60,371 nt of DNA from an uncultured Clostridia bacterium (GTDB taxonomy: Bacteria > Bacillota > Clostridia > Oscillospirales > Ruminococcaceae). This document shows positions 1-60,371 of this stretch, piece by piece (position 1 is the stretch's first letter; each line of letters opens with the position of its first letter). The notes beneath the pieces were generated by a model. That model saw only the letters and a list, made by a program, of their open reading frames with translations. It had not been told where the DNA came from and searched no databases. The position numbers were made by a program, and so were the translations under genes. The stretch covers positions 1-60,371 of the forward strand of contig CANQFZ010000007.1 in assembly GCA_947600065.1 (NCBI GenBank), given 5' to 3'.

Positions 1-2
1 AA

Positions 3-821
3 CCCGCTACATGCACGGCAAGCGGCGTGAGAACTTATACCTGCTCTGTCTGCAAAAATACATATACCGAAACGATATACGCAACAGGGCATAAATATTC
101 TTCGGCATGGACGACAGACAAAGCCGCGACTTGCACTGCGGAAGGCTCTAAATCTCATCACTGTACCGTATGCGGGGCTAAGGGAGATATTACATCTATA
201 CCGAAAACCGAGCACAAATTTGGCGCTTATGTTGTAAAACAAAAGCCGACAACAACGACAGAGGGCATTGAGGAGCGCACCTGCTCTTCCTGCGGAGCGA
301 AAGAACAACGCACTATAGCAAAACTTCAAAGCTCGTCAAGTTCAAGCAGTTCATCAAGTTCGAGCAGTTCATCAAGTTCAAGCAGTTCTTCAAGTGTTAA
401 TAGTTCTTCGAGTATAGGCAGTCAATCAAACAGCAGTTCGTCAAGCATTAACGGTTCTTCAAATAGTAGCAGTCAGTCAAGCGAAAGCTCATCAAGCGCT
501 GACGGTTCGGCAAACAGCGAAAGCTCATCAAATAACGACAGTTCTTCAAGCTCACCGACAGAGCAAAGTAGTTCCGTGACGGGCAATGACAGCGTTCCTG
601 TTGAGGGCAGCTCTTCTTCAAACGGCGAAAACAGTGACGCGCAAACAAGCGGCAGTAACGACAGCCAAGACAGTTCTCAAAGTATGTCTAACAGTTCACA
701 AAACAACAATGACAATGGCGATATAAATGTTCCGCTTATAGTCGGCATTTCTGCTGTCGGCGTGCTTCTTGTGGGAATAGTAGCGATAATAATTGTTACT
801 GTCAAAAAGAAGAATAAATAA
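3..821 (+). CDS. Ser-rich cell-surface protein with Cys-pair repeats, C-terminal part only
   Basis: The frame is open from the first bases of the window, so this is the C-terminal part of a larger protein; the GTG at 27 is not the real start. The first ~100 residues hold repeated units with spaced CxxC pairs (CSVC, CTVC, CSSC) and GHKY/EHKF turns, resembling the short Cys-pair repeats found in secreted Clostridia proteins. A long Ser/Asn linker follows, then a hydrophobic segment (about residues 238-262 counted from the GTG) and a Lys-rich tail. The visible end therefore looks like a cell-wall-spanning stalk plus a single membrane anchor. There is no LPXTG motif. Ligand and function are unknown. 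Confidence 0.75.
   Translation, partial: PATCTASGVRTYTCSVCKNTYTETIYATGHKYSSAWTTDKAATCTAEGSKSHHCTVCGAKGDITSIPKTEHKFGAYVVKQKPTTTTEGIEERTCSSCGAKEQRTIAKLQSSSSSSSSSSSSSSSSSSSSSSVNSSSSIGSQSNSSSSSINGSSNSSSQSSESSSSADGSANSESSSNNDSSSSSPTEQSSSVTGNDSVPVEGSSSSNGENSDAQTSGSNDSQDSSQSMSNSSQNNNDNGDINVPLIVGISAVGVLLVGIVAIIIVTVKKKNK
337..408 (+). repeat. 18-bp tandem repeat in the Ser linker
   Basis: Three near-identical 18-bp units (337-354, 355-372, 373-390) and one degenerate unit (391-408) code for Ser in the linker of the surface protein. The unit length keeps frame, so copy-number change would lengthen or shorten the stalk without breaking it. Confidence 0.8.
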
Positions 822-844
822 AACATTCCGATAAAAAACAAAAA

Positions 845-872
845 GTCCCGAGAAAAAACTCGGGACTTTTTT
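845..872. terminator. Bidirectional rho-independent terminator
   Basis: A perfect 8-bp stem (GTCCCGAG / CTCGGGAC) with an A6 loop is followed by T6 on the + strand and preceded by an A-run that becomes a T-run on the - strand. It lies between two convergent genes and can serve both. Confidence 0.92.
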
Positions 873-889
873 GTTATTTATAAGTGAAA

Positions 890-1168
890 TTACGAAAAAA
901 TTGCTTCCGTAAGCCAGACATACGCCGCGTCAAGCGCCTCGTAAAATCCGATAAAATCTCCCCTGCGCGCCTTTGTAATATCGGCTTCGGGCGTCTGAGG
1001 GACAAGCTGAACCATTATTTTATCGGGAACATCGCGGTCTGCTATCTTCTTTGTTTCCTTTACGACAAGTCTTGCGGCAAAGGAATCGCCGCCGCTCCCG
1101 TAAAATATCGTGTTTCCGCTTCTGATAAGAGGAAATCCTCTGTAATACATGAGCTTGTTTTCTTCCAT
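890..1168 (-). CDS. Conserved hypothetical protein, 92 aa
   Basis: The start is set by a strong AGGAGGT upstream of the ATG at 1168. The protein is small, soluble and without signal peptide. It opens with a YYRGFPLIRSGNTIFYG stretch that reads like a family of short Clostridia proteins of unknown function with a similar YRGxPLVRxGN opening; this is recalled, not searched. It lies 24 bp downstream of the DUF4340 gene on the same strand and could be the last gene of that operon. No function can be assigned. Confidence 0.65.
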   Translation of the reverse strand: MEENKLMYYRGFPLIRSGNTIFYGSGGDSFAARLVVKETKKIADRDVPDKIMVQLVPQTPEADITKARRGDFIGFYEALDAAYVWLTEAIFS

Positions 1169-1192
1169 TTATAATTACCTCCTGAATAAAAT

Positions 1193-2656
1193 TTACATAT
1201 TTATTATATCCTCGCCGTTTATGAGACGCTTTAGATTTTCGCTCAGCCGCTCGGCATAAATGGCGCTGACTTTAAATATCGGTTTTCCGTCTATAACGGC
1301 AATGTCTTTCCTTTCGTCTGCTTTGTAAAACTCGACAAGATTTTCCTTACAGCCGTATTTCTCCTCATACTTTTCGGCATATATAAACTTCATTGAAAAA
1401 ACAGGACTTCCGCTTATCTCGCCCGAATAATACTCCTCTCCGTATGAGCCAATGAGCTGCTGGTAATAACTGCGGAATGTATCCGTTTCTATTTCTTCGC
1501 CCTTATAGAAAAACTCCTTTTTCTCATCATCTATGTCAAGCACGAACGAACCTTCATCGGTCGTTATTTCAATTTGTTTAACATAGTATATATACGGCGA
1601 GAGCGGGCGCTTTGAGATAAGCTGTTCGGGCTTGAAGGTCGCCCACACCGCTTTGTCCTTTGAAAGCTCGAAAATGCCGGATGTCCCTTCAAGCACCGCG
1701 TAATATCCCGTGACTTCCGTTAATCCGTTGCCGACATCCTGCGTTATCTCATCTCCGATAAGGAGCTTTTTTCTATCGGTTCCGAGCGTAAATTCAACGA
1801 CAGTAAACGGATCAAGCAGTCCGCATTTTTCCATATTTTCTTCGGACTGTTCAAGATAAACACAGCGGCTCATGGTAAGAGCGCAAAGGTCGTTGTAAAG
1901 CGCCGAGCCTGAGCTTTCGTCAACTTCGGCTGTAAACGGACTTATAAATCTGTGAGTGTTTGACGTTGCCGAAACAAAATCATCATCGGACAAAATATCC
2001 GACATATAGCGTATCTCGACCGCTTCTTCAAGATCCTTGCGATTTATCGTAACGCTCTCAACTGTCGTATCGCTCAGACTTTCCGTAAGCGTAAGCTCGA
2101 CAAAATCCTTTATGTCTTTGAACACTCCCGAAACATTATCCTTATCCGCCGTCAGGACATTTCTGTCATCTGTGCGAAAATAAAATGCGGTGTCCGAAGG
2201 ATTTGCAATGCCGAAATAAAGCTTGGTCACGGTATCGTCGTCGAATGTTACGGTCACTTCCGAAAGCGGGTCTTCAAGTCCGTATTTTTCAAGGTTCTCA
2301 GCGTTTTCTTCTACAAGAGGCTGTCTTGAAAGAGCAGCAAGACCTCCGATAAATGAATTTACAGCATTTTCGTCCTGCTCCGCTCCTAAAAGTTCTCCGC
2401 ACGTCCAGTAAAACTCGGTCTTGCTGTCTTCGGTTTTTTCAACTCTTGTAAACAGAAAACTCCCGAATTGATTTTTGACTGAAACAGCTTCGACATTCTC
2501 TCGATTTTTGTTTGTGACGCTTAAGGTCGGGACATTCTCATCAGACGAATTTTCTTCTTTTTGCTCGGGAAAGATTATCAGAATGACAGCCAGTATTATG
2601 CCGAGAACAGCAAGCGCCGATGCAGAAATGACGATTGTCTTTATACCCCTGCTCAT
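1193..2656 (-). CDS. DUF4340 membrane-anchored protein of a Gld-like ABC operon
   Basis: This 487-aa protein has an N-terminal hydrophobic anchor (about residues 7-28) and an extracytoplasmic part with two DUF4340-like repeats, visible as recurrent ENLEKYGLEDP / ENMEKCGLLDP signatures. The frame extends upstream, but the ATG at 2656 is preferred. It has GGAGG just upstream and overlaps the stop of the preceding gene by one base (TGATG), which suggests translational coupling. DUF4340 proteins usually accompany GldA/GldF/GldG-type ABC-2 transporters, as here. The transported substrate is unknown. Confidence 0.85.
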   Translation of the reverse strand: MSRGIKTIVISASALAVLGIILAVILIIFPEQKEENSSDENVPTLSVTNKNRENVEAVSVKNQFGSFLFTRVEKTEDSKTEFYWTCGELLGAEQDENAVNSFIGGLAALSRQPLVEENAENLEKYGLEDPLSEVTVTFDDDTVTKLYFGIANPSDTAFYFRTDDRNVLTADKDNVSGVFKDIKDFVELTLTESLSDTTVESVTINRKDLEEAVEIRYMSDILSDDDFVSATSNTHRFISPFTAEVDESSGSALYNDLCALTMSRCVYLEQSEENMEKCGLLDPFTVVEFTLGTDRKKLLIGDEITQDVGNGLTEVTGYYAVLEGTSGIFELSKDKAVWATFKPEQLISKRPLSPYIYYVKQIEITTDEGSFVLDIDDEKKEFFYKGEEIETDTFRSYYQQLIGSYGEEYYSGEISGSPVFSMKFIYAEKYEEKYGCKENLVEFYKADERKDIAVIDGKPIFKVSAIYAERLSENLKRLINGEDIINM

Positions 2657-4179
2657 CAGCGGTGCCTCCTGCAAACATAGATAACTATTCCCGCCGCGAT
2701 TATCAGAACGGGTATTACTATGCACAATATGATGCCCAGAACGTTAGCCGTGGTTGCGTTCATTTCAAACGTAACGGCGTCAAACGATTTCGGAGTTATG
2801 GATATACCCGTGTTTCTGCCGCACATACCGTCGAATATTCCGAGGAAAAAAAGCTGGTTTCCCGCGTTTGAGTATGACATAAGCGTTTGTCCCGCAAGTG
2901 TGTCCGAGCCTGCCGCGCAGACCCTGCTGACACTGTCCGAGCCGTTTTTCGAGGACATAACTACGTCGTTATAAATACCTGTTTCTGCTGTCGAAAGGTC
3001 AAATTCTTCATTTTCTCCCAAGTCGAGCGGATACAAAAACGAGTTTTCAAATGAACCTAAAAGCACATCGAGCTGATTTGAAGTTCCCGAAAGAGTATAA
3101 ACGGGGCGCAGATCCGAACCTATCATCATCTTTCCGAGCGCGTCCTGTGTAAACTCGGTGTCCTTTATATCCTGCAAATGGATATAATATGTCTGCCGGT
3201 TTATCAGGTAATCGGGGTTCTTCTGCCCTATGACAGAATAGCCTACCGACAATCCCCAGTCGTTCAGAAAGCCCTCTATATTCGGAGTTTCGGGCTGTTC
3301 GGAAGAAGCGAAATAGAAGACGTTCTTTCCCGAATTTCCGCCGTTATCCAGGAATTTATCGAGCTTTGCGAGCTGTCCCGCGCCATAATCAGAAGTTGGC
3401 GCATATACCACTACAACATCCGCGTCTTCGGGAATTTCTCCCGTAAGAATATTTACCGTTTCAACTTCATATCCGTTCTTTTTGAGCAAGTCCGAAAGCG
3501 CTTCGCTGCCGTGCTCGCCGTAACCCTCGGTAAATACGACCTTTGAAGGGTCGTCGTCCGAAACATAGAGCATTGCCGAAACGGCTTCTTGCTCTATATA
3601 AGAGCCTGCAATGTATCCATAGTAATAGTAATAATACATCGCATCTTCACTTGTAAGCCCGAAATAATCGTTCGGGGTAATTATCCTGTATCTTCCCGAA
3701 TTTTTATTTTCAACGACAACGCAGGCTTCTGTAAGTCCGTCTTCGGAAAACTTTGCCGCGAAATCGGGGTTTTGTTCAAGGTCAAGAAAATCAAGCGTTA
3801 TGTGGCTGCTGTAGGCGCTGAGTTTTTTCAATATCTCGTCTACTTGTTTAAAATAATCTCCGCCCTCGTTAAACCTCTTTTCCGAGCTTGTGACAGTAAG
3901 CGAAATATCCGTATTCAGAAAATAGTCGAGATAATATTCCGTCTGACTGTCTAAAGAATACAGTCCCTCTGCCGTAAGATCGGCTTTTAGTCCGAACCTG
4001 TCCGACAAAATTCCTACGATTATATTAAGCACAACTGCCGCCGCGATAAACAGCGCCGTAAACGCCGCGGCAATGACGATATGTTTTTTGCGGGGTCTTC
4101 CCTCGCGCGCAGATGTTGTAGTTGATTTTTCGTTCTTTAATGCGTTTTCCTTTTCGGGGGTATTGTTTTTCTTTTTCAT
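2656..4179 (-). CDS. GldG-like ABC transport auxiliary protein
   Basis: The 507-aa protein has a Lys/Arg-rich cytoplasmic N-terminus, a membrane segment at about residues 34-58, a long extracytoplasmic region and a second membrane segment near the C-terminus (about 480-500), ending in CRRHR. This matches the GldG/ABC_transp_aux family. A region around 160-270 has alternating strands such as VVFTEGYGEHGSEAL and DADVVVVYAP, typical of its Rossmann-like domain. The gene starts 10 bp after the permease and is one-base coupled to the DUF4340 gene. In Bacteroidetes such proteins serve gliding; in Firmicutes the role is not established. Confidence 0.85.
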   Translation of the reverse strand: MKKKNNTPEKENALKNEKSTTTSAREGRPRKKHIVIAAAFTALFIAAAVVLNIIVGILSDRFGLKADLTAEGLYSLDSQTEYYLDYFLNTDISLTVTSSEKRFNEGGDYFKQVDEILKKLSAYSSHITLDFLDLEQNPDFAAKFSEDGLTEACVVVENKNSGRYRIITPNDYFGLTSEDAMYYYYYYGYIAGSYIEQEAVSAMLYVSDDDPSKVVFTEGYGEHGSEALSDLLKKNGYEVETVNILTGEIPEDADVVVVYAPTSDYGAGQLAKLDKFLDNGGNSGKNVFYFASSEQPETPNIEGFLNDWGLSVGYSVIGQKNPDYLINRQTYYIHLQDIKDTEFTQDALGKMMIGSDLRPVYTLSGTSNQLDVLLGSFENSFLYPLDLGENEEFDLSTAETGIYNDVVMSSKNGSDSVSRVCAAGSDTLAGQTLMSYSNAGNQLFFLGIFDGMCGRNTGISITPKSFDAVTFEMNATTANVLGIILCIVIPVLIIAAGIVIYVCRRHR

Positions 4180-4189
4180 GATATCCCCC

Positions 4190-4909
4190 TTATGCGTAAC
4201 GGCGGCGTTCGATAACGCGTATCGTCAGAAAGTTGAACACTACCGTTATGCTCAGAAGAAATACCGTGTTTTTGAGGCTGAATATCCCCTGAGTAAACTC
4301 GCTGTACTTATAATAAACAGAGAGAGAATTTACTATCCCCGCGAGCGTATCATTCGAGATATAATTTGAGATAATGTCAAACATGCATATCACGATATTA
4401 AGACCTATACTTCCTATAGCCGCTATCATCTGGCTTTCGGTAAGAGATGAAATGAAGATACCTACAGATATAAACAGCATACCAATAAGCACAAGACCCG
4501 TATAATGTCCCCAGAACATTGCCCATTCAAATCGGCTGTCCGCAGCTGAAACTGCAAATGACAGAAAGACCGCATATATTATCAGGACAATGCTCGCGCA
4601 AAAGAAAACAAAAAACGCTCCCAGAAACTTTCCCGCGACTATCCCGAAAAGGCTGACGGGGCTTGTAAGAGTTAGCTGGTCGGTTTTCTGGCGCTTGTCG
4701 TCGGCTATAGTTCTCATTGTAAGTACGGGTATCAATATAACGTTTATGAAAAACATCATCTGGAAAACTCCGCCCATAGCCGAGCTCCCGATGCTTAGAC
4801 AATTAAGCCACAGAAACAATCCCGAAAATCCGCAGAATACCGCAAGGAAAACATATCCGAGCGGAGAAGTGAAATATGCTCTTATCTCGCGTTTCATTAT
4901 CGCAAGCAT
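4190..4909 (-). CDS. ABC-2 type transporter permease (GldF-like)
   Basis: The 239-aa membrane protein has six predicted hydrophobic segments and an MxAIMKREIRAYFTSPLGYVF opening typical of ABC-2 permeases of the GldF/NosY type. Its ATG overlaps the ATPase stop by one base (TAATG), and the ATPase C-terminus supplies the GGAGGTGGAG ribosome binding site. It should form the membrane pore of the transporter powered by the neighbouring ATPase. Confidence 0.9.
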   Translation of the reverse strand: MLAIMKREIRAYFTSPLGYVFLAVFCGFSGLFLWLNCLSIGSSAMGGVFQMMFFINVILIPVLTMRTIADDKRQKTDQLTLTSPVSLFGIVAGKFLGAFFVFFCASIVLIIYAVFLSFAVSAADSRFEWAMFWGHYTGLVLIGMLFISVGIFISSLTESQMIAAIGSIGLNIVICMFDIISNYISNDTLAGIVNSLSVYYKYSEFTQGIFSLKNTVFLLSITVVFNFLTIRVIERRRYA

Positions 4910-5868
4910 TATTCTCCACCTCCGTCTTCCCCGTAAAAGTCACCTGTCGTAAGTTTAAGGAATATTTCCTCAAGACTAAGCTCCGTGTTTTTCATAAGCA
5001 GAATGGGGTAATTCCTCGCCGCCATACGCCTGAATATTTCTCTTCTTACATCACAGCCTTCTTTTTGGGATATTTCATATTCCGAAACGTTCTTTGCAGG
5101 GCTTTTTAACTCATAAACACGGTCAATATCGGAAATTCCCGTAAGAATATCCTTTACTTCTTTTGAAGGGCCTTCAATTTGCACAAGGAGCTTAGTGTCG
5201 GGAGAAAGAGAATGTGACAAGTTTTCGGCTGTATCATCGGCAATAAGCTTTCCGTTGTTTATAACTACTATCTTGTCGCAGACCGCCTGAACTTCGGGGA
5301 GAATATGCGACGACAGTATAACCGTATGATTTTTTCCGAGCTTTTTTATAAGCGAGCGGATTTCTATTATCTGCTTCGGGTCAAGACCCACTGTAGGCTC
5401 GTCAAGTATAAGTACCTTTGGATTTCCGACTAGCGACTGAGCCAAACCTACTCTCTGACGATAGCCCTTTGAAAGATTTCGTATAACGCGCTTTCTGACG
5501 TCCGCTATTCTCGACAGCTCGCATATCTCTCCGAGATGAGAGCGCTTTGGAAGCTTGCATTTTTTAAGATCGTATACAAAATCAAGATACTCGTTTACGG
5601 TCATATCAAGATAAAGCGGAGGAATTTCGGGCAAATAGCCGATATTCTTCTTCGCAGAAACAGGATCTTCTAAAACGTCAATTCCGTTTATGAGGACCTG
5701 TCCGCTCGTAGCGGAAAGATATCCCGTGAGTATATTCATAGTGGTTGATTTCCCTGCGCCGTTTGGTCCGAGAAATCCGAGTATCTCGCCGTTTTCGGCA
5801 CGGAAGCTTATATTGTCAACGGCTTTTTTCGAGCCGTAATTCTTACAAAGATTATTTACCTCGATCAT
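4909..5868 (-). CDS. ABC transporter ATP-binding protein (GldA-like)
   Basis: This 319-aa ATPase has Walker A GPNGAGKST at about residues 35-43, a signature LSKGYRQRVGLAQ at about 133 and Walker B VLILDEP followed by the D-loop GLDP. The C-terminal ~100 residues form the extension typical of ABC-2/GldA/CcmA-type ATPases. It is first in the operon ATPase-permease-GldG-DUF4340. A palindromic repeat and a probable promoter lie just upstream. Export or a cell-envelope role is likely; the substrate is unknown. Confidence 0.92.
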   Translation of the reverse strand: MIEVNNLCKNYGSKKAVDNISFRAENGEILGFLGPNGAGKSTTMNILTGYLSATSGQVLINGIDVLEDPVSAKKNIGYLPEIPPLYLDMTVNEYLDFVYDLKKCKLPKRSHLGEICELSRIADVRKRVIRNLSKGYRQRVGLAQSLVGNPKVLILDEPTVGLDPKQIIEIRSLIKKLGKNHTVILSSHILPEVQAVCDKIVVINNGKLIADDTAENLSHSLSPDTKLLVQIEGPSKEVKDILTGISDIDRVYELKSPAKNVSEYEISQKEGCDVRREIFRRMAARNYPILLMKNTELSLEEIFLKLTTGDFYGEDGGGE

Positions 5869-5879
5869 AGCTTTCTCCG

Positions 5880-5925
5880 TTCAGGCTGTCGATAAAGCCC
5901 GAAATACTCTTTTTTACAGTCTGAA
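5880..5925. repeat. Dispersed palindromic repeat, copy A
   Basis: TCAGGCTGTCGATAAAGCCC at 5881-5900 is matched about 16 bp on by the inverse end ACAGTCTGA (5916-5924), one mismatch over 9 bp. It lies in the leader of the ABC operon. The same ends recur at 14322, 19495, 26601, 34387 and 36671. Confidence 0.75.
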
Positions 5926-5937
5926 ATTTAATTGTTT

Positions 5938-5966
5938 ATTATAATTGTAATTAAGTCAGGTGAAAA
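5938..5966 (-). promoter_or_regulatory. Probable promoter of the ABC operon
   Basis: Read on the - strand there is TATAAT (5943-5938) with TTTTCA 17 bp upstream (5966-5961). The -10 is perfect, the -35 weak. It is placed well for transcription of the ATPase gene through palindrome copy A. Confidence 0.45.
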
Positions 5967-5988
5967 ATATGTGAACCGAAAATGAAAC

Positions 5989-6876
5989 TTATAGAGTATT
6001 TTTTACATCTTGGGCGATTTGTTCCCTGAGAGCCGATAAATCGGCAAATTTCTTTTCGCCGCGCAAAAATCCGCACAGCGACACGGATATCTTTTTTCCG
6101 TAAAGATCGCCGCTATAATTCAAGATATGAGTTTCCATAACTACCCCGTCTGTTTTTCCGACAGTCGGGCGCACGCCGATATTCGTTATACCTTTGAGGT
6201 TTTTTCCGTCTACCTGTGCAAAGCTTTTATACACGCCGAACTTCGGGATAACGTTTGTTTCGGGGATTATCTGGTTTATAGTCGGGAAAGAGAGCTTTCT
6301 GCCTATCTCGTTTCCGTGGACTACACGGAGCTTAAAGCTAAGTTCATAGCCTAAAAGCCTGTTTGCTTCTTCTATTTTTCCCTCGCGGATAAGTTCGCGT
6401 ATGCGCGTTGAACTTATGGGCTCGCCGTCTATGCAGATGTCCTTTGCGATATGAGCCGAAAAGCCGTATTTTTCCGATAGCATAAGGAGCTTTTCGGGCG
6501 TTCCCTCTCCGCCTTTTCCAAAGCGGAAACTCTCTCCGCAGCACGCAAACCCGATATTCAGCTTCTTTACGAGTATCCTGCTTACAAACTGCTCGTAGCT
6601 AAGCCCGCAGACAGCGGCATAATCGGGAGCGTAGAGATATTCTACGCCCATTTTTTCGAGCATTTCCCTCTTGTTCTCAAACGAGATTATGTCCTCCTGC
6701 TTTGAGAATTTAGGGAGCGTTGTGTCGCAATTGAATGTAAAAACTGCAGGCGCAAGCCCTTTCTGCGAAAAAGTCTTTCCTATGACATAGACATGACCCA
6801 GATGCAGTCCGTCAAAATATCCGAGCGCAACGGCGGTTTTTCTCCTCGGCGCAGCGCCGTATGTTATATCTATCAA
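5989..6876 (-). CDS. ribF: Bifunctional riboflavin kinase / FAD synthetase
   Basis: This 295-aa cytoplasmic enzyme phosphorylates riboflavin to FMN and adenylylates FMN to FAD. The N-terminal FAD synthetase domain carries the nucleotidyltransferase motif GLHLGH and the downstream ISSTRIRELI signature. The C-terminal riboflavin kinase domain (about 180-295) carries GNxIGRKLSFPTIN and GVYKSFAQVDGK. The length is normal for the family. It is last in the rimP-infB-truB operon, its usual Firmicutes position. No FMN riboswitch was seen before it. Confidence 0.96.
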   Translation of the reverse strand: MIDITYGAAPRRKTAVALGYFDGLHLGHVYVIGKTFSQKGLAPAVFTFNCDTTLPKFSKQEDIISFENKREMLEKMGVEYLYAPDYAAVCGLSYEQFVSRILVKKLNIGFACCGESFRFGKGGEGTPEKLLMLSEKYGFSAHIAKDICIDGEPISSTRIRELIREGKIEEANRLLGYELSFKLRVVHGNEIGRKLSFPTINQIIPETNVIPKFGVYKSFAQVDGKNLKGITNIGVRPTVGKTDGVVMETHILNYSGDLYGKKISVSLCGFLRGEKKFADLSALREQIAQDVKNTL

Positions 6877-6904
6877 ATTATTTCACCTGTTTTTGTTTTA
6901 GCTG

Positions 6905-7807
6905 TCAACAATCAAAATGTTTTACCGAAACAAGCTCGTCCTGTTCGTTTATTATTCCCACTCCGAGCAGAAACGGCGTGTCCTCTGCATATATCAGCAA
7001 AAGCTCTCCTTTCGGGATCTCCGTATCACGGGCATTTTTTGTACTTTTGAGCCGCGCCGCGTCAAGCTTTACGCCGTTTAAGTATAGTCGTTTCTGTACA
7101 TCATCGAGGACAATGGGAAAGTATCCCGAAAGCACATTATCGACCGCCCACATACAAAGCTCGTCCACGGGCTTTGTTTTTATATCCTCGACTGTCACGC
7201 ACTGCGAAAGCGTAAAGCCGCAGCTTTTTGTCCTCACAAGGCTTGTCATGACCGCGCTTGTTCCGAGAGTTTTTCCTATATCGTCTATAAGAGAACGGAT
7301 ATAAGTTCCCGCAGAACAATCGACTTCAAAAACGCCGTCCCTGCCGTCAAACTCTTTTAGCTCAATGCGCGTTATTGTTATCCTCCGCGCCTTTCGCTCT
7401 ACCTCAACGCCCTTTCGCGCAAGGTCGCAGAGCTTCTGCCCGTTTACTTTAAGAGCCGAGTACATCGGCGGTATTTGTTCTGTTTCTCCGATAAATTTTC
7501 CGAGCGCATTTTTAAGTTCTTCGGAAGTTAAGGTTATCTCCTGCTGTTCTGTGCAGTTTCCCCAGATGTCGAGCGTATCGGACTTTACCCCGAACCTGAA
7601 GCCAGCGCGGTAGCTCTTGCTTTTATCGAAAACAAGATCGACGGCTTTTGTCGCGTTTCCTATAAATACGGGCAAAACGCCTGTCGCCATAGGATCGAGC
7701 GTACCGCCGTGTCCGACTTTTTTTGTGCCGAACTTTTTTCTAACAACGGCGACCGCGTCAAACGACGTAAAGTTTTGCGGCTTATTTACAACAAGTATCC
7801 CGTTCAT
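6905..7807 (-). CDS. truB: tRNA pseudouridine(55) synthase
   Basis: This 300-aa enzyme makes the near-universal pseudouridine 55 in the T loop of tRNAs. The catalytic motif GGTLDPMATGVL with its nucleophilic Asp lies at about residues 35-46, and the opening MNGILVVNKPQNFTSFDAV is typical. The length is normal for TruB, with a PUA-like C-terminus. Its ATG overlaps the nrnA stop (ATGA), so translation is probably coupled. Confidence 0.97.
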   Translation of the reverse strand: MNGILVVNKPQNFTSFDAVAVVRKKFGTKKVGHGGTLDPMATGVLPVFIGNATKAVDLVFDKSKSYRAGFRFGVKSDTLDIWGNCTEQQEITLTSEELKNALGKFIGETEQIPPMYSALKVNGQKLCDLARKGVEVERKARRITITRIELKEFDGRDGVFEVDCSAGTYIRSLIDDIGKTLGTSAVMTSLVRTKSCGFTLSQCVTVEDIKTKPVDELCMWAVDNVLSGYFPIVLDDVQKRLYLNGVKLDAARLKSTKNARDTEIPKGELLLIYAEDTPFLLGVGIINEQDELVSVKHFDC

Positions 7808-8769
7808 ATTATTCCCGCTTTTTTACAAGCTTCTTCACAGGCTTTTATGACCTTCATTGCGGCTTCTTCAATTGTTCCGCCTTTAAAAGAACAGCCCGAC
7901 GCTCTTTCATGTCCCCCGCCGCCGAATAGCTGTGCAATCTCGGAACAATTTACCAGCTTTGAAGAACGTAGCGAGATCTTATAAACGCCCTTTTTCTTTT
8001 CCTTTGCACAAATGCCTATATCCACGCCCTGTATCCGGCGGGGAATATTCGCGAGCGCGCCGATATCGTCGCTGTCGATATCCTCTATGCTTTCGGTCAT
8101 TGAAAGCGGTGCATATATTATCGCTATATGACCGTCGGCATAATATTCTATTGTATTGAGAGCCGACTGTTCGAGCTTTATTCTGCCTTTTGTTTTCAGC
8201 TCAAACATTGTATAGTTTATGTTTGCAAAATCCGCTCCGAAGCCTATCATCTCGGCGGCGATACGGTGGGTGCGCGGGGTGGTATTGCTGTATCTGAAAC
8301 AGCCCGTGTCGGTCGCCGTTCCTGTATAGACGGAGTTTGCAAGAGCCTTATCAAAAGGAACTCCGAGCTCGTCTATTATCTCGTATATTATCTCGCAAGC
8401 CGCCGCGCTGTCTGCATCTAAAAGCGTTCTTTTTGCATATTCGGTATTTGAAATGTGATGGTCAATGCAAAGCTCGGCTTTATCGCCTGTTTCTTTCATA
8501 TCACCGAGCAGCTTTGTATCCGCAACATCTACGCACACTATCGTCTTAGGCTCGAAATCCTGCGCCTTTACGGCGTCAAAAAGATAATCGAATTTATGAG
8601 GTATCTCTTCGGGGCATACTGCTTTCGCGTTTTTCCCGAGCCTCTGCAGCGCTCCGCAAAGCGCCGTTCCGCAGCCGAGAGTATCGCCGTCGGGACTTGC
8701 ATGCATAAGGATAAGATAATCGTCGTTTTCGCGGAGAAATTTTACCGCTTCTTTTATGTCAATCCTCAT
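7804..8769 (-). CDS. nrnA: NrnA-type DHH phosphoesterase (nanoRNase / pAp phosphatase)
   Basis: This 321-aa DHH/DHHA1 phosphoesterase probably degrades very short RNAs and removes the 3' phosphate of pAp. Motifs seen are HASPDGDTLGCG (motif I), CVDVADT (II), CIDHHISN (the DHH motif) and GGGGHERASGC (DHHA1 glycine-rich loop). The frame extends upstream, but the ATG at 8769 gives the usual MRIDIKEAVKFL opening and has AAGGGTG before it. It overlaps the rbfA end by 11 bp. The position between rbfA and truB is standard for Firmicutes. Confidence 0.93.
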   Translation of the reverse strand: MRIDIKEAVKFLRENDDYLILMHASPDGDTLGCGTALCGALQRLGKNAKAVCPEEIPHKFDYLFDAVKAQDFEPKTIVCVDVADTKLLGDMKETGDKAELCIDHHISNTEYAKRTLLDADSAAACEIIYEIIDELGVPFDKALANSVYTGTATDTGCFRYSNTTPRTHRIAAEMIGFGADFANINYTMFELKTKGRIKLEQSALNTIEYYADGHIAIIYAPLSMTESIEDIDSDDIGALANIPRRIQGVDIGICAKEKKKGVYKISLRSSKLVNCSEIAQLFGGGGHERASGCSFKGGTIEEAAMKVIKACEEACKKAGII

Positions 8770-9127
8770 CGCTTTCACCCTTATCCTTTGAAAATCCCGA
8801 TATGATCTTATCAATATGCTCCGCATAATCGAGAGAATTATCCGAAAGGAATATAAGCTCAGGCATTTTGCGCATTCTTATCCTAGCGGCTATCATTTTC
8901 TTGAAATAACCGCTTGCGGCTTTCATACCCTCTACAGCCTTTGCGGTGCGTTCTTCCCCGCCCATACACGATACCCATACCTTACAGTATGAAAAGTCGC
9001 TCGAAAGCTCTGTACGCGATATTGTCACAAAGCTTTCGGAAACTCGCGGGTCTTTCACGCCCGCAACTGCCGCGGACAATTCTCTGAGAATATCCTCGTT
9101 TATGCGTTTAATATTATAATTTGGCAT
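8759..9127 (-). CDS. rbfA: 30S ribosome-binding factor A
   Basis: This 122-aa protein is a KH-like assembly factor that binds the 30S subunit during late 16S rRNA maturation and cold adaptation. The family opening (RINEDILRELSAAVAGVKDPRV) and the C-terminal RKMPELIFLSDNSLDYAEHID signature are both present. It lies 32 bp after infB and overlaps nrnA. Length and context are typical. Confidence 0.96.
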   Translation of the reverse strand: MPNYNIKRINEDILRELSAAVAGVKDPRVSESFVTISRTELSSDFSYCKVWVSCMGGEERTAKAVEGMKAASGYFKKMIAARIRMRKMPELIFLSDNSLDYAEHIDKIISGFSKDKGESDED

Positions 9128-9159
9128 AATTCATTCCTTTACTGACAATGAAGGAATAC

Positions 9160-11994
9160 TTATTCTCTATATTCCTCCATAACATAAGCTTCAAAAATGT
9201 CGCCTTCCTTGATGTCCGTAAACTTTTCAAGACTTATTCCACATTCAAATCCCGCAGAAACTTCCTTTACGGCGTCCTTAAAGCGCTGAAGTCCCGCTAT
9301 CTTGTCGTCTCCGACTACAATGCCGTCGCGGACAATGCGTATCTGCGAACTGCGCGATATTTTTCCGTCAAGGACATACGAACCCGCGACTGTTCCGACG
9401 CTGCTTATCTTATAGACCTGTCTTACCTCTGCCTTTCCAAGAGCGACCTCGCGTATCTTCGGAGCGAGCATTCCCTTCATAGCGGAGGTTATATCCTCTA
9501 TAGCGTCGTAAATAACCCTGTAAAGGCGTATCTCAACGCCGTTTTCCTTTGCAACTTCTTCAGCCGCAGAGTTAGGCCTTACGTTAAAGCCTACGATAAT
9601 GGCGTTGCTGGCGTCAGCAAGTTTTACATCGCTTTCGTTTACAGCTCCTACGCCGCCGTGGATAACTCGAACGTTTACTTCGTCGCTCGATAGTTTTTCA
9701 AGCGACTGCTTTACCGCTTCGACTGAGCCTTGTACGTCTGCCTTTACGATAATAGGAAGCTCCTTTATTTCGCCCTGTTCGATAGAGCTGAACAGATTGT
9801 CGAGCGTGACCTTTTTATATGCAGAGAACTGTTCTTCCTTTGCCTCGGTCTTACGCTTTTCAACAAGCTCTCTCGCGAGCTTTTCGTCCTCGACCGCCGC
9901 AAATGTGTCGCCTGCGGACGGAACTTCGGAAAGTCCCATTATCTCTACGGGTATCGACGGTCCTGCTTCGCTTACGCTCTTTCCCGTATCGTCGCGCATA
10001 ACTCTTACTCTGCCGACTGCCATTCCCGCGATTATGATGTCGCCCGTATGGAGCGTTCCATTTTGTACCAAAAGCGTAGCTATAGGACCTCTCGACTTGT
10101 CGAGGCGCGCTTCTATAACTGCGCCCTTTGCAAGTCTGTCGGGGTTTGCTTTAAGCTCCATTACGTCCGCGGCAAGTCCTACCATTTCGAGCAGGTTATC
10201 CATTCCCTCGCCTGTTTTTGCAGAAACGGGAACGCATATGACATTTCCGCCCCAGTCCTCACATACGAGGTCATACTTTGTAAGCTCCTCTTTTATCTTG
10301 TCGGGATTTGCGCCCTCTTTATCCATTTTGTTTATAGCTACGATTATCTGAACGCCTGCTGCTTTTGCATGATTTATAGCTTCTACAGTCTGCGGCATAA
10401 TTCCGTCGTCTGCCGCTACAACAAGTATAGCTATATCCGTTATCATTGCTCCGCGCGCTCTCATTGCCGTAAACGCTTCATGTCCGGGCGTATCGAGGAA
10501 CGTTATGTCGCGGTCTTTAAGATGAACGCGGTATGCGCCGATATGCTGGGTTATGCCGCCCGCTTCGGTAGAAGTAACGTGTGCATGGCGTATATAGTCG
10601 AGGATAGATGTCTTTCCGTGGTCAACGTGTCCCATAACTACGACAACAGGCGAACGCGGTTTAAGATCCTCGTCCTTGTCCTCAACGTCTTCAAAAAGAC
10701 GCTCCTCTATAGTTACGACAATTTCCTTTTCAACCTTTGCGCCGAGTTCTTCGGCTACGAGAGACGCCGTATCGAAATCTATAGTTTCGTTTATATTCGC
10801 CATTACTCCGAGTCCGAACAGCTTTTTTATAACCTCGGACGCGGTGACTTTGAGCCTGGTCGCAAGCTCTCCGACAACTATCTCATCGGGTATCTGTACT
10901 TTAAGCTGCTGTTTTCTTGCGCGCTCAAGCTCAAGCCTTTTCAGCTTCTGCGCTTCGGTCTCGCGCTTGCTCGAATACTGCTGTTTTCCGCGCTGCTGGG
11001 ATTTCTGCGTCAACTTCTGCTTGCTGCGGAAATTGTCGTTGTTCATGCCCCTGCCGCCTGCCATTGTTTCATAGCGCTCGTTGTATTTGTCAAGCTCGAA
11101 ATAGCTTCCTCTTGTATCGACTTTTTTGGTTACCTGTTCGCCGTGCTTTACTGCTTCGCCCTTCTGCTTCTGCTGTACGGGAGGAGTATTTACCTTTATC
11201 TTGCTGCTGTCAATAGCGGGCTTTGATACAGGCTGCTGTTTTATAACAGACGGCTTGTTCGGATTATTCAACTTTGGCTTCTGACGATTGTTTGCAGACT
11301 GGTTCTGCTGTTTTGTAAAGCCACGATTATTATTGCCATTATTGTTCTGCTTATGATTATCACGGTTGTCACGATTTTGCGAGTTGCTCTGTTTGTTATC
11401 AAAACGGTTGTTCTGATTGTTCGGGCGGTTTTCGTGACTGCAAACATCGCCTGAAGCCTTCTGCTCGGGCTTCTGTTCTTTTTCCGCTTCTTTCTCGGAA
11501 ACCTTTTCTTCGGTCTTTGCTTCGGTTTTTACTTCCGATTTTTCTTCTGCTTTTTCTTCTGCTTTTTCGGCAGGCTTTGCTTCAGCTTTCTTCTGTGTCT
11601 TTTCCTTTGACTTTACAGAAGGCTCAGTCTTTTCAGCAGGCTTTTCCTTTGTTTCGGTCTGCTCTTGCTGCTCGGCTTCTTGAATTTTTTTCTCAGCAGC
11701 TTCCGCTTTCTTTGAGGATGTCTTTTTCTTGGTCTCCTTCTTTTCCTCCGCCGCAGGCTTAGGAGTTTTTATGCTCTTTGTCTGCGCAAATGCGGCAAAC
11801 AAGTCTTTGACCTCATTTTCTCTTGTAAATTTCTCAAGAAGATAACCGACCTCGTCCGCGCCGATAGTAGACACAGCTTTTCTCGGGGTTTTTACGGGAA
11901 AAACCTCGTCCAGAACGCTCAGAAGCTCCGATTTGTCAACGCCCAGATCGTTTGCGACTGTCTGGACCTTGTATTTGATTTGTTTACTTGGCAA
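9160..11994 (-). CDS. infB: Translation initiation factor IF-2
   Basis: This 944-aa GTPase places initiator tRNA on the 30S subunit. The first ~350 residues are a Lys/Glu/Ala- then Asn/Gln-rich low-complexity extension. Then come the IF2_N domain (about 360-420), the G domain with G1 [10 protein letters not shown]3 DTPGHEAF and G4 NKMD (about 450-620), and domains II-IV with the C-terminal initiator-tRNA binding part. Long, variable N-terminal extensions are normal for infB. It lies between the ylxQ-like gene and rbfA as in Bacillus. Confidence 0.98.
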
Positions 11995-12048
11995 TGTATA
12001 TTTCCTCCAAACCTTTGGGCTGTACGCCCCGAAATTTATTATTTGCGA

Positions 12049-12345
12049 TCATATTATGTGTTTTACCGCCGATTTGAAAAGTCCCTCATCATTTATGAGA
12101 AAAACTCCCGTGCGCTTTCCTACAACATTTAACGCCTCGTCCATTGTAAAATCGGCTTTTACAACAGACCTGTTATATTTCCCTGCGAAAAAGCAGACTT
12201 CCTTTTCTGTCTTTTCCGAAATATCAGAAGCGAGTATCACTCCGCAGAATCCCTTTTCAGAAAGCCCGTCGCATACCGCCTCGAACCCTGTGACAAGTTT
12301 TCCCGCGCGTTTGCTTAAACCTATTGCAGAAAGTGTTTTATTCAT
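12049..12345 (-). CDS. L7Ae-family RNA-binding protein (YlxQ-like)
   Basis: This 98-aa protein of the L7Ae/L30e/Gadd45 fold has the family signature LSAIGLSKRAGKLVTGFEAV and a central GVILASDISEKTEKEV strand-helix unit. Family members bind kink-turn RNA. The ATG at 12345 is preferred because it has AGGAG about 10 bp upstream and begins with the family opening; it overlaps the ylxR stop by 8 bp. It belongs to the nusA-infB operon. Confidence 0.9.
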   Translation of the reverse strand: MNKTLSAIGLSKRAGKLVTGFEAVCDGLSEKGFCGVILASDISEKTEKEVCFFAGKYNRSVVKADFTMDEALNVVGKRTGVFLINDEGLFKSAVKHII

Positions 12346-12610
12346 CGGGCGATATCTCCTTTCGGATACTTTCGTATATCTCATCAGATATCGGGTGCTT
12401 GAAAGAACGTTCGAGCTTTTTTCCTTTTTTTGCGATCTGATAACAGTTCATATCCTTGCAGAGATAAGCTCCTCTGCCGTTCATTTTTCCCGTTTTGTCA
12501 AGGACAATACTTCCCTCGGGAGTTCGTACTATCCTTATAGCGCCTTTCTTGCCTATCATTTCTCCGCAGGCAATGCACTTTCTCATTGGGACTTTTGCTT
12601 TATCAGCCAT
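12338..12610 (-). CDS. ylxR: YlxR (DUF448) nucleic-acid binding protein
   Basis: This 90-aa protein has the family motif PMRKCIACGEMIGKK near the N-terminus and GRGAYLCKDMNC in the middle, the hallmarks of YlxR/DUF448. The start at 12610 follows a GGAGTGAG site and lies 4 bp after the nusA stop. Family members are RNA-binding, and in some species regulate transcription. Operon position is standard. Confidence 0.93.
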   Translation of the reverse strand: MADKAKVPMRKCIACGEMIGKKGAIRIVRTPEGSIVLDKTGKMNGRGAYLCKDMNCYQIAKKGKKLERSFKHPISDEIYESIRKEISPDE

Positions 12611-12614
12611 CGGC

Positions 12615-13781
12615 TCACTCCGTTTCTTCGGACTCGTTTTCTTCGAGCGGGATCGTTTCATAGTCTTCGGGCTTTACCGCGCTCTGTGCTTTTATGTCAA
12701 TTTTATATCCCGTAAGTTTTGCGGCAAGCCAAGCGTTCTGTCCCTTGTTTCCTATCGCGAGCGAAAGCTGACTATCGGGAACGATGACCTTGCAGGACTT
12801 TTTGTCGGGATTTGGATTTGTGATAATGACCTTTACAACATCAGCGGGCTTCAGCGCCTGTTTTATAAACTCCTCCGCGTCGTCGCCGTACAATACGACA
12901 TCAACTTTTTCTCCGTTTATTTCCTTTGTAACGGCGTTTATCCTGCTCTTCTGGGGACCTATACACGCGCCCAGAGCATCGACGTTCGGGTCGTTGCTCT
13001 TAACGGCGATTTTGCTTCTGCTTCCCGGAACGCGGCTGACAGCCTTTATTTCGACTGTTCCGTCATATATTTCGGGGCACTCAAGCTCAAACAAGCGCTT
13101 TATCAACCACTTGTCGGTTCTCGAAACCTTTAGATACTGGTTTTTCTCGCCCTCTTTATATTCCTTTGAAATGCCCGAGATATATACCTTTATGACCTGT
13201 CCGACTTCAAGCACTTCGCCGGGTATCTGCTCGTTTCTCGGCAGAATGACTTCGTTCTTGTTTATTTCAAGCGTAGCGATGAGGGTCTTTGGCTCTACCT
13301 TTGTAACGACAGCCGATACAGCTTCGTTTTCATACTGACCCCAGATCTCGCTTAAATGCTGACGCTCTGCGTTTGAAAAACCCTGTTTTATCAGGTCCTT
13401 TGCGTTCTTCGCTGCAATTCTCTTAAACATCTTTGTATCAATGGGGCATTTTACTCTCGAACCGACCTCTGCTTTCGGGTCGATCTTCAGAGCCTCTTCA
13501 AGAACTATCTCCTTTTCAGGCTCATAAAGTGAATCAATGACCTCAATGACCTCTTTCATAATGCTTACGTCAAAGATCTTCTTTTCAATGTCGATATTTA
13601 CAATGACAAAGCTTTCCTCGTCATCGTCAAAATGAAGATTTGACTTCAGGCTTTTTTCTATCGCGTACTTTATCTTGTCCGCAAGAATTTCACTCGATAT
13701 TCCCTTTTCCTGAGCCAACAGCGCAAGATTTTCGTATATGTCGCCGTAGTCCTCGCCTTTTACTGTTTTTCGTTTAGCCAT
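12615..13781 (-). CDS. nusA: Transcription termination/antitermination factor NusA
   Basis: This 388-aa RNA polymerase-associated factor acts in pausing, termination and rRNA antitermination. Order: the RNAP-binding N-terminal domain (about 1-125), an S1 domain with the QVIKVYISGISKEYKEG strand, then KH1 and KH2 with RSKIAVKSNDPNVDALGACIG and NKGQNAWLAAKLTG. It lacks the extra acidic repeats of E. coli NusA, as usual in Firmicutes. It begins 6 bp after rimP. Confidence 0.97.
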   Translation of the reverse strand: MAKRKTVKGEDYGDIYENLALLAQEKGISSEILADKIKYAIEKSLKSNLHFDDDEESFVIVNIDIEKKIFDVSIMKEVIEVIDSLYEPEKEIVLEEALKIDPKAEVGSRVKCPIDTKMFKRIAAKNAKDLIKQGFSNAERQHLSEIWGQYENEAVSAVVTKVEPKTLIATLEINKNEVILPRNEQIPGEVLEVGQVIKVYISGISKEYKEGEKNQYLKVSRTDKWLIKRLFELECPEIYDGTVEIKAVSRVPGSRSKIAVKSNDPNVDALGACIGPQKSRINAVTKEINGEKVDVVLYGDDAEEFIKQALKPADVVKVIITNPNPDKKSCKVIVPDSQLSLAIGNKGQNAWLAAKLTGYKIDIKAQSAVKPEDYETIPLEENESEETE

Positions 13782-13787
13782 TTTCCG

Positions 13788-14303
13788 TTATACCTCCGTC
13801 ATTATTTCATCAAAATCATCAAAATCATCAAAATCATCATAATTCATCGAAGAAATCTCCGAGAGCAAAAGCTCTGCTTCTCCAAATTCCCCCGAAATAT
13901 TTACTTTCTCTCCGTCAAAGCCTTTGAGAACGCATTTAACGTCCTTTGCTTTTAGCTCTTCTGAGAGTTTATATGTCTTCAGCTTTATCCTTTTTCCGAC
14001 AGAAGCGTATATCTGGTCTATGCGCCTTATCGGACGTTCAAGTCCTGCAGAACCTACCTCGAGGTAGTCTATTTTTTCTACGAAAGGTTGTTTGTCAACT
14101 TCTGTGTTTATAAGCCCGTCGATACTCTCACAGTCGTCTATAGATATGCCCTCGGGCTTATCTATAAGTATCCTCAGATACCAACTTGCGCCTTCTTTTA
14201 TGAAAACAACGTCCCATAAAGAATACCCGTGTCCCTCAACTATGGGTCTTACGACTTTTTCCGCCGCCGCTTCTACCTGATTGAAACCTTTGGCAAACCC
14301 CAA
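13788..14303 (-). CDS. rimP: Ribosome maturation factor RimP
   Basis: This 171-aa 30S maturation factor shows the RimP signatures ILIDKPEGISIDDCE, VGSAGLERPI and the C-terminal Sm-like barrel. First gene of the nusA-infB operon. The C-terminus ends in an acidic tail YDDFDDFDDFDEIM that looks lineage-specific and is coded by 9-bp tandem repeats. Confidence 0.95.
   Translation of the reverse strand: MGFAKGFNQVEAAAEKVVRPIVEGHGYSLWDVVFIKEGASWYLRILIDKPEGISIDDCESIDGLINTEVDKQPFVEKIDYLEVGSAGLERPIRRIDQIYASVGKRIKLKTYKLSEELKAKDVKCVLKGFDGEKVNISGEFGEAELLLSEISSMNYDDFDDFDDFDEIMTEV
13801..13841 (-). repeat. 9-bp tandem repeat coding the RimP acidic tail
   Basis: About four copies of a 9-bp unit (ATCATCAAA on the + strand) code for repeated Asp-Asp-Phe. 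Copy-number change would stay in frame. Confidence 0.8.
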
Positions 14304-14321
14304 AAAACTACCTCCTCTTTA

Positions 14322-14342
14322 TTCAGGCTGTCGATAAAGCCT
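14322..14342. repeat. Dispersed palindromic repeat, copy B (half copy)
   Basis: TTCAGGCTGTCGATAAAGCC is the left end of the palindromic repeat seen at 5881. No matching right end was found nearby. It lies in the leader of rimP. Confidence 0.7.
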
Positions 14343-14358
14343 GTGATTTCCTTTTATT

Positions 14359-14387
14359 ATTTTATGCACATATGGCTCTGTTCGCAA
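14359..14387 (-). promoter_or_regulatory. Promoter of the rimP-nusA-infB operon
   Basis: On the - strand, TTGCGA (14387-14382), 17 bp, TAAAAT (14364-14359). The position about 55 bp upstream of the rimP start fits a main operon promoter. Confidence 0.65.
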
Positions 14388-14405
14388 TAAAATGCTCTTT
14401 CAAAA

Positions 14406-14432
14406 AGCCGCCGCTCGGATTTCTCCGAGCGG
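14406..14432 (-). terminator. Terminator after rplA
   Basis: A perfect 9-bp stem (CCGCTCGGA / TCCGAGCGG, 14411-14419 and 14424-14432) with a TTTC loop is followed on the - strand by GCGGC and a short T-run. It ends the rpmG-secE-nusG-rplK-rplA operon. Confidence 0.85.
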
Positions 14433-14458
14433 TGATAATTATGCGCAATAATCCCCCG

Positions 14459-15151
14459 TCACACACCGAAACGTAAGGTGTTTACCTTAACGCCGGGGCC
14501 CATGGTCGAGGATACAGTACAGCTCTTTATATACTGTCCCTTTGCTGCAGCGGGCTTAGCCTTAACTACTGCTTCCATAAGCGCGTCAAAGTTTTCCTCC
14601 AGCTTTTCTATGCCAAAGGACGCTTTTCCTATGGGGCAGTGAATGATGTTTGACTTGTCAAGGCGATATTCTATCTTACCTGCCTTTGCTTCCTGGACAG
14701 CCTTTCCAACATCGGGCGTAACTGTTCCTGCCTTGGGGTTAGGCATAAGTCCTCTCGGACCGAGTACCTTACCGAGACGTCCTACGACGCCCATCATATC
14801 GGGCGTAGCTATAACTACCTCGAAATCCATCCAGCCGCCCTGGATCTTTGCGACTGTTTCATTATCAGCGATATAATCTGCTCCCGCAGCCTTTGCGTCA
14901 GCCTCTTTCTCGGGCTTGCAGAATACGAGAGTTCTTATGGTCTTTCCTGTTCCGTTGGGAAGTACGACCGCGCCGCGAACCTGCTGGTCAGCGTGCTTTG
15001 AGTCTACGCCCAAACGAATATGAAGCTCAACTGTTTCGTCAAACTTTGCCTTTGCCGTCTTGCAAACAAGGTCAAGAGCCTCCTGTGACTCGTAAACCTT
15101 TGCGGAATCTATGAGCTTTGCGCTCTCAACATACTTTTTTCCGTGTTTCAT
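14459..15151 (-). CDS. rplA: 50S ribosomal protein L1
   Basis: This 230-aa protein forms the L1 stalk of the 50S subunit. The L1 signatures are clear: [16 protein letters not shown] opening, [33 protein letters not shown] in the middle, and a conserved C-terminus. Length is normal. It follows rplK, and a terminator directly after it separates it from any rplJ/rplL, which are not in this window. Confidence 0.98.
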
Positions 15152-15225
15152 CTAATAATCCTCCTTGTGGTTATCGGCGATTTTCGCCGCATTAGCGGAA
15201 TTTATTATCCTCCCACTTAATTTTA

Positions 15226-15651
15226 TCAGTCAACTACCTCTACGCCCATCGAACGGCAAGTTCCCGCGATCATAGACATTGCAGCCTCAACGCTTGCTGC
15301 ATTAAGATCGGGCATCTTTGTCTCGGCAATTTCCTTGAGCTGAGCCTTTGTGATCTTTGCAACCTTTGTCTTATTCGGAACTCCCGAACCGCTCTCAATC
15401 TTGCAAGCCTTCTTTATAAGTACGCTCGCAGGGGGAGTTTTTGTGATAAACGTAAAACTTCTGTCAGCGTAAACCGTTATAACGACAGGGATTATAAGTC
15501 CTGCCTGAGCCTTTGTGCGCTCGTTAAATTCCTTTGTAAACGCCATAATATTAACGCCGTGCTGTCCGAGTGCCGGACCTACAGGCGGAGCCGGCGTAGC
15601 CTTGCCGGCAGGGATCTGAAGTTTAATAAAACCTGTAACCTTCTGTGCCAT
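15226..15651 (-). CDS. rplK: 50S ribosomal protein L11
   Basis: This 141-aa protein of the GTPase-associated centre has the N-terminal domain [30 protein letters not shown] and a C-terminal rRNA-binding domain ending in [11 protein letters not shown]. Length is normal. It lies between nusG and rplA as usual. Confidence 0.98.
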
Positions 15652-15700
15652 TGCAATTATCCTCCGTAAATTTTTCTGAAAAACGTCCTCGAATTACCGC

Positions 15701-16261
15701 TCAAGCCTTCTTGACCGCGGAAAATTCGATCGTCGCGGGAATTATCCCGCCCATCATGTTGACGAGATTTACGACCAGCGTCTTATTTTCCTCGTCAACC
15801 TCTGCGACAGTTCCTGTAAAGTCTACAAATATGCCGCCCGTTATAACTACTTCGTCGCCGACCTTGAACGCGGGCGCTGAATTGTCCGAGCTGTTGTATC
15901 TGCCCTGCTCGAGCGCCATTGCTTCGCTTTCGCTGAGCGGAGTGGGCTTGGACTCGGGACCTACAAACCCCGTCACGCCTCTTGTGTTCCTGCAGATATA
16001 CCACGTCTCGTTTGTTTCGACCATCTTAACGAAAACGTAGCCCGGGTAGACCTTTTCTTCAACTTCTACTTGCTTTTTAACAGTTAACCCGTTTTCCTTT
16101 ATTTCCTTTTCGACCGTCTTTTTGGTCATCGGAATAGTGACATCTTCTATAAGATGCCCCAAATTGCGGTTGTCAACAAGTGTCCTAATATCATCGGCAA
16201 CTTTTTTCTCATATCCCGAATAGGTGTGAAGAATATACCATTTTGCTTCTGAATCAGCCAT
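15701..16261 (-). CDS. nusG: Transcription termination/antitermination factor NusG
   Basis: This 186-aa factor binds the RNA polymerase clamp with its N-terminal NGN domain (KWYILHTYSGYEKKVADDI opening, YPGYVFVKM) and carries a C-terminal KOW domain (VGDEVVITGGIFVDFTGTV) that contacts partners such as the ribosome. Operon context secE-nusG-rplK-rplA confirms the call. Confidence 0.97.
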   Translation of the reverse strand: MADSEAKWYILHTYSGYEKKVADDIRTLVDNRNLGHLIEDVTIPMTKKTVEKEIKENGLTVKKQVEVEEKVYPGYVFVKMVETNETWYICRNTRGVTGFVGPESKPTPLSESEAMALEQGRYNSSDNSAPAFKVGDEVVITGGIFVDFTGTVAEVDEENKTLVVNLVNMMGGIIPATIEFSAVKKA

Positions 16262-16279
16262 ATTAACCCCCGTAAATCG

Positions 16280-16579
16280 TCAGAACAGCAAGTTGTTCAA
16301 AAGACCGAACAGCGAATCCACGCCGAAAACCAACAGTCCCGCAATAAGGCATACCACAACGACAACAATTGTATTGCGCGTGGTTTCCTTAGGTCCGGGC
16401 CAGACGACCTTTTTAAATTCCGCTTTTGCGTCCTTTAAAAACTTTATCGGGCCTTTCTTAGCCTTTTTGTTCTTGTCCGCTTTTTTGGAACTTTTCTTGT
16501 CGTCTGTCTTTGATTTCTTTGCAGACTGACCTTCTTCACTTTCGGGAGAGTTTTTTTCAAGCTCTAAATCGTTTGCCAT
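16280..16579 (-). CDS. secE: Preprotein translocase subunit SecE
   Basis: This 99-aa subunit of the SecYEG channel has a Lys-rich, low-complexity cytoplasmic N-terminus (about 1-45), the conserved amphipathic stretch FLKDAKAEFKKVVWPGPKET, and a single membrane segment near the C-terminus. The long N-terminal extension is a lineage feature. It lies 18 bp upstream of nusG. Confidence 0.95.
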   Translation of the reverse strand: MANDLELEKNSPESEEGQSAKKSKTDDKKSSKKADKNKKAKKGPIKFLKDAKAEFKKVVWPGPKETTRNTIVVVVVCLIAGLLVFGVDSLFGLLNNLLF

Positions 16580-16595
16580 AAAATCCTCCCTCTTG

Positions 16596-16745
16596 TCATT
16601 TCGTTTCTTTGTGAAGAGTGTGTTTCTTGCAGAATCTGCAATACTTCGTCATTTCGAGCCTGTCAGGGTCGTTTTTCTTGTTCTTCATGGTGTTGTAATT
16701 GCGCTGTTTGCACTCTGTACACGCCAGTGTAATTTTTACTCTCAC
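16596..16745 (-). CDS. rpmG: 50S ribosomal protein L33
   Basis: A 49-aa protein with a GTG start at 16745 placed 7 bp after AGGAGGT. It reads [17 protein letters not shown] and continues with [15 protein letters not shown], the L33 pattern. Two Cys pairs (CTEC at 9-12, CRFC at 36-39) form the zinc-binding, so-called C+, version. It lies 17 bp upstream of secE and is first in the operon, its usual Firmicutes place. Confidence 0.95.
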
Positions 16746-16751
16746 TTTCGG

Positions 16752-16906
16752 CACCTCCTAATTTATTCTGAGCCTCCCTCACGCGGTCTTCGCATTGCAG
16801 CGGGCTTTGCGAGAAACTCCGCGCCTGCCTTTCGGCAGCGTTTCTCGGGAAATTTTTCCGTACAAAAAAATTGCACAAAAAAATATACCCCATTCGAGGT
16901 ATATTC
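16752..16906 (-). promoter_or_regulatory. Structured leader of the rpmG operon
   Basis: The transcript leader of about 150 nt contains a long-range stem (CGAGAAAC near 16850 with GTTTCTCG near 16815) enclosing a GCTGCC-GAAA-GGCAG hairpin. A small AT-rich hairpin followed by T6 lies at the very start (16882-16904). A role in autoregulation is possible but not shown. Confidence 0.4.
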
Positions 16907-16935
16907 ATTTTACCACATTATTTTGTATTTGTCAA
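16907..16935 (-). promoter_or_regulatory. Strong promoter of rpmG-secE-nusG-rplK-rplA
   Basis: On the - strand, TTGACA (16935-16930), 17 bp, TAAAAT (16912-16907), with TGG just before the -10 as an extended element. Confidence 0.85.
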
Positions 16936-16977
16936 GCACTTTTTTATATTTTTTTGTATTTTTCTTTACAGCTAGAT

Positions 16978-17556
16978 TTATGACAGCATAGCGTCAGCTA
17001 CAAGCGTTCCGTTCGGGTGTACTATGATGTAAATGTATCCGCTTTCGGTCTTTCCCTTTACTGCTCCTGCGGCGCTTGCCTGCTGGTCGGGATAGAACGC
17101 GCCCTCATTTCTTATATATTCAAAATAATCGTCCATTGCGCTTTGGATAGCTCCCTCTTTATCCGCCTTCGGCTTTACCAGAAGTATTTTATAAAGCTGG
17201 GCGCTAATCGTATTTGACATCAGGCAGAAGTCCTCGCAATCTGCGAGGACTATTTCTTCGTTGAACAGAGCGTTTACGTAATTCTGCTCTGATACAAGCT
17301 CCATGCTCGGCCATTCGTCTGCGCTCAAAGCTTTATCTGCCATTTTTTCGGCTGTAGAGCCAGACGCCGAACTATCGGTTGGCTGTGAGCTGTCCGAAGA
17401 AGACGAACTCTGTGAACCGCCTGAACTTGACGATGATATAACTGAGCTTTGCGAACTGCTCTGCGAAGCGTCCGATGAATTTTCCGTATTATTTCTGCAC
17501 CCGCCAAGAGTTAACATAGCGGCGGCGCAAATTACTGCAACAAATATTTTTCTCAT
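16978..17556 (-). CDS. DUF4358 lipoprotein
   Basis: This 192-aa lipoprotein has a signal MRKIFVAVICAAAMLTLGGC with lipobox LGGC, a Ser/Gln-rich linker (about 22-65), and a DUF4358-like domain (about 70-190) ending in a GYIYIIVHPNG strand. The ATG at 17556 is chosen over an upstream in-frame ATG because AAGGAG lies 7 bp before it and it starts directly with the signal peptide. Function unknown; it should sit on the outer face of the membrane. Confidence 0.85.
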   Translation of the reverse strand: MRKIFVAVICAAAMLTLGGCRNNTENSSDASQSSSQSSVISSSSSGGSQSSSSSDSSQPTDSSASGSTAEKMADKALSADEWPSMELVSEQNYVNALFNEEIVLADCEDFCLMSNTISAQLYKILLVKPKADKEGAIQSAMDDYFEYIRNEGAFYPDQQASAAGAVKGKTESGYIYIIVHPNGTLVADAMLS

Positions 17557-17643
17557 ACTGTTACTCCTTTCTTTTTTGTCAGAAGTATTGTTTGTCGTTT
17601 TAATCATAATATACGTTTTTATTATTTTTGAAATATGCACCAA

Positions 17644-17670
17644 AAAACAGCCGCATACTGCGGCTGTTTG
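17644..17670 (-). terminator. Terminator after the zinc-ribbon gene
   Basis: A 9-bp stem (ACAGCCGCA / TGCGGCTGT) with a 3-nt loop is followed on the - strand by T6. Confidence 0.85.
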
Positions 17671-17716
17671 GATTTAATGCTCTTAGGAAAGACGCCCATC
17701 ATGGTGGATCAAAAAA

Positions 17717-17778
17717 TGTATAACCTGTACAACCAGTACATCCTGTACTACCGGAACACCGGTACAACCTGTTCAACC
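17717..17778. repeat. Degenerate 9-bp tandem repeat (TGTACAACC)
   Basis: About seven copies of a 9-bp unit, TGTACAACC and variants, one of them 8 bp. It lies between the terminator and the 3' end of the zinc-ribbon gene. On the + strand it falls in a 35-codon open frame (17677-17784) rich in Tyr and Asn that lacks a convincing ribosome binding site. Confidence 0.75.
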
Positions 17779-17811
17779 GTTTGAATGCTTCCCGCGCGCA
17801 TTATCCGGCGA

Positions 17812-18087
17812 TCACTCGCCTTTCTGCTTTGCGAAGCACTCGCTGCACAGAACGGGTCTGTCACCCTTGGGCTCAAACGGAACGCGAGCTACTCCGCCGC
17901 ATACAGCACAAGTTGCCTCATAAAAAGTTCTCGCGCCTCTGCCTGCGTTCTTTCTTGCATCGCGGCAAGCCTTGCATCTCTGCGGCTCGTTTTCAAAGCC
18001 CTTTTCTGCGTAAAATTCCTGTTCGCCCGCGGTGAACACGAAATCAGCGCCGCAGTCTTTGCACTTCAGTGTCTTGTCAGTGTACAT
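17812..18087 (-). CDS. Double zinc-ribbon protein
   Basis: This 91-aa cytoplasmic protein has four Cys pairs: CKDC and CKAC in an N-terminal zinc-ribbon (about 9-42), CAVC and CSEC in a C-terminal one (about 60-84). The N-terminal half with its TLKCKDCGADFVFTAGEQEFY opening is the probable zinc-ribbon family common in Clostridia; the second half matches the CxxC-x17-CxxC zinc-binding pattern. The molecular role is not known, but nucleic-acid or protein contact is likely. It is monocistronic and ends in a terminator. Confidence 0.85.
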   Translation of the reverse strand: MYTDKTLKCKDCGADFVFTAGEQEFYAEKGFENEPQRCKACRDARKNAGRGARTFYEATCAVCGGVARVPFEPKGDRPVLCSECFAKQKGE

Positions 18088-18195
18088 AGATTTACCCCTT
18101 AAAATAAATAATAAAATTAGCCCTCATCGGATTTTACCGACATCTCAGCGCAAAGAATATTTGCACAGCGCTTTTTTTAAGCTATTCGGGACATA

Positions 18196-18747
18196 TTAAC
18201 CCTTATAAATTGCGCGGAGCTTTTTCCTCGCACGAGCCAGCGCATTGTCTACAGACTTTTTATCCACTGCCAGCTTTTCTGCAAGCTCATCATAAGAAAG
18301 ACCCATGACCACACCTTTTATGCACTTATACTCAAGCTCAGAAAGCTCTTTTTCAATGGTACGTATCATATCATCGCTGTTTTCCCTTTGAATGATTTCT
18401 TCTTCGGGAGTAGGTTTCAGATCGACGACCGTATCCAGTTCTTCTTCTCGGGCAAATCGTTTCGCACGGTTTACAGAACGTTTTACGGTATTCTTGAGCC
18501 TGTTTTCAATACACACTGCCGCATAAGACGAGAACTCGCCCTTTTCTTCATCATAGTTCTTTACGGCGCTCATAAGCCCTTCCATTCCGTCGGACACAAG
18601 TTCTTCATAATCAGCATACCCCGAATATTTTTTCGCAAGGGCAAAAACAAGCTTTATATGTCTTGAGATGATCTCCGCGGCGTATCCGCCGTCCGAACGA
18701 TTTCGGTCGATAAGCTCTTTATCGCTCAGCATTGAATTATCTTCCAA
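18196..18747 (-). CDS. RNA polymerase sigma-70 family factor
   Basis: This 183-aa sigma factor shows region 2 (IISRHIKLVFALAKKYSGYADYEELVSDGMEGLMSAVKNYD, with the core-binding and -10 recognition helices) and region 4 (LSELEYKCIKGVVMGLSYDELAEKLAVDKKSVDNALARARKKL). Region 3 is short. The TTG start at 18747 is chosen because AGGAG lies 7 bp upstream and because the promoter at 18772-18800 places the transcript start near 18765, downstream of other possible starts. The best general likeness is to SigH-type factors, but the target regulon is unknown. Confidence 0.85.
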   Translation of the reverse strand: MEDNSMLSDKELIDRNRSDGGYAAEIISRHIKLVFALAKKYSGYADYEELVSDGMEGLMSAVKNYDEEKGEFSSYAAVCIENRLKNTVKRSVNRAKRFAREEELDTVVDLKPTPEEEIIQRENSDDMIRTIEKELSELEYKCIKGVVMGLSYDELAEKLAVDKKSVDNALARARKKLRAIYKG

Positions 18748-18771
18748 TGTTATGCTCCTATCGTTCAATAC

Positions 18772-18800
18772 ATTTTATCACAACTTATACTTTTTGTCAA
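18772..18800 (-). promoter_or_regulatory. Promoter of the sigma factor gene
   Basis: On the - strand, TTGACA (18800-18795), 17 bp, TAAAAT (18777-18772). The leader is very short, about 18 nt. Confidence 0.8.
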
Positions 18801-18871
18801 CAATTTCTTTTCACATTTATCAAAAAATCGACATATTAGCGAAAAAGTTCAAAAAAAATTAGGCATTTTAA

Positions 18872-19417
18872 CTATGTTCTATACTTTGCTCTGCCCGACT
18901 TGAAGATATTCCCGCCTACGCAGTCTATAGCCACTATCAGCGGAAAATTCTCGAATTTCAGGCGCTTTACGCTCTCACAGCCAAGGTCATCAAAGGCAAT
19001 TACTTCACACTCTTTTATACATTTACAAGCGAGCGCGCCCGCGCCTCCCACAGCGCAGAAATAGACTGCGCCGTTTCTTTGTATAGCATCGCAGACAGCT
19101 TCGCTTCGTTCGCCTTTTCCTATCATTGCCGACAGCCCCAGATCGAGAAATCTCGGAGAGTATACGTCCATTCTTCCCGAAGTCGTAGGCCCGCATGATC
19201 CTATTACCATTCCCTCGCGCGCGGCTGTTGGTCCTGCATAATAAATTGCCGCACCCGAAAGCTCATAGGGAAGCTTTCCGCCTTCGTCAAGCAGCGCGTT
19301 TATTCTCTTATGCGCGGCGTCGCGCGATGTATAAACTATCCCTGACAAAAGCACCCTGTCGCCGGCGCGGAGAGATTTTGCTTTCTCTTTTAGCTCGGCG
19401 GTATTCATTTCTATCAT
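18872..19417 (-). CDS. Fumarate hydratase class I, beta subunit
   Basis: This 181-aa protein matches the C-terminal (beta) half of class I, iron-sulfur fumarases/L-tartrate dehydratases: LRAGDRVLLSGIVYTSRDAAHKRI opening, IYYAGPTAAREGMVIGSCGPTTSGRMD, and FCAVGGAGAL. The active enzyme normally needs the alpha subunit, which carries the 4Fe-4S cluster and is usually the gene directly upstream. Here the upstream gene is a DivIVA-like protein and no alpha gene is in the window. Fumarate versus tartrate specificity cannot be told. Confidence 0.9.
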   Translation of the reverse strand: MIEMNTAELKEKAKSLRAGDRVLLSGIVYTSRDAAHKRINALLDEGGKLPYELSGAAIYYAGPTAAREGMVIGSCGPTTSGRMDVYSPRFLDLGLSAMIGKGERSEAVCDAIQRNGAVYFCAVGGAGALACKCIKECEVIAFDDLGCESVKRLKFENFPLIVAIDCVGGNIFKSGRAKYRT

Positions 19418-19494
19418 AAACTTTACCTTATCTTAAAACGTTTTAATAAATAAATCGGGAATAATTCTCCTAAAAGTCAAATTCCCGACTTATA

Positions 19495-19550
19495 TCAGGC
19501 TGTCGACAAACACCCGCACAAAGTACACATGCGGATTTTCGACAGCCTGA
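19495..19550. repeat. Dispersed palindromic repeat, copy C (complete)
   Basis: A perfect 12-bp inverted repeat, TCAGGCTGTCGA (19495-19506) and TCGACAGCCTGA (19539-19550), encloses a second short palindrome (CCCGCA / TGCGG). It lies between the DivIVA-like and fumarase genes, with no T-run. Confidence 0.85.
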
Positions 19551-19588
19551 AAACTGACTTTATTTACAAAGAGTTATATTTTTCAGAT

Positions 19589-20971
19589 TCAGAAGCTGCC
19601 GAAAAGGTCTGAGCTCATATCATCGTCGCCGGTATCGCTCATGTCCATATCGCCAAGGCTCCATATATCGTTTTCGGAGCTTTGTTTATTATCATTATCA
19701 GAAGAAGCAGGCGCTTCGTCAGACGCACCGTCCTGTTTTTCGAGTGCGTCAAGCTCGCTCTGAAGGCTCGACCAATCATCGCCCGAAGCCTCCGTAGCGT
19801 CAGCCGTCTTCTCCTCAAACTCGGACGAACCTCCTCCGAATGTAAGCTCTGCCTGTTCGAGAAGTTTCTGCATCTCGTCCATCTCGCTGCTCTGTCCAAG
19901 GTCGGAGCTTGTTATATCATCGGCTTCCACAGTGTCTGCCATATCCGCCGACAAGTCGCTATTCATTTCATCAGACACTTCGTATTTTGCACCTGAGAAC
20001 ATATCATCGCCAAGGTCAAGATCAAGCGCGCTTTCACCGCCGCTTGCCTTCTGCTCTTCCGCATAATCAAACGAAATGTCGGTATCAAGCCCCGGGGATA
20101 CTTCAACTCCCGATTTTGAGGAATTGTCATCACCGAACCCAAATCCCATATCAATTTCATCGCTAGTGAAATCGCCGTTCATATTTCCGCTCATATCGCT
20201 GTCATCGACATTTCCGCCCGACATACTTGCAATAAGGTCGTTTATATCGTCCATTGCACTCGAAGCATCGCTTTCGCCGCCCAAGTCAATACCGCTTGTT
20301 TCGGGAACATCAGCCGACGGAGCCGTATAGTCAGAAAAGTCGGGCATTTCAAAAGAAGTCTCGCCCTGACTGTCGGAAATTTCCGAAGCACTATCCAAAA
20401 GCTCTTTGCAGCCTGCGTTTACACTGTTTGCAAATTCGCGCAGTTTTGCCATAAATCCGCTGAGATCTACGCTCTTTCCTGCGCCGCCTGCGCTTCCCAT
20501 AATTTCGGACGCGGTCTTTTTTGCCTTTTCAACGACTTCTGCCGCCGTCTTATTTGCCTTAGCGACAGTTTCCTTAGCCGTCTTTTCGGCAGCATCAATT
20601 ATCTCTGACGCGCGCTGTTTCGCAGCAGAACTACCGTCGGACTTTCCTGCGGGAATATTGACCGAAACGCCCGCATTTTTGAGTTTTCTTTTAAGTTCGT
20701 CTACCTGATCAATAAGATCTTCGGAATTTTTACGTTCCGCTTTGACTTGAGCTTCAAGCTGTTCGATCTTTTCATTTGAGGCAAATTCGATCTGCTTGAT
20801 CTTTTCGTCGCTTCCGTCAACTACTTTTTTAACGGACTCGTACTTTTTCTCGATCTCTTTCTTTTCCGCTTCAAGCTCGCTCATTCGCTTGCTTAGACTG
20901 GCTATGTACTCGTTGACCTCCTGCTTATTAAAACCCATTGGGCTTGTACCAAAGCCTTTACCTGCTGGCAT
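19589..20971 (-). CDS. DivIVA-like coiled-coil protein
   Basis: This 460-aa cytoplasmic protein begins with the DivIVA-type membrane-curvature domain (GFNKQEVNEYIASLSKRMSELEAE, about residues 13-40), followed by a long coiled coil (about 25-100) and an Ala/Lys-rich helical part (about 120-185). The last ~250 residues are acidic, Ser/Asp/Met-rich and probably disordered. DivIVA proteins mark poles and septa and recruit partners. The long acidic tail is unusual beside typical DivIVA/GpsB. Which cell-cycle role it plays is not known. Confidence 0.85.
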   Translation of the reverse strand: MPAGKGFGTSPMGFNKQEVNEYIASLSKRMSELEAEKKEIEKKYESVKKVVDGSDEKIKQIEFASNEKIEQLEAQVKAERKNSEDLIDQVDELKRKLKNAGVSVNIPAGKSDGSSAAKQRASEIIDAAEKTAKETVAKANKTAAEVVEKAKKTASEIMGSAGGAGKSVDLSGFMAKLREFANSVNAGCKELLDSASEISDSQGETSFEMPDFSDYTAPSADVPETSGIDLGGESDASSAMDDINDLIASMSGGNVDDSDMSGNMNGDFTSDEIDMGFGFGDDNSSKSGVEVSPGLDTDISFDYAEEQKASGGESALDLDLGDDMFSGAKYEVSDEMNSDLSADMADTVEADDITSSDLGQSSEMDEMQKLLEQAELTFGGGSSEFEEKTADATEASGDDWSSLQSELDALEKQDGASDEAPASSDNDNKQSSENDIWSLGDMDMSDTGDDDMSSDLFGSF

Positions 20972-21035
20972 TATGAATTTCTCCCCTCAAAAAATTTAGG
21001 CGGCGGTAGGCAATCCTATTTTCCGCTTCCAATCT

Positions 21036-21064
21036 ATTATAACACAAATTTTCAAGATATACAA
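21036..21064 (-). promoter_or_regulatory. Promoter of the DivIVA-like gene
   Basis: On the - strand, TTGTAT (21064-21059), 17 bp, TATAAT (21041-21036) with an upstream TGT. Confidence 0.75.
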
Positions 21065-21197
21065 GTGTTTTAGCAAATTTTATAAATATGTATATTTTCT
21101 TTAACTATTTTTGTGAAAAACCACTAATGTTTTTTTGATAAATTTGTGCTAATCATAGATTTTAACAGTTTGTATAATCAAAAATAATAAATGCGGT

Positions 21198-21226
21198 TGT
21201 TTTTTCGGCGAAAAAAGTGTATAATA
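21198..21226 (+). promoter_or_regulatory. Promoter of ireB
   Basis: TTGTTT (21198-21203), 17 bp, TATAAT (21221-21226), 35 bp before the ireB start. Confidence 0.75.
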
Positions 21227-21261
21227 TGCTTAGGAAATAAACAAAGAAAGGATATGATAAA

Positions 21262-21507
21262 ATGAAAGATAAAACGGTTACATTTTCGGTGCATGAGGAC
21301 AGAGAAAACGAAATGAAAGAAATTCTTATGACCGTATATGACGCGCTGAAACAAAAAGGCTACAATCCCATAAACCAGCTTGTAGGCTATATCCTTTCGG
21401 AAGATCCTACATATATCACTACGTTTAATAACGCGCGGGGGCTTATACGTCACATTGACCGCGACGAGCTTTTACAGGTGATAGTAAAATCTTATCTGTC
21501 CGAATGA
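21262..21507 (+). CDS. ireB: IreB family regulatory phosphoprotein (UPF0297)
   Basis: This 81-aa protein matches IreB/Yrz[50 protein letters not shown] and a C-terminal [13 protein letters not shown]. In Enterococcus, IreB is phosphorylated on Thr by the IreK Ser/Thr kinase and tunes cephalosporin resistance. An AAAGGA site precedes the ATG. It is usually followed by ruvX; here it is a single gene ended by a terminator. Confidence 0.93.
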
Positions 21508-21522
21508 CATAACGAAGCAAAG

Positions 21523-21548
21523 CTCCGCCGAAAAGGCGGAGTTTTTTT
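21523..21548 (+). terminator. Terminator of ireB
   Basis: A 7-bp GC stem (CTCCGCC / GGCGGAG), GAAAA loop, then T7. Confidence 0.92.
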
Positions 21549-21646
21549 CTGTATTTTTTTTACAAGAATAATCAGCTTGTTAACTTCAAAAAATAAACTT
21601 GCGGCAAGACCGCGAGTTTACTACTTTGTGTTTAAGGAGAATTATT

Positions 21647-21823
21647 ATGGGAACTGAATATGCAAATAAGCACATCGGCTGCACTATCCACAACTGTGAA
21701 CACCACTGCTGCTGTGAAGATTATTGCTCTCTCGACAAGATTGAAATCGGCACACACGAGGCTAACCCCTCTGTCGTTCAATGCACCGACTGTCTTTCCT
21801 TCAAGGCTAAGCCCGGAGTTTAA
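21647..21823 (+). CDS. DUF1540 small Cys-rich protein
   Basis: This 58-aa protein starts at the ATG at 21647, 7 bp after AGGAG. It has Cys residues in the DUF1540 arrangement (IGCTIHNCEHHCCCEDYCSLDKI ... CTDCLSF), which probably bind metal. Many Firmicutes carry one or two such proteins. No function is known. Confidence 0.85.
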   Translation: MGTEYANKHIGCTIHNCEHHCCCEDYCSLDKIEIGTHEANPSVVQCTDCLSFKAKPGV

Positions 21824-21885
21824 GCTCCGTTGTTTTGCAGGCAAAACGTGAAATACGTAAAATGTTTTGTCTCGGAAAATATTTT

Positions 21886-21918
21886 TGAAAAATGCTCCCG
21901 TAAATTCTGCGGGAGCAT
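21886..21918 (-). terminator. Terminator of the small membrane protein gene
   Basis: A 9-bp stem (ATGCTCCCG / CGGGAGCAT) with a 9-nt loop is followed on the - strand by T5. Confidence 0.8.
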
Positions 21919-21938
21919 GTTCTTGCATTATAAAGTGG

Positions 21939-22355
21939 TCAATGTTTGGGCTTTGATTTTCTGTTAACAATTTTCAAAGTGAAATGCACAAATATTCCTG
22001 CCAAAAACAATGCAACGCCCATGAAAAGATATACATAAATAAGGTCGTTTACCGTTCCGTATATTTCAAGAACGCCCTCGAAAATACAGCACACCGTAAT
22101 AGTTGCCACTCCCGAATTGTAGAGATTATAAGCGACCTTATGCGGCTTTTGAGCTCCTATTACCGCCGCGATAAGGTTCGGCATTACTCCACACATAAGC
22201 GGTATGCCGAAAGCATATACCATATAATAGGAAAATACGCCATGGCTGAATATCTCATAAACACCGCCGAAAAAAGCCGTAAACGAAGTTATAGCGGCAT
22301 ATGCAAGAGCTGTTTTTGCCGCAGGCTTTGAAAATTTACCTGTCGATGTAGACAA
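21939..22355 (-). CDS. Small integral membrane protein, unknown
   Basis: This 138-aa protein has about four hydrophobic segments (roughly 15-35, 45-65, 78-98 and 105-128) and a basic tail. The only workable start is a TTG at 22355, with AGGGG 11 bp upstream, overlapping the end of the phosphodiester glycosidase gene by 20 bp. The overlap suggests a two-gene operon. I do not recognise the family. Confidence 0.65.
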   Translation of the reverse strand: MSTSTGKFSKPAAKTALAYAAITSFTAFFGGVYEIFSHGVFSYYMVYAFGIPLMCGVMPNLIAAVIGAQKPHKVAYNLYNSGVATITVCCIFEGVLEIYGTVNDLIYVYLFMGVALFLAGIFVHFTLKIVNRKSKPKH

Positions 22356-23310
22356 TGTCGCTTATTCCCCTTTCTTTTATCACGTCGCCGTGAGAGGTAG
22401 GCTTGTTTACTATACGTCCGTTGAATATCATTGTCGAAGAACCGCCGCCGTCAAGATTATATCCCGTCGTAACACCGAGATCTATCATTATCCCTGCAAG
22501 CTGAAGCAGCGACAGCCCCGCGCTCTCTTTGGTGCGTCCGTCGGATACGATAAAGACATAGTGCAGACTGTCTATAATTCCTATAGCGGTTCGGGGATTG
22601 CTTACGCTGTGAGCATAAACTTCATCATTCTTTGTTACAGAAGCCTCTCCGTTTTCAACAAGCGCAGGTCCGAATGTAAACACCTGCCACGCGCCCCGGT
22701 CGTAAAGCTCCTGTGCGGTGACATCTTTTTCCTTTATTATTTTGAAAGAACCGTCGGGATAAACTACAAGATCCTCCTGATTTCCCGAATATTTCTTTTC
22801 TCGATAAAGTATGCCGTTTCGGATAACATAACCTCCCGTGCGTATACCGTAATAGTCGCCGTTTACAGCGAAAATTGCGTTTGCGCTCTCGGCTATCTCC
22901 GATGTATACTGTATAACATTCTGCCCGTATTTCCCTTTTGCAAAAGCGGTTTTCAAATACTCTGCCGACGACAGCTGTACATCAGCAATATAACATTCTG
23001 TATCGTAAATCCTGCTTTGTGTTATATTTATCATTATATTATCGTCAATATAGCTGTTCTCGGTTATTATGGGTTCCATAGGCTCGGGCGGCAGCTCGGG
23101 TTCACTGCTCTCAGAACTTTCACTGTCAGGCTTAGGCTCCGAGTCGGAACTTTGCTCTATAATTGATGAGCTTGGTCTGAAAGAAACGCTGTCGGTCGGA
23201 ACATCAGACACGCGTTCAATGACAAACGTATCGAGTGCAATATACGTGGTAAACGCCGTAAGAACAACGCTATAAGCAATGCACCACCAATGCTTTCTGA
23301 AAAAATTCAT
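22336..23310 (-). CDS. Phosphodiester glycosidase family protein (NAGPA-like)
   Basis: This 324-aa protein has one N-terminal membrane anchor (about 8-28), a Ser/Glu/Pro linker (about 45-80) and an extracytoplasmic phosphodiester glycosidase (NAGPA/DUF2233) domain. Typical strands are seen: AIFAVNGDYYG, NPRTAIGIIDSLHYVFIVSDGR and the GYNLDGGGSSTMIFNG signature. The domain family cleaves glycosyl phosphodiesters, in bacteria probably of wall or surface polymers. The actual substrate is unknown. Confidence 0.9.
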   Translation of the reverse strand: MNFFRKHWWCIAYSVVLTAFTTYIALDTFVIERVSDVPTDSVSFRPSSSIIEQSSDSEPKPDSESSESSEPELPPEPMEPIITENSYIDDNIMINITQSRIYDTECYIADVQLSSAEYLKTAFAKGKYGQNVIQYTSEIAESANAIFAVNGDYYGIRTGGYVIRNGILYREKKYSGNQEDLVVYPDGSFKIIKEKDVTAQELYDRGAWQVFTFGPALVENGEASVTKNDEVYAHSVSNPRTAIGIIDSLHYVFIVSDGRTKESAGLSLLQLAGIMIDLGVTTGYNLDGGGSSTMIFNGRIVNKPTSHGDVIKERGISDIVYIDR

Positions 23311-23362
23311 AAATATATTTCTCCGTAATTTACAAATTCTAATTTATCAAAAATACACAGTC

Positions 23363-23392
23363 ATTATAACACACATTTTTTTATTTGTCTAC
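23363..23392 (-). promoter_or_regulatory. Probable promoter of the phosphodiester glycosidase gene
   Basis: On the - strand, TATAAT (23368-23363) with TGT before it and a TTGTAG 18 bp upstream. Confidence 0.5.
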
Positions 23393-23414
23393 AATTTTCG
23401 CAAAATTTTCAGAA

Positions 23415-23447
23415 AAACAAAACAGCGCGAGGAAATCCCGCGCTGTT
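23415..23447 (-). terminator. Terminator of the first M23 hydrolase gene
   Basis: A 9-bp stem (AACAGCGCG / CGCGCTGTT) followed on the - strand by TTTTGTTTTTC, 6 bp after the stop codon. Confidence 0.88.
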
Positions 23448-23452
23448 TATTA

Positions 23453-24829
23453 TCAATAGTATGTGTACTCATATTTGAACGGATCTACCGCAACGCCGTT
23501 TACACGAACCTCAAAGTGCAGATGATAACCCGTACTCCAGCCCGTCGTGCCGACATTTCCGATAACATCGCCCTGCTTTATTTGCTGACCCTTTGTAACG
23601 TTTATTTTCTGACAATGAGCGTACATGGTCGAGATCCCGCCGCCGTGGTCGATTATTATGTAGTTTCCGTAACCGCCGCCGCAGCCGCAGCTGTATTGCT
23701 TTCCATAATTATGAGGGCAGCCCGTGTAAACCGTGATGACCGTTCCCGACTGAACGGCGCGAATTTCCGCTCCCGCTATAGAACTTGTAGATCCTACTAT
23801 GTCAAGTCCTCTGTGCTGTCCGTTTCTCCAAGGGTCATATCCGAAGTATGTGGAAATTCTCTTATATTTCGAGCTTACGGGCCAGATAAAACCGTCCGCC
23901 GAATAATTCGGCTGTCCGTTGTTTTTCTCCTGCTCCAGTCTGATAAGCTCTTCAAGCTCTTTGTTGAGTTCGTCCATTTTCTTTATGGACTCTTTTTCGT
24001 CATACTGCAGAGAGCTTACCTTGTCCAAAAGTTCTTTGTTCTGCTGCGCAAGCTTCTGAAGATATGCCTTCTGTTGTGCGGCGTAACTGTCAAGCTCGGC
24101 CTTAGAGCTTTTCAGAGCAGCCATATCGTTTTCAAGCTGCGTTTTTTCTTCCGAAAGCTCGGCTTTTTCCTGCTCAAGGGTATTTATATCCGCTTTGAGG
24201 TCTTCGATAAGCTTTTCTTGATCCTTTATATCAGCAAGCAGCTTTTTCATAAAGTTCAGGTTTTGTGTGCTTATGTTCTCTATTACGTCCGAATATACGA
24301 AATAATCATACCAGTCGTCCGAGCCGCTCAGTATCGGGATAGTATCCGAAACGTCGTTTATGTACATTGCTCTCGCGAGCTCGCCGAAGCGTCTGAGATT
24401 TTCCTTGTTCTTTGCCTCAAGCTCCGATATATAAGCTTTTTTGTTTGATATGTCTATCTCTCTGTCCTGTACCTCGCGTTCAACATTCTCGATCTCTATC
24501 TGCTTATCATCAATGCTTTGCTTCTGTGCAAGTATAAGTTCCCCATATTTTTCAATTTCGAGAGTTACGCCGTCTATATGCTCGTTTATGAGCTTTATCG
24601 AAGCCTTGTTCTCGTTTATATCCCCGTTTAATCCGTCTATCTGCTTTTTGCGCGCTTCGTTTTCTTTCTTTATTTTATCTATCTGCGCCTGCAAGTCGTC
24701 AATGCTCGTACTGCCCGAAGCGCTGTTTTCGCTCAGAAAAGCCGCATTCGGCAAAGTCAGCGCCACGACAGCCGCACAAATTGCCGAACATATTTTCACA
24801 CCGAACGGCAAATGTCTTTTATGTGACAT
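23453..24829 (-). CDS. M23 murein endopeptidase / EnvC-like hydrolase, paralog 1
   Basis: This 458-aa secreted protein has an N-terminal hydrophobic signal (about 10-38), a long coiled coil (about 48-300, broken by the conserved RFGELARAMYINDVSDTIPILSG stretch), and a C-terminal M23 peptidase domain (about 325-455). The zinc/catalytic motifs are HRGLDIVG and HLHFEVRVNG, with GGGISTMYAHC between. Family members cut peptidoglycan cross-bridges or activate amidases during division. The ATG at 24829 follows GAAGGGGG. A paralog lies at 32449-33801. A Cys-rich insert (CPHNYGKQYSCGCGGG) lies inside the peptidase domain of both. Confidence 0.92.
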   Translation of the reverse strand: MSHKRHLPFGVKICSAICAAVVALTLPNAAFLSENSASGSTSIDDLQAQIDKIKKENEARKKQIDGLNGDINENKASIKLINEHIDGVTLEIEKYGELILAQKQSIDDKQIEIENVEREVQDREIDISNKKAYISELEAKNKENLRRFGELARAMYINDVSDTIPILSGSDDWYDYFVYSDVIENISTQNLNFMKKLLADIKDQEKLIEDLKADINTLEQEKAELSEEKTQLENDMAALKSSKAELDSYAAQQKAYLQKLAQQNKELLDKVSSLQYDEKESIKKMDELNKELEELIRLEQEKNNGQPNYSADGFIWPVSSKYKRISTYFGYDPWRNGQHRGLDIVGSTSSIAGAEIRAVQSGTVITVYTGCPHNYGKQYSCGCGGGYGNYIIIDHGGGISTMYAHCQKINVTKGQQIKQGDVIGNVGTTGWSTGYHLHFEVRVNGVAVDPFKYEYTYY

Positions 24830-24890
24830 AAAATTTCCCCCTTCGCCCAAATTGAGTAATATGTCATTCCAAAATACTCAATATATGTTT

Positions 24891-24919
24891 ATTATACAAT
24901 ATTCAACATAAAATGTCAA
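24891..24919 (-). promoter_or_regulatory. Promoter of M23 paralog 1
   Basis: On the - strand, TTGACA (24919-24914), 17 bp, TATAAT (24896-24891). Confidence 0.85.
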
Positions 24920-25120
24920 GGTTTCTTTGTATGAAAAGTATATGAAATTTTATCCGACAAAAATTGCAAGATGAACTAAGCTTGCACCAAAATCAAATTT
25001 ATATTTCACGGCAAAAAGTCAAAAGCAGTGAGTTTTTGTTGAAGATGAATAATTTTTAAAAAATAAATTGTTGTAATGCACAAAATCTCAGAGCGTTTTT
25101 GAGAAAAATTAAAAAAATTC
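24920..25120. other. AT-rich intergenic region, no gene seen
   Basis: The region between the divergent M23 and gdhA genes holds the two promoters and AT-rich DNA. A small stem (TGCAAG / CTTGCA near 24966-24987) is the only structure noted. No reading frame with a ribosome binding site was found. Confidence 0.5.
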
Positions 25121-25149
25121 TTGCAAATTCACGAGCAGTGGTGTATAAT
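25121..25149 (+). promoter_or_regulatory. Promoter of gdhA
   Basis: TTGCAA (25121-25126), 17 bp, TATAAT (25144-25149). Confidence 0.82.
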
Positions 25150-25173
25150 TAAAAGGCAAGTTAAATTTTTTAA

Positions 25174-26565
<1,392 letters not shown>

Positions 26566-26600
26566 GAATTATTCTTAAAATCAGCTAAAAAAATCTAATC

Positions 26601-26616
26601 TAAGACTGTAGAGAAA
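26601..26616. repeat. Dispersed palindromic repeat, fragment D
   Basis: AAGACTGTAGAGAAAG matches the inverse of the right end of the element at 34387-34520. It directly abuts the gdhA terminator. Confidence 0.5.
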
Positions 26617-26645
26617 GCGGAGAACCGAAGTTCTCCGCTTTTTTC
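26615..26645 (+). terminator. Terminator of gdhA
   Basis: An 11-bp stem (AAGCGGAGAAC / GTTCTCCGCTT) with a CGAA tetraloop, then a T-run. Confidence 0.93.
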
Positions 26646-26648
26646 TTG

Positions 26649-26849
26649 TTATCTTGAGTTGTCTTTGGCTTTGCCGTTTTTGCTTTGATCGGGCATTATT
26701 GTATCGGAATTTTGCATATAGCGCTTTACATATTCTTTGAGAATATACTCTATCTGCTTGTTTTTGCTTCTGCCTTCTTCGCGCGCGATTTGTACCAGCA
26801 TATCGTTTAATGTTTCATCAATACGCAGATTAAAGAAAACCATACTCAT
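26649..26849 (-). CDS. Ribbon-helix-helix DNA-binding protein (Arc-like)
   Basis: This 66-aa protein has a short N-terminal strand (VFFNLRIDE) followed by two helices (TLNDMLVQIAREEGRSKNKQIEYILKEYVKRYM), the Arc/CopG-type fold in which a dimer inserts a beta ribbon into the major groove. The ATG at 26849 is set by GGAGGT 8 bp upstream. It is divergent from the lipoprotein gene, and an inverted repeat in the shared region is a likely operator. A short polar tail follows the fold. Confidence 0.85.
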   Translation of the reverse strand: MSMVFFNLRIDETLNDMLVQIAREEGRSKNKQIEYILKEYVKRYMQNSDTIMPDQSKNGKAKDNSR

Positions 26850-26863
26850 TTTACACCACCTCC

Positions 26864-26926
26864 ATACTGAAATAGTACACAAAACTTTATAAATAATCTA
26901 GCTTTGTTTTAGTACTATTTCGGTAT
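26864..26926. promoter_or_regulatory. Candidate operator pair between divergent genes
   Basis: ATACTGAAATAGTAC (26864-26878) and GTACTATTTCGGTAT (26912-26926) are an inverted repeat matching at 14 of 15 positions, 33 bp apart. One arm lies in the leader of the ribbon-helix-helix gene, the other touches the -35 of the lipoprotein promoter. This geometry fits repression of both genes by the adjacent regulator. Confidence 0.6.
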
Positions 26927-26954
26927 TGACAGCAGAATTTATTTGTGATACAAT
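26926..26954 (+). promoter_or_regulatory. Strong promoter of the lipoprotein gene
   Basis: TTGACA (26926-26931), 17 bp, TACAAT (26949-26954) with TGA before it, an extended -10. It overlaps one arm of the candidate operator. Confidence 0.85.
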
Positions 26955-27021
26955 AATATTATCCTCGAACAAAAAAGTAATTATATACGAGGGAATATTA
27001 TTTATGAAAGGGAATTACAAA

Positions 27022-28254
27022 ATGAAAAAGCTTTTCTCTCTGCTTATAGCATTAGGCACGCTGCTTATGTGCTTCAGCTTTACGGGCTGCAATGCTACAG
27101 TCGATACCGCTCAGACGCTCTCCGTAAAGTTTAAGGGTGTAAACGGCTATGGTACGGCAACGTTAGAAGACGAATATGACTGGATAGACGAAGTAAACAA
27201 GAGCGACAACGAGTTAGAACTTCTCGCAAACGAGATAAAAATGCGCGAGGCAGTTCAATATTCGCTCGACAAGGCAGATCATCTTTCAAACGGCGACGTA
27301 GTTACGGTTACGATAACCACCAAAGAGGTCAAAGATCTTAAAATGAACTTCAAGGACGGCGAAGTTAAATTTACCGTTGAGGGACTTAAAGAAGCGGATA
27401 CGTTCGACCCATTTGAAGACGTAAACATAAGCTTTGAGGGATATGCGCCGAACGGCACTCTGAACATAACAGGCGGCGACGGCACTCTGACTTTTACTGC
27501 CGACAAGACAAATGGTCTTAAAAACGGCGACACCGTGACAATAACGGTAAAGCCGTCTGTGGGCGATATAGAAAGATATATCGAAACCTACAACAAGGTT
27601 TATTCTCCCGAATCCAAGGAATTTACCGTTGACGGGCTTGCGGCATATGTGACAAAGCTTGATGAAATTCCGAGTGATGTTCTGAACAAAATGAAAACAC
27701 ATGCGGAAGACTCAATAAAAGCGACTGCCGCAAATAAATATACCGCTGATGGCTGTGTATTTAAGAGTGCGGATTTCCTGGGATATTATTTCCTAAACGC
27801 AAAGGACGGAACTTCTACCAATCCCCGGAATGCAATTTATTGCGTTTACAAATGCACTCAGACGTTAAAGGGCGCTGCTCCGGGACCCAACAACACGGTA
27901 CTGCAGGATCAGGTACATGACGACGTTTATTACACATGGTATGCATTTACAAACGCGATGATACTGCCCGACGGAACTTGCTCGGTCGATTTGTCAAGCG
28001 GTAGTCTTACATCAAGTCAGATGAATGCAACAATAGGTTATCGCACGTTTATCGGATACAACTATTATGTATTGTACGGCTATAAAGATATTGACGCTAT
28101 GGTAAATGATACAATAACCAAAAACGTTGACAAGTATACATATGAAAACACCGTAAAGGACACAGAGCCTTCTGCTCCCGCAGAGGAAAATTCCTCGGAA
28201 AACTCATCGGATAACTCTTCTGAAGTTTCGGACAGCACACCTGCTGCTTCGTAA
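27022..28254 (+). CDS. Lipoprotein with two repeated beta-rich domains
   Basis: This 410-aa protein has a signal MKKLFSLLIALGTLLMCFSF with lipobox FTGC. The ATG at 27022 has AAAGGGA 8 bp upstream; an ATG six codons earlier also has a possible site. Two tandem units share the pattern GYGTATLE.../APNGTLNI..., NGDVVTVTI / NGDTVTITV (about residues 20-125 and 125-220), as in several Clostridia lipoproteins. A larger C-terminal domain (about 230-375) follows, then a Ser/Glu-rich tail. Role unknown; the divergent regulator probably controls it. Confidence 0.75.
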   Translation: MKKLFSLLIALGTLLMCFSFTGCNATVDTAQTLSVKFKGVNGYGTATLEDEYDWIDEVNKSDNELELLANEIKMREAVQYSLDKADHLSNGDVVTVTITTKEVKDLKMNFKDGEVKFTVEGLKEADTFDPFEDVNISFEGYAPNGTLNITGGDGTLTFTADKTNGLKNGDTVTITVKPSVGDIERYIETYNKVYSPESKEFTVDGLAAYVTKLDEIPSDVLNKMKTHAEDSIKATAANKYTADGCVFKSADFLGYYFLNAKDGTSTNPRNAIYCVYKCTQTLKGAAPGPNNTVLQDQVHDDVYYTWYAFTNAMILPDGTCSVDLSSGSLTSSQMNATIGYRTFIGYNYYVLYGYKDIDAMVNDTITKNVDKYTYENTVKDTEPSAPAEENSSENSSDNSSEVSDSTPAAS

Positions 28255-28278
28255 CAAAATATAACGGAGGTTTAAATT

Positions 28279-28707
28279 ATGAACTTTTCACTTGTAAAAA
28301 AGGTTGGCGGCGGACTGCTTGCTATAGGCGGACTGCTCGCGATAATCGGTACGATAGGATTTTTCATAAACATTCTTTCGTATTCACTCCATGCTATGGA
28401 TATGGCGGTTCTGGCAAGAGTTGGCGCAATAATGGCGTTTGTCGCTGCGATCGTTATTCTTGTTGCGGCATTTATGGGCAATATGAAAAAGGGCGCAGGA
28501 GTAGTAGGAGCATTTTTCGCCGTAATTGCTTTTATCGCGCAGTTTATGATAGACCCTGTGACAAGCCTTGGCGCTTTGGGCTCGGCTGCAATTTCGGGTT
28601 CTTCCACGCCCGGAGCGGTAGTATTCGGGTTTATATTGATGTTAATAGCGGGTATCGGTTCTATTATCACGGGCATTATAAACACTGTAATGAAAAACAA
28701 CGCTTGA
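28279..28707 (+). CDS. Small integral membrane protein, unknown
   Basis: This 142-aa protein has four hydrophobic Gly/Ala-rich segments (about 10-32, 45-68, 76-96 and 110-136). GGAGG lies 8 bp before the ATG. It begins 24 bp after the lipoprotein gene and is probably co-transcribed with it. I do not recognise the family. Confidence 0.7.
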   Translation: MNFSLVKKVGGGLLAIGGLLAIIGTIGFFINILSYSLHAMDMAVLARVGAIMAFVAAIVILVAAFMGNMKKGAGVVGAFFAVIAFIAQFMIDPVTSLGALGSAAISGSSTPGAVVFGFILMLIAGIGSIITGIINTVMKNNA

Positions 28708-28739
28708 TTACTCGGGCTTTATAACACATAATAACACAC

Positions 28740-28766
28740 AAACGCGTTCTTCTGAGCGCGTTTTGT
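28740..28766 (+). terminator. Terminator after the membrane protein gene
   Basis: A 7-bp stem (AAACGCG / CGCGTTT) with a 10-nt loop, followed by TGTTGTT. Moderate strength. Confidence 0.65.
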
Positions 28767-28807
28767 TGTTAGCGCACATCATTTTTTCACTTTATAGCGA
28801 AAATATC

Positions 28808-28836
28808 TTGACAAAAAAATAAGAATTTGATATAAT
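28808..28836 (+). promoter_or_regulatory. Promoter of ilvB-ilvN-ilvC
   Basis: TTGACA (28808-28813), 17 bp, TATAAT (28831-28836) with TGA before it. The leader is only about 57 nt, too short for a T-box or leader-peptide attenuator. Confidence 0.88.
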
Positions 28837-28900
28837 TAAAAGAACGTTAATATTTGTTTTTTAAAGAAAAATATTCAAACAAAATTTTGGAGTGTGGACA

Positions 28901-30541
28901 ATGCAGAGAATGACCGTTGCGAAAGCAATGACTGAGTGTCTTAAAGCCGAGGGGATAACGGATATTTTCGGCTATCCCGGGGCGGCTATCTGCCCGTTTT
29001 ATGACGAGCTTTACAAATCGGGAATAAATCATATTCTGGTGCGCCACGAGGTGAACGCGGGTCACTCCGCGTCGGGCTATGCGAGAATAACAGGCAAGCC
29101 TGCGGTATGCGTTGCGACAAGCGGACCGGGTGCGCTAAACCTCATAACCGCCATAGCTACGGCGTATATGGATTCCGTTCCAATGATAATTATCACGGGG
29201 CAGGTAAATTCCGACCAGATAGGTCGCGACGTTTTTCAGGAAGCCGACATCACAGGCTCTGCCGAGCCTTTTGTAAAGCACAGCTATCTTTTGAAAAGAC
29301 CCGAAGATACCGCCGAGGTATTTAAAAAAGCGTTTTATATTGCGGGCACGGGAAGAAGAGGCCCTGTGCTGATAGATGTTCCGTGCGACGTGCAGAAAGC
29401 TGAAATAGACTTTGAATATCCCGAAAGCGTAGATATAAGAAGCTACCGTCCGAGTTCAAAGGGAAACGGCTATCAGATAAAACGCGCGGCGGTTACTATT
29501 CTTGAAGCCAAAAAGCCGCTCATAATCGCGGGAGGCGGTCTGTTTTCGGGAAATGCCGCGGAGCTTATGAGAGAGCTTTCGGAAAAGCTGGACATTCCCG
29601 TCATCTCGACGCTTATGGGGCTTGGGGCAATGCCCACAGACAACGAGCGCTATTTCGGTATGCTCGGTATGCATGGCTGTGAAAGTGCTAAATGCGCGGT
29701 AAATAACTGCGACACGCTTATCCTGCTCGGCGCAAGACTGAGCGACAGGACGTCTGCTCCGATAATGCTCAAAAAAGGCCTTACGGTCATTCATATTGAT
29801 ATTGACCCCGCAGAGATAGGAAAAAGCGTTGCGGCTAATATCCCTATCGTAGGCGATATAAGCATAGTATTGGGACAACTTCTTGAACAGCTTAACAATA
29901 CCGTTTCCGAAAACGCCGTTCCAAAGCATGACGAATGGAAAGCTATGCTTTCGCAGAGCCGCGTTGACAAAGGCATAAAGCAAGTGGAAAAGGGTTTTGT
30001 AAACCCGAAGTGGTTTATCCGCGAGCTTAACAACTATCTTCCTAACCGCTCTATTGTCGTTGCGGACGTAGGCGAAAATCAGTTCTGGACAGCGCTCAAC
30101 ATCGAGCTTAAAAACGGACGCTTTCTTACTTCGGGCGGAATGGGAACAATGGGCTATTCTCTGCCTGCGGCTATCGGAGCAAAGACTGCCGAGCCGAACG
30201 CCGAGGTTATCGCGGTATGCGGAGACGGATCTTTCCAAATGGAAATGCCCGAGCTTGCGACATGCGTTCAGCATAACATTGCTGTAAAGGTAATAGTTAT
30301 GAGAAACAAATATCTCGGAATGGTAAGAGAGTTTCAGACCAATCATTATGGGAACAGGCTCTATGCGGTTTCACTTGACGGAAGTCCGAGCTATACGAAA
30401 ATCGCCGATTCATACGGCATAGAGAATATGCTTGTAGACAGCAAGGAGAGCGCAAAAGAAGGAATAAAGCGTCTTACGGAAAGCAATAAACCGTTTTTGC
30501 TGGAAGTTGCCGTTCCCGAAATGCTCGAAACCATACTTTAA
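28901..30541 (+). CDS. ilvB: Acetolactate synthase large subunit
   Basis: This 546-aa ThDP enzyme condenses pyruvate with pyruvate or 2-oxobutyrate in branched-chain amino acid synthesis. Motifs are IFGYPGAAICPFYDEL, VRHEVNAGHSASGYARITG with the cofactor Glu, QVNSDQIGRDVFQEADITG, and the ThDP-Mg site GDGSFQMEMPELAT. The ATG at 28901 lies 8 bp after GGAG. It is followed by ilvN and ilvC, a compact Ile/Val operon; ilvD is not present here. Confidence 0.96.
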   Translation: MQRMTVAKAMTECLKAEGITDIFGYPGAAICPFYDELYKSGINHILVRHEVNAGHSASGYARITGKPAVCVATSGPGALNLITAIATAYMDSVPMIIITGQVNSDQIGRDVFQEADITGSAEPFVKHSYLLKRPEDTAEVFKKAFYIAGTGRRGPVLIDVPCDVQKAEIDFEYPESVDIRSYRPSSKGNGYQIKRAAVTILEAKKPLIIAGGGLFSGNAAELMRELSEKLDIPVISTLMGLGAMPTDNERYFGMLGMHGCESAKCAVNNCDTLILLGARLSDRTSAPIMLKKGLTVIHIDIDPAEIGKSVAANIPIVGDISIVLGQLLEQLNNTVSENAVPKHDEWKAMLSQSRVDKGIKQVEKGFVNPKWFIRELNNYLPNRSIVVADVGENQFWTALNIELKNGRFLTSGGMGTMGYSLPAAIGAKTAEPNAEVIAVCGDGSFQMEMPELATCVQHNIAVKVIVMRNKYLGMVREFQTNHYGNRLYAVSLDGSPSYTKIADSYGIENMLVDSKESAKEGIKRLTESNKPFLLEVAVPEMLETIL

Positions 30542-30553
30542 CGGAGGCAGAAC

Positions 30554-31051
30554 ATGAAGCATACTATTTCCGTTCTGGTCGAAAATCACGCGGGCGTTCT
30601 CGCGAGAGTTGCGGGACTTTTTGCGCGCAGAGGATTTAATATAGACAGTCTTGCCGTAGGAGTTACGGACGATGTAAACATTTCGAGAATTACGATAGTT
30701 GCGGACGGCAGCGATTATACTCTCGAACAGATAGAAAAACAGCTCAACAAGCTCATTGACGTTATAAAAGTAAAGACGCTCGCGCCCGAAAATATGGTGT
30801 CGAGGGAGCTTATACTGATAAAGGTGAGCTGTTCTCCGAAGCAAAGGCCCGAGATAATAAGCATCTGCGAGCTTGCTCACGGAAAGATATCGGATATTTC
30901 CGCAAATTCAATAACCATTGAGATATCCGACAGCACAAATGCGCTCAATAATTTTGAAGAACTGCTGCGTCCCTACGGCATAAAAGAGATAGTCCGCACG
31001 GGAACTATCGCAATACAGAAAGGCGAAGCGGCTGTTTCTGTAAGAAACTGA
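30554..31051 (+). CDS. ilvN: Acetolactate synthase small (regulatory) subunit
   Basis: This 165-aa subunit has an N-terminal ACT domain (HTISVLVENHAGVLARVAGLFARRGFNIDSLAVG) and a C-terminal dimerisation domain. ACT subunits give valine feedback control and raise activity of the large subunit. It begins 12 bp after ilvB with a GGAGG site. Confidence 0.96.
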   Translation: MKHTISVLVENHAGVLARVAGLFARRGFNIDSLAVGVTDDVNISRITIVADGSDYTLEQIEKQLNKLIDVIKVKTLAPENMVSRELILIKVSCSPKQRPEIISICELAHGKISDISANSITIEISDSTNALNNFEELLRPYGIKEIVRTGTIAIQKGEAAVSVRN

Positions 31052-31091
31052 TGTGTCAACAACGCTTAAAGGCGCTAAAATAATATTTTAA

Positions 31092-32126
<1,035 letters not shown>

Positions 32127-32159
32127 TCGTCTAATCAGCTAATGCACACATAATTTTAA

Positions 32160-32195
32160 CGCCGCCCGTTATCATTTAACGGACGGCGGTTTTGG
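32160..32195 (+). terminator. Probable terminator after ilvC
   Basis: An imperfect GC-rich hairpin (GCCGCCCGTTA / TTAACGGACGGCGG with a 3-nt bulge) followed by TTTT. Confidence 0.7.
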
Positions 32196-32402
32196 CAGTT
32201 GACAGTTTACAGTGTACAGTATTCAGTTATGGTGTCCGCTTCGCGGATAATATTAGATTGTTATCGAACTAAAACGTTTTGAAATATACCCATAAAGATG
32301 GGCTTGTGTGCCTGTTTATTAAAATCAATTTAAATCTTATCCGCCGCAAGGCGGATACCTTTGCTGTACACTGTACACTATACACTGAATACTGTATACA
32401 TG
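32192..32402. repeat. Composite inverted repeat element (MITE-like)
   Basis: The left end carries GGCAGTTGACAGTTTACAGT and a TCCGCTTCGCGGA hairpin; the right end carries the inverse, TATCCGCCGCAAGGCGGATA then ACTGTACACTATACACTG and CTGTATAC. The whole ~210 bp has no gene. Related GGCAGT(TGACAG)TATACAGTG pieces recur at 49552 and 49772. Confidence 0.6.
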
Positions 32403-32448
32403 CGTTGTGCATTTTATACCGTGTACCGATATTGTAAACCGTATATTG

Positions 32449-33801
32449 TCAATAAACGTCGTGGTACGTATACTTCAGCGGGTCAACTCTTACTCCGTTT
32501 TCGCGCACCTCAAAATGCAAGTGCTCGCCCTGCGACCAACCCGTTGTTCCAACTATCGCAATAACATCGCTTTTTGACACCGTTTGTCCGACGCTTACGA
32601 AAATCTTTCGGCAATGAGCGTAAAGCGTGGAGATCCCGCCGCCATGGTCGATTATTATATAATTTCCGAAACCGCCTCCGCAGCCGCAGCTGTAATTCTT
32701 CCCGTAATCATGCGGACAGCCCGTGTAAACTTTTATGACCTTTCCAGACTGAACGGCGTAAATGTTCCTGCTTGAAACCGAAACTCCCGTTCCGACAATA
32801 TCTATGCCGCCGTGATTTCTTCCGCCAAAAGCCGTATCCCAACCGAAATATGTAGTAAGCCTGTGAAATTCGGGGTCAAGCGGCCACCTGAAATCGCTGC
32901 TGTGGTCTTCGGTACTTCCCTGCCCGCTTTGCTGTAACTTTCTTATCTCTTCCTGCAGCTGCCTGTCATACTCTTCTATCTCTTTATTAGTTTTGTTAAT
33001 ATCGTAGTTCAGACCGTCTACTTTGTTCTTCAATTCATTGTTATCCGCAACTAAGCTGTAAAGATAATTCTTTTGCTCTGCGGCGTAGTCGTCGAGCCTT
33101 TTTCGTTCGTCTTTCAGCTCGGACATCTCGCTGTCGAGCTGCTCTTTTTGCTGCTGAAGGCTCTGCTTGTCCTGTTCAAGCTGCTGTTTTTCGCTTTCAA
33201 GATCATTTATCATCTGTTCGCAGCTTTTTATCGACGCAGTTAGTCTTTTCATAAACTCCATGCTCTGATCGCTTATGTTTTTAATGACATCGGAATAAAC
33301 AAAATAATCATACCAATCGTCCGAACCGCTTAGTATAGGGACAGTGTCCGAAACATCATTCATATACATAGCTCTGGCAAGCTCGCCGAAACGTTTAAGA
33401 TTTTCCTTATTCTTCTCCTGAAGCTCGGATATCTCGGAATTTTTGTTCTCTATTTCAATTTCTTTATCTGCAATAGCTTCTTCTGCGGCTTCTATCTCGG
33501 CTTTTTTTGCGTCTATCTCTTCCTGCTTTGCGATAATAAGCTGACCACTTTTGGTTATCTCGTCGTTTATGCTGTCTATTTGTTCGTTTATAAGCTTGAT
33601 AAGTTTTTCATTATCGCTCATCTCACTTTTATATTTTTCAATAAGCTGTTTTCTCTCCTCGTTTTCTTTCCTCTTTTCATCTATTTGTGACTGAAGCCCC
33701 TCGACTGAAGAGCTGTCGGCTCTAGACAGCGGAACTACCGCTATCACAGCCGTCAGAAAGACAGCGCACACTTTCTTTAAAAATGACGTTTTTCTCCCCA
33801 T
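32449..33801 (-). CDS. M23 murein endopeptidase / EnvC-like hydrolase, paralog 2
   Basis: This 450-aa protein is a close paralog of 23453-24829: signal segment (about 8-30), a long coiled coil with the RFGELARAMYMNDVSDTVPILSG block, and an M23 domain with HGGIDIVG and HLHFEVRENG metal/catalytic motifs plus the same Cys-rich insert (CPHDYGKNYSCGCGGG). The ATG at 33801 follows GGGGAGG. It has its own strong promoter. Two such genes in one region suggest partly separate wall-remodelling roles. Confidence 0.92.
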   Translation of the reverse strand: MGRKTSFLKKVCAVFLTAVIAVVPLSRADSSSVEGLQSQIDEKRKENEERKQLIEKYKSEMSDNEKLIKLINEQIDSINDEITKSGQLIIAKQEEIDAKKAEIEAAEEAIADKEIEIENKNSEISELQEKNKENLKRFGELARAMYMNDVSDTVPILSGSDDWYDYFVYSDVIKNISDQSMEFMKRLTASIKSCEQMINDLESEKQQLEQDKQSLQQQKEQLDSEMSELKDERKRLDDYAAEQKNYLYSLVADNNELKNKVDGLNYDINKTNKEIEEYDRQLQEEIRKLQQSGQGSTEDHSSDFRWPLDPEFHRLTTYFGWDTAFGGRNHGGIDIVGTGVSVSSRNIYAVQSGKVIKVYTGCPHDYGKNYSCGCGGGFGNYIIIDHGGGISTLYAHCRKIFVSVGQTVSKSDVIAIVGTTGWSQGEHLHFEVRENGVRVDPLKYTYHDVY

Positions 33802-33863
33802 AATTTTCCTCCCCAAAACAAATCAGACAAAACGCATTTTACAGCCCGTACTTCTTACGTTTC

Positions 33864-33892
33864 ATTATATCATTTTCGACAAAAATTGTCAA
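33864..33892 (-). promoter_or_regulatory. Promoter of M23 paralog 2
   Basis: On the - strand, TTGACA (33892-33887), 17 bp, TATAAT (33869-33864). Confidence 0.87.
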
Positions 33893-34007
33893 GGAAAATA
33901 TGAAGTTCTCTCATTTATTGCTTTTAATAAAACTTAACGAACTTATATTACCGCTCTGAGGTTTTTCGTACTGAATGTACTTTCACGGTCAAAGCATCTC
34001 CGTAAGA

Positions 34008-34157
34008 TTGCCGTTTCAAAGCACGGCTTTGAAACGGCAATGCGGGGAAAACTCTTGTTTTCCCCGCACCCCAGGTTCAATGCCGAAGGCATTTAACCTG
34101 ATGCGCTGTTTAAGCGTTATTGAGGGAAAACTTTTTTGAAAAAAAGTTTTCCCTCAA
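34008..34157. repeat. Cluster of four strong hairpins
   Basis: Four near-contiguous palindromes: 15 bp (34008-34022 / 34026-34040), 12 bp (34041-34052 / 34057-34068), a two-part stem (34072-34077 / 34095-34100 with TGCC / GGCA inside) and 18 bp (34120-34137 / 34140-34157). No gene is present; the rest of 33893-34345 holds no feature I could support. Confidence 0.85.
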
Positions 34158-34345
34158 GCTCCCTTTCAAAAAACTTTTGTGCGCCGCTCGTTTGGTAGTT
34201 TAAAAATCAAATGTTGTTCACCGCTCAAAATAACTTCTAGTCCCTAATTTTTAACCCCTTTCAAACTTTTTCGTCATTATTTCAAAATACCCGCTTCTAT
34301 AATAGTTTGTTATTGTTTACAACCACCGAAAATATAAAAATCCAC

Positions 34346-34374
34346 TTGATTTAATAGACTAAGTGTGTTAAAAT
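34346..34374 (+). promoter_or_regulatory. Promoter of the two-component gene pair
   Basis: TTGATT (34346-34351), 17 bp, TAAAAT (34369-34374). Transcription would begin near 34381, giving a ~200-nt leader that contains the palindromic element 34387-34520. Confidence 0.65.
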
Positions 34375-34386
34375 AAACGCGTAAAG

Positions 34387-34520
34387 CAGACTGTAGATAA
34401 AGCCCCATCTGCTGTGTAGCGTTATCCGCCGAAGGCGAATAATGCGGCGGCTTACTACGGCAGGCACAAAGCCTAGCCGTAGCACCGCTTCCTTGCATCT
34501 GGGACTTTCTCTACAGTCTG
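34387..34520 (+). repeat. Dispersed palindromic repeat, copy E: 134-bp structured leader element
   Basis: The ends CAGACTGTAGATAAAGCCCCA (34387) and TGGGACTTTCTCTACAGTCTG (to 34520) are inverse of each other with few mismatches. Inside are a strong hairpin (CTACGGC-AGGC / GCCT-GCCGTAG) and a CGCC-GAA-GGCG hairpin. A run of six T follows 8 nt after the right end, and another half end (ACAGTCTGAA) lies at 34536-34545. It lies in the leader of the response regulator gene and could act as an attenuator. Confidence 0.7.
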
Positions 34521-34579
34521 AAGCAGGATTTTTTATACAGTCTGAAAGTCAAATCATTATCCCGAAAGGAGTGCCGAAT

Positions 34580-35323
34580 ATGCATCATATCGCCGTTTGT
34601 GATGACGAAGAAATTTGGGTCAAAAACACCACCCAACAGCTCGACGATTATTTTACAATGCACAACGAGATACCCGTAAAAATACACTCTTTCCAAAACG
34701 GGCTTGAACTCCTCGAAAAAGCAAACGGCATTGATTTCGACCTGTATATCATAGATGTGCTTATGCCTGCAATAAAAGGCATTGACTTAGGGCGAAAGCT
34801 CCGCGATAACTCTAAGGACGGAATGATAATCTACCTCACTTCTTCAAAGGATTTTGCCCTCGAAGCCTATGATGTACAGCCGTTCCACTATCTCATAAAG
34901 CCCCTCGAAAAGGACAAGATGTTTAAAACTTTAGACAGGGCGTTTGATATTATCAAAAAGCGAAAGAACAGCTCTATCGTCGTAAAAACAAAAGACGGCA
35001 TTTTGTCGCTTGCGTTCGACGATATCATATATGTAGAATATGCGAACCGAATTTGTAAATATCATCTGAGGGGCGGACAGACTATCTCCCAAAGCCGTCA
35101 AAGGCAGTCTTTTGCGGAAATAAGCTCGCCGCTTCTTGAAGACGACAGGTTCAGCCGCTGCGGAGCGAGCCTCGTTGTAAATCTTTATTATGTCAATGCC
35201 ATAAACAAGGATCAGCTCTATTTCAAAGACAACCCCGAACCGCTGTTTCTGCCGAAAAAATCGGGAACTCCGCTTCTGTCAGCGTGGCTCGACTATTGGA
35301 TGAAGGGAGAAAAACATCAATGA
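34580..35323 (+). CDS. LytTR-family response regulator (AgrA/VirR-like)
   Basis: This 247-aa regulator has a receiver domain (1-125) with acidic pocket DDEE at 8-11, phospho-acceptor Asp59 in LYIIDVLMP, and YLIKP near 105. The C-terminal LytTR domain (about 140-240) binds DNA through beta strands. The ATG at 34580 has AAAGGAG 8 bp upstream and starts the MHHIAVCDDEE opening; the frame extends further upstream but into the structured leader. It overlaps the kinase gene (ATGA). Its likely targets are direct repeats in front of the pilus operon. Confidence 0.93.
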   Translation: MHHIAVCDDEEIWVKNTTQQLDDYFTMHNEIPVKIHSFQNGLELLEKANGIDFDLYIIDVLMPAIKGIDLGRKLRDNSKDGMIIYLTSSKDFALEAYDVQPFHYLIKPLEKDKMFKTLDRAFDIIKKRKNSSIVVKTKDGILSLAFDDIIYVEYANRICKYHLRGGQTISQSRQRQSFAEISSPLLEDDRFSRCGASLVVNLYYVNAINKDQLYFKDNPEPLFLPKKSGTPLLSAWLDYWMKGEKHQ

Positions 35324-36624
35324 GCGAAGTTCTCAGGATCTCTTCGGGAATATGGTCGACAATACACATTGTTATCCTGTTTATACTTTCCTCTTTTCCG
35401 AAGCTCTATTCTAAAAAGTCTACGGCAGTTCTGTGCGGGATAATGGTTTTAATTATTGCGGCTAACATCATGCTTTTTTTAAATCTCGGACAAGACGGTT
35501 TTGGAAAGATCATACTGATTTCGGTTACATTTCCGTTTTTTTTCGCCGCTCTTATTCTCTCAAAGAAACGCGACACGCAGTTTGTCTTTACGTTCTGCCT
35601 TGTAAACACGGTTTCGACTGCAATTATAGTGCTTTCTCTTATCTTCAATTGTTACATTTCCCCAACAACCAACCTCTTTATGTTTATATCAAGGATAGCG
35701 GGATTTCTGCTTATTGAAATAGGGGTAATAAAAAGGCTCCGCAGGCAATATTTTGAGATACAGGAAAGCGTCAAAAAGGGCTGGGGAATATTTACCATGA
35801 CAGCCGCGGCGTTCCTTATTACAATAATAGCTTTGTCTACATTTCCCTCGGTCATTTCGGAGCGACCCGACGATATGCCGATGCTTATAACGCTTATCAT
35901 TCTTATGCTGCTTATGTATCTGATGATCTTCCAGACACTAAGCAGGCAGAAAGAACTGAACGAAATTGAGCGAGAAAACGAACTCTGGCAGATAGAACTC
36001 AAGCAGATGCAGCGACGTATACGCCAGATGAACGAGACAAACGAGCAGATAAAAATAGCCCGCCACGACATGAGGCACAGGCTTTCGGGAATAGACGTTA
36101 TGCTCAAAAAAGGCGAGATAAACGAAGCGGAAGAATACATAGCCTCGTCGCTCAAAACGCTTGAATACAGCGGCGAGAAGCTGTATTGCAAAAACGCGGT
36201 GCTTGACGCTATATTCAGCTATTATTTTTCTCTTGCAAAAGAAGCGGATATAGAAGTAGTACACGATCTGAACATTTCAGACGAGCTTCCCGTTAAAGCA
36301 TCGGAGCTTTCGGTCGTTGTGGCGAACGCTCTTGAAAACGCAATTCACGCTTGTGAAGCAATAAATGCGGACAATAGGATAATACGCTGTCGCTGTATTG
36401 AAACTCCGCAATTTATGCTTCAAGTCAGCAACCCTTATTCAAATGAAATAAAGACGGACGAAAACGGCATTCCCATTGGCGCCGACGGAAACCACGGAAT
36501 CGGAACGCGCTCGATACTTGCATTTTGCGAAAAATACGGCGCGCAAGTAAACTATAAGATAGGAAAAGACATCTTTTCGATTAGGATCGTAATTCAAAAA
36601 CTCCCCCCCCCCGAAGATTTTTAA
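35320..36624 (+). CDS. GHKL sensor histidine kinase (AgrC-like)
   Basis: This 434-aa kinase has about six membrane segments (about 8-200), a coiled-coil linker (about 205-250), the phospho-acceptor box ARHDMRHRLSGID (about 257), the N box VVANALENAIHACE (about 345) and the G box GNHGIGTRSILAFCEKYG (about 400). This is the AgrC/GHKL class that reads peptide or other membrane signals. No AgrB/AgrD genes are in the window. The gene ends in a run of ten C residues coding Pro-Pro-Pro, a possible slippage site that would alter only the last residues. Confidence 0.92.
   Translation: MSEVLRISSGIWSTIHIVILFILSSFPKLYSKKSTAVLCGIMVLIIAANIMLFLNLGQDGFGKIILISVTFPFFFAALILSKKRDTQFVFTFCLVNTVSTAIIVLSLIFNCYISPTTNLFMFISRIAGFLLIEIGVIKRLRRQYFEIQESVKKGWGIFTMTAAAFLITIIALSTFPSVISERPDDMPMLITLIILMLLMYLMIFQTLSRQKELNEIERENELWQIELKQMQRRIRQMNETNEQIKIARHDMRHRLSGIDVMLKKGEINEAEEYIASSLKTLEYSGEKLYCKNAVLDAIFSYYFSLAKEADIEVVHDLNISDELPVKASELSVVVANALENAIHACEAINADNRIIRCRCIETPQFMLQVSNPYSNEIKTDENGIPIGADGNHGIGTRSILAFCEKYGAQVNYKIGKDIFSIRIVIQKLPPPEDF
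36603..36612 (+). repeat. Poly-C tract (C10) at the kinase 3' end
   Basis: Ten consecutive C at the last codons of the histidine kinase gene. Such tracts slip during replication. Confidence 0.85.
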
Positions 36625-36670
36625 CTAAAATTCAACCAATTCTCATTTTTATCGGTTTGTATAATGACAG

Positions 36671-36730
36671 CAGGCTGTTGATAAATTCCCTGTTTTGCAG
36701 ACAGGATTTTATCGACAGCCTGTTTTTTTT
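36671..36730 (+). terminator. Palindromic repeat copy F acting as a terminator
   Basis: CAGGCTGTTGATAAA (36671-36685) pairs with TTTATCGACAGCCTG (to 36722) with one wobble, enclosing CCTGT / ACAGG, and is followed by T8. It separates the two-component genes from the pilus operon. Confidence 0.85.
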
Positions 36731-36742
36731 ACGAAAAAAATT

Positions 36743-36778
36743 GACTAATTTGGTGAAAAATTCGACCAATTTGGTGAA
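36743..36778 (+). promoter_or_regulatory. Direct-repeat pair, candidate LytTR response regulator site
   Basis: GACTAATTTGGTGAA (36743-36757) and GACCAATTTGGTGAA (36764-36778) match at 14 of 15 positions and are 21 bp apart, two helical turns. The second ends just upstream of a weak -35. Paired direct repeats with this spacing next to a weak -35 are the known layout of LytTR activator sites such as VirR boxes. Confidence 0.7.
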
Positions 36779-36783
36779 TTGTC

Positions 36784-36812
36784 TTTAAATATTAAAAAAA
36801 CTGTGGTATAAT
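36784..36812 (+). promoter_or_regulatory. Pilus operon promoter with weak -35
   Basis: TTTAAA (36784-36789), 17 bp, perfect TATAAT (36807-36812). The poor -35 beside the direct repeats suggests it needs an activator. Confidence 0.75.
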
Positions 36813-36872
36813 GACGACAGAATTTTTGAGTTGCCGCCTGTCAGCTAGTGCGGATTGTCGGAGGAAAACGAT

Positions 36873-39800
36873 ATGCAGAACCGAAATAACGCTTCAAATA
36901 AAAAACTGCATAGCCATAGGTCTCCGTGGCAAAGAATACTTGCCTCGGTGCTTTGCGTTTGTCTTGTCGTTCCTATGCTGAACGGCGTTGATCTCACATG
37001 GAAAATGCAATCGAAGTCGAATATAGCTTCTGCGGCAGAAGCTACAGCAGAGCAGGAAGCGCGCAAAGCGGAATACGCGAAGAAGTTTAATTTGGATGAT
37101 CTTAAATGGAACGAGAGCACAGACGACGGAAAGTTAAACTACGGCGGTTCTAATAGAAATTACCTCGACTGGAGAACAAAGGGCACATCTTTCTGCGGCA
37201 TTACTCAGAGAAACTATATCCATGTTTTTGCATTTGAGGGCGACACTATTTGCTTCGGTTCAAATGTAGATAAATCCCGGCTCGATATAAGCGGAGATAC
37301 ATTAGTATCGACAAATAAGGATTTGCAAGATGAAATCGAGGCTAAGCTCGGAAAAGGCGCAACGGCGGATATTGTACTTATCGACCTTCAGGGAAACCGC
37401 ATACCTTTTGACGTTATTACAAACGGCGCAGGTCATATTCCGAATGTACAGACAGAAGTTCTCGCTAAAACCATGGAGAGCATGGCGGGAAATAGCAGAA
37501 CAGACAAAAGCGGCAAAGAATTTTCTTATACTCCCCTTACCTATAAAGTAAAGGAAACGGGCGTTTATACATTTGAATTCCATTCTACCAACACCGACAG
37601 CAAAAACGGTACAAGGGGGCAGGGCTTAAGGAAAGAAGAGGATTTCTATAACGGGACTGTTCCTGATGGGATTACAGCAAATGAAGCACAAGGTATGTTG
37701 GTTGCCGCATGGGACGTTAGCGTTTTTAATGAAATGGATCAGAAAGAAACGGGCAGAGTTTATGCCGATTATCTTTCTTTACAAAACAACGGTAACACGG
37801 TAGAAACATATTACGTACTGACTACCGACAGCTATATCTATAGGTGGGATTGGAACGGAAACGCTCCTTATACATACGGCTTCTTTACAGACAACCGCGG
37901 TCTTATAGACAATGTTACGGGAAATACCATTTATAAATCCGTAAAGAACCTTGATAACGGCGGACAGGATTATACAAAGTTCGGAGCGGAATATAAATAT
38001 CCTACAAGTATAAACACGGAAACTTCTAAAACGTTTTCCATATTCTTTGAAATGCCGAACACCGACCTTGAGGGGCATTTGTATTCAAAGGCTCTCCAGC
38101 CCGACCCCGCAGAGGATATAAAGTTTATAGACAAGGTTACTGTAGAGGGCAAGGAAGTACCCGGCGCTTATCAAGGGGCGGGCGGATATTTCTCGTTTAA
38201 AACGGGAGAAGCAACTACAGCCACGCTGACGCTCGATTTCACTAAGCTTAAAGACGCAGAAGGAAATCCTGTAAAGGAAAAGTATGCTCCCGTTAGTATT
38301 TCAAGGTCGGTAACTCCTCATTCCATAAACTATTTTTACTGGGACGGAAAAGACGGAAACGGAGAAGTTATACCCAAAGGAAAATATAATATAGCAGACC
38401 TGCTTACTATCACCACAAAAGCGGGAGAAATACATTTCCCCGTAACCGATATGGAGACTGCCTCAAAAGGCTTTACCATTACCCGCGTCAGCCACATCTA
38501 TGATAAAAACGGAAATCAATTGGACACAGAAGGCTCTATTCTTGATGCGACAAAGAGCGTAATATATTATGATGATTCGGCTGTTTATTACGGAGAGGCA
38601 ATAGGAACTACATACGATAATACACAAGCTGACGTAAAGAACGACGGCAGTAAATATGTGTTGCGCGAACATTATAAGGACATGGGAAGTCTGAAAGATG
38701 ATTCAACAGGAAAATCAAACAGCGTATATTTTCGGTATAACAACGTAAAACCCGGAGTGAACGGCAACGAATATTATATCAGAAGTCAGTGCAAGGATTA
38801 TGTAGGCGGTATTACTGCACTTAATGACGGAGTTACGGGCTTTACTGCCGAAAAATTTATCCGCATAGGCGACCATAGCCATACCACAAACCAAATTCAG
38901 TTTTATAATAAGGACGGCAATTTCCTCAAGAGCGGTGAATTTGACAGTCAGAAGTTAATGATAGATTATCTCGACAGCTCAAAACACCCCGTTGGAGTTA
39001 CAAACTCAAATGGAGAAACATCTGTGACTGTTGGCAGTACCAAAGAATACTATTATGGTAGTGTAAGCGACTACGGACTTGTAAACTACTGGACATTTAT
39101 TCCCTCCCAGCCCGTAACGCTTAGCTCCGATATAGGAACGATAGATATAATAGAGGGAAATTCTTTCAATCTTTCTTGTCAGGTATTCTTTGACAATGTG
39201 GTAAACGGATATTACGACCAGATGGTGGACGAGGACACGCTCCTTTCGGGCATTACTCTCAGACTTTACCGCAAGACCAAAGACACAAGCCCGATAAAAG
39301 GCAAAACATACTACAGAAAAGGTACATCAAGCACCAAAGTTAATAGCAGTGATAAGGTTAATTCCAAATGGGATACTATAACTCCTGTAAATTCAGCCAC
39401 AGTAACTAACCCCCAAGGAAGCGGACTTTTTGAGCTATACAGCGAAGCAGTTACCACTATAGGCGGATATGTGTTCAGTAATATCCCCTATGAAAACGGA
39501 GATGTTTTTGCATATGAAGTTGTACGTCCGAATAATAGTTATATCCTTACTTCGGGAACACAACAAGGTAAATCACAAACACTATCAAAGGGTCATATCA
39601 TAGGAAATAACTATGTTCTGTATAACTATGACAAGGCCGCTTATGGAACGGAAGTTCAGTTTATAACCGTAGGCACGGGCGGAATTGACCCGACAAAGAA
39701 AAGCGACGGTAAGAGCGAAAACGACACCCGCACCATATCGGCAGTTGACGTAGGCTATAACTATTCTACATACAAGACCATAACGCTTCAAAAGACATGG

Positions 39801-42800
39801 GATACGCCGACAGAGGAAACGCCCGTGCCGGTGTTTGAGCTCAGCTATGTAGACAACAATAATATAGCTCATGTCTACGAGGAAAGACCCCTCGCAAAGA
39901 TAGACAAGCTTTCATATTCCTATCCCCTGCTTTCAGACTCGATAGGCGGAAATAAAATAAAAGACTGGTTTGTTTCTGCGGAGTACTATATAATAGGCAA
40001 CACGCTGTATAAGCAAGTGTTTGAATATTCGCCCGAAGCGGGAGATTATTCGAGCTTTGTCGGAAAGTGCTATAAATATAAGGTAGAACTTACAGACGGA
40101 AACAAGGACAAGGTAACGAACCAGTTTGACCTTCCCGACAAAAACAGCGACGGAGTGAGCGACTGGAACGACCTCGCGGGATTTGCGGAAGAAGATTGGG
40201 AATTGTCGTCTGCTTCGACCTATCACGCGGTTCTCGACAGAATAATCGGAACGCAGGAAATAAACATAAGCATAACTAACTCGACAAACTCGGGTATTAT
40301 CGAAGTTCTGAAATACACAGGCGCATTTGAGGACAACAATTTTCTTCAGGGCGCGACGTTCCGTGTATATACGACGATCAACTCGGAAACGGAGATAACG
40401 CTTGAACAGGTTCAAGAGAAAATCGACAGCGGAAAAAACGAAGATCTGCAATGGCTTTCCGAACATCAGGTCGGAAGCTCCACGACAAGAACAAACGGGC
40501 GCGTTACGTTTGCGGGACTTGACCCGAATAAGCACTATATCGTGCGCGAGGTCTACTCACCTGCGGGCTATAGATTTATGGAAGCGCTCTATATGGTTCA
40601 CCCGAAGGGCTGTACAAAACATAAGTTAGCCGAAGGCGCAAGCGACGTCGAAAAAGAAAAGTGGAACATGCAGAACTTCTCCTTTAATGAAGAAGGTTAT
40701 GTCCAGGCACCTATAGCAAATATCCCCGCAAACGGTGATATGGCAATTAGAAAACAGATAGTCGGGCGCGCTTGGAACAGCGAGGACAGTTTCTCTTTTG
40801 ACCTTCAGTTCTGGAATGGAAACGACAAACTTAGTTTTAAAGAAAATGAATACAACTATCTCGGAGCGATTGAAATTTCGGAAGACGAATATAGATACTT
40901 TACCAATGCAGGCGAAGGAGATAACCTTAACGCAACTCTTAAAGCGTTTATTGAAGCGATAAATAACAGCACAGATGATATAATAGTAAACTATCTGAGC
41001 GATTATGCGAAGAATGTTATTTCAATAAACGGCACAAAGGATATCGAAGAATCGCTTGTTGACACAAAGCAGTCGGTTTCGATGGTTGTTAATGCCGAAA
41101 CTGACGAGGACGGAAATCCTGTTGAGGAAAACCCCGAAGACGCTATTCTTAATACTTCAAAAGACGAAGGTACGGAGAATAAAAAGCAGACAGTTGATCC
41201 CCACCCCTTCCCTGCTGCGGGAACATATACATTTACGATAAGGGAAAATGTTCCGAGCAATACAGGAACAATGATATATACGGGGCGCGTTTATACGCTT
41301 GAGGTAGTAGTAACGAGAGTGCTTGACCCGAAGGAAGAAGAAGGCACTTCTATAAGACTTGATAACTCGTATCTCAAAGCGGAAGTAAATCAGATCTACT
41401 ATCAAGACCCGACCACAGACGGCGCAAAATACCCCGATAATTACGGTCCGAAGCAGATCTACGCGGGCGTTGCTCCTACATTTACAAACGAGTATTATGT
41501 ACAGCCCGCAAAGCAAAGCACAAACTACGCTATTGAAAAACAGTTCAGCGGAAGAATGGACGAGTTCGGAAATCTGCTGAAAGACTGGCTCGAAAGCGAT
41601 AAATTCACAATCAAGATAGAGGGCGCGGACGACATAACAAAAGAAGCTCTCTTAAACGGAAACATCTTTATAGGCGGTCTGAACGAAACAGGCTCTTACA
41701 GTGAAACAAAAACGCTTGTATTTAAAAATGACGGAGTTTATGACAGCAAAGACAAGCTGCTAAGCAAAGTTGACGAAAATCACTTATTCAGGTTTGACGA
41801 GCTGGATTTCAGAAACCTTGCGTTCCCTGTTGAATGGGTGTTCTCAGAAAGCAAAGGAAAGTATAATAAGGACGACGTTGTTCCGAAAAACGACGCAGAA
41901 GACAGAAATGTAGTTCTTTATGTTGACGAGGCAAATGCAAAGGAATATGGAGTAGACGTAGGAAACTACTTTGTTGAAAATGTAAACGCCGAATTAAATA
42001 AAAACAATCTCTATCCCGTAACTTCGCGTACGCAGAACATTGTTTATACTCTGATGATAAGCGAAGAAAAGGGCGATATAAAGGGCGTTACTTATGACGA
42101 AACGAAGTATAAAATGGTCATTACTCTTAAAAATGCCCTCAATGTCGGCACTACAAGACCTACCGAAGCAGTTACAGACGGCATAATCGACGAGATCGAG
42201 ATAAGCCTTTATTCGATGAAAGGCGCAGAAGAAGATTTAAAGGCATACTGCAAGACCGACCAGCATGTTGTGACGAAATTTGAAGATTGGAGTAATCCCG
42301 AAAAATATTTTGCTTCTTATACGACATCAAGCGGTCACACGGCTACTTATGCTGTTTACTACGTCACTGCAGGCGGAGAGATAAGGGAAGCAAGGATTAC
42401 GGAAAGCGGCAGCTCAAAGAAATATGAGGTGTTCTATTCGAACAACTGGCACGAAATAACCGCAAGTAACTTCGATGATTATCTCGGCTACGGCGTTACT
42501 TTCATAATCAAGCGCGAGGAACATTCCGCCACGGAAACCCACGCAATGCCGTTTAATAACACTTATACCGAAACCGCGAAGTGGACGCCGAAAATTACAA
42601 AAACGATAAACGGCAGAAAATGGCTTAATACCGACAGCTTTACGTTCACTATAGAAGCAACTTCTTGGCCCGGATATGACGGCGAACATGAAACAGGCGA
42701 CTACAAATTGCACGAGCCTAAAATCACTGATAAAGATATTGATGTCGCATACGCTGACTTGACGACAGGCGGAACGACAGCCGAGGCTGCAATGTCCGAA

Positions 42801-44096
42801 ATAGAGTTCAATGCTCCGGGTTTATACACGTTTACGGTAACCGAAAGTTTGACGAAAGAAACGGGCGGTATAAGCATAAACTACGGAGAAGTAACGCTTA
42901 CAGTGAAGGTAACGAGCGACAACAACGGCACATTGACAGTCGAAAGCGTCACGGCCGACAAAGACGGTATAGTAAGTCCTTTTGTATACACTTCTGCGGG
43001 AAATGTTAAGCTGAACTTTATAAACACCTACAGCGAAACGGGAAATTTCCGACTTTACCTCACAAAGACGCTTAAGGGAAGAACATGGACGGACGAAGAA
43101 TTCACCTTTGCCGTTACTCCCGATCCCGATACTTTAAAGGCAATAAATAGCGGACAACTCAAAGTTCCCGAAAGTTGGGGAGAAATTAAAGACGGAAAAT
43201 ATACCGTGATTATCAAAAACGATGATGATAACTCAACGAACGTTACAGGAGAACTAAAAACTTCGCCTTGGACGACAAGAAAACTTGATTTGGGAGAGCT
43301 TAGTATAACCACTGCGGGAACGACAGGCGGGAAATACGGTTTTACAATTGAGGAAAAAGCAAGCGAAAATCTCACTTGCGCTCAGCCGAGCATATACCTA
43401 ACAATAAACGCTTTTACCGATGAGAGCAACACAGGTAAACTCAAATTCGCGGCGGCGACATATGCTACTGTAAGCGCTGACTCGCCGCCTATTACAGAAG
43501 GCACAAGCGACATTACGCTTCCGTTTACAAACGCGGACACAAGGCTTGGAACAATAACGGTGACTAAGGTCGTAAGAGATCAGCCTGCGGACGAAAAGTT
43601 CACGTTTACGCTGACATTAAAAGCGCCAACAGACAACAATCTTCTTTTAGTGATTGATGAGCTTGTAATTACTATTAGCGGCGGTAAAATCACGAAAGAA
43701 TTTGACACAAGTTCCACTGACGGAACATATTCCATGACGTTTGAGTTAGGAAACGAAGATGCTCTTAAAATTGAGAATGTTCCTTTCGGCACGGAATATG
43801 CGGTCACGGAAAAAGATTACAAAGGCTTTCACCTACAGGAAGTCAAGGACAAAGATGGCAAAGCTCTTACGTTGTCCTCTGACGGAAAGACAGTAACCAG
43901 CAAGATAACAACCGAAAACAACAATGTTGTTCTTGAGTTTGTAAACTCGCGGTTCTATGATATGCCGTTTACGGGCGGAGCGGGCGTTCACCCATGGGTA
44001 ATACTAGGAATAATGCTTATGGTTCTCCCGCCGACTATTTATCTGTTTTACAGGAAAAGGCGAAAACGAGAGTTCACCAAGTTCTTTAAAAAATAG
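36873..44096 (+). CDS. Giant modular sortase-anchored adhesin, probable pilus tip protein
   Basis: This 2407-aa protein starts at the ATG at 36873, 8 bp after GGAGG. An N-terminal signal segment (about 27-45) leads to a large N-terminal adhesin-like region (about 60-750), which contains a FlgD-like stretch FYWDGKDGNGEVIPKGKYNI near 485. SdrB/Cna-B/SpaA-like units follow (about 770-1240). At least four, probably five, isopeptide-type pilin modules follow (about 1290-2360). Each has a Lys in an I-K-x-x-x-G-R-x-W type strand (IRKQIVGRAW, ITKTINGRKW, LTKTLKGRTW) and a Glu in YTFTIRE / YTFTVTE / YGFTIEE. The C-terminus has MPFTGG (about 2364), a membrane segment and a basic tail. Size and first position suggest the tip. 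Confidence 0.88.
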   Translation: MQNRNNASNKKLHSHRSPWQRILASVLCVCLVVPMLNGVDLTWKMQSKSNIASAAEATAEQEARKAEYAKKFNLDDLKWNESTDDGKLNYGGSNRNYLDWRTKGTSFCGITQRNYIHVFAFEGDTICFGSNVDKSRLDISGDTLVSTNKDLQDEIEAKLGKGATADIVLIDLQGNRIPFDVITNGAGHIPNVQTEVLAKTMESMAGNSRTDKSGKEFSYTPLTYKVKETGVYTFEFHSTNTDSKNGTRGQGLRKEEDFYNGTVPDGITANEAQGMLVAAWDVSVFNEMDQKETGRVYADYLSLQNNGNTVETYYVLTTDSYIYRWDWNGNAPYTYGFFTDNRGLIDNVTGNTIYKSVKNLDNGGQDYTKFGAEYKYPTSINTETSKTFSIFFEMPNTDLEGHLYSKALQPDPAEDIKFIDKVTVEGKEVPGAYQGAGGYFSFKTGEATTATLTLDFTKLKDAEGNPVKEKYAPVSISRSVTPHSINYFYWDGKDGNGEVIPKGKYNIADLLTITTKAGEIHFPVTDMETASKGFTITRVSHIYDKNGNQLDTEGSILDATKSVIYYDDSAVYYGEAIGTTYDNTQADVKNDGSKYVLREHYKDMGSLKDDSTGKSNSVYFRYNNVKPGVNGNEYYIRSQCKDYVGGITALNDGVTGFTAEKFIRIGDHSHTTNQIQFYNKDGNFLKSGEFDSQKLMIDYLDSSKHPVGVTNSNGETSVTVGSTKEYYYGSVSDYGLVNYWTFIPSQPVTLSSDIGTIDIIEGNSFNLSCQVFFDNVVNGYYDQMVDEDTLLSGITLRLYRKTKDTSPIKGKTYYRKGTSSTKVNSSDKVNSKWDTITPVNSATVTNPQGSGLFELYSEAVTTIGGYVFSNIPYENGDVFAYEVVRPNNSYILTSGTQQGKSQTLSKGHIIGNNYVLYNYDKAAYGTEVQFITVGTGGIDPTKKSDGKSENDTRTISAVDVGYNYSTYKTITLQKTWDTPTEETPVPVFELSYVDNNNIAHVYEERPLAKIDKLSYSYPLLSDSIGGNKIKDWFVSAEYYIIGNTLYKQVFEYSPEAGDYSSFVGKCYKYKVELTDGNKDKVTNQFDLPDKNSDGVSDWNDLAGFAEEDWELSSASTYHAVLDRIIGTQEINISITNSTNSGIIEVLKYTGAFEDNNFLQGATFRVYTTINSETEITLEQVQEKIDSGKNEDLQWLSEHQVGSSTTRTNGRVTFAGLDPNKHYIVREVYSPAGYRFMEALYMVHPKGCTKHKLAEGASDVEKEKWNMQNFSFNEEGYVQAPIANIPANGDMAIRKQIVGRAWNSEDSFSFDLQFWNGNDKLSFKENEYNYLGAIEISEDEYRYFTNAGEGDNLNATLKAFIEAINNSTDDIIVNYLSDYAKNVISINGTKDIEESLVDTKQSVSMVVNAETDEDGNPVEENPEDAILNTSKDEGTENKKQTVDPHPFPAAGTYTFTIRENVPSNTGTMIYTGRVYTLEVVVTRVLDPKEEEGTSIRLDNSYLKAEVNQIYYQDPTTDGAKYPDNYGPKQIYAGVAPTFTNEYYVQPAKQSTNYAIEKQFSGRMDEFGNLLKDWLESDKFTIKIEGADDITKEALLNGNIFIGGLNETGSYSETKTLVFKNDGVYDSKDKLLSKVDENHLFRFDELDFRNLAFPVEWVFSESKGKYNKDDVVPKNDAEDRNVVLYVDEANAKEYGVDVGNYFVENVNAELNKNNLYPVTSRTQNIVYTLMISEEKGDIKGVTYDETKYKMVITLKNALNVGTTRPTEAVTDGIIDEIEISLYSMKGAEEDLKAYCKTDQHVVTKFEDWSNPEKYFASYTTSSGHTATYAVYYVTAGGEIREARITESGSSKKYEVFYSNNWHEITASNFDDYLGYGVTFIIKREEHSATETHAMPFNNTYTETAKWTPKITKTINGRKWLNTDSFTFTIEATSWPGYDGEHETGDYKLHEPKITDKDIDVAYADLTTGGTTAEAAMSEIEFNAPGLYTFTVTESLTKETGGISINYGEVTLTVKVTSDNNGTLTVESVTADKDGIVSPFVYTSAGNVKLNFINTYSETGNFRLYLTKTLKGRTWTDEEFTFAVTPDPDTLKAINSGQLKVPESWGEIKDGKYTVIIKNDDDNSTNVTGELKTSPWTTRKLDLGELSITTAGTTGGKYGFTIEEKASENLTCAQPSIYLTINAFTDESNTGKLKFAAATYATVSADSPPITEGTSDITLPFTNADTRLGTITVTKVVRDQPADEKFTFTLTLKAPTDNNLLLVIDELVITISGGKITKEFDTSSTDGTYSMTFELGNEDALKIENVPFGTEYAVTEKDYKGFHLQEVKDKDGKALTLSSDGKTVTSKITTENNNVVLEFVNSRFYDMPFTGGAGVHPWVILGIMLMVLPPTIYLFYRKRRKREFTKFFKK

Positions 44097-44129
44097 TAAA
44101 ATCAAATGATTTTAAGGAAGGAGTTTTTT

Positions 44130-46106
44130 ATGAATACTTCAACAAAACATTTTTTACCTCGGATAATAAGCGCAGTTATTGCGGTGCTGCTGGCGCTTAC
44201 GGTGGCTGTGCCCGCAATGGGGGCGGCGGCTTCGCCCTTGCCACCGTCTGATAATCTTACGATAACCATTCACAACAATACTGGTCTGCCTGTTATGAAA
44301 GCGGGGATGTTTGATGTATATCAGCTTTTTACGGGCGTTGTCAATGACGTACATGAATCAGAAGAAGATGACGAATGGGACGATACATGGGAAGATTACA
44401 CCCTTGCTAATATCAAATGGGGCAAGAGCCTTGAAGACGGTCATGAAACTTTGCTTACAACTCTTAAAGCTTTAGAGGAAACGGACTATGCTTGGGCTTA
44501 TGATGATACAAAGAATGTATTTGAAGATGTATCTACTGCGGCTGATTTGGCAAACGTTCTTGCAGAACATGGCACTACCACGGAATTTATGCAGGGATTT
44601 GCTAAAATAATGAAAACAACTAAAGGCGTTTTAACTCCGCTTGAAAAGGGCACTGATTACACGGAAACATTAGACACTAAATCGACTGATGATGGCGCTG
44701 ATGATACGCTTTCTTATAAAGTTAATGCTCCCGGCTATTATATGTTTGCAGAGCCGTCAAAGCATACTGCTGATGATGACGCTGAATCCGAATATATCAT
44801 AGCTGTTCTCGGAAGTCAGTCGATTTATCTGAAGGCTTCTATACCTACCGTTGAAAAATGGATAAATGCAGTTGGAGATACAAAGGGAACATCTGCAGAT
44901 ATTACCGATACAATAACGTTTGTTATTGAAGGTACTCTCCCTAAGAACTATACTGACTTTGTAGATGGTTATGAGTATATATTCCATGATTATCTTTCCG
45001 ACGCATTCACTATTACAGAAGGTACTGTAGTTATTACTATTACAACAGGCACAGATACGTTTACACTTAAAGCTGACCAATATTTTATAGAATCTCCGAT
45101 TGGAACAGTTACTGACGAATGTACAAAAGAATTTCGTATCGGAAAAAAGGGAGAGAAAACTACTGACGGATCTGTTTATTATGACCTAATGGGTTTGAAT
45201 GGCGAAACCGACGATAAAGGTAACACAATCAAAATAGATTCGTCTTCAAAAATTTCAGTTGAATATAAAGTAACCCTTAACGAAAAAGCAAAAATGGGTC
45301 AAGACGGCAAAGATAATAAAAGTAGTGTTATTCTCCAGTATTCAAACGATCCTAACGACGAACTGAATAAGACAAATAAGACACATTCGAGCGCTGTCTA
45401 TGTATATACTTATGGTCTTGATTTGAAGAAAGTCGGAAGTAATGCACCCGACACTGGACTTGCGGGAGCGGACTTTGTACTCAAAAACGATGAAGGTCAA
45501 TACGCTCAATTTATGGATCAAGAAATTGATGGCGTTACATATCGCCGCTTTAATGGTTGGGTAGATGCTGATACCGTTATTGATTTAATCGATTCATATG
45601 ATGAAGCAAAAGACGCTTATGACAAGGCTCCAACCGCTAGCGCTTCGGCTGCGAAAGAAACTCTTGACGCGGCAGCAGCGGCAATGGAAAACTATCTGCT
45701 TACATCAGATTCTGACGGTAAAATCTATGTAAAAGGCATTGACAACGATACATATTCTCTTGTCGAAGTTATAACTCCTGCGGGTTATAATACAATGGCT
45801 GACTTTGAATTTACAATTGACGAAGATATAAACACGACAAACGGACAGCTTACACAATTTACATATCAGTCCGATACAACCACTGATGTAAAGATATATA
45901 GTTCTTCAAGTGAATCCGGTGTATTTAATAACGGTCTTATCCCCGATACGCTGACAAACATAAAAGCTCCCCTGCTTCCCTTTACGGGCGGTATAGGAAC
46001 AGTTATATTCTATGTTCTCGGCGGAGCGCTTATTGCGGGAGCTATAGTGTACATCGTTATTATTGCTAAAAAGCGCAACAAAGAAACCGAAAACTCTGAT
46101 AAATGA
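44130..46106 (+). CDS. Major pilin (isopeptide-forming, SpaA/FimA-like)
   Basis: This 658-aa pilin starts at 44130 after AAGGAG. It has a signal peptide (about 10-40), an N-terminal domain, a fimbrial D2-like domain (VEKWINAVGDTKGTSADITDTITFVIEGTLP, about 245-440), the conserved VYTYGLDLKKVG junction that begins a SpaA-like domain (GADFVLKNDEGQ ... TYSLVEVITPAGYNTM), and a C-terminal LPFTGG sorting signal with membrane anchor and basic tail. Such domains form internal Lys-Asn/Asp bonds. It is the probable shaft subunit polymerised by the following class C sortases. A T-rich codon choice in its second half differs slightly from neighbours. Confidence 0.93.
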   Translation: MNTSTKHFLPRIISAVIAVLLALTVAVPAMGAAASPLPPSDNLTITIHNNTGLPVMKAGMFDVYQLFTGVVNDVHESEEDDEWDDTWEDYTLANIKWGKSLEDGHETLLTTLKALEETDYAWAYDDTKNVFEDVSTAADLANVLAEHGTTTEFMQGFAKIMKTTKGVLTPLEKGTDYTETLDTKSTDDGADDTLSYKVNAPGYYMFAEPSKHTADDDAESEYIIAVLGSQSIYLKASIPTVEKWINAVGDTKGTSADITDTITFVIEGTLPKNYTDFVDGYEYIFHDYLSDAFTITEGTVVITITTGTDTFTLKADQYFIESPIGTVTDECTKEFRIGKKGEKTTDGSVYYDLMGLNGETDDKGNTIKIDSSSKISVEYKVTLNEKAKMGQDGKDNKSSVILQYSNDPNDELNKTNKTHSSAVYVYTYGLDLKKVGSNAPDTGLAGADFVLKNDEGQYAQFMDQEIDGVTYRRFNGWVDADTVIDLIDSYDEAKDAYDKAPTASASAAKETLDAAAAAMENYLLTSDSDGKIYVKGIDNDTYSLVEVITPAGYNTMADFEFTIDEDINTTNGQLTQFTYQSDTTTDVKIYSSSSESGVFNNGLIPDTLTNIKAPLLPFTGGIGTVIFYVLGGALIAGAIVYIVIIAKKRNKETENSDK

Positions 46107-46112
46107 TCCGTG

Positions 46113-46144
46113 CGGTCGGGACGGCGGCTTGCCGTCCCGCACGC
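46113..46144 (+). promoter_or_regulatory. Stable hairpin between major pilin and sortase genes
   Basis: A perfect 9-bp GC-rich stem (CGGGACGGC / GCCGTCCCG, 46117-46125 and 46131-46139) with flanking GTGCG / GCAC pairing. There is no T-run. It may stabilise the pilin transcript or lower sortase expression. Confidence 0.65.
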
Positions 46145-46162
46145 GGGGTTATGTAGAAACAT

Positions 46163-47029
46163 ATGGGAAAAACCGCAAAACCGAAAAGTAAAAAACATAC
46201 CGCGGTTTCAGCCGTAATTCTGACGCTTGTTCTTCTTACGGGCATTGCGCTGCTGCTGTATCCGACTGTAGCGGATTATATAAATTCACTCGACTACAGA
46301 AAGGATATCGAAAAGTATCAGGACGACGTTAAAAAACTTGACGACACGACAAGGCAGAATATGCTCAAAGAATCGGAAGAATGGAACATAAGACTTGCAG
46401 AGAAATCGGAGCTTATGGGGCTGCTTACAAGCAAGGAACACACGACCTATAACAGCCTTTTGGACCCTTCGGATACGGGCATTATAGGTTATATAGAAAT
46501 TGAAAAGCTGAAAATTTACCTTCCTATCTACCACGGAACGGAAGAACCCGTGCTTCAGAGCGGCATAGGACACCTCGAAGGTTCGTCACTCCCGATCGGC
46601 GGAAAAGGAACTCATTCGCTCTTATCGGGGCACAGCGGTCTTCCCTCCTCAAAGCTGTTCAGCAACATAGACCAGCTTGAAAAGGGAGATACGTTTGTTA
46701 TCCATGTTCTCGGGGAAGTATTGACATACAGAGTTGAAAGCTCGGTGGTGGTGCTTCCCGAAGCTGCCGAAAAGCAGGAGTTTTATCCCGACCGCGATAT
46801 TTGCACGCTTATGACCTGCACACCATACGGGGTTAATACTCACCGTCTTCTTGTGCAGGGAGTGAGGGTCGAAACCGTTGAGGAAGAAAAGCCCGAAACG
46901 CCTGTTGAAGAAGTAATTCCCGAAGAAGAAATGCCCGTTATACTTTGGGTGGCAATTTTCGGTATTACCGCGGTAATTATTGCCGTGGTGATAATTCTTC
47001 TTGTACGGCACAAAAAGCGGCGGAAATGA
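46163..47029 (+). CDS. Class C-like pilus sortase 1
   Basis: This 288-aa transpeptidase has N-terminal (about 13-33) and C-terminal (about 258-282) membrane segments, as class C enzymes do. Catalytic residues are His in SGHSGLPSSKLF, Cys in CTLMTCTPYG and Arg in NTHRLLVQG. It should link pilin subunits by joining the cleaved Thr to a pilin Lys. A class C lid motif is not obvious; LLDPSDTG is the nearest. The upstream ribosome binding site is weak. Confidence 0.93.
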   Translation: MGKTAKPKSKKHTAVSAVILTLVLLTGIALLLYPTVADYINSLDYRKDIEKYQDDVKKLDDTTRQNMLKESEEWNIRLAEKSELMGLLTSKEHTTYNSLLDPSDTGIIGYIEIEKLKIYLPIYHGTEEPVLQSGIGHLEGSSLPIGGKGTHSLLSGHSGLPSSKLFSNIDQLEKGDTFVIHVLGEVLTYRVESSVVVLPEAAEKQEFYPDRDICTLMTCTPYGVNTHRLLVQGVRVETVEEEKPETPVEEVIPEEEMPVILWVAIFGITAVIIAVVIILLVRHKKRRK

Positions 47030-47036
47030 GGCGGAA

Positions 47037-47912
47037 ATGAAAAAAGAAAAATCAAATTCGCCACTGCCAATTATAATAATCGTTGTTATGATGGTAACGG
47101 GTCTGGGGCTGCTGCTTTATCCGACAATTGCCGATATGATAAACGATTCTCAGAACCAAAAGGCAATATCCGAATATAAGGACAATGTTCAGTCGCTCGG
47201 AGAAAGCGAATATCAGAAGATACTCGATGCGCTGAGCGATTATAACAAAGACCGTGCGGAGCATACGCCTTATCTTACAAAGCTTACAGCCGAAGAAAGA
47301 GCTGTTTATGAAAGCCTTTTGAACGACGGTGGAAACGGTCTTATAGGATATATCGAAGTTGAAAAATCGAACGTATATCTCGGCATTTACCACGGCACAG
47401 ACGAAAGTGTTTTACAGACGGGGGTAGGGCATCTTGAATCGTCGAGCCTGCCAGCAAAGGGAGAAAGCGTCCATGTTATGCTTACGGGACACAGCGGACT
47501 TCCGTCGGCGCGTCTGTTTACCGACCTTGACAAACTGAAACCGGGCGATAATTTCACCCTGCACATACTTAATGAAACGCTTGTTTATGAAGTTCAGAGC
47601 GTAAAGAGAGTACTCCCCGAAGAGCTTGAAACTCTAAGGATAGAAGAAGGTCAGGAGCTTTGCACTCTTATAACCTGCACTCCATACGGCGTGAATACTC
47701 ACAGACTTACGGTAACGGGAAAAAGGATAGATACTCCCGAAAAGACCGAGGACCTCTCCCCTGCCGAACAGGCGATAACTTCCACTTGGAATTGGTGGTT
47801 TGTATTTCTGCCTGCAGTGATATTTATACTGATAACAGCGGGCGTTGTTATACTGCTGTATTTCAGAAATAAAAAGAAGAAAGCCCCTTTTAACAAGGAG
47901 GATAATAAATGA
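47037..47912 (+). CDS. Class C-like pilus sortase 2
   Basis: This 291-aa paralog of the preceding sortase has membrane segments at about 9-28 and 257-278, catalytic His in TGHSGLPSARLF, Cys in CTLITCTPYG and Arg in NTHRLTVTG. It starts 8 bp after sortase 1 and overlaps the basal pilin gene by four bases (ATGA). Paired class C sortases usually divide work between shaft polymerisation and ancillary pilin addition. Confidence 0.93.
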   Translation: MKKEKSNSPLPIIIIVVMMVTGLGLLLYPTIADMINDSQNQKAISEYKDNVQSLGESEYQKILDALSDYNKDRAEHTPYLTKLTAEERAVYESLLNDGGNGLIGYIEVEKSNVYLGIYHGTDESVLQTGVGHLESSSLPAKGESVHVMLTGHSGLPSARLFTDLDKLKPGDNFTLHILNETLVYEVQSVKRVLPEELETLRIEEGQELCTLITCTPYGVNTHRLTVTGKRIDTPEKTEDLSPAEQAITSTWNWWFVFLPAVIFILITAGVVILLYFRNKKKKAPFNKEDNK

Positions 47913-48835
47913 AAAAACGCCTCATATCCATATTATTATGCATGACATTGTTTTTAATAAACATTGTTCCGACATCTGCCGAAGCTGTCGGAAGGCTATA
48001 TGTTATGCTTAAATATGAAGATATGCCAGTAGCAGGAGCGTCTTTTCAGATCTACAAAGCCGCAGAAATGACCGAGGACGGTATGACCCTCGCCGAGCAG
48101 TTTTCAAACTATCGCGTAAGTATGATGCAAGACCCGAACAGCGACGAATGGAAAGCGCTTGCTTCTACGCTTGCGGTATATGCGGCGGCTGATAAATTAG
48201 AGCCTTTTGATGAACAACAGACTGATGAAAGCGGTATGCTTTGTTTTGAAGGACTTTCGGACGGAGTTTATCTGGTAACGGGTTCGCCCGTTATTCAAAA
48301 CGACATACTTATACTGCCGCAAGCGGTATTGGTGACTGTTCCCTATTCAAACGATTTGGGAGAAACTGATTATGATGTAGTTGCTTCGCCTAAATATATA
48401 TCGCGCGATATAAACGGCGGCGTTCTGGAAAGGCGTGCGCTGAAGATATGGGACGATGAAAACAACACTCAGAGCCGCCCGCAGGAAATAACCGTTCAGC
48501 TTCTCTGCGATGGCGAAGTCTATGACGAGAAAGTTCTGAACGAAGAATGCGACTGGGGATATACCTGGAATGGACTTGACCCGAAGCATAACTGGCAGAT
48601 AACGGAAAAGGAAGTTCCCGATGATTATACCGTAAAAATAACGCAGCAAGGCACAACCTTTACCATTACAAACACAAACGACACCCCTGCTCCCCCGCCG
48701 ACAAAGCCCGATGATCCCGATCTTCCGTACACAGGAATGTTATGGCTGCCTGTTCCGATACTTATAGCATTCGGCTCGGTCACACTGTTTATCGGAATAC
48801 TGCTTATTATCAAGAAAGAAGATACAGATGAGTAA
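47909..48835 (+). CDS. Ancillary (basal-type) pilin with Cna-B domain
   Basis: This 308-aa protein has a signal peptide (about 1-25), an N-terminal pilin-like domain (about 28-160), and a Cna-B domain (about 170-258) with LKIWDDENN, QLLCDGEVY and ITEKEVPDDY, placing Lys and Glu for an isopeptide bond. A Pro-rich linker (PAPPPTKPDDPD) and LPYTG follow, then a membrane segment. A Pro-rich tail before the sorting signal is typical of basal pilins that anchor the fibre to the wall. Confidence 0.9.
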   Translation: MKKRLISILLCMTLFLINIVPTSAEAVGRLYVMLKYEDMPVAGASFQIYKAAEMTEDGMTLAEQFSNYRVSMMQDPNSDEWKALASTLAVYAAADKLEPFDEQQTDESGMLCFEGLSDGVYLVTGSPVIQNDILILPQAVLVTVPYSNDLGETDYDVVASPKYISRDINGGVLERRALKIWDDENNTQSRPQEITVQLLCDGEVYDEKVLNEECDWGYTWNGLDPKHNWQITEKEVPDDYTVKITQQGTTFTITNTNDTPAPPPTKPDDPDLPYTGMLWLPVPILIAFGSVTLFIGILLIIKKEDTDE

Positions 48836-49451
48836 ACGCAGAAAGCTCGGCATAATTTTTATACTGATAGGAAGCGTGTTTATTCTCTGCGCAGCGGGAC
48901 TTGTTATTTACAACATCTGGGACGACAACAGAGCGCAGGAGTCGGTAAAGAGCGTACTCCAAGAACTAAAGCTTCCGGAAAAGACGGTTGAAGCAGAAGA
49001 TGAGATAAGCGACGATCCCGAAGTGACGGTTCCCGACTATCTGCTTGACCCAAACCGCGAAATGCCGACGATAACTGTAGACGGTTACAAATACATAGGA
49101 AAAGTTACTGTTTCGTCGATAGATCTTGAACTGCCCGTTATGGACAAATGGGATTATGTACGGCTGAAAAAATCGCCCTGTCGGTATTCGGGTTCGGCGT
49201 ATCTCAATAACTTGATAATCTGCGCGCACAATTACGCCTCGGTTTTTGGCAGGCTAAAAAACCTTTCGGCGGGAGACTTAGTGACCTTTACCGACGCTGA
49301 AGGCAATGTATTCAGATATGAAGTAAAGCAGCTCGAAACCCTTTCGCCAAGCCAAGTTAGGGACATGAAAAGCGGTGACTGGGATCTCACTCTGTTTACC
49401 TGTACGGTTGGAGCGCTGAAGCGTGTAGCGGTCAGATGTGAAAGAATTTAG
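48828..49451 (+). CDS. Third sortase, class uncertain (B/D-like)
   Basis: This 207-aa enzyme has one N-terminal membrane segment (about 8-28), a spacer, and a sortase domain with catalytic His in ICAHNY, Cys in LTLFTCTVG and Arg in RVAVRCERI. It lacks the C-terminal membrane segment of class C. It overlaps the basal pilin gene by 8 bp. It may cut LPYTG of the basal pilin and attach the finished pilus to peptidoglycan. Confidence 0.85.
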   Translation: MSKRRKLGIIFILIGSVFILCAAGLVIYNIWDDNRAQESVKSVLQELKLPEKTVEAEDEISDDPEVTVPDYLLDPNREMPTITVDGYKYIGKVTVSSIDLELPVMDKWDYVRLKKSPCRYSGSAYLNNLIICAHNYASVFGRLKNLSAGDLVTFTDAEGNVFRYEVKQLETLSPSQVRDMKSGDWDLTLFTCTVGALKRVAVRCERI

Positions 49452-49478
49452 GACGGTAGTTATAATTTTTTAAATAAA

Positions 49479-49546
49479 GCCCTTGACAAACCGATTTTTC
49501 TATGATATAATATTATCGTTGGTTTTTCGGTGTATGTCAAGGGCTG
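49479..49546. repeat. Inverted repeat enclosing a promoter
   Basis: AGCCCTTGACA (49479-49489) and TGTCAAGGGCT (49536-49546) are a perfect 11-bp inverted repeat. The left arm contains the -35 of the promoter that leads into the tRNA-like array. Confidence 0.85.
49484..49512 (+). promoter_or_regulatory. Consensus promoter of the tRNA-like array
   Basis: TTGACA (49484-49489), 17 bp, TATAAT (49507-49512) with TGA before it. No gene follows until the tRNA array, so the product is probably an RNA. Confidence 0.85.
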
Positions 49547-49551
49547 TTGTC

Positions 49552-49605
49552 AGTTGGCAGTATACAGTGTACGTACGCATTATGCGCTTCGCGCAAAACG
49601 CTACG
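49552..49605. repeat. GGCAGTATACAGTGTA repeat, second locus
   Basis: TTGGCAGTATACAGTGTA followed by a GCGCTTCGCGC hairpin resembles the left end of the element at 32192. No gene is visible. Confidence 0.55.
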
Positions 49606-49698
49606 GCAGATAACTCTGTGTGCAGTAGAAAAGTAAGCCGAAGCGATTTGATATGTTGTTATAGCTCGTTTGAGTTATCACTGAAAACAATTTAATAT

Positions 49699-49764
49699 GC
49701 TGGTGTAGCTCAGTCGCGTAGACGTATCAAGCAGAGCTTGATACTGCGCATTCGTAATGCGCAG
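49699..49764 (+). repeat. tRNA-Thr-like 5' half with hairpin insert, copy 1
   Basis: 66 nt matching the first part of the tRNA-Thr at 50243: acceptor 5' strand, D arm and the whole anticodon arm with CGT. A net 21-nt insert places a hairpin GTATCAAG-CAGAG-CTTGATAC (49724-49744) between D and anticodon arms. The 3' half of the tRNA is missing. It is identical over 66 nt to copy 3. Confidence 0.88.
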
Positions 49765-49771
49765 GCGGGTT

Positions 49772-49806
49772 GGCAGTTGACAGTATACAGTGTAAAGTGT
49801 ACAGTA
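49772..49806. repeat. GGCAGTTGACAGTATACAGTG repeat, third locus
   Basis: This repeat replaces the 3' half of tRNA-like copy 1 and is related to the pieces at 32192 and 49552. Confidence 0.55.
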
Positions 49807-49835
49807 AAAAATCGTAAACCAAAACAATTTAATAG

Positions 49836-49901
49836 ACTGGTGTAGCTCAGTCACGTAGACATATCAAGCAGAGCTTGATACTGCGCATTCGTAATGCGCA
49901 G
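49836..49901 (+). repeat. tRNA-Thr-like 5' half with hairpin insert, copy 2
   Basis: 66 nt, 63 identical to copies 1 and 3. The hairpin and the CGT anticodon arm are kept; the flanks differ strongly from copy 1 and resemble those of copy 3. Confidence 0.87.
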
Positions 49902-50041
49902 ATCGTGTGCTACTAATAAGGAGATGCGGCAACGGGTTGCGTGTCTTGTAAATTTTTACAATTCAACGGCATGGGTATGACGAACGTTCTGTTCGGAGTT
50001 CCAAAACGGCAGTTTCGGTTGCCAAAACAATTTAAAAATTC

Positions 50042-50107
50042 GCTGGTGTAGCTCAGTCGCGTAGACGTATCAAGCAGAGCTTGATACTGCGCATTCGTAA
50101 TGCGCAG
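50042..50107 (+). repeat. tRNA-Thr-like 5' half with hairpin insert, copy 3
   Basis: 66 nt identical to copy 1. It is followed by a ~135-nt spacer similar to that after copy 2. The spacer holds a small hairpin (GGCAA-CTTTG-TTTGCC) whose pairing is kept in copy 2 by a different base (GGCAG / TTGCC). Confidence 0.88.
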
Positions 50108-50242
50108 GTCGTGTGATGTCTATAAGGAGATACGGCGGCGGTCGCGGTCTTGCAAATTTTTACAGTTAAATAGCGCGGGTTTGATGAACGTTCCGTTCAG
50201 CGTTCCCAAATGGCAACTTTGTTTGCCAAAACAATTTAATAC

Positions 50243-50318
50243 GCTGGTGTAGCTCAGTCGGTAGAGCAGCGCATTCGTAATGCGCAGGTCGGGGGTTCGA
50301 GTCCGTTCACCAGCTCCA
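50243..50318 (+). tRNA. tRNA-Thr (anticodon CGT)
   Basis: A 76-nt cloverleaf: acceptor GCTGGTG / CACCAGC, D stem GCTC / GAGC, anticodon stem GCGCA / TGCGC with loop TTCGTAA (CGT at 50276-50278), T loop TTCGAGT, and an encoded CCA. It reads ACG codons. The T stem GGGGG / CCGTT has a G-G mismatch in its centre and two G-T pairs, so it is weak for a functional tRNA. Confidence 0.9.
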
Positions 50319-50326
50319 AAAATATG

Positions 50327-50357
50327 AACAGCTTGATAATCCTATCAAGCTGTTTTT
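50327..50357. terminator. Bidirectional terminator after tRNA-Thr
   Basis: A perfect 12-bp stem (AACAGCTTGATA / TATCAAGCTGTT), loop ATCC, then T5. On the - strand it ends the HEPN-like gene. The words CTTGATA and TATCAAG are the same as in the tRNA-like inserts. Confidence 0.9.
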
Positions 50358-50359
50358 AA

Positions 50360-51673
50360 TTAAGACAAAGGAATTTCTATAATATCTCCTTCATTAAGGT
50401 AATGTTCTTTTAAATAACTATCAGGAATTTGAATGCACTTTTCATCACCATTTTCATCTTTTACAATCACACTGCACATTTGTTCCTGCCCATCAGGAAT
50501 TCCTTCACAACCGTAATCTTCCTCAAAGATTTGTAATATATGATATTTTTTCTTTTCTTCGATAGTAATTTCTTCTTTATTTTGAGTAACAGTATTTGGT
50601 AGTTCTAACATATTTGCATTGAACAATTTTGTAAATTTATTTTCATCATTAAAGTAAGTATTGTCTATCATTGTTTGTAATTTTTCATACACTTGATTAA
50701 CAGTATTAAATATGTTTGCTATTCCTAAATCAAATGCATTGCAAATACCTTTAACCATTTGTAAAATCGTCTCACCTACAACAGATAGAACAGAAAAATA
50801 ATCTTGGGGAGCATATAATTTCCTTTCTATCTCATATACAGCATGATTTAATGTTTTATTTACACTTCTTAATTCTGCTTTGGCGCTTCTAAAATAGCTA
50901 TCGGACATTTTATGATGATGCATAGTATCATTCCTGTATTTTCTAACTACATCTATCTTATCCTTTAAAGTCAACAAATCCTTATTATCTGCAAACAACT
51001 TACTCCAAATAGATTGTTTCCTTATTTTTTTAATTATATCAATAATTTCACTTTTTGAAAGTTTCTCCATATTTTCTTCTGAAAGTTCACTATCAATCAC
51101 TTCATCCAAATTTTCTCGTTTCTCATCAAAAAGATACTTTACAATATCAGAGTAGTTCAAATATTCAAATGCTGATTCTGTTAACTTTTCATCACTACCA
51201 CCATTTGTAATATCTTTTAATTTTGATAACAGATCATTTGGGAATGTCTTTGAAACCCAGTCGTAACCAAAAGCTTTAACAGTAGTAAGATACATTACCT
51301 GCCTTAGTCTGCGTTCAAAAACTCCCAAAGGCTTCATTAACCTACAACAAAAAGAAAGACTTGCTTCATCATATGTACATATTATTGAATAATCTTTTCT
51401 ATAATCTCCACCACAAATTTTATCTCTAACGTTGCTAAGTATAGTTGCAGCTTTAGCTTCACTATATTTACACTCAATTTTTAAATATACAGTATCTGAT
51501 TCATCTTTTGTAATTTTATATTGCAAAAAATGAGTGGTATTATTTTCACTATAACAAATACATTCGTCATTTGTATCCGGAAAGATAAGCTTTAGCATTT
51601 CCTTAATTTTGGGAAGAATAAATTTCTTTTCTAAAGCTTTTTGTTTCCATATTATCATAAGATTAGTTTCCAT
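50360..51673 (-). CDS. HEPN-like protein beside a Type I RM system
   Basis: This 437-aa soluble protein is AT-rich beside its neighbours. A first part (about 60-110) has a strand-rich KIECKYSEAKAATILSNVRD stretch. A helical middle part carries VRKYRNDTMHHHKM (about 258-271), which fits the R-x4-6-H motif of HEPN RNases, flanked by helices before and after. The C-terminal ~60 residues look like a small beta domain ending in LNEGDIIEIPLS. It has its own promoter and lies downstream of hsdR in the same direction. I infer a defence role, possibly RNA cleavage; the family was not recognised. Confidence 0.6.
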   Translation of the reverse strand: METNLMIIWKQKALEKKFILPKIKEMLKLIFPDTNDECICYSENNTTHFLQYKITKDESDTVYLKIECKYSEAKAATILSNVRDKICGGDYRKDYSIICTYDEASLSFCCRLMKPLGVFERRLRQVMYLTTVKAFGYDWVSKTFPNDLLSKLKDITNGGSDEKLTESAFEYLNYSDIVKYLFDEKRENLDEVIDSELSEENMEKLSKSEIIDIIKKIRKQSIWSKLFADNKDLLTLKDKIDVVRKYRNDTMHHHKMSDSYFRSAKAELRSVNKTLNHAVYEIERKLYAPQDYFSVLSVVGETILQMVKGICNAFDLGIANIFNTVNQVYEKLQTMIDNTYFNDENKFTKLFNANMLELPNTVTQNKEEITIEEKKKYHILQIFEEDYGCEGIPDGQEQMCSVIVKDENGDEKCIQIPDSYLKEHYLNEGDIIEIPLS

Positions 51674-51703
51674 GTTTTTGACCTTTCTTTGTAATGTTTT
51701 AAG

Positions 51704-51731
51704 ATTATAGCAATAACAGGGTTGAAATCAA
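51704..51731 (-). promoter_or_regulatory. Promoter of the HEPN-like gene
   Basis: On the - strand, TTGATT (51731-51726), 16 bp, TATAAT (51709-51704), about 30 bp before the ATG. An imperfect inverted repeat (AACAGG-GTTGAAA / TTTCAAC-CCTGTT, 51715-51757) overlaps the -35. Confidence 0.65.
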
Positions 51732-51806
51732 TCTTATTTCAACTCCTGTTAATTGTTATCTTAATAAAACAGACTATCTATTCTTATTCATAATTTATAA
51801 TTTGCC

Positions 51807-54803
51807 TTATTTATGTTCTTGAAGCGGGGCATCATATGGTTTACCCTCTTTGTTATAAGTCAAATTGAAAACAAGGTCAGACAGCCATTTCTTAAAAGAA
51901 AGGTTGTCCTGAAATTGTTTGAACAGTTCCATATTGTCTGCCATAATAGAAAAGATGACCTGTTGCAGAGCACGTTCACTTTCAAGTCTTGCGCTCTGCT
52001 CATCAGAATTTCGCATTGCATTCTGATATTTTTCGTCACGCGATACCATTGCGGGTATTTCAAGAATTTGCCTGCGCACGTTATCTGCATCATTCCAGTT
52101 GATGCTTCCAAACATATCATTGAAATCGGACAAAATAACGGAAAGCAGATCCATCTCCGGCTCAACAATATGACCGATTTTGCCGGCAGGAACAGGATCA
52201 ACCTCTGAGTCGGAATCCTCCAACTTAATCGACATGGACTCACGAGCCTCATTGCGATAACTTTCCAAATCAATAGCCTCAAGAATACCCTGCGACAGAT
52301 CGTCATCACGCGGAGAGGGCAGTTTCGGTATCAGCAGGTTCAAAAAAATAGAAAGCCGCTCCCAGCCTGCATTTCCATAAGGTAAGATTGCACCGAGAAA
52401 ACCATATGTACGGCAGAACGCTTTTGCCGCGCTCTTAAACTTAATCTGATCGTCCGTTTCAAGCTGATTATAAATGGCTGTGCAGGCATCAAGCGTAGGA
52501 TCGAGTTTATCACGGTCAGCTCCGTTCAAATACAAATTAACAACCCGTTCAACATCTTCTTCGGAATAAACTTGATATTCCTCCATCGTTGTCACAAGGT
52601 CATACAACTTGTTCGGATCTGTTTCGCCGGACAGAATTGTGGTGCGGTAATAGCGTGAGAAAGACTCCTCGATTATTTCCGGCTTGTTTGCAAAATCCAA
52701 AACAAAAGTGTCATACTTTTTGGGGTGACAGCGATTTAACCTCGAAAGCGTCTGTACCGCCTTTATGTCATAGAGCATTTTATCAACATACATCGTATGA
52801 AGGAGCGGTTCGTCAAACCCCGTCTGGAACATATCTGCAACAATAAGTAAACGGTACGGATCTGACTTAAAGGTCTTAGGTATCTTTGCATCAGGAAATC
52901 CGTTCAAGCTTGCCGATGTCAGCGGCTCCTGTCCGTTATATTTGCATTCGCCTGAGAACGCAATAATAGTTTTATAAGGACTGCGTCTTTCGGAAAGGCA
53001 CTTGTTTATTGCATAGTAATATTCTATGCAACGCGGGATACTTGAAGTTACAACCATAGCACGAGCCTGACCGCCGATCTTGCCCTTGGCAATGACCTGC
53101 TCATGGAAATGCTCAACCATCATAGCGGCTTTCTTACCAATGGTGTAGCTGTTGCTCTCCACAAAACTGCGAAGTTTTTTCTGAGCACGTTTCTTGTCAA
53201 ACATCGGATCGTCCTCGACAGTTTTCATCAATCTGTAAAAGCTGTCAATAGGCGTATAATTCTGAAGAACGTCAAGAATAAATCCTTCTTGAATAGCCTG
53301 TTTCATCGTGTACACATGGAACGGCTTATGCTGCAGCTCACCATTTTCATTCAATATAGGATTTCCTTTTTCATCTGCAACAAGTGTGCCGAAAGTTTCC
53401 AGCGTCTTATTTTTAGGCGTGGCAGTGAACGCAAAATAACTTGCATTATTAAGAAGTTTCCTGCCCTCCATCATTGCGTTTATCTTGTCCTCGTTATCCA
53501 TCTCATCATCGGAAACAAGTCCTGACAAGGCAAGGTTCATCTGTGCAGAGTTTCTGCCGCTCTGCCCTGAATGAGCCTCATCTATTATAATTGCAAATTT
53601 GTTGTTGATATGGTCTGTCCCAAGCTGCGGCACAATATACGGAAACTTTTCAATCGTAGTCACAATAATGCGCTTGCCTTCTGTTATGGCTTTAGTGAGA
53701 TCACCGGAGTGTTCTGCCCATGCCACGGTATTGCTGACCTGCATAAATTGCTTGATTGTGTCCCTGATTTGCTTATCCAAAATGCGTCGGTCGGTGACTA
53801 CAATAACGGAATCAAGCATCGGACGCCCGTCCTGCTCAAGACCTATCAACTGATGAGCAAGCCATGCAATAGAGTTGGACTTTCCGCTGCCTGCACTGTG
53901 CTGTATCAGATATTTCTGCCCTACGCCATTTCTCTTTACGTCGGCAAGCAGTTTTGTGACAACGTCCAACTGATGAAAACGCGGGAATATCTGCTTTTCC
54001 TTTTTCTTCTTTGTATCTTCATCTACTTCAACAATCACTTGCGCGTAATTCTCAATGATAAGCGTGAGCTTTTCCTTTGTCAGAATGTCTTTCCAAAGGT
54101 AATCGGTCATAATTCCGTTCGGATTTGGCGGATTGCCTGCACCATCGTTGTATCCTTTATCGAAAGGCAGAAACCAGCTATCCTTGCCGGCCAGTTTCGT
54201 GCAGAACTTTATACGGGCATCGTCAACGGCGAAATGCACCATGCAGCGTTTGAAAGAGAACAAAAGATCCCGTGGATCGCGATCTGTCTTATACTGGTCA
54301 ACGGCATCGTCCGTGTTCTGCTTTGTCAATTGATTTTTCAGTTCAAAGGTGACAACGGGAAGTCCGTTTATAAACACGCACATATCCAGAGCGAGCTTAG
54401 CAGCGTCCTGCGAATAGCGCAACTGGCGTGTAACGCTAAAAATATTCTTCTCCCACATCTCTTTTGCTTTTGTATTATTCTCGGTCGGCGTAAGGTAGAA
54501 CATGATAAGGTCAGCAGGATACACCTTAATTCCGTTGCGGAGGACATCAACTATGCCTCGTTTGGCAAGTTCTCCCTGCAGGCGGTTCAAAAATTGACGT
54601 TTTTTCTGCTCGGATTTGAACACACCTAACTTGTCCATCTCTGAGGGCTGAGTATCCTTTAAAAAGCGTAACAGCCTTGTTTCATCAATGGCAAATTCCT
54701 TGTTATAATCGGCATTTTTACCTTCTTCGTAACCGTTATGCTCCACGAGCCATTTTACAATAAGGGTTTCAAAGCCGTTTTCTTTTGTGTTTGTGAAATT
54801 CAT
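51807..54803 (-). CDS. hsdR: Type I restriction enzyme, R subunit
   Basis: This 998-aa subunit translocates and cleaves unmodified DNA. The N-terminal nuclease region contains VFINGLPVVTFELKNQL, the family's nuclease motif (the E-x-K of motif III), about residues 145-165. The helicase core has Walker A HSAGSGKSNSIAWL, motif II IIDEAHSGQSG, SYFAFTATPKNKT and VQTLSRLNRCHP. The start at 54803 follows CAGGAG and lies one base after the hsdS stop. The length is normal. Confidence 0.96.
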   Translation of the reverse strand: MNFTNTKENGFETLIVKWLVEHNGYEEGKNADYNKEFAIDETRLLRFLKDTQPSEMDKLGVFKSEQKKRQFLNRLQGELAKRGIVDVLRNGIKVYPADLIMFYLTPTENNTKAKEMWEKNIFSVTRQLRYSQDAAKLALDMCVFINGLPVVTFELKNQLTKQNTDDAVDQYKTDRDPRDLLFSFKRCMVHFAVDDARIKFCTKLAGKDSWFLPFDKGYNDGAGNPPNPNGIMTDYLWKDILTKEKLTLIIENYAQVIVEVDEDTKKKKEKQIFPRFHQLDVVTKLLADVKRNGVGQKYLIQHSAGSGKSNSIAWLAHQLIGLEQDGRPMLDSVIVVTDRRILDKQIRDTIKQFMQVSNTVAWAEHSGDLTKAITEGKRIIVTTIEKFPYIVPQLGTDHINNKFAIIIDEAHSGQSGRNSAQMNLALSGLVSDDEMDNEDKINAMMEGRKLLNNASYFAFTATPKNKTLETFGTLVADEKGNPILNENGELQHKPFHVYTMKQAIQEGFILDVLQNYTPIDSFYRLMKTVEDDPMFDKKRAQKKLRSFVESNSYTIGKKAAMMVEHFHEQVIAKGKIGGQARAMVVTSSIPRCIEYYYAINKCLSERRSPYKTIIAFSGECKYNGQEPLTSASLNGFPDAKIPKTFKSDPYRLLIVADMFQTGFDEPLLHTMYVDKMLYDIKAVQTLSRLNRCHPKKYDTFVLDFANKPEIIEESFSRYYRTTILSGETDPNKLYDLVTTMEEYQVYSEEDVERVVNLYLNGADRDKLDPTLDACTAIYNQLETDDQIKFKSAAKAFCRTYGFLGAILPYGNAGWERLSIFLNLLIPKLPSPRDDDLSQGILEAIDLESYRNEARESMSIKLEDSDSEVDPVPAGKIGHIVEPEMDLLSVILSDFNDMFGSINWNDADNVRRQILEIPAMVSRDEKYQNAMRNSDEQSARLESERALQQVIFSIMADNMELFKQFQDNLSFKKWLSDLVFNLTYNKEGKPYDAPLQEHK

Positions 54804-54804
54804 A

Positions 54805-56157
54805 TTATTTCTCCTGTTCTGCGATATCTTCATTTTCGGTTTCTTCCGTGTTGTTTTCGGTTTCTTCCTCAACGTATTCATAGTCCGGAATTTTGATGTT
54901 GCGAACATCGATTTTGCCGGTTACGGCATCGGAAATAAGGCGAGTTTTACACTCATGCAAACGCTCAATTTGTTGGGTAAGTTTTTGAATAGCATCTTCA
55001 TATCGAGGAATAGCAGACTTAATATAGTCAACAATCACCTTCTGTTCGTCAGCAGGTGGAACAAAGAACGGAATTTCTTTCATTTTATCCATCTGTAAAT
55101 CCCACTGTCCGACTCTGATACCATCAGATGCCTGTGCAAAAAAATTTACATATACTTTACTGCGGATAGCATAATGAAAATACTCAAGGTTTTCAAATTC
55201 AACATCAAAAATAAAGTACGCTGGACTAACTATACCAGTGTAGGGCGATATTCCATACGAGCCTTGCCATGCTTTCATTTTATTCATAGCAAACTGCCCT
55301 TCTCGAACCATTTTATAATTTGAAAGGTCATCAGGGATATAGTTGTGATTAGCTTCTTTATCATCAACATCTCGAATAATTACACCTTGCTCACGAACAA
55401 CAGAAAGCAACGGAAGATCAGGTCTGTTTTTCACGCTTACAGAATGAAGAATTTGACGTAGTTTTACAATACTCCAATGCGCAGGAATTGCGCCAAGCCA
55501 AAAAGCACCACTCTCTTTCATTGTAACAGAGGAATCAAGCCCCCTTATAACGACATGGGAAATAAAAGCCTTCTTCAACTCCTCCAGCCGTGCAATTTCT
55601 TTCCACCTGATATTGATAAGCCTATTGATTTCCGAAACCTTCCAATCCAGAAAGCGCACGATCTGGTCTTGCTCGTCACGGGGCGGGACGGGGATATAAT
55701 GATTTTTAAGCTTTTTATAATCTATATTTTGTCCTTCCCTTATTCCTGTTACACACATTTGGAGCAATTCAATAAACCGCTGTGATTTTGCAAGATATTT
55801 AAAATAGTTTGAGATAACTAAGCCGTTATTTACCATAATTGTATATGCAGGGCTGATAATGCCTTGATAGTATGCATATTCTATACCGCCCTGAAATGAA
55901 CGTAAGCTAATGACAAAATCACCTTTTCGTACAAGTTTCAGCAAATGTAGATCTTTCTGTGCCTCAACAGTCCTGTTTCCATAAACAGCTTTCGGAACCA
56001 CGCCCATATTTTGCGAAGAAACAAGCAGTGTCTCATTTGGAAATCCTTTTTCAACGCGTTCTTGAAATAAATATTTGATTTTTATAATTTCCCAATTTAC
56101 AGGAGCTAAAGGAATCCAAAGTTGCTCGGTTTTTTTATACTCTGGGTATGCTTTCAT
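54805..56157 (-). CDS. hsdS: Type I restriction enzyme, S (specificity) subunit
   Basis: This 450-aa subunit sets target sequence for methylation and cleavage. Two target-recognition domains (about 10-155 and 215-365) are each followed by a conserved helix (PPRDEQDQIVRFLDWKVSEINRLI and PPADEQKVIVDYIKSAIPRYEDAIQKL) that spans between half sites. The tail is acidic and Glu/Asn-rich. Its ATG overlaps the hsdM stop by four bases. No second hsdS gene or recombination repeats were seen in the window. Confidence 0.95.
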   Translation of the reverse strand: MKAYPEYKKTEQLWIPLAPVNWEIIKIKYLFQERVEKGFPNETLLVSSQNMGVVPKAVYGNRTVEAQKDLHLLKLVRKGDFVISLRSFQGGIEYAYYQGIISPAYTIMVNNGLVISNYFKYLAKSQRFIELLQMCVTGIREGQNIDYKKLKNHYIPVPPRDEQDQIVRFLDWKVSEINRLINIRWKEIARLEELKKAFISHVVIRGLDSSVTMKESGAFWLGAIPAHWSIVKLRQILHSVSVKNRPDLPLLSVVREQGVIIRDVDDKEANHNYIPDDLSNYKMVREGQFAMNKMKAWQGSYGISPYTGIVSPAYFIFDVEFENLEYFHYAIRSKVYVNFFAQASDGIRVGQWDLQMDKMKEIPFFVPPADEQKVIVDYIKSAIPRYEDAIQKLTQQIERLHECKTRLISDAVTGKIDVRNIKIPDYEYVEEETENNTEETENEDIAEQEK

Positions 56158-58334
56158 GAAATTCCCTCCATAATGCCTGCCATCATTCCGTCTGCCTGCC
56201 TTTCAAGCTCCTGCAAATCTGCAATTATCTCAGACATCTCACGCAGCTTTACCGGCTTGTAGAAATACTTTGTAAAACTTATCTCATATCCTATCTGCGT
56301 TTTCTTTTCGTCCACCCACGCGTCGGGCGCATAGGTCAGCACTTCATTCTGCATGAATGCGTCAATACCTCCCTCATAGGTAAACGGCACAATTTCCGTA
56401 TCACGAAGATCGGTATTCACAACAGGCACCCCTTTTTTCGAGCGGACAATTTCAGCCTCCGTGTCAACCTCAACCAGATAACACAAATATTCCTCAAAGT
56501 TTGTGAAAGCGTAAGCGCCCTGCATGCGCGGATTGCAACGCAGTTCTTCCACAAAGGCATTGTAGTCCATATACGGCTCAACGCGCACCATATCTATGAG
56601 TGCCATGAGAAAATTGTGTACCGCAACATCAGCCGCTCTTTCTCCGGGCGACTTCGGGACTTTGATTTCACGCACCTTTGGGTGTTTTTCAGCGTAGTTA
56701 AATATTTCTGCCAATGACACTTCCGGCGTACCGTCATCAGGTTCTTGAAAGCCGTAATTCTTAAACATTCGCCACGTTTCACCGATTGTCTCAGAATTGA
56801 CATTAACACGCCAGCGCAAAGGACGGTCTACTGTAATGGACCAATAGCCGAACTCCTCATTGTTGAAGATTTTGCTGACCTCGCTCTCCTCCATTTCCAT
56901 GAAGATACGGAGTATCTCTGCACGGATTTCCGAAGTAAATTCGCAGTTTTTCTTACCCATGTTCTTGCGCAGAGGGGACTTCATAGCAGTGGCATCAATA
57001 AGCTGTATCTTTCCTTTGCGACGATCTTCCTTGCGGTTGGACAATATCCAGATATAAGTACCTATGCCGGTATTGTAAAACATATTTTCCGGCAAGGCGA
57101 TAATTGCCTCTACAAGGTCATTTTCAATCATGTAGCGGCGTGCGTTACTTTCTCCAGAACCCGCATCTCCCGTGAAAATAGACGAGCCGTTGTGAACCTC
57201 AGCAATACGGCTGCCGAGAACAGTTTCTGTTTTCATTTTGGAAATGTTGTTTAGCAGGAACAAAAGCTGACCGTCGCTTGTCCTTGGAATCATTGATAGA
57301 GTTTCACCGCTGTCAAGGTAGGCGTTAAACCGAGTATCGAGAATTTCTTTCTTACCGCCCATTTTCTCGGCATCGGTTTTCCAACTTTTGCCATACGGAG
57401 GATTAGACAGCATAAAGTCAAACTGTCTTGAGGCATTTCCGTCTAAAGACAGCGTAGAGCCGTAGCTGATATGTTCTGCCTGGTCTCCGTCACCCTTGAG
57501 AAGAAGATCGGCTTTAGCGATGGCGTAAGTTTCCGGATTGATCTCTTGACCGAAAAGGTGAATAGACACATTCTTCCCGCGTTGTTCCGCCAAGGTCAAA
57601 AGCCTGTCGTGCGCAACTGTGAGCATTCCTCCGGTTCCACAAGCTCCGTCATAACAGGAATAAGTGGCGTCCTTGATTTGGTCGGCAACAGGAATAAACA
57701 CAAGGTCGGCCATTAGTTCAACAACATCGCGGGGAGTCCAGTGTTCTCCGGCTTCCTCGTTGTTCTCTTCATTAAAACGGCGTATAAGTTCCTCGAAAAT
57801 CGTACCCATGCCGTGATTATCCAGTCCGGGAAGCTTGACAATCGTCTTTGCCTCATCCTTATAGATAGGATTTGGAGAAAGATTGATGTCAGGCGATATA
57901 AACTTCTCAATAACCGCGCCGAGAATATCCGCATCAATCATGGTGTCAATTTGATTTCGGAATTTAAACTTTTCCAGTATCTCCTGCACATTAGGCGAAA
58001 AGCCGTCAAGATACGCCTCGAAATCCGTCTTTAAGGTCTGTTTCTTCGCACGGCTTGTAAGGTCGCGCAGACGGAACGGCGAAGCATTGCAGAATGCCTG
58101 TCCCGCAGTATTGCAAAGCGCGCCCCACTGATTATCAATTCCGGCATCATCCAATTTTTTCTTCATATCAAGAACGGTTTCTTTGCTGTCCTCCAAAAGG
58201 GCATCTAAACGACGAATGACCGTCATCGGAAGAATAACGTCACGATATTTACCGCGCACGTATACATCACGCAGACAATCGTCCGCAATACCCCATATAA
58301 AACTTACTATCTGATTATGCATTTGGTTGTCCAT
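56154..58334 (-). CDS. hsdM: Type I restriction enzyme, M (methyltransferase) subunit
   Basis: This 726-aa N6-adenine methyltransferase has a helical N-terminal domain (about 1-160), AdoMet motif DGACGTGGML, and catalytic motif LSNPPYGKSW (about 325). The last ~200 residues (from about 520) are an extra region with RWRVNV and EVLTYAPDAWVDEKKTQIGYEISFTKYF, seen in longer HsdM proteins but not in the ~500-aa EcoKI type. The ATG at 58334 follows AAAGGGAA. It is first in the hsdM-S-R operon. Confidence 0.95.
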   Translation of the reverse strand: MDNQMHNQIVSFIWGIADDCLRDVYVRGKYRDVILPMTVIRRLDALLEDSKETVLDMKKKLDDAGIDNQWGALCNTAGQAFCNASPFRLRDLTSRAKKQTLKTDFEAYLDGFSPNVQEILEKFKFRNQIDTMIDADILGAVIEKFISPDINLSPNPIYKDEAKTIVKLPGLDNHGMGTIFEELIRRFNEENNEEAGEHWTPRDVVELMADLVFIPVADQIKDATYSCYDGACGTGGMLTVAHDRLLTLAEQRGKNVSIHLFGQEINPETYAIAKADLLLKGDGDQAEHISYGSTLSLDGNASRQFDFMLSNPPYGKSWKTDAEKMGGKKEILDTRFNAYLDSGETLSMIPRTSDGQLLFLLNNISKMKTETVLGSRIAEVHNGSSIFTGDAGSGESNARRYMIENDLVEAIIALPENMFYNTGIGTYIWILSNRKEDRRKGKIQLIDATAMKSPLRKNMGKKNCEFTSEIRAEILRIFMEMEESEVSKIFNNEEFGYWSITVDRPLRWRVNVNSETIGETWRMFKNYGFQEPDDGTPEVSLAEIFNYAEKHPKVREIKVPKSPGERAADVAVHNFLMALIDMVRVEPYMDYNAFVEELRCNPRMQGAYAFTNFEEYLCYLVEVDTEAEIVRSKKGVPVVNTDLRDTEIVPFTYEGGIDAFMQNEVLTYAPDAWVDEKKTQIGYEISFTKYFYKPVKLREMSEIIADLQELERQADGMMAGIMEGIS

Positions 58335-58414
58335 AAACAATATTCCCTTTCTAAAACATTTTCTCTTTTTTTAACTCTTCAAACGAGTTGCATATATAGA
58401 ATATTCCATTTTTA

Positions 58415-58443
58415 ATTATACCATATTTAGAAATAAAAGTCAA
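58415..58443 (-). promoter_or_regulatory. Promoter of hsdM-hsdS-hsdR
   Basis: On the - strand, TTGACT (58443-58438), 17 bp, TATAAT (58420-58415) with TGG before it. Confidence 0.82.
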
Positions 58444-58517
58444 TAAAAATGTTGAATAATGGTGATTTTGCAATGGGAAAACTCGAAATTTACTTGATAT
58501 AATTAAACCACAACACC

Positions 58518-58546
58518 TTGACAAGCCATACTTTGTGATGTATAAT
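58518..58546 (+). promoter_or_regulatory. Promoter of the HTH regulator gene
   Basis: TTGACA (58518-58523), 17 bp, TATAAT (58541-58546). Confidence 0.83.
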
Positions 58547-58594
58547 ATTCAATAAGCAATTGAAATTTAAAAATAGCACAAAAAGGAGAAAAAA

Positions 58595-59407
58595 TTGTCA
58601 GACCTTTTTAACGAAAAAGAAATAACTTTGGACAAACTCAGAGAATTTTTCCACGAAAACGACTTCTCTACCCTGCCTGTCAAAGATCCGTCGGAATACA
58701 CAGAGGACGAGCTTGAACTTTACAACAGGGTGTTGGAGCATATCAACAACGAATGGGAATCAATTGCAAAGACGCTTGGCTTAACTCACCCGCAGGACTG
58801 CTATTCAAAAGACTTCCCGCCCGAACTGATTAGGGACAGAGTGCAGCGTATCATTGCGGACCAGGTTGTCAAAATCAGCGGTGACGACAGGGTTCTCGAA
58901 AATATTTTTGAGCAATTTATTATCCCAAATCTTGTTGTTGACATAGATGACGACACGGTAACCTATACCGACGAAATTGCTGATAAAGCGTTACACAATA
59001 CCGTCAACGCGCTTATGCAGACATTGGATATTATGAGTTTGGCACAATCCGCAAAAAAGTTCTCGTGTGATGAGGATTTCAATCCGAACAAAGCACTGAA
59101 TTATCCGAAAATGGATCACTATAAGAAATATTATCACACCCGCGCCAAAATCAAGGTAAATTCGCTTGACGAATTTGTTGAAAACGGGAATGACGCTGTC
59201 GATGAAACTAATGTCGAATTCACGACAGATATGCGTTTGCTTATCAAAAAGTTGATTGCCGAATCTTCGGAGCAGGAGCGTGAAATAATATTTTTGCTTT
59301 CTCAGGGATATAATCAAAGCGAGATTGCAAAAAGGCTCGGCATTTCTCAAAGCACTATTTCAAGAAAAATTTCAAAGTTCAAAAAAATCTTATCCGAGAG
59401 TGAATAA
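58595..59407 (+). CDS. HTH regulator with sigma-70 region 4-like C-terminus
   Basis: This 270-aa protein has a TTG start with GGAG 6 bp upstream. The first ~200 residues are acidic and mostly helical, with no motif I recognise. The last ~55 residues (SSEQEREIIFLLSQGYNQSEIAKRLGISQSTISRKISKFKKIL) form a clear sigma-70 region 4/LuxR-like helix-turn-helix. It faces away from hsdM, with both promoters in the 250-bp space between. With the following RepA-like gene it looks like the control part of a mobile element. Confidence 0.8.
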   Translation: MSDLFNEKEITLDKLREFFHENDFSTLPVKDPSEYTEDELELYNRVLEHINNEWESIAKTLGLTHPQDCYSKDFPPELIRDRVQRIIADQVVKISGDDRVLENIFEQFIIPNLVVDIDDDTVTYTDEIADKALHNTVNALMQTLDIMSLAQSAKKFSCDEDFNPNKALNYPKMDHYKKYYHTRAKIKVNSLDEFVENGNDAVDETNVEFTTDMRLLIKKLIAESSEQEREIIFLLSQGYNQSEIAKRLGISQSTISRKISKFKKILSESE

Positions 59408-59502
59408 TTTTGTTTTCCCGTGTCGGTAAGATTATAGAGGGCAATCCCGTCGTACTTCGGCGGGATTTTGTTTTCTGAAATTTTTTTGACAGGAGGAATT
59501 AA

Positions 59503-60371
59503 ATGACAGAAAGGAAAAAGTTAAATTTGATAAGCAGCGTTGAAATTATGAACACGCCGATGAAAAAACAGCGGTTCATAGTTGACGGGATTATTTATCC
59601 CGGACTGCACATTCTTTCGGGCGATCCCAAGATAGGCAAATCGTGGATGATGCTCGATATGTGCTTGTCAGTAGCGAAAGGAGAGGATTTCCTCGGCAGG
59701 AAAACAGAACAAGGGCAGGTCGTGTACATGGCTCTGGAGGATACGTTCATAAGCTTGCAGTCGCGAATGTATGAACTTACAGATGAACCAAGCGAAAATT
59801 TGTTCTTCACTTTGCTTGCGAACTCTATCGGAAACGGACTGGAAGATGACTTGCGGGAGTGTAAGAAAATGTTTCCCCAACTGAAGATGATTGTTATTTA
59901 CACGCTGCAAAAAATCAGAGAAACTGTCGAAACTAAATACGGCGCGGACTACCGTGAGCTTTCCGTTCTGAAAAGTATTGCGGATCAGCTTGAAATTGCT
60001 GTCGTGCTGGTTCATCACAACCGCAAAGCACGCGACTCCAATCCCAACAATCTTATCTCCGGAACGAACGGAATAGCAGGCTGCGCGGACGGACTGCTTG
60101 TGTTCACCCGCAGCGGCGAGAACGCTGAACTCCATATCAGCGGCAGAGGCGCGCCTGCTCTTGAATTAAATCTGAAAAGAAAAAACGCAAAATGGATTTT
60201 ACTTGATGATCCGCCTGAAAAGAAGGCGGATATTTTTTCATTCATAATCCATGATTTTATTTGTGAGTGGAAGGATGTCAGCGGAACAGCCTCGGAAATT
60301 TGTTCATTGCTTAAAGAAAAATATCCCGGACAGGATTTTAATTGCAACTGGCTCTACCGTGATTTACTTCA
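59503..60371 (+). CDS. RepA-like AAA ATPase (AAA_25), 3' end beyond the window
   Basis: The ATG at 59503 follows AGGAGG, and the frame stays open to the window end (289 codons seen). Walker A is LSGDPKIGKSWMMLDM (about residues 42-58), followed by GRKTEQGQVVYMALEDT. The Walker B strand reads KMIVIYTLQKIRE (about 127-139), where family members usually have IDTLQKIRE: the Asp is replaced by Tyr through one base (TAC). VVLVHHNRKARD and a SGTNGIAGCADG loop follow. Such RecA-fold ATPases belong to plasmids and integrative elements, probably for replication or mobilisation. Confidence 0.8.
   Translation, partial: MTERKKLNLISSVEIMNTPMKKQRFIVDGIIYPGLHILSGDPKIGKSWMMLDMCLSVAKGEDFLGRKTEQGQVVYMALEDTFISLQSRMYELTDEPSENLFFTLLANSIGNGLEDDLRECKKMFPQLKMIVIYTLQKIRETVETKYGADYRELSVLKSIADQLEIAVVLVHHNRKARDSNPNNLISGTNGIAGCADGLLVFTRSGENAELHISGRGAPALELNLKRKNAKWILLDDPPEKKADIFSFIIHDFICEWKDVSGTASEICSLLKEKYPGQDFNCNWLYRDLL

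Follow-up and report, generated by a model that had tools for sequence, protein, structure and literature searches.

Why should the gene of an intact tRNA be preceded by several partial copies of its own 5′ half? This question is raised by the window (the whole 60,371-nt stretch of DNA that was analysed), in which three tRNA-Thr(CGU) 5′-half modules are sited between a consensus promoter and the intact tRNA gene. The reading that we prefer, with a probability of roughly 40%, is that they are copies of a tRNA-derived repeat unit that is specific to the tRNA-Thr(CGU) leader and is retained as a tRNA mimic. The features of the array are as follows (positions in the window):

49483..49511, plus strand: promoter TTGACA-17-TATAAT with an extended −10, upstream of the array; like promoters precede the arrays of relatives
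49640..49672, plus strand: possible fourth copy, strongly decayed, leader and tRNA start (repeat of 70% identity)
49699..49765, plus strand: unit 1 module, hairpin-bearing tRNA-Thr 5′ half, called type B (sequence repeat comparison)
49766..49835, plus strand: unit 1 tail, displaced by a GTTGGCAGTTGACAGTATACAGTGTA-type repeat (repeat comparison)
49836..49901, plus strand: unit 2 module, type B, with 3 changes in 66 nt; base 1 is A in place of G
49902..49935, plus strand: unit 2 conserved tail core, GTGTGCTACTAATAAGGAGAT... (tail motif and alignment)
49936..50041, plus strand: unit 2 spacer, with a GGCAG-loop-TTGCC hairpin and the leader AACAATTTAA at its end
50042..50108, plus strand: unit 3 module, type B, equal to unit 1 across 66 nt
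50109..50142, plus strand: unit 3 conserved tail core, GTGTGATGTCTATAAGGAGATACGG... (tail motif and alignment)
50143..50242, plus strand: unit 3 spacer, two hairpin regions and the tRNA leader (repeat comparison, folding)
50243..50318, plus strand: intact tRNA-Thr, anticodon CGT (tRNA gene call, Rfam tRNA match)
50327..50354, no strand assigned: hairpin 3′ of the tRNA, probable terminator (sequence, simple terminator scan)

An earlier sequence-only reading had described three 66-nt modules copying the 5′ half of tRNA-Thr(CGT), and these are present, its copies beginning one base later. It was also right that the modules carry the exact anticodon arm (GCGCATTCGTAATGCGC, identical to that of the tRNA) and a 21-nt hairpin insert (GTATCAAG-CAGAG-CTTGATAC, which folds), that two of them are identical (copies 1 and 3, over 66 nt; E 1.1e-28 in a search of their own genome) and that the remaining one has three changes (copy 2, 97% over 65 nt, 3 differences in 66 nt). 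They lack the tRNA 3′ half; a search of the window that tolerated up to 6 substitutions found it once. Beyond the modules, the 66-nt query gave no further strong match elsewhere in its own genome; five weaker matches of about 17–23 nt were obtained, two of which are the tRNA itself. The sequence after modules 2 and 3 is related too (89% over 99 nt for module plus tail, 81% for the 93 nt that follow). Copies of the GTTGGCAGTTGACAGTATACAGTGTA-type repeat lie at 49546–49571 and 49769–49794, and this repeat likewise takes the place of the tail in unit 2 of locus L030 and unit 1 of L031, a locus that also contains stretches resembling the leader and tRNA start of 49640–49672.

The promoter, of the sigma-70 type, agrees with the consensus at 12/12 positions, with 17-nt spacing and the TG, so that the single strong promoter claimed ahead of the modules stands. 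The modules were further said to precede the real tRNA and a terminator; the order holds on the plus strand and the hairpin exists, but the simple terminator scan scored it on the minus strand only, which leaves a plus-strand terminator just plausible. In all, a promoter was found upstream of the array in 22/26 loci (L053, L104 and L203 start close to the edge of a contig, and no unit start was recognised in L063). Terminator-like sites on the plus strand were seen before the tRNA in L033 and L037, the other 24/26 loci having none. These two patterns make co-transcription of units and tRNA probable.

Immediately before the array, at 36855–49451, the window carries large surface-protein-like and sortase-like genes, named by eye; the last of this cluster (48828–49451) has a Sortase match in Pfam. 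Downstream, a 437-aa protein of unknown family is encoded at 50360–51673, beside a type I restriction system (HsdR 51807–54908, HsdS 54805–56157, HsdM 56154–58340). This protein contains the stretch RNDTMHHH, which we take to be of the R-N-x3-H kind of HEPN nucleases.

A unit consists of the tRNA 5′ half (5′ strand of the acceptor stem, D arm and anticodon arm, up to GGTCG) and a tail that is not tRNA sequence, composed of GTG, ten variable bases and AARGNGAY. A spacer follows, often with a CTTRCAAA-like stretch, and then the leader of the next copy. The extra hairpin of the sequence-only reading is not the defining feature, being absent from many copies and differing in sequence between lineages where it occurs. 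Type B is thus a variant, with its insert between the D and anticodon arms; other lineages have different hairpins at this site (GGGATATGCTTCGCAAATCCC and relatives within the genus, CCTGCTTCGCAGG in genome G721, TGTCCGAATAAATTCGGACA in G711). With a 66-nt type B query, nothing outside its own genome was matched at E 1e-5 in 197 family genomes, so the type B form is narrow. In G040, type B and type A units share the same tail and spacer save one base, which indicates that modules and tails reassort. G032 (L041, reverse-complement 224–330) has a complete-looking tRNA-Thr in which a type B 5′ half is joined to an intact 3′ half.

The start-to-start intervals of the fetched loci form two length groups. 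Ten loci from several genera have short intervals of 107–119 nt (L201 and L202, 107; L038 and L123, 113; L204, 117 and 117; L039, 118; L081, 118 and 118; L053, L055 and L113, 119). Outside this count stand L207, with 135 nt and a hairpin insert, and the first intervals of L055 (105 nt), L202 (153 nt) and L123 (213 nt), which follow degenerate copies. Long intervals of 137–206 nt, in which parts of the spacer form hairpins, occur in the window, L029, L030, L031, L032, L033, L034, L104 and L167. L038 and L039, with short intervals, belong to the genus of the window, and L167, with long ones, to another genus. In L037 (G004), the interval from unit to tRNA is 942 nt and contains other genes, namely a glyoxalase-family gene and a cysteine-rich small gene (890–1800). 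G029 has, ahead of the tRNA, the end of a cysteine-rich small gene of the G004 type and then a tail remnant.

Two checks had been proposed, namely that relatives should also have the modules and that these should occur only beside tRNA-Thr(CGT), and both were borne out in the genomes searched: every unit read precedes tRNA-Thr(CGU) or runs off its contig. A 200-nt unit query recovered related arrays within the genus and gave some match in 34/43 of its genomes, many of them to the tRNA anticodon arm only. The tail motif, with one mismatch allowed, was found in 12/43 genus genomes (23 matches, against 8 in the backward control) and was lacking in 31/43; 22 matches lie at the array, and the 23rd is plain DNA without a tRNA half. 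Arrays in these gut bacteria contain one to six units (six in G040, three in G041, two in G026, one in G042), and those of G033, G032, G036, G018 and G014 reach a contig end. Loci L042 to L047 have the tRNA without units. Only decayed remnants are kept in some genomes (L035, L048); the sequence-only reading had named such decay as evidence against itself, and it argues against every copy being functional.

For the wider search a tail pattern was adopted because the covariance model R1 could not tell units from true tRNAs, matching 388/394 order genomes; it did pick up one more unit, in G563. The strict motif AGGTCGTG-N10-AARGNGAY occurs in 12/396 genomes of the family, which is probably Ruminococcaceae, and, as tallied automatically, in 9/126 genera. 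On reading, units were recognised in 10 of these 12 genomes (G175 and G622 have none), all of them before tRNA-Thr(CGT) or cut by a contig end. In the order, 5/394 genomes matched, comprising the window's own unit and four non-units. The backward control was as frequent (about 17 matches against 15 forward in the family, about 10 against 5 in the order), so the counts alone prove nothing and units are recognised by context. Arrays that have decayed fully escape such a motif search. A scan of a genome collection for the 5′ half followed by GGTCGTG yielded 9 unit loci among 80 listed of 118 loci, the remainder being mostly ordinary tRNAs; the unit loci include Ruminococcus flavefaciens FD-1 (L123), Ruminococcus and Ruminiclostridium MAGs, and others. 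Phage origin was set aside, since none of the 33 + 2 viral-contig matches is a unit.

At gathering score, Rfam gave only tRNA in the window and the units. Ten units score 29.3–37.9 bits with RF00005, above its gathering score of 29, and below it fall the L081 units (28.6 and 28.2) and L113 (23.5); the three type B modules of the window have no Rfam tRNA match at gathering score. The units align to RF00005 minus the T-arm region and therefore differ from functional tRNAs, which form a full cloverleaf, T arm and acceptor stem included. Both units of L081 were annotated as tRNA-Thr by ARAGORN, and units may be miscounted as tRNAs in this way. Below threshold, Rfam gave a single match in the array, to IsrM on the minus strand, which was taken as chance at 16.7 bits (gathering score 376). 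A group II intron start (GTGYG after GGTC) was considered and set aside; the Rfam scans gave nothing but tRNA at gathering score.

In an alignment of unit tails (A2), GTG and A-A-x-G-x-G are invariant in 34/34 tails; 29 of these 34 rows come from the 200-nt-query and GGTCGTG searches, neither of which required AARGNGAY, but the GGTCGTG scan required GTG, the 200-nt query contained the window's own tail and the tail-extraction script required one of the G's. The 34 rows are 39 unit tails minus 4 duplicates and L055 at a contig end. Replaced or degenerate tails are absent from A2, among others those of unit 1 in the window, L031, L032, L104, L123 and L202 and of unit 2 in L030, and so is L167, with GGG in place of GTG. 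GTG is not universal, as the dropped L055 unit has ACA in its place and L123 unit 1 has TCG. Between genera the core of the tail is conserved and most of the spacer is not, which demands a reason, either an RNA or a recombination half-site. Pairing of the tail GUC with GAY is possible in 34/34 tails and hardly varies. The proposed tail stem pairs in 74.1% of cells, against 70.7% when shuffled, and a five-pair stem has 12 double-changed cells, against 4.3 in shuffles, while a stem slid by 3 columns is almost equally good; a pseudoknot or stem in the tail is thus suggestive only. Covariation in the D and anticodon stems of the units can be inherited from the tRNA.

The order of the copies bears on their origin. 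In 12/14 arrays, the copy nearest the promoter resembles the tRNA less than the last copy does. Scores were taken against the local tRNA, or against a reference in the 6/14 arrays whose contig ends before it, with unit ends set by hand; the window and L031 are orthologous. The exceptions are L081, where the two copies are equal, and L038, scored as reversed by the script although the sole difference is one base that the last copy lacks where the contig ends. Two arrays with a cut first copy were left unscored (L053 and the second contig of G742). Within arrays, the last copy present in L030 (copy 5) is less tRNA-like than copy 4, and copies 1 and 2 of the window score equally. The first unit begins 10–26 nt after the −10 box in six loci, with a gap of 41–212 nt in 16 others. 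In the unit-free loci L043 and L044, the tRNA itself starts 14 nt after the −10 box, whereas L042, L046 and L047, also unit-free, have long leaders as judged by eye. The similarity of the short gaps fits a first unit standing at the former position of the tRNA. The tail does not come from the sequence downstream of the tRNA, so that the first step required an insertion; plain tandem duplication can explain later changes in copy number, not the tail.

Two further lines of evidence for function were tried and rejected. Between the window and G041, divergence is 8/200 in the modules, 8/130 in the leader, 48/534 in coding DNA and 42/252 in the spacers, which compare different paralogous families; module divergence is not clearly below that of leader or coding DNA in these alignments, and low divergence was rejected as proof of selection. 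In six predicted transcripts, native acceptor pairing of the tRNA drops from about 1.0 to 0.00–0.32. Capture of the tRNA 3′ strand by the array was rejected as a specific effect, since shuffled leaders were at least as bad in 3–8/15 shuffles at 5 loci, and unit-free 240-nt leaders disturbed acceptor pairing in 5/6 loci.

How could such units have arisen and been retained? Their origin would resemble that of a displaced 5′ tRNA fragment, with an insertion at the variable loop and duplication of the 5′ half. New copies would join at the tRNA end, and older ones would be pushed upstream and decay. Promoter, units and tRNA would form one transcript, so that each tRNA may be made together with at least one tRNA-Thr look-alike. 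Without the tRNA 3′ half, these look-alikes could not be charged, although the CGU anticodon arm is kept. Intact copies might be kept by binding a reader of the tRNA-Thr anticodon arm; threonyl-tRNA synthetase (ThrRS) would be the first candidate, and the units might then tune ThrRS or tRNA supply. A more specific version, which we consider improbable, is that non-chargeable tandem mimics, made in the transcript of the tRNA and with a pseudoknot-like tail in place of the T and acceptor arms, titrate ThrRS or capture the tRNA 3′ half, copy number setting the supply of tRNA-Thr(CGU).

The same polarity and decay of copies would also be expected if the units were integration scars and nothing else, a possibility that we take seriously but hold with doubt: recombination at the anticodon or variable loop of the tRNA would leave 5′ fragments, the tail would be the other att half, and no RNA role would exist. 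Fragments of this kind are known: Islander counts 2083 anticodon-centred sites, and a 5′ fragment in 159/3919 islands (PMC4383910), and ssrA direct repeats are described as accumulating in Dehalococcoides (PMC3146451). Homology between the window and G041 ends directly after the tRNA 3′ end. In L063, a hybrid-looking anticodon arm adjoins an ORF with a weak integrase match (phrog_95, E 0.0022), for which no Pfam match was found and all NCBIfam matches were far below cut-off, and a tyrosine integrase gene lies elsewhere in that locus. In G742, a phage holin gene lies on a contig that abuts a unit tail. Against scars alone, the unit-to-tRNA intervals in the loci read are too small for a recombinase, the sole long one (942 nt) holding other genes; ten loci keep intervals of 107–119 nt, unlike remnants of independent deletions; 0/35 viral-contig matches are units; and no element accompanies the tail core, which is conserved across genera. 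Two observations stand beside these loci: the G742 junction (L270 and L211), where the contig with the phage holin and a ParE-like gene meets the unit tail at AGGTCGTGGG, contains a CTCATAACCCGA stretch of the kind found in tRNA-Met, and in L063 an abiF RNA (RF03085), barely above gathering score, lies on the minus strand at 4547–4583, downstream of the unit-bearing tRNA-Thr(CGT).

Reassortment of modules and tails, copy numbers from 1 to 6 and patchy loss would suit passive tandem duplication of one ancient truncated tRNA, through unequal crossing over and conversion from the tRNA, with neither function nor recombinase. We regard this as unlikely, because duplication alone cannot make a tail that is not tRNA downstream sequence, and because tail core and short unit length are conserved between genera. 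It is harder still to credit a decoy at the DNA or RNA level, whose spare anticodon arms would absorb integrases or soak up an anticodon nuclease. Foreign or inserted DNA does appear to interrupt unit anticodon arms in L063 and L123, and the RNDTMHHH stretch lies in the window's next downstream gene, beside the type I restriction system; yet four other array genomes (L277–L280, judged by ORF starts) have different genes downstream, the downstream protein was unmatched above the Pfam cut-off, in PADLOC and among solved structures, and a decoy would not need a conserved tail. None of the three readings first offered (mimic RNA, regulatory leader, integration scars) is proved; polarity favours a displacement-like origin, and retention is favoured by the conserved tail of non-tRNA sequence and by the narrow range of unit lengths. 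The locus would be either a tRNA gene's leader RNA that has gone unrecognised or a very clean record of the gain of displaced fragments without a resident integrase. Both readings can be tested in a culturable carrier, R. flavefaciens FD-1.

We found no prior description of the array in the open PMC literature, and compared it with five known systems. In E. coli tyrT, rtT repeats lie downstream of the tRNA and carry its 3′ end, whereas the array units lie upstream and carry the 5′ half; the rtT Rfam family had no match in the window, nor in permissive scans. An RNA of the rtT kind is released from the tRNA transcript during processing, and rtT-family loci in Actinobacillus are placed upstream of tRNA genes (PMC4986893). 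The array resembles Islander-class islands in having a 5′ fragment upstream of an intact tRNA, in the same orientation, with a break near the anticodon region; its units differ in measuring about 0.12–0.2 kb and lacking an integrase, and Islander rejects candidates below 2 kb or without an integrase (PMC4383910). An integrase with at least 2 kb between fragment and tRNA was not found in the fetched loci, where intervals are 105–213 nt and once 942 nt, with glyoxalase cargo. Accretion at ssrA in Dehalococcoides likewise places many pieces of a tRNA-like gene beside the intact gene, with the break in the T-loop, but those pieces are 3′ ends, and the islands that they flank are large and have a serine recombinase (PMC3146451). 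The tRNA-Other of Bacillus cereus is a tRNA-like element within a larger RNA, has no translation role and lies at an island, although its abstract does not mention tandem half-tRNAs or describe it as tRNA-Thr (PMC3399842). The E. coli thrS operator is a tRNA-Thr anticodon-arm mimic without an acceptor arm that is bound by ThrRS, and the array units carry the CGU anticodon arm exactly. The operator is an mRNA leader with a second anticodon-arm-like domain, whereas the array is a tRNA leader of tandem half-tRNAs with a tail (PMC9976931). As far as the five systems are described in these sources, none has this arrangement. The array is real, recurrent and unusual, a variant of tRNA-derived repeats at a tRNA locus: a single-locus repeat family of half a tRNA and a conserved tail, present in several genera and with a visible direction of growth.
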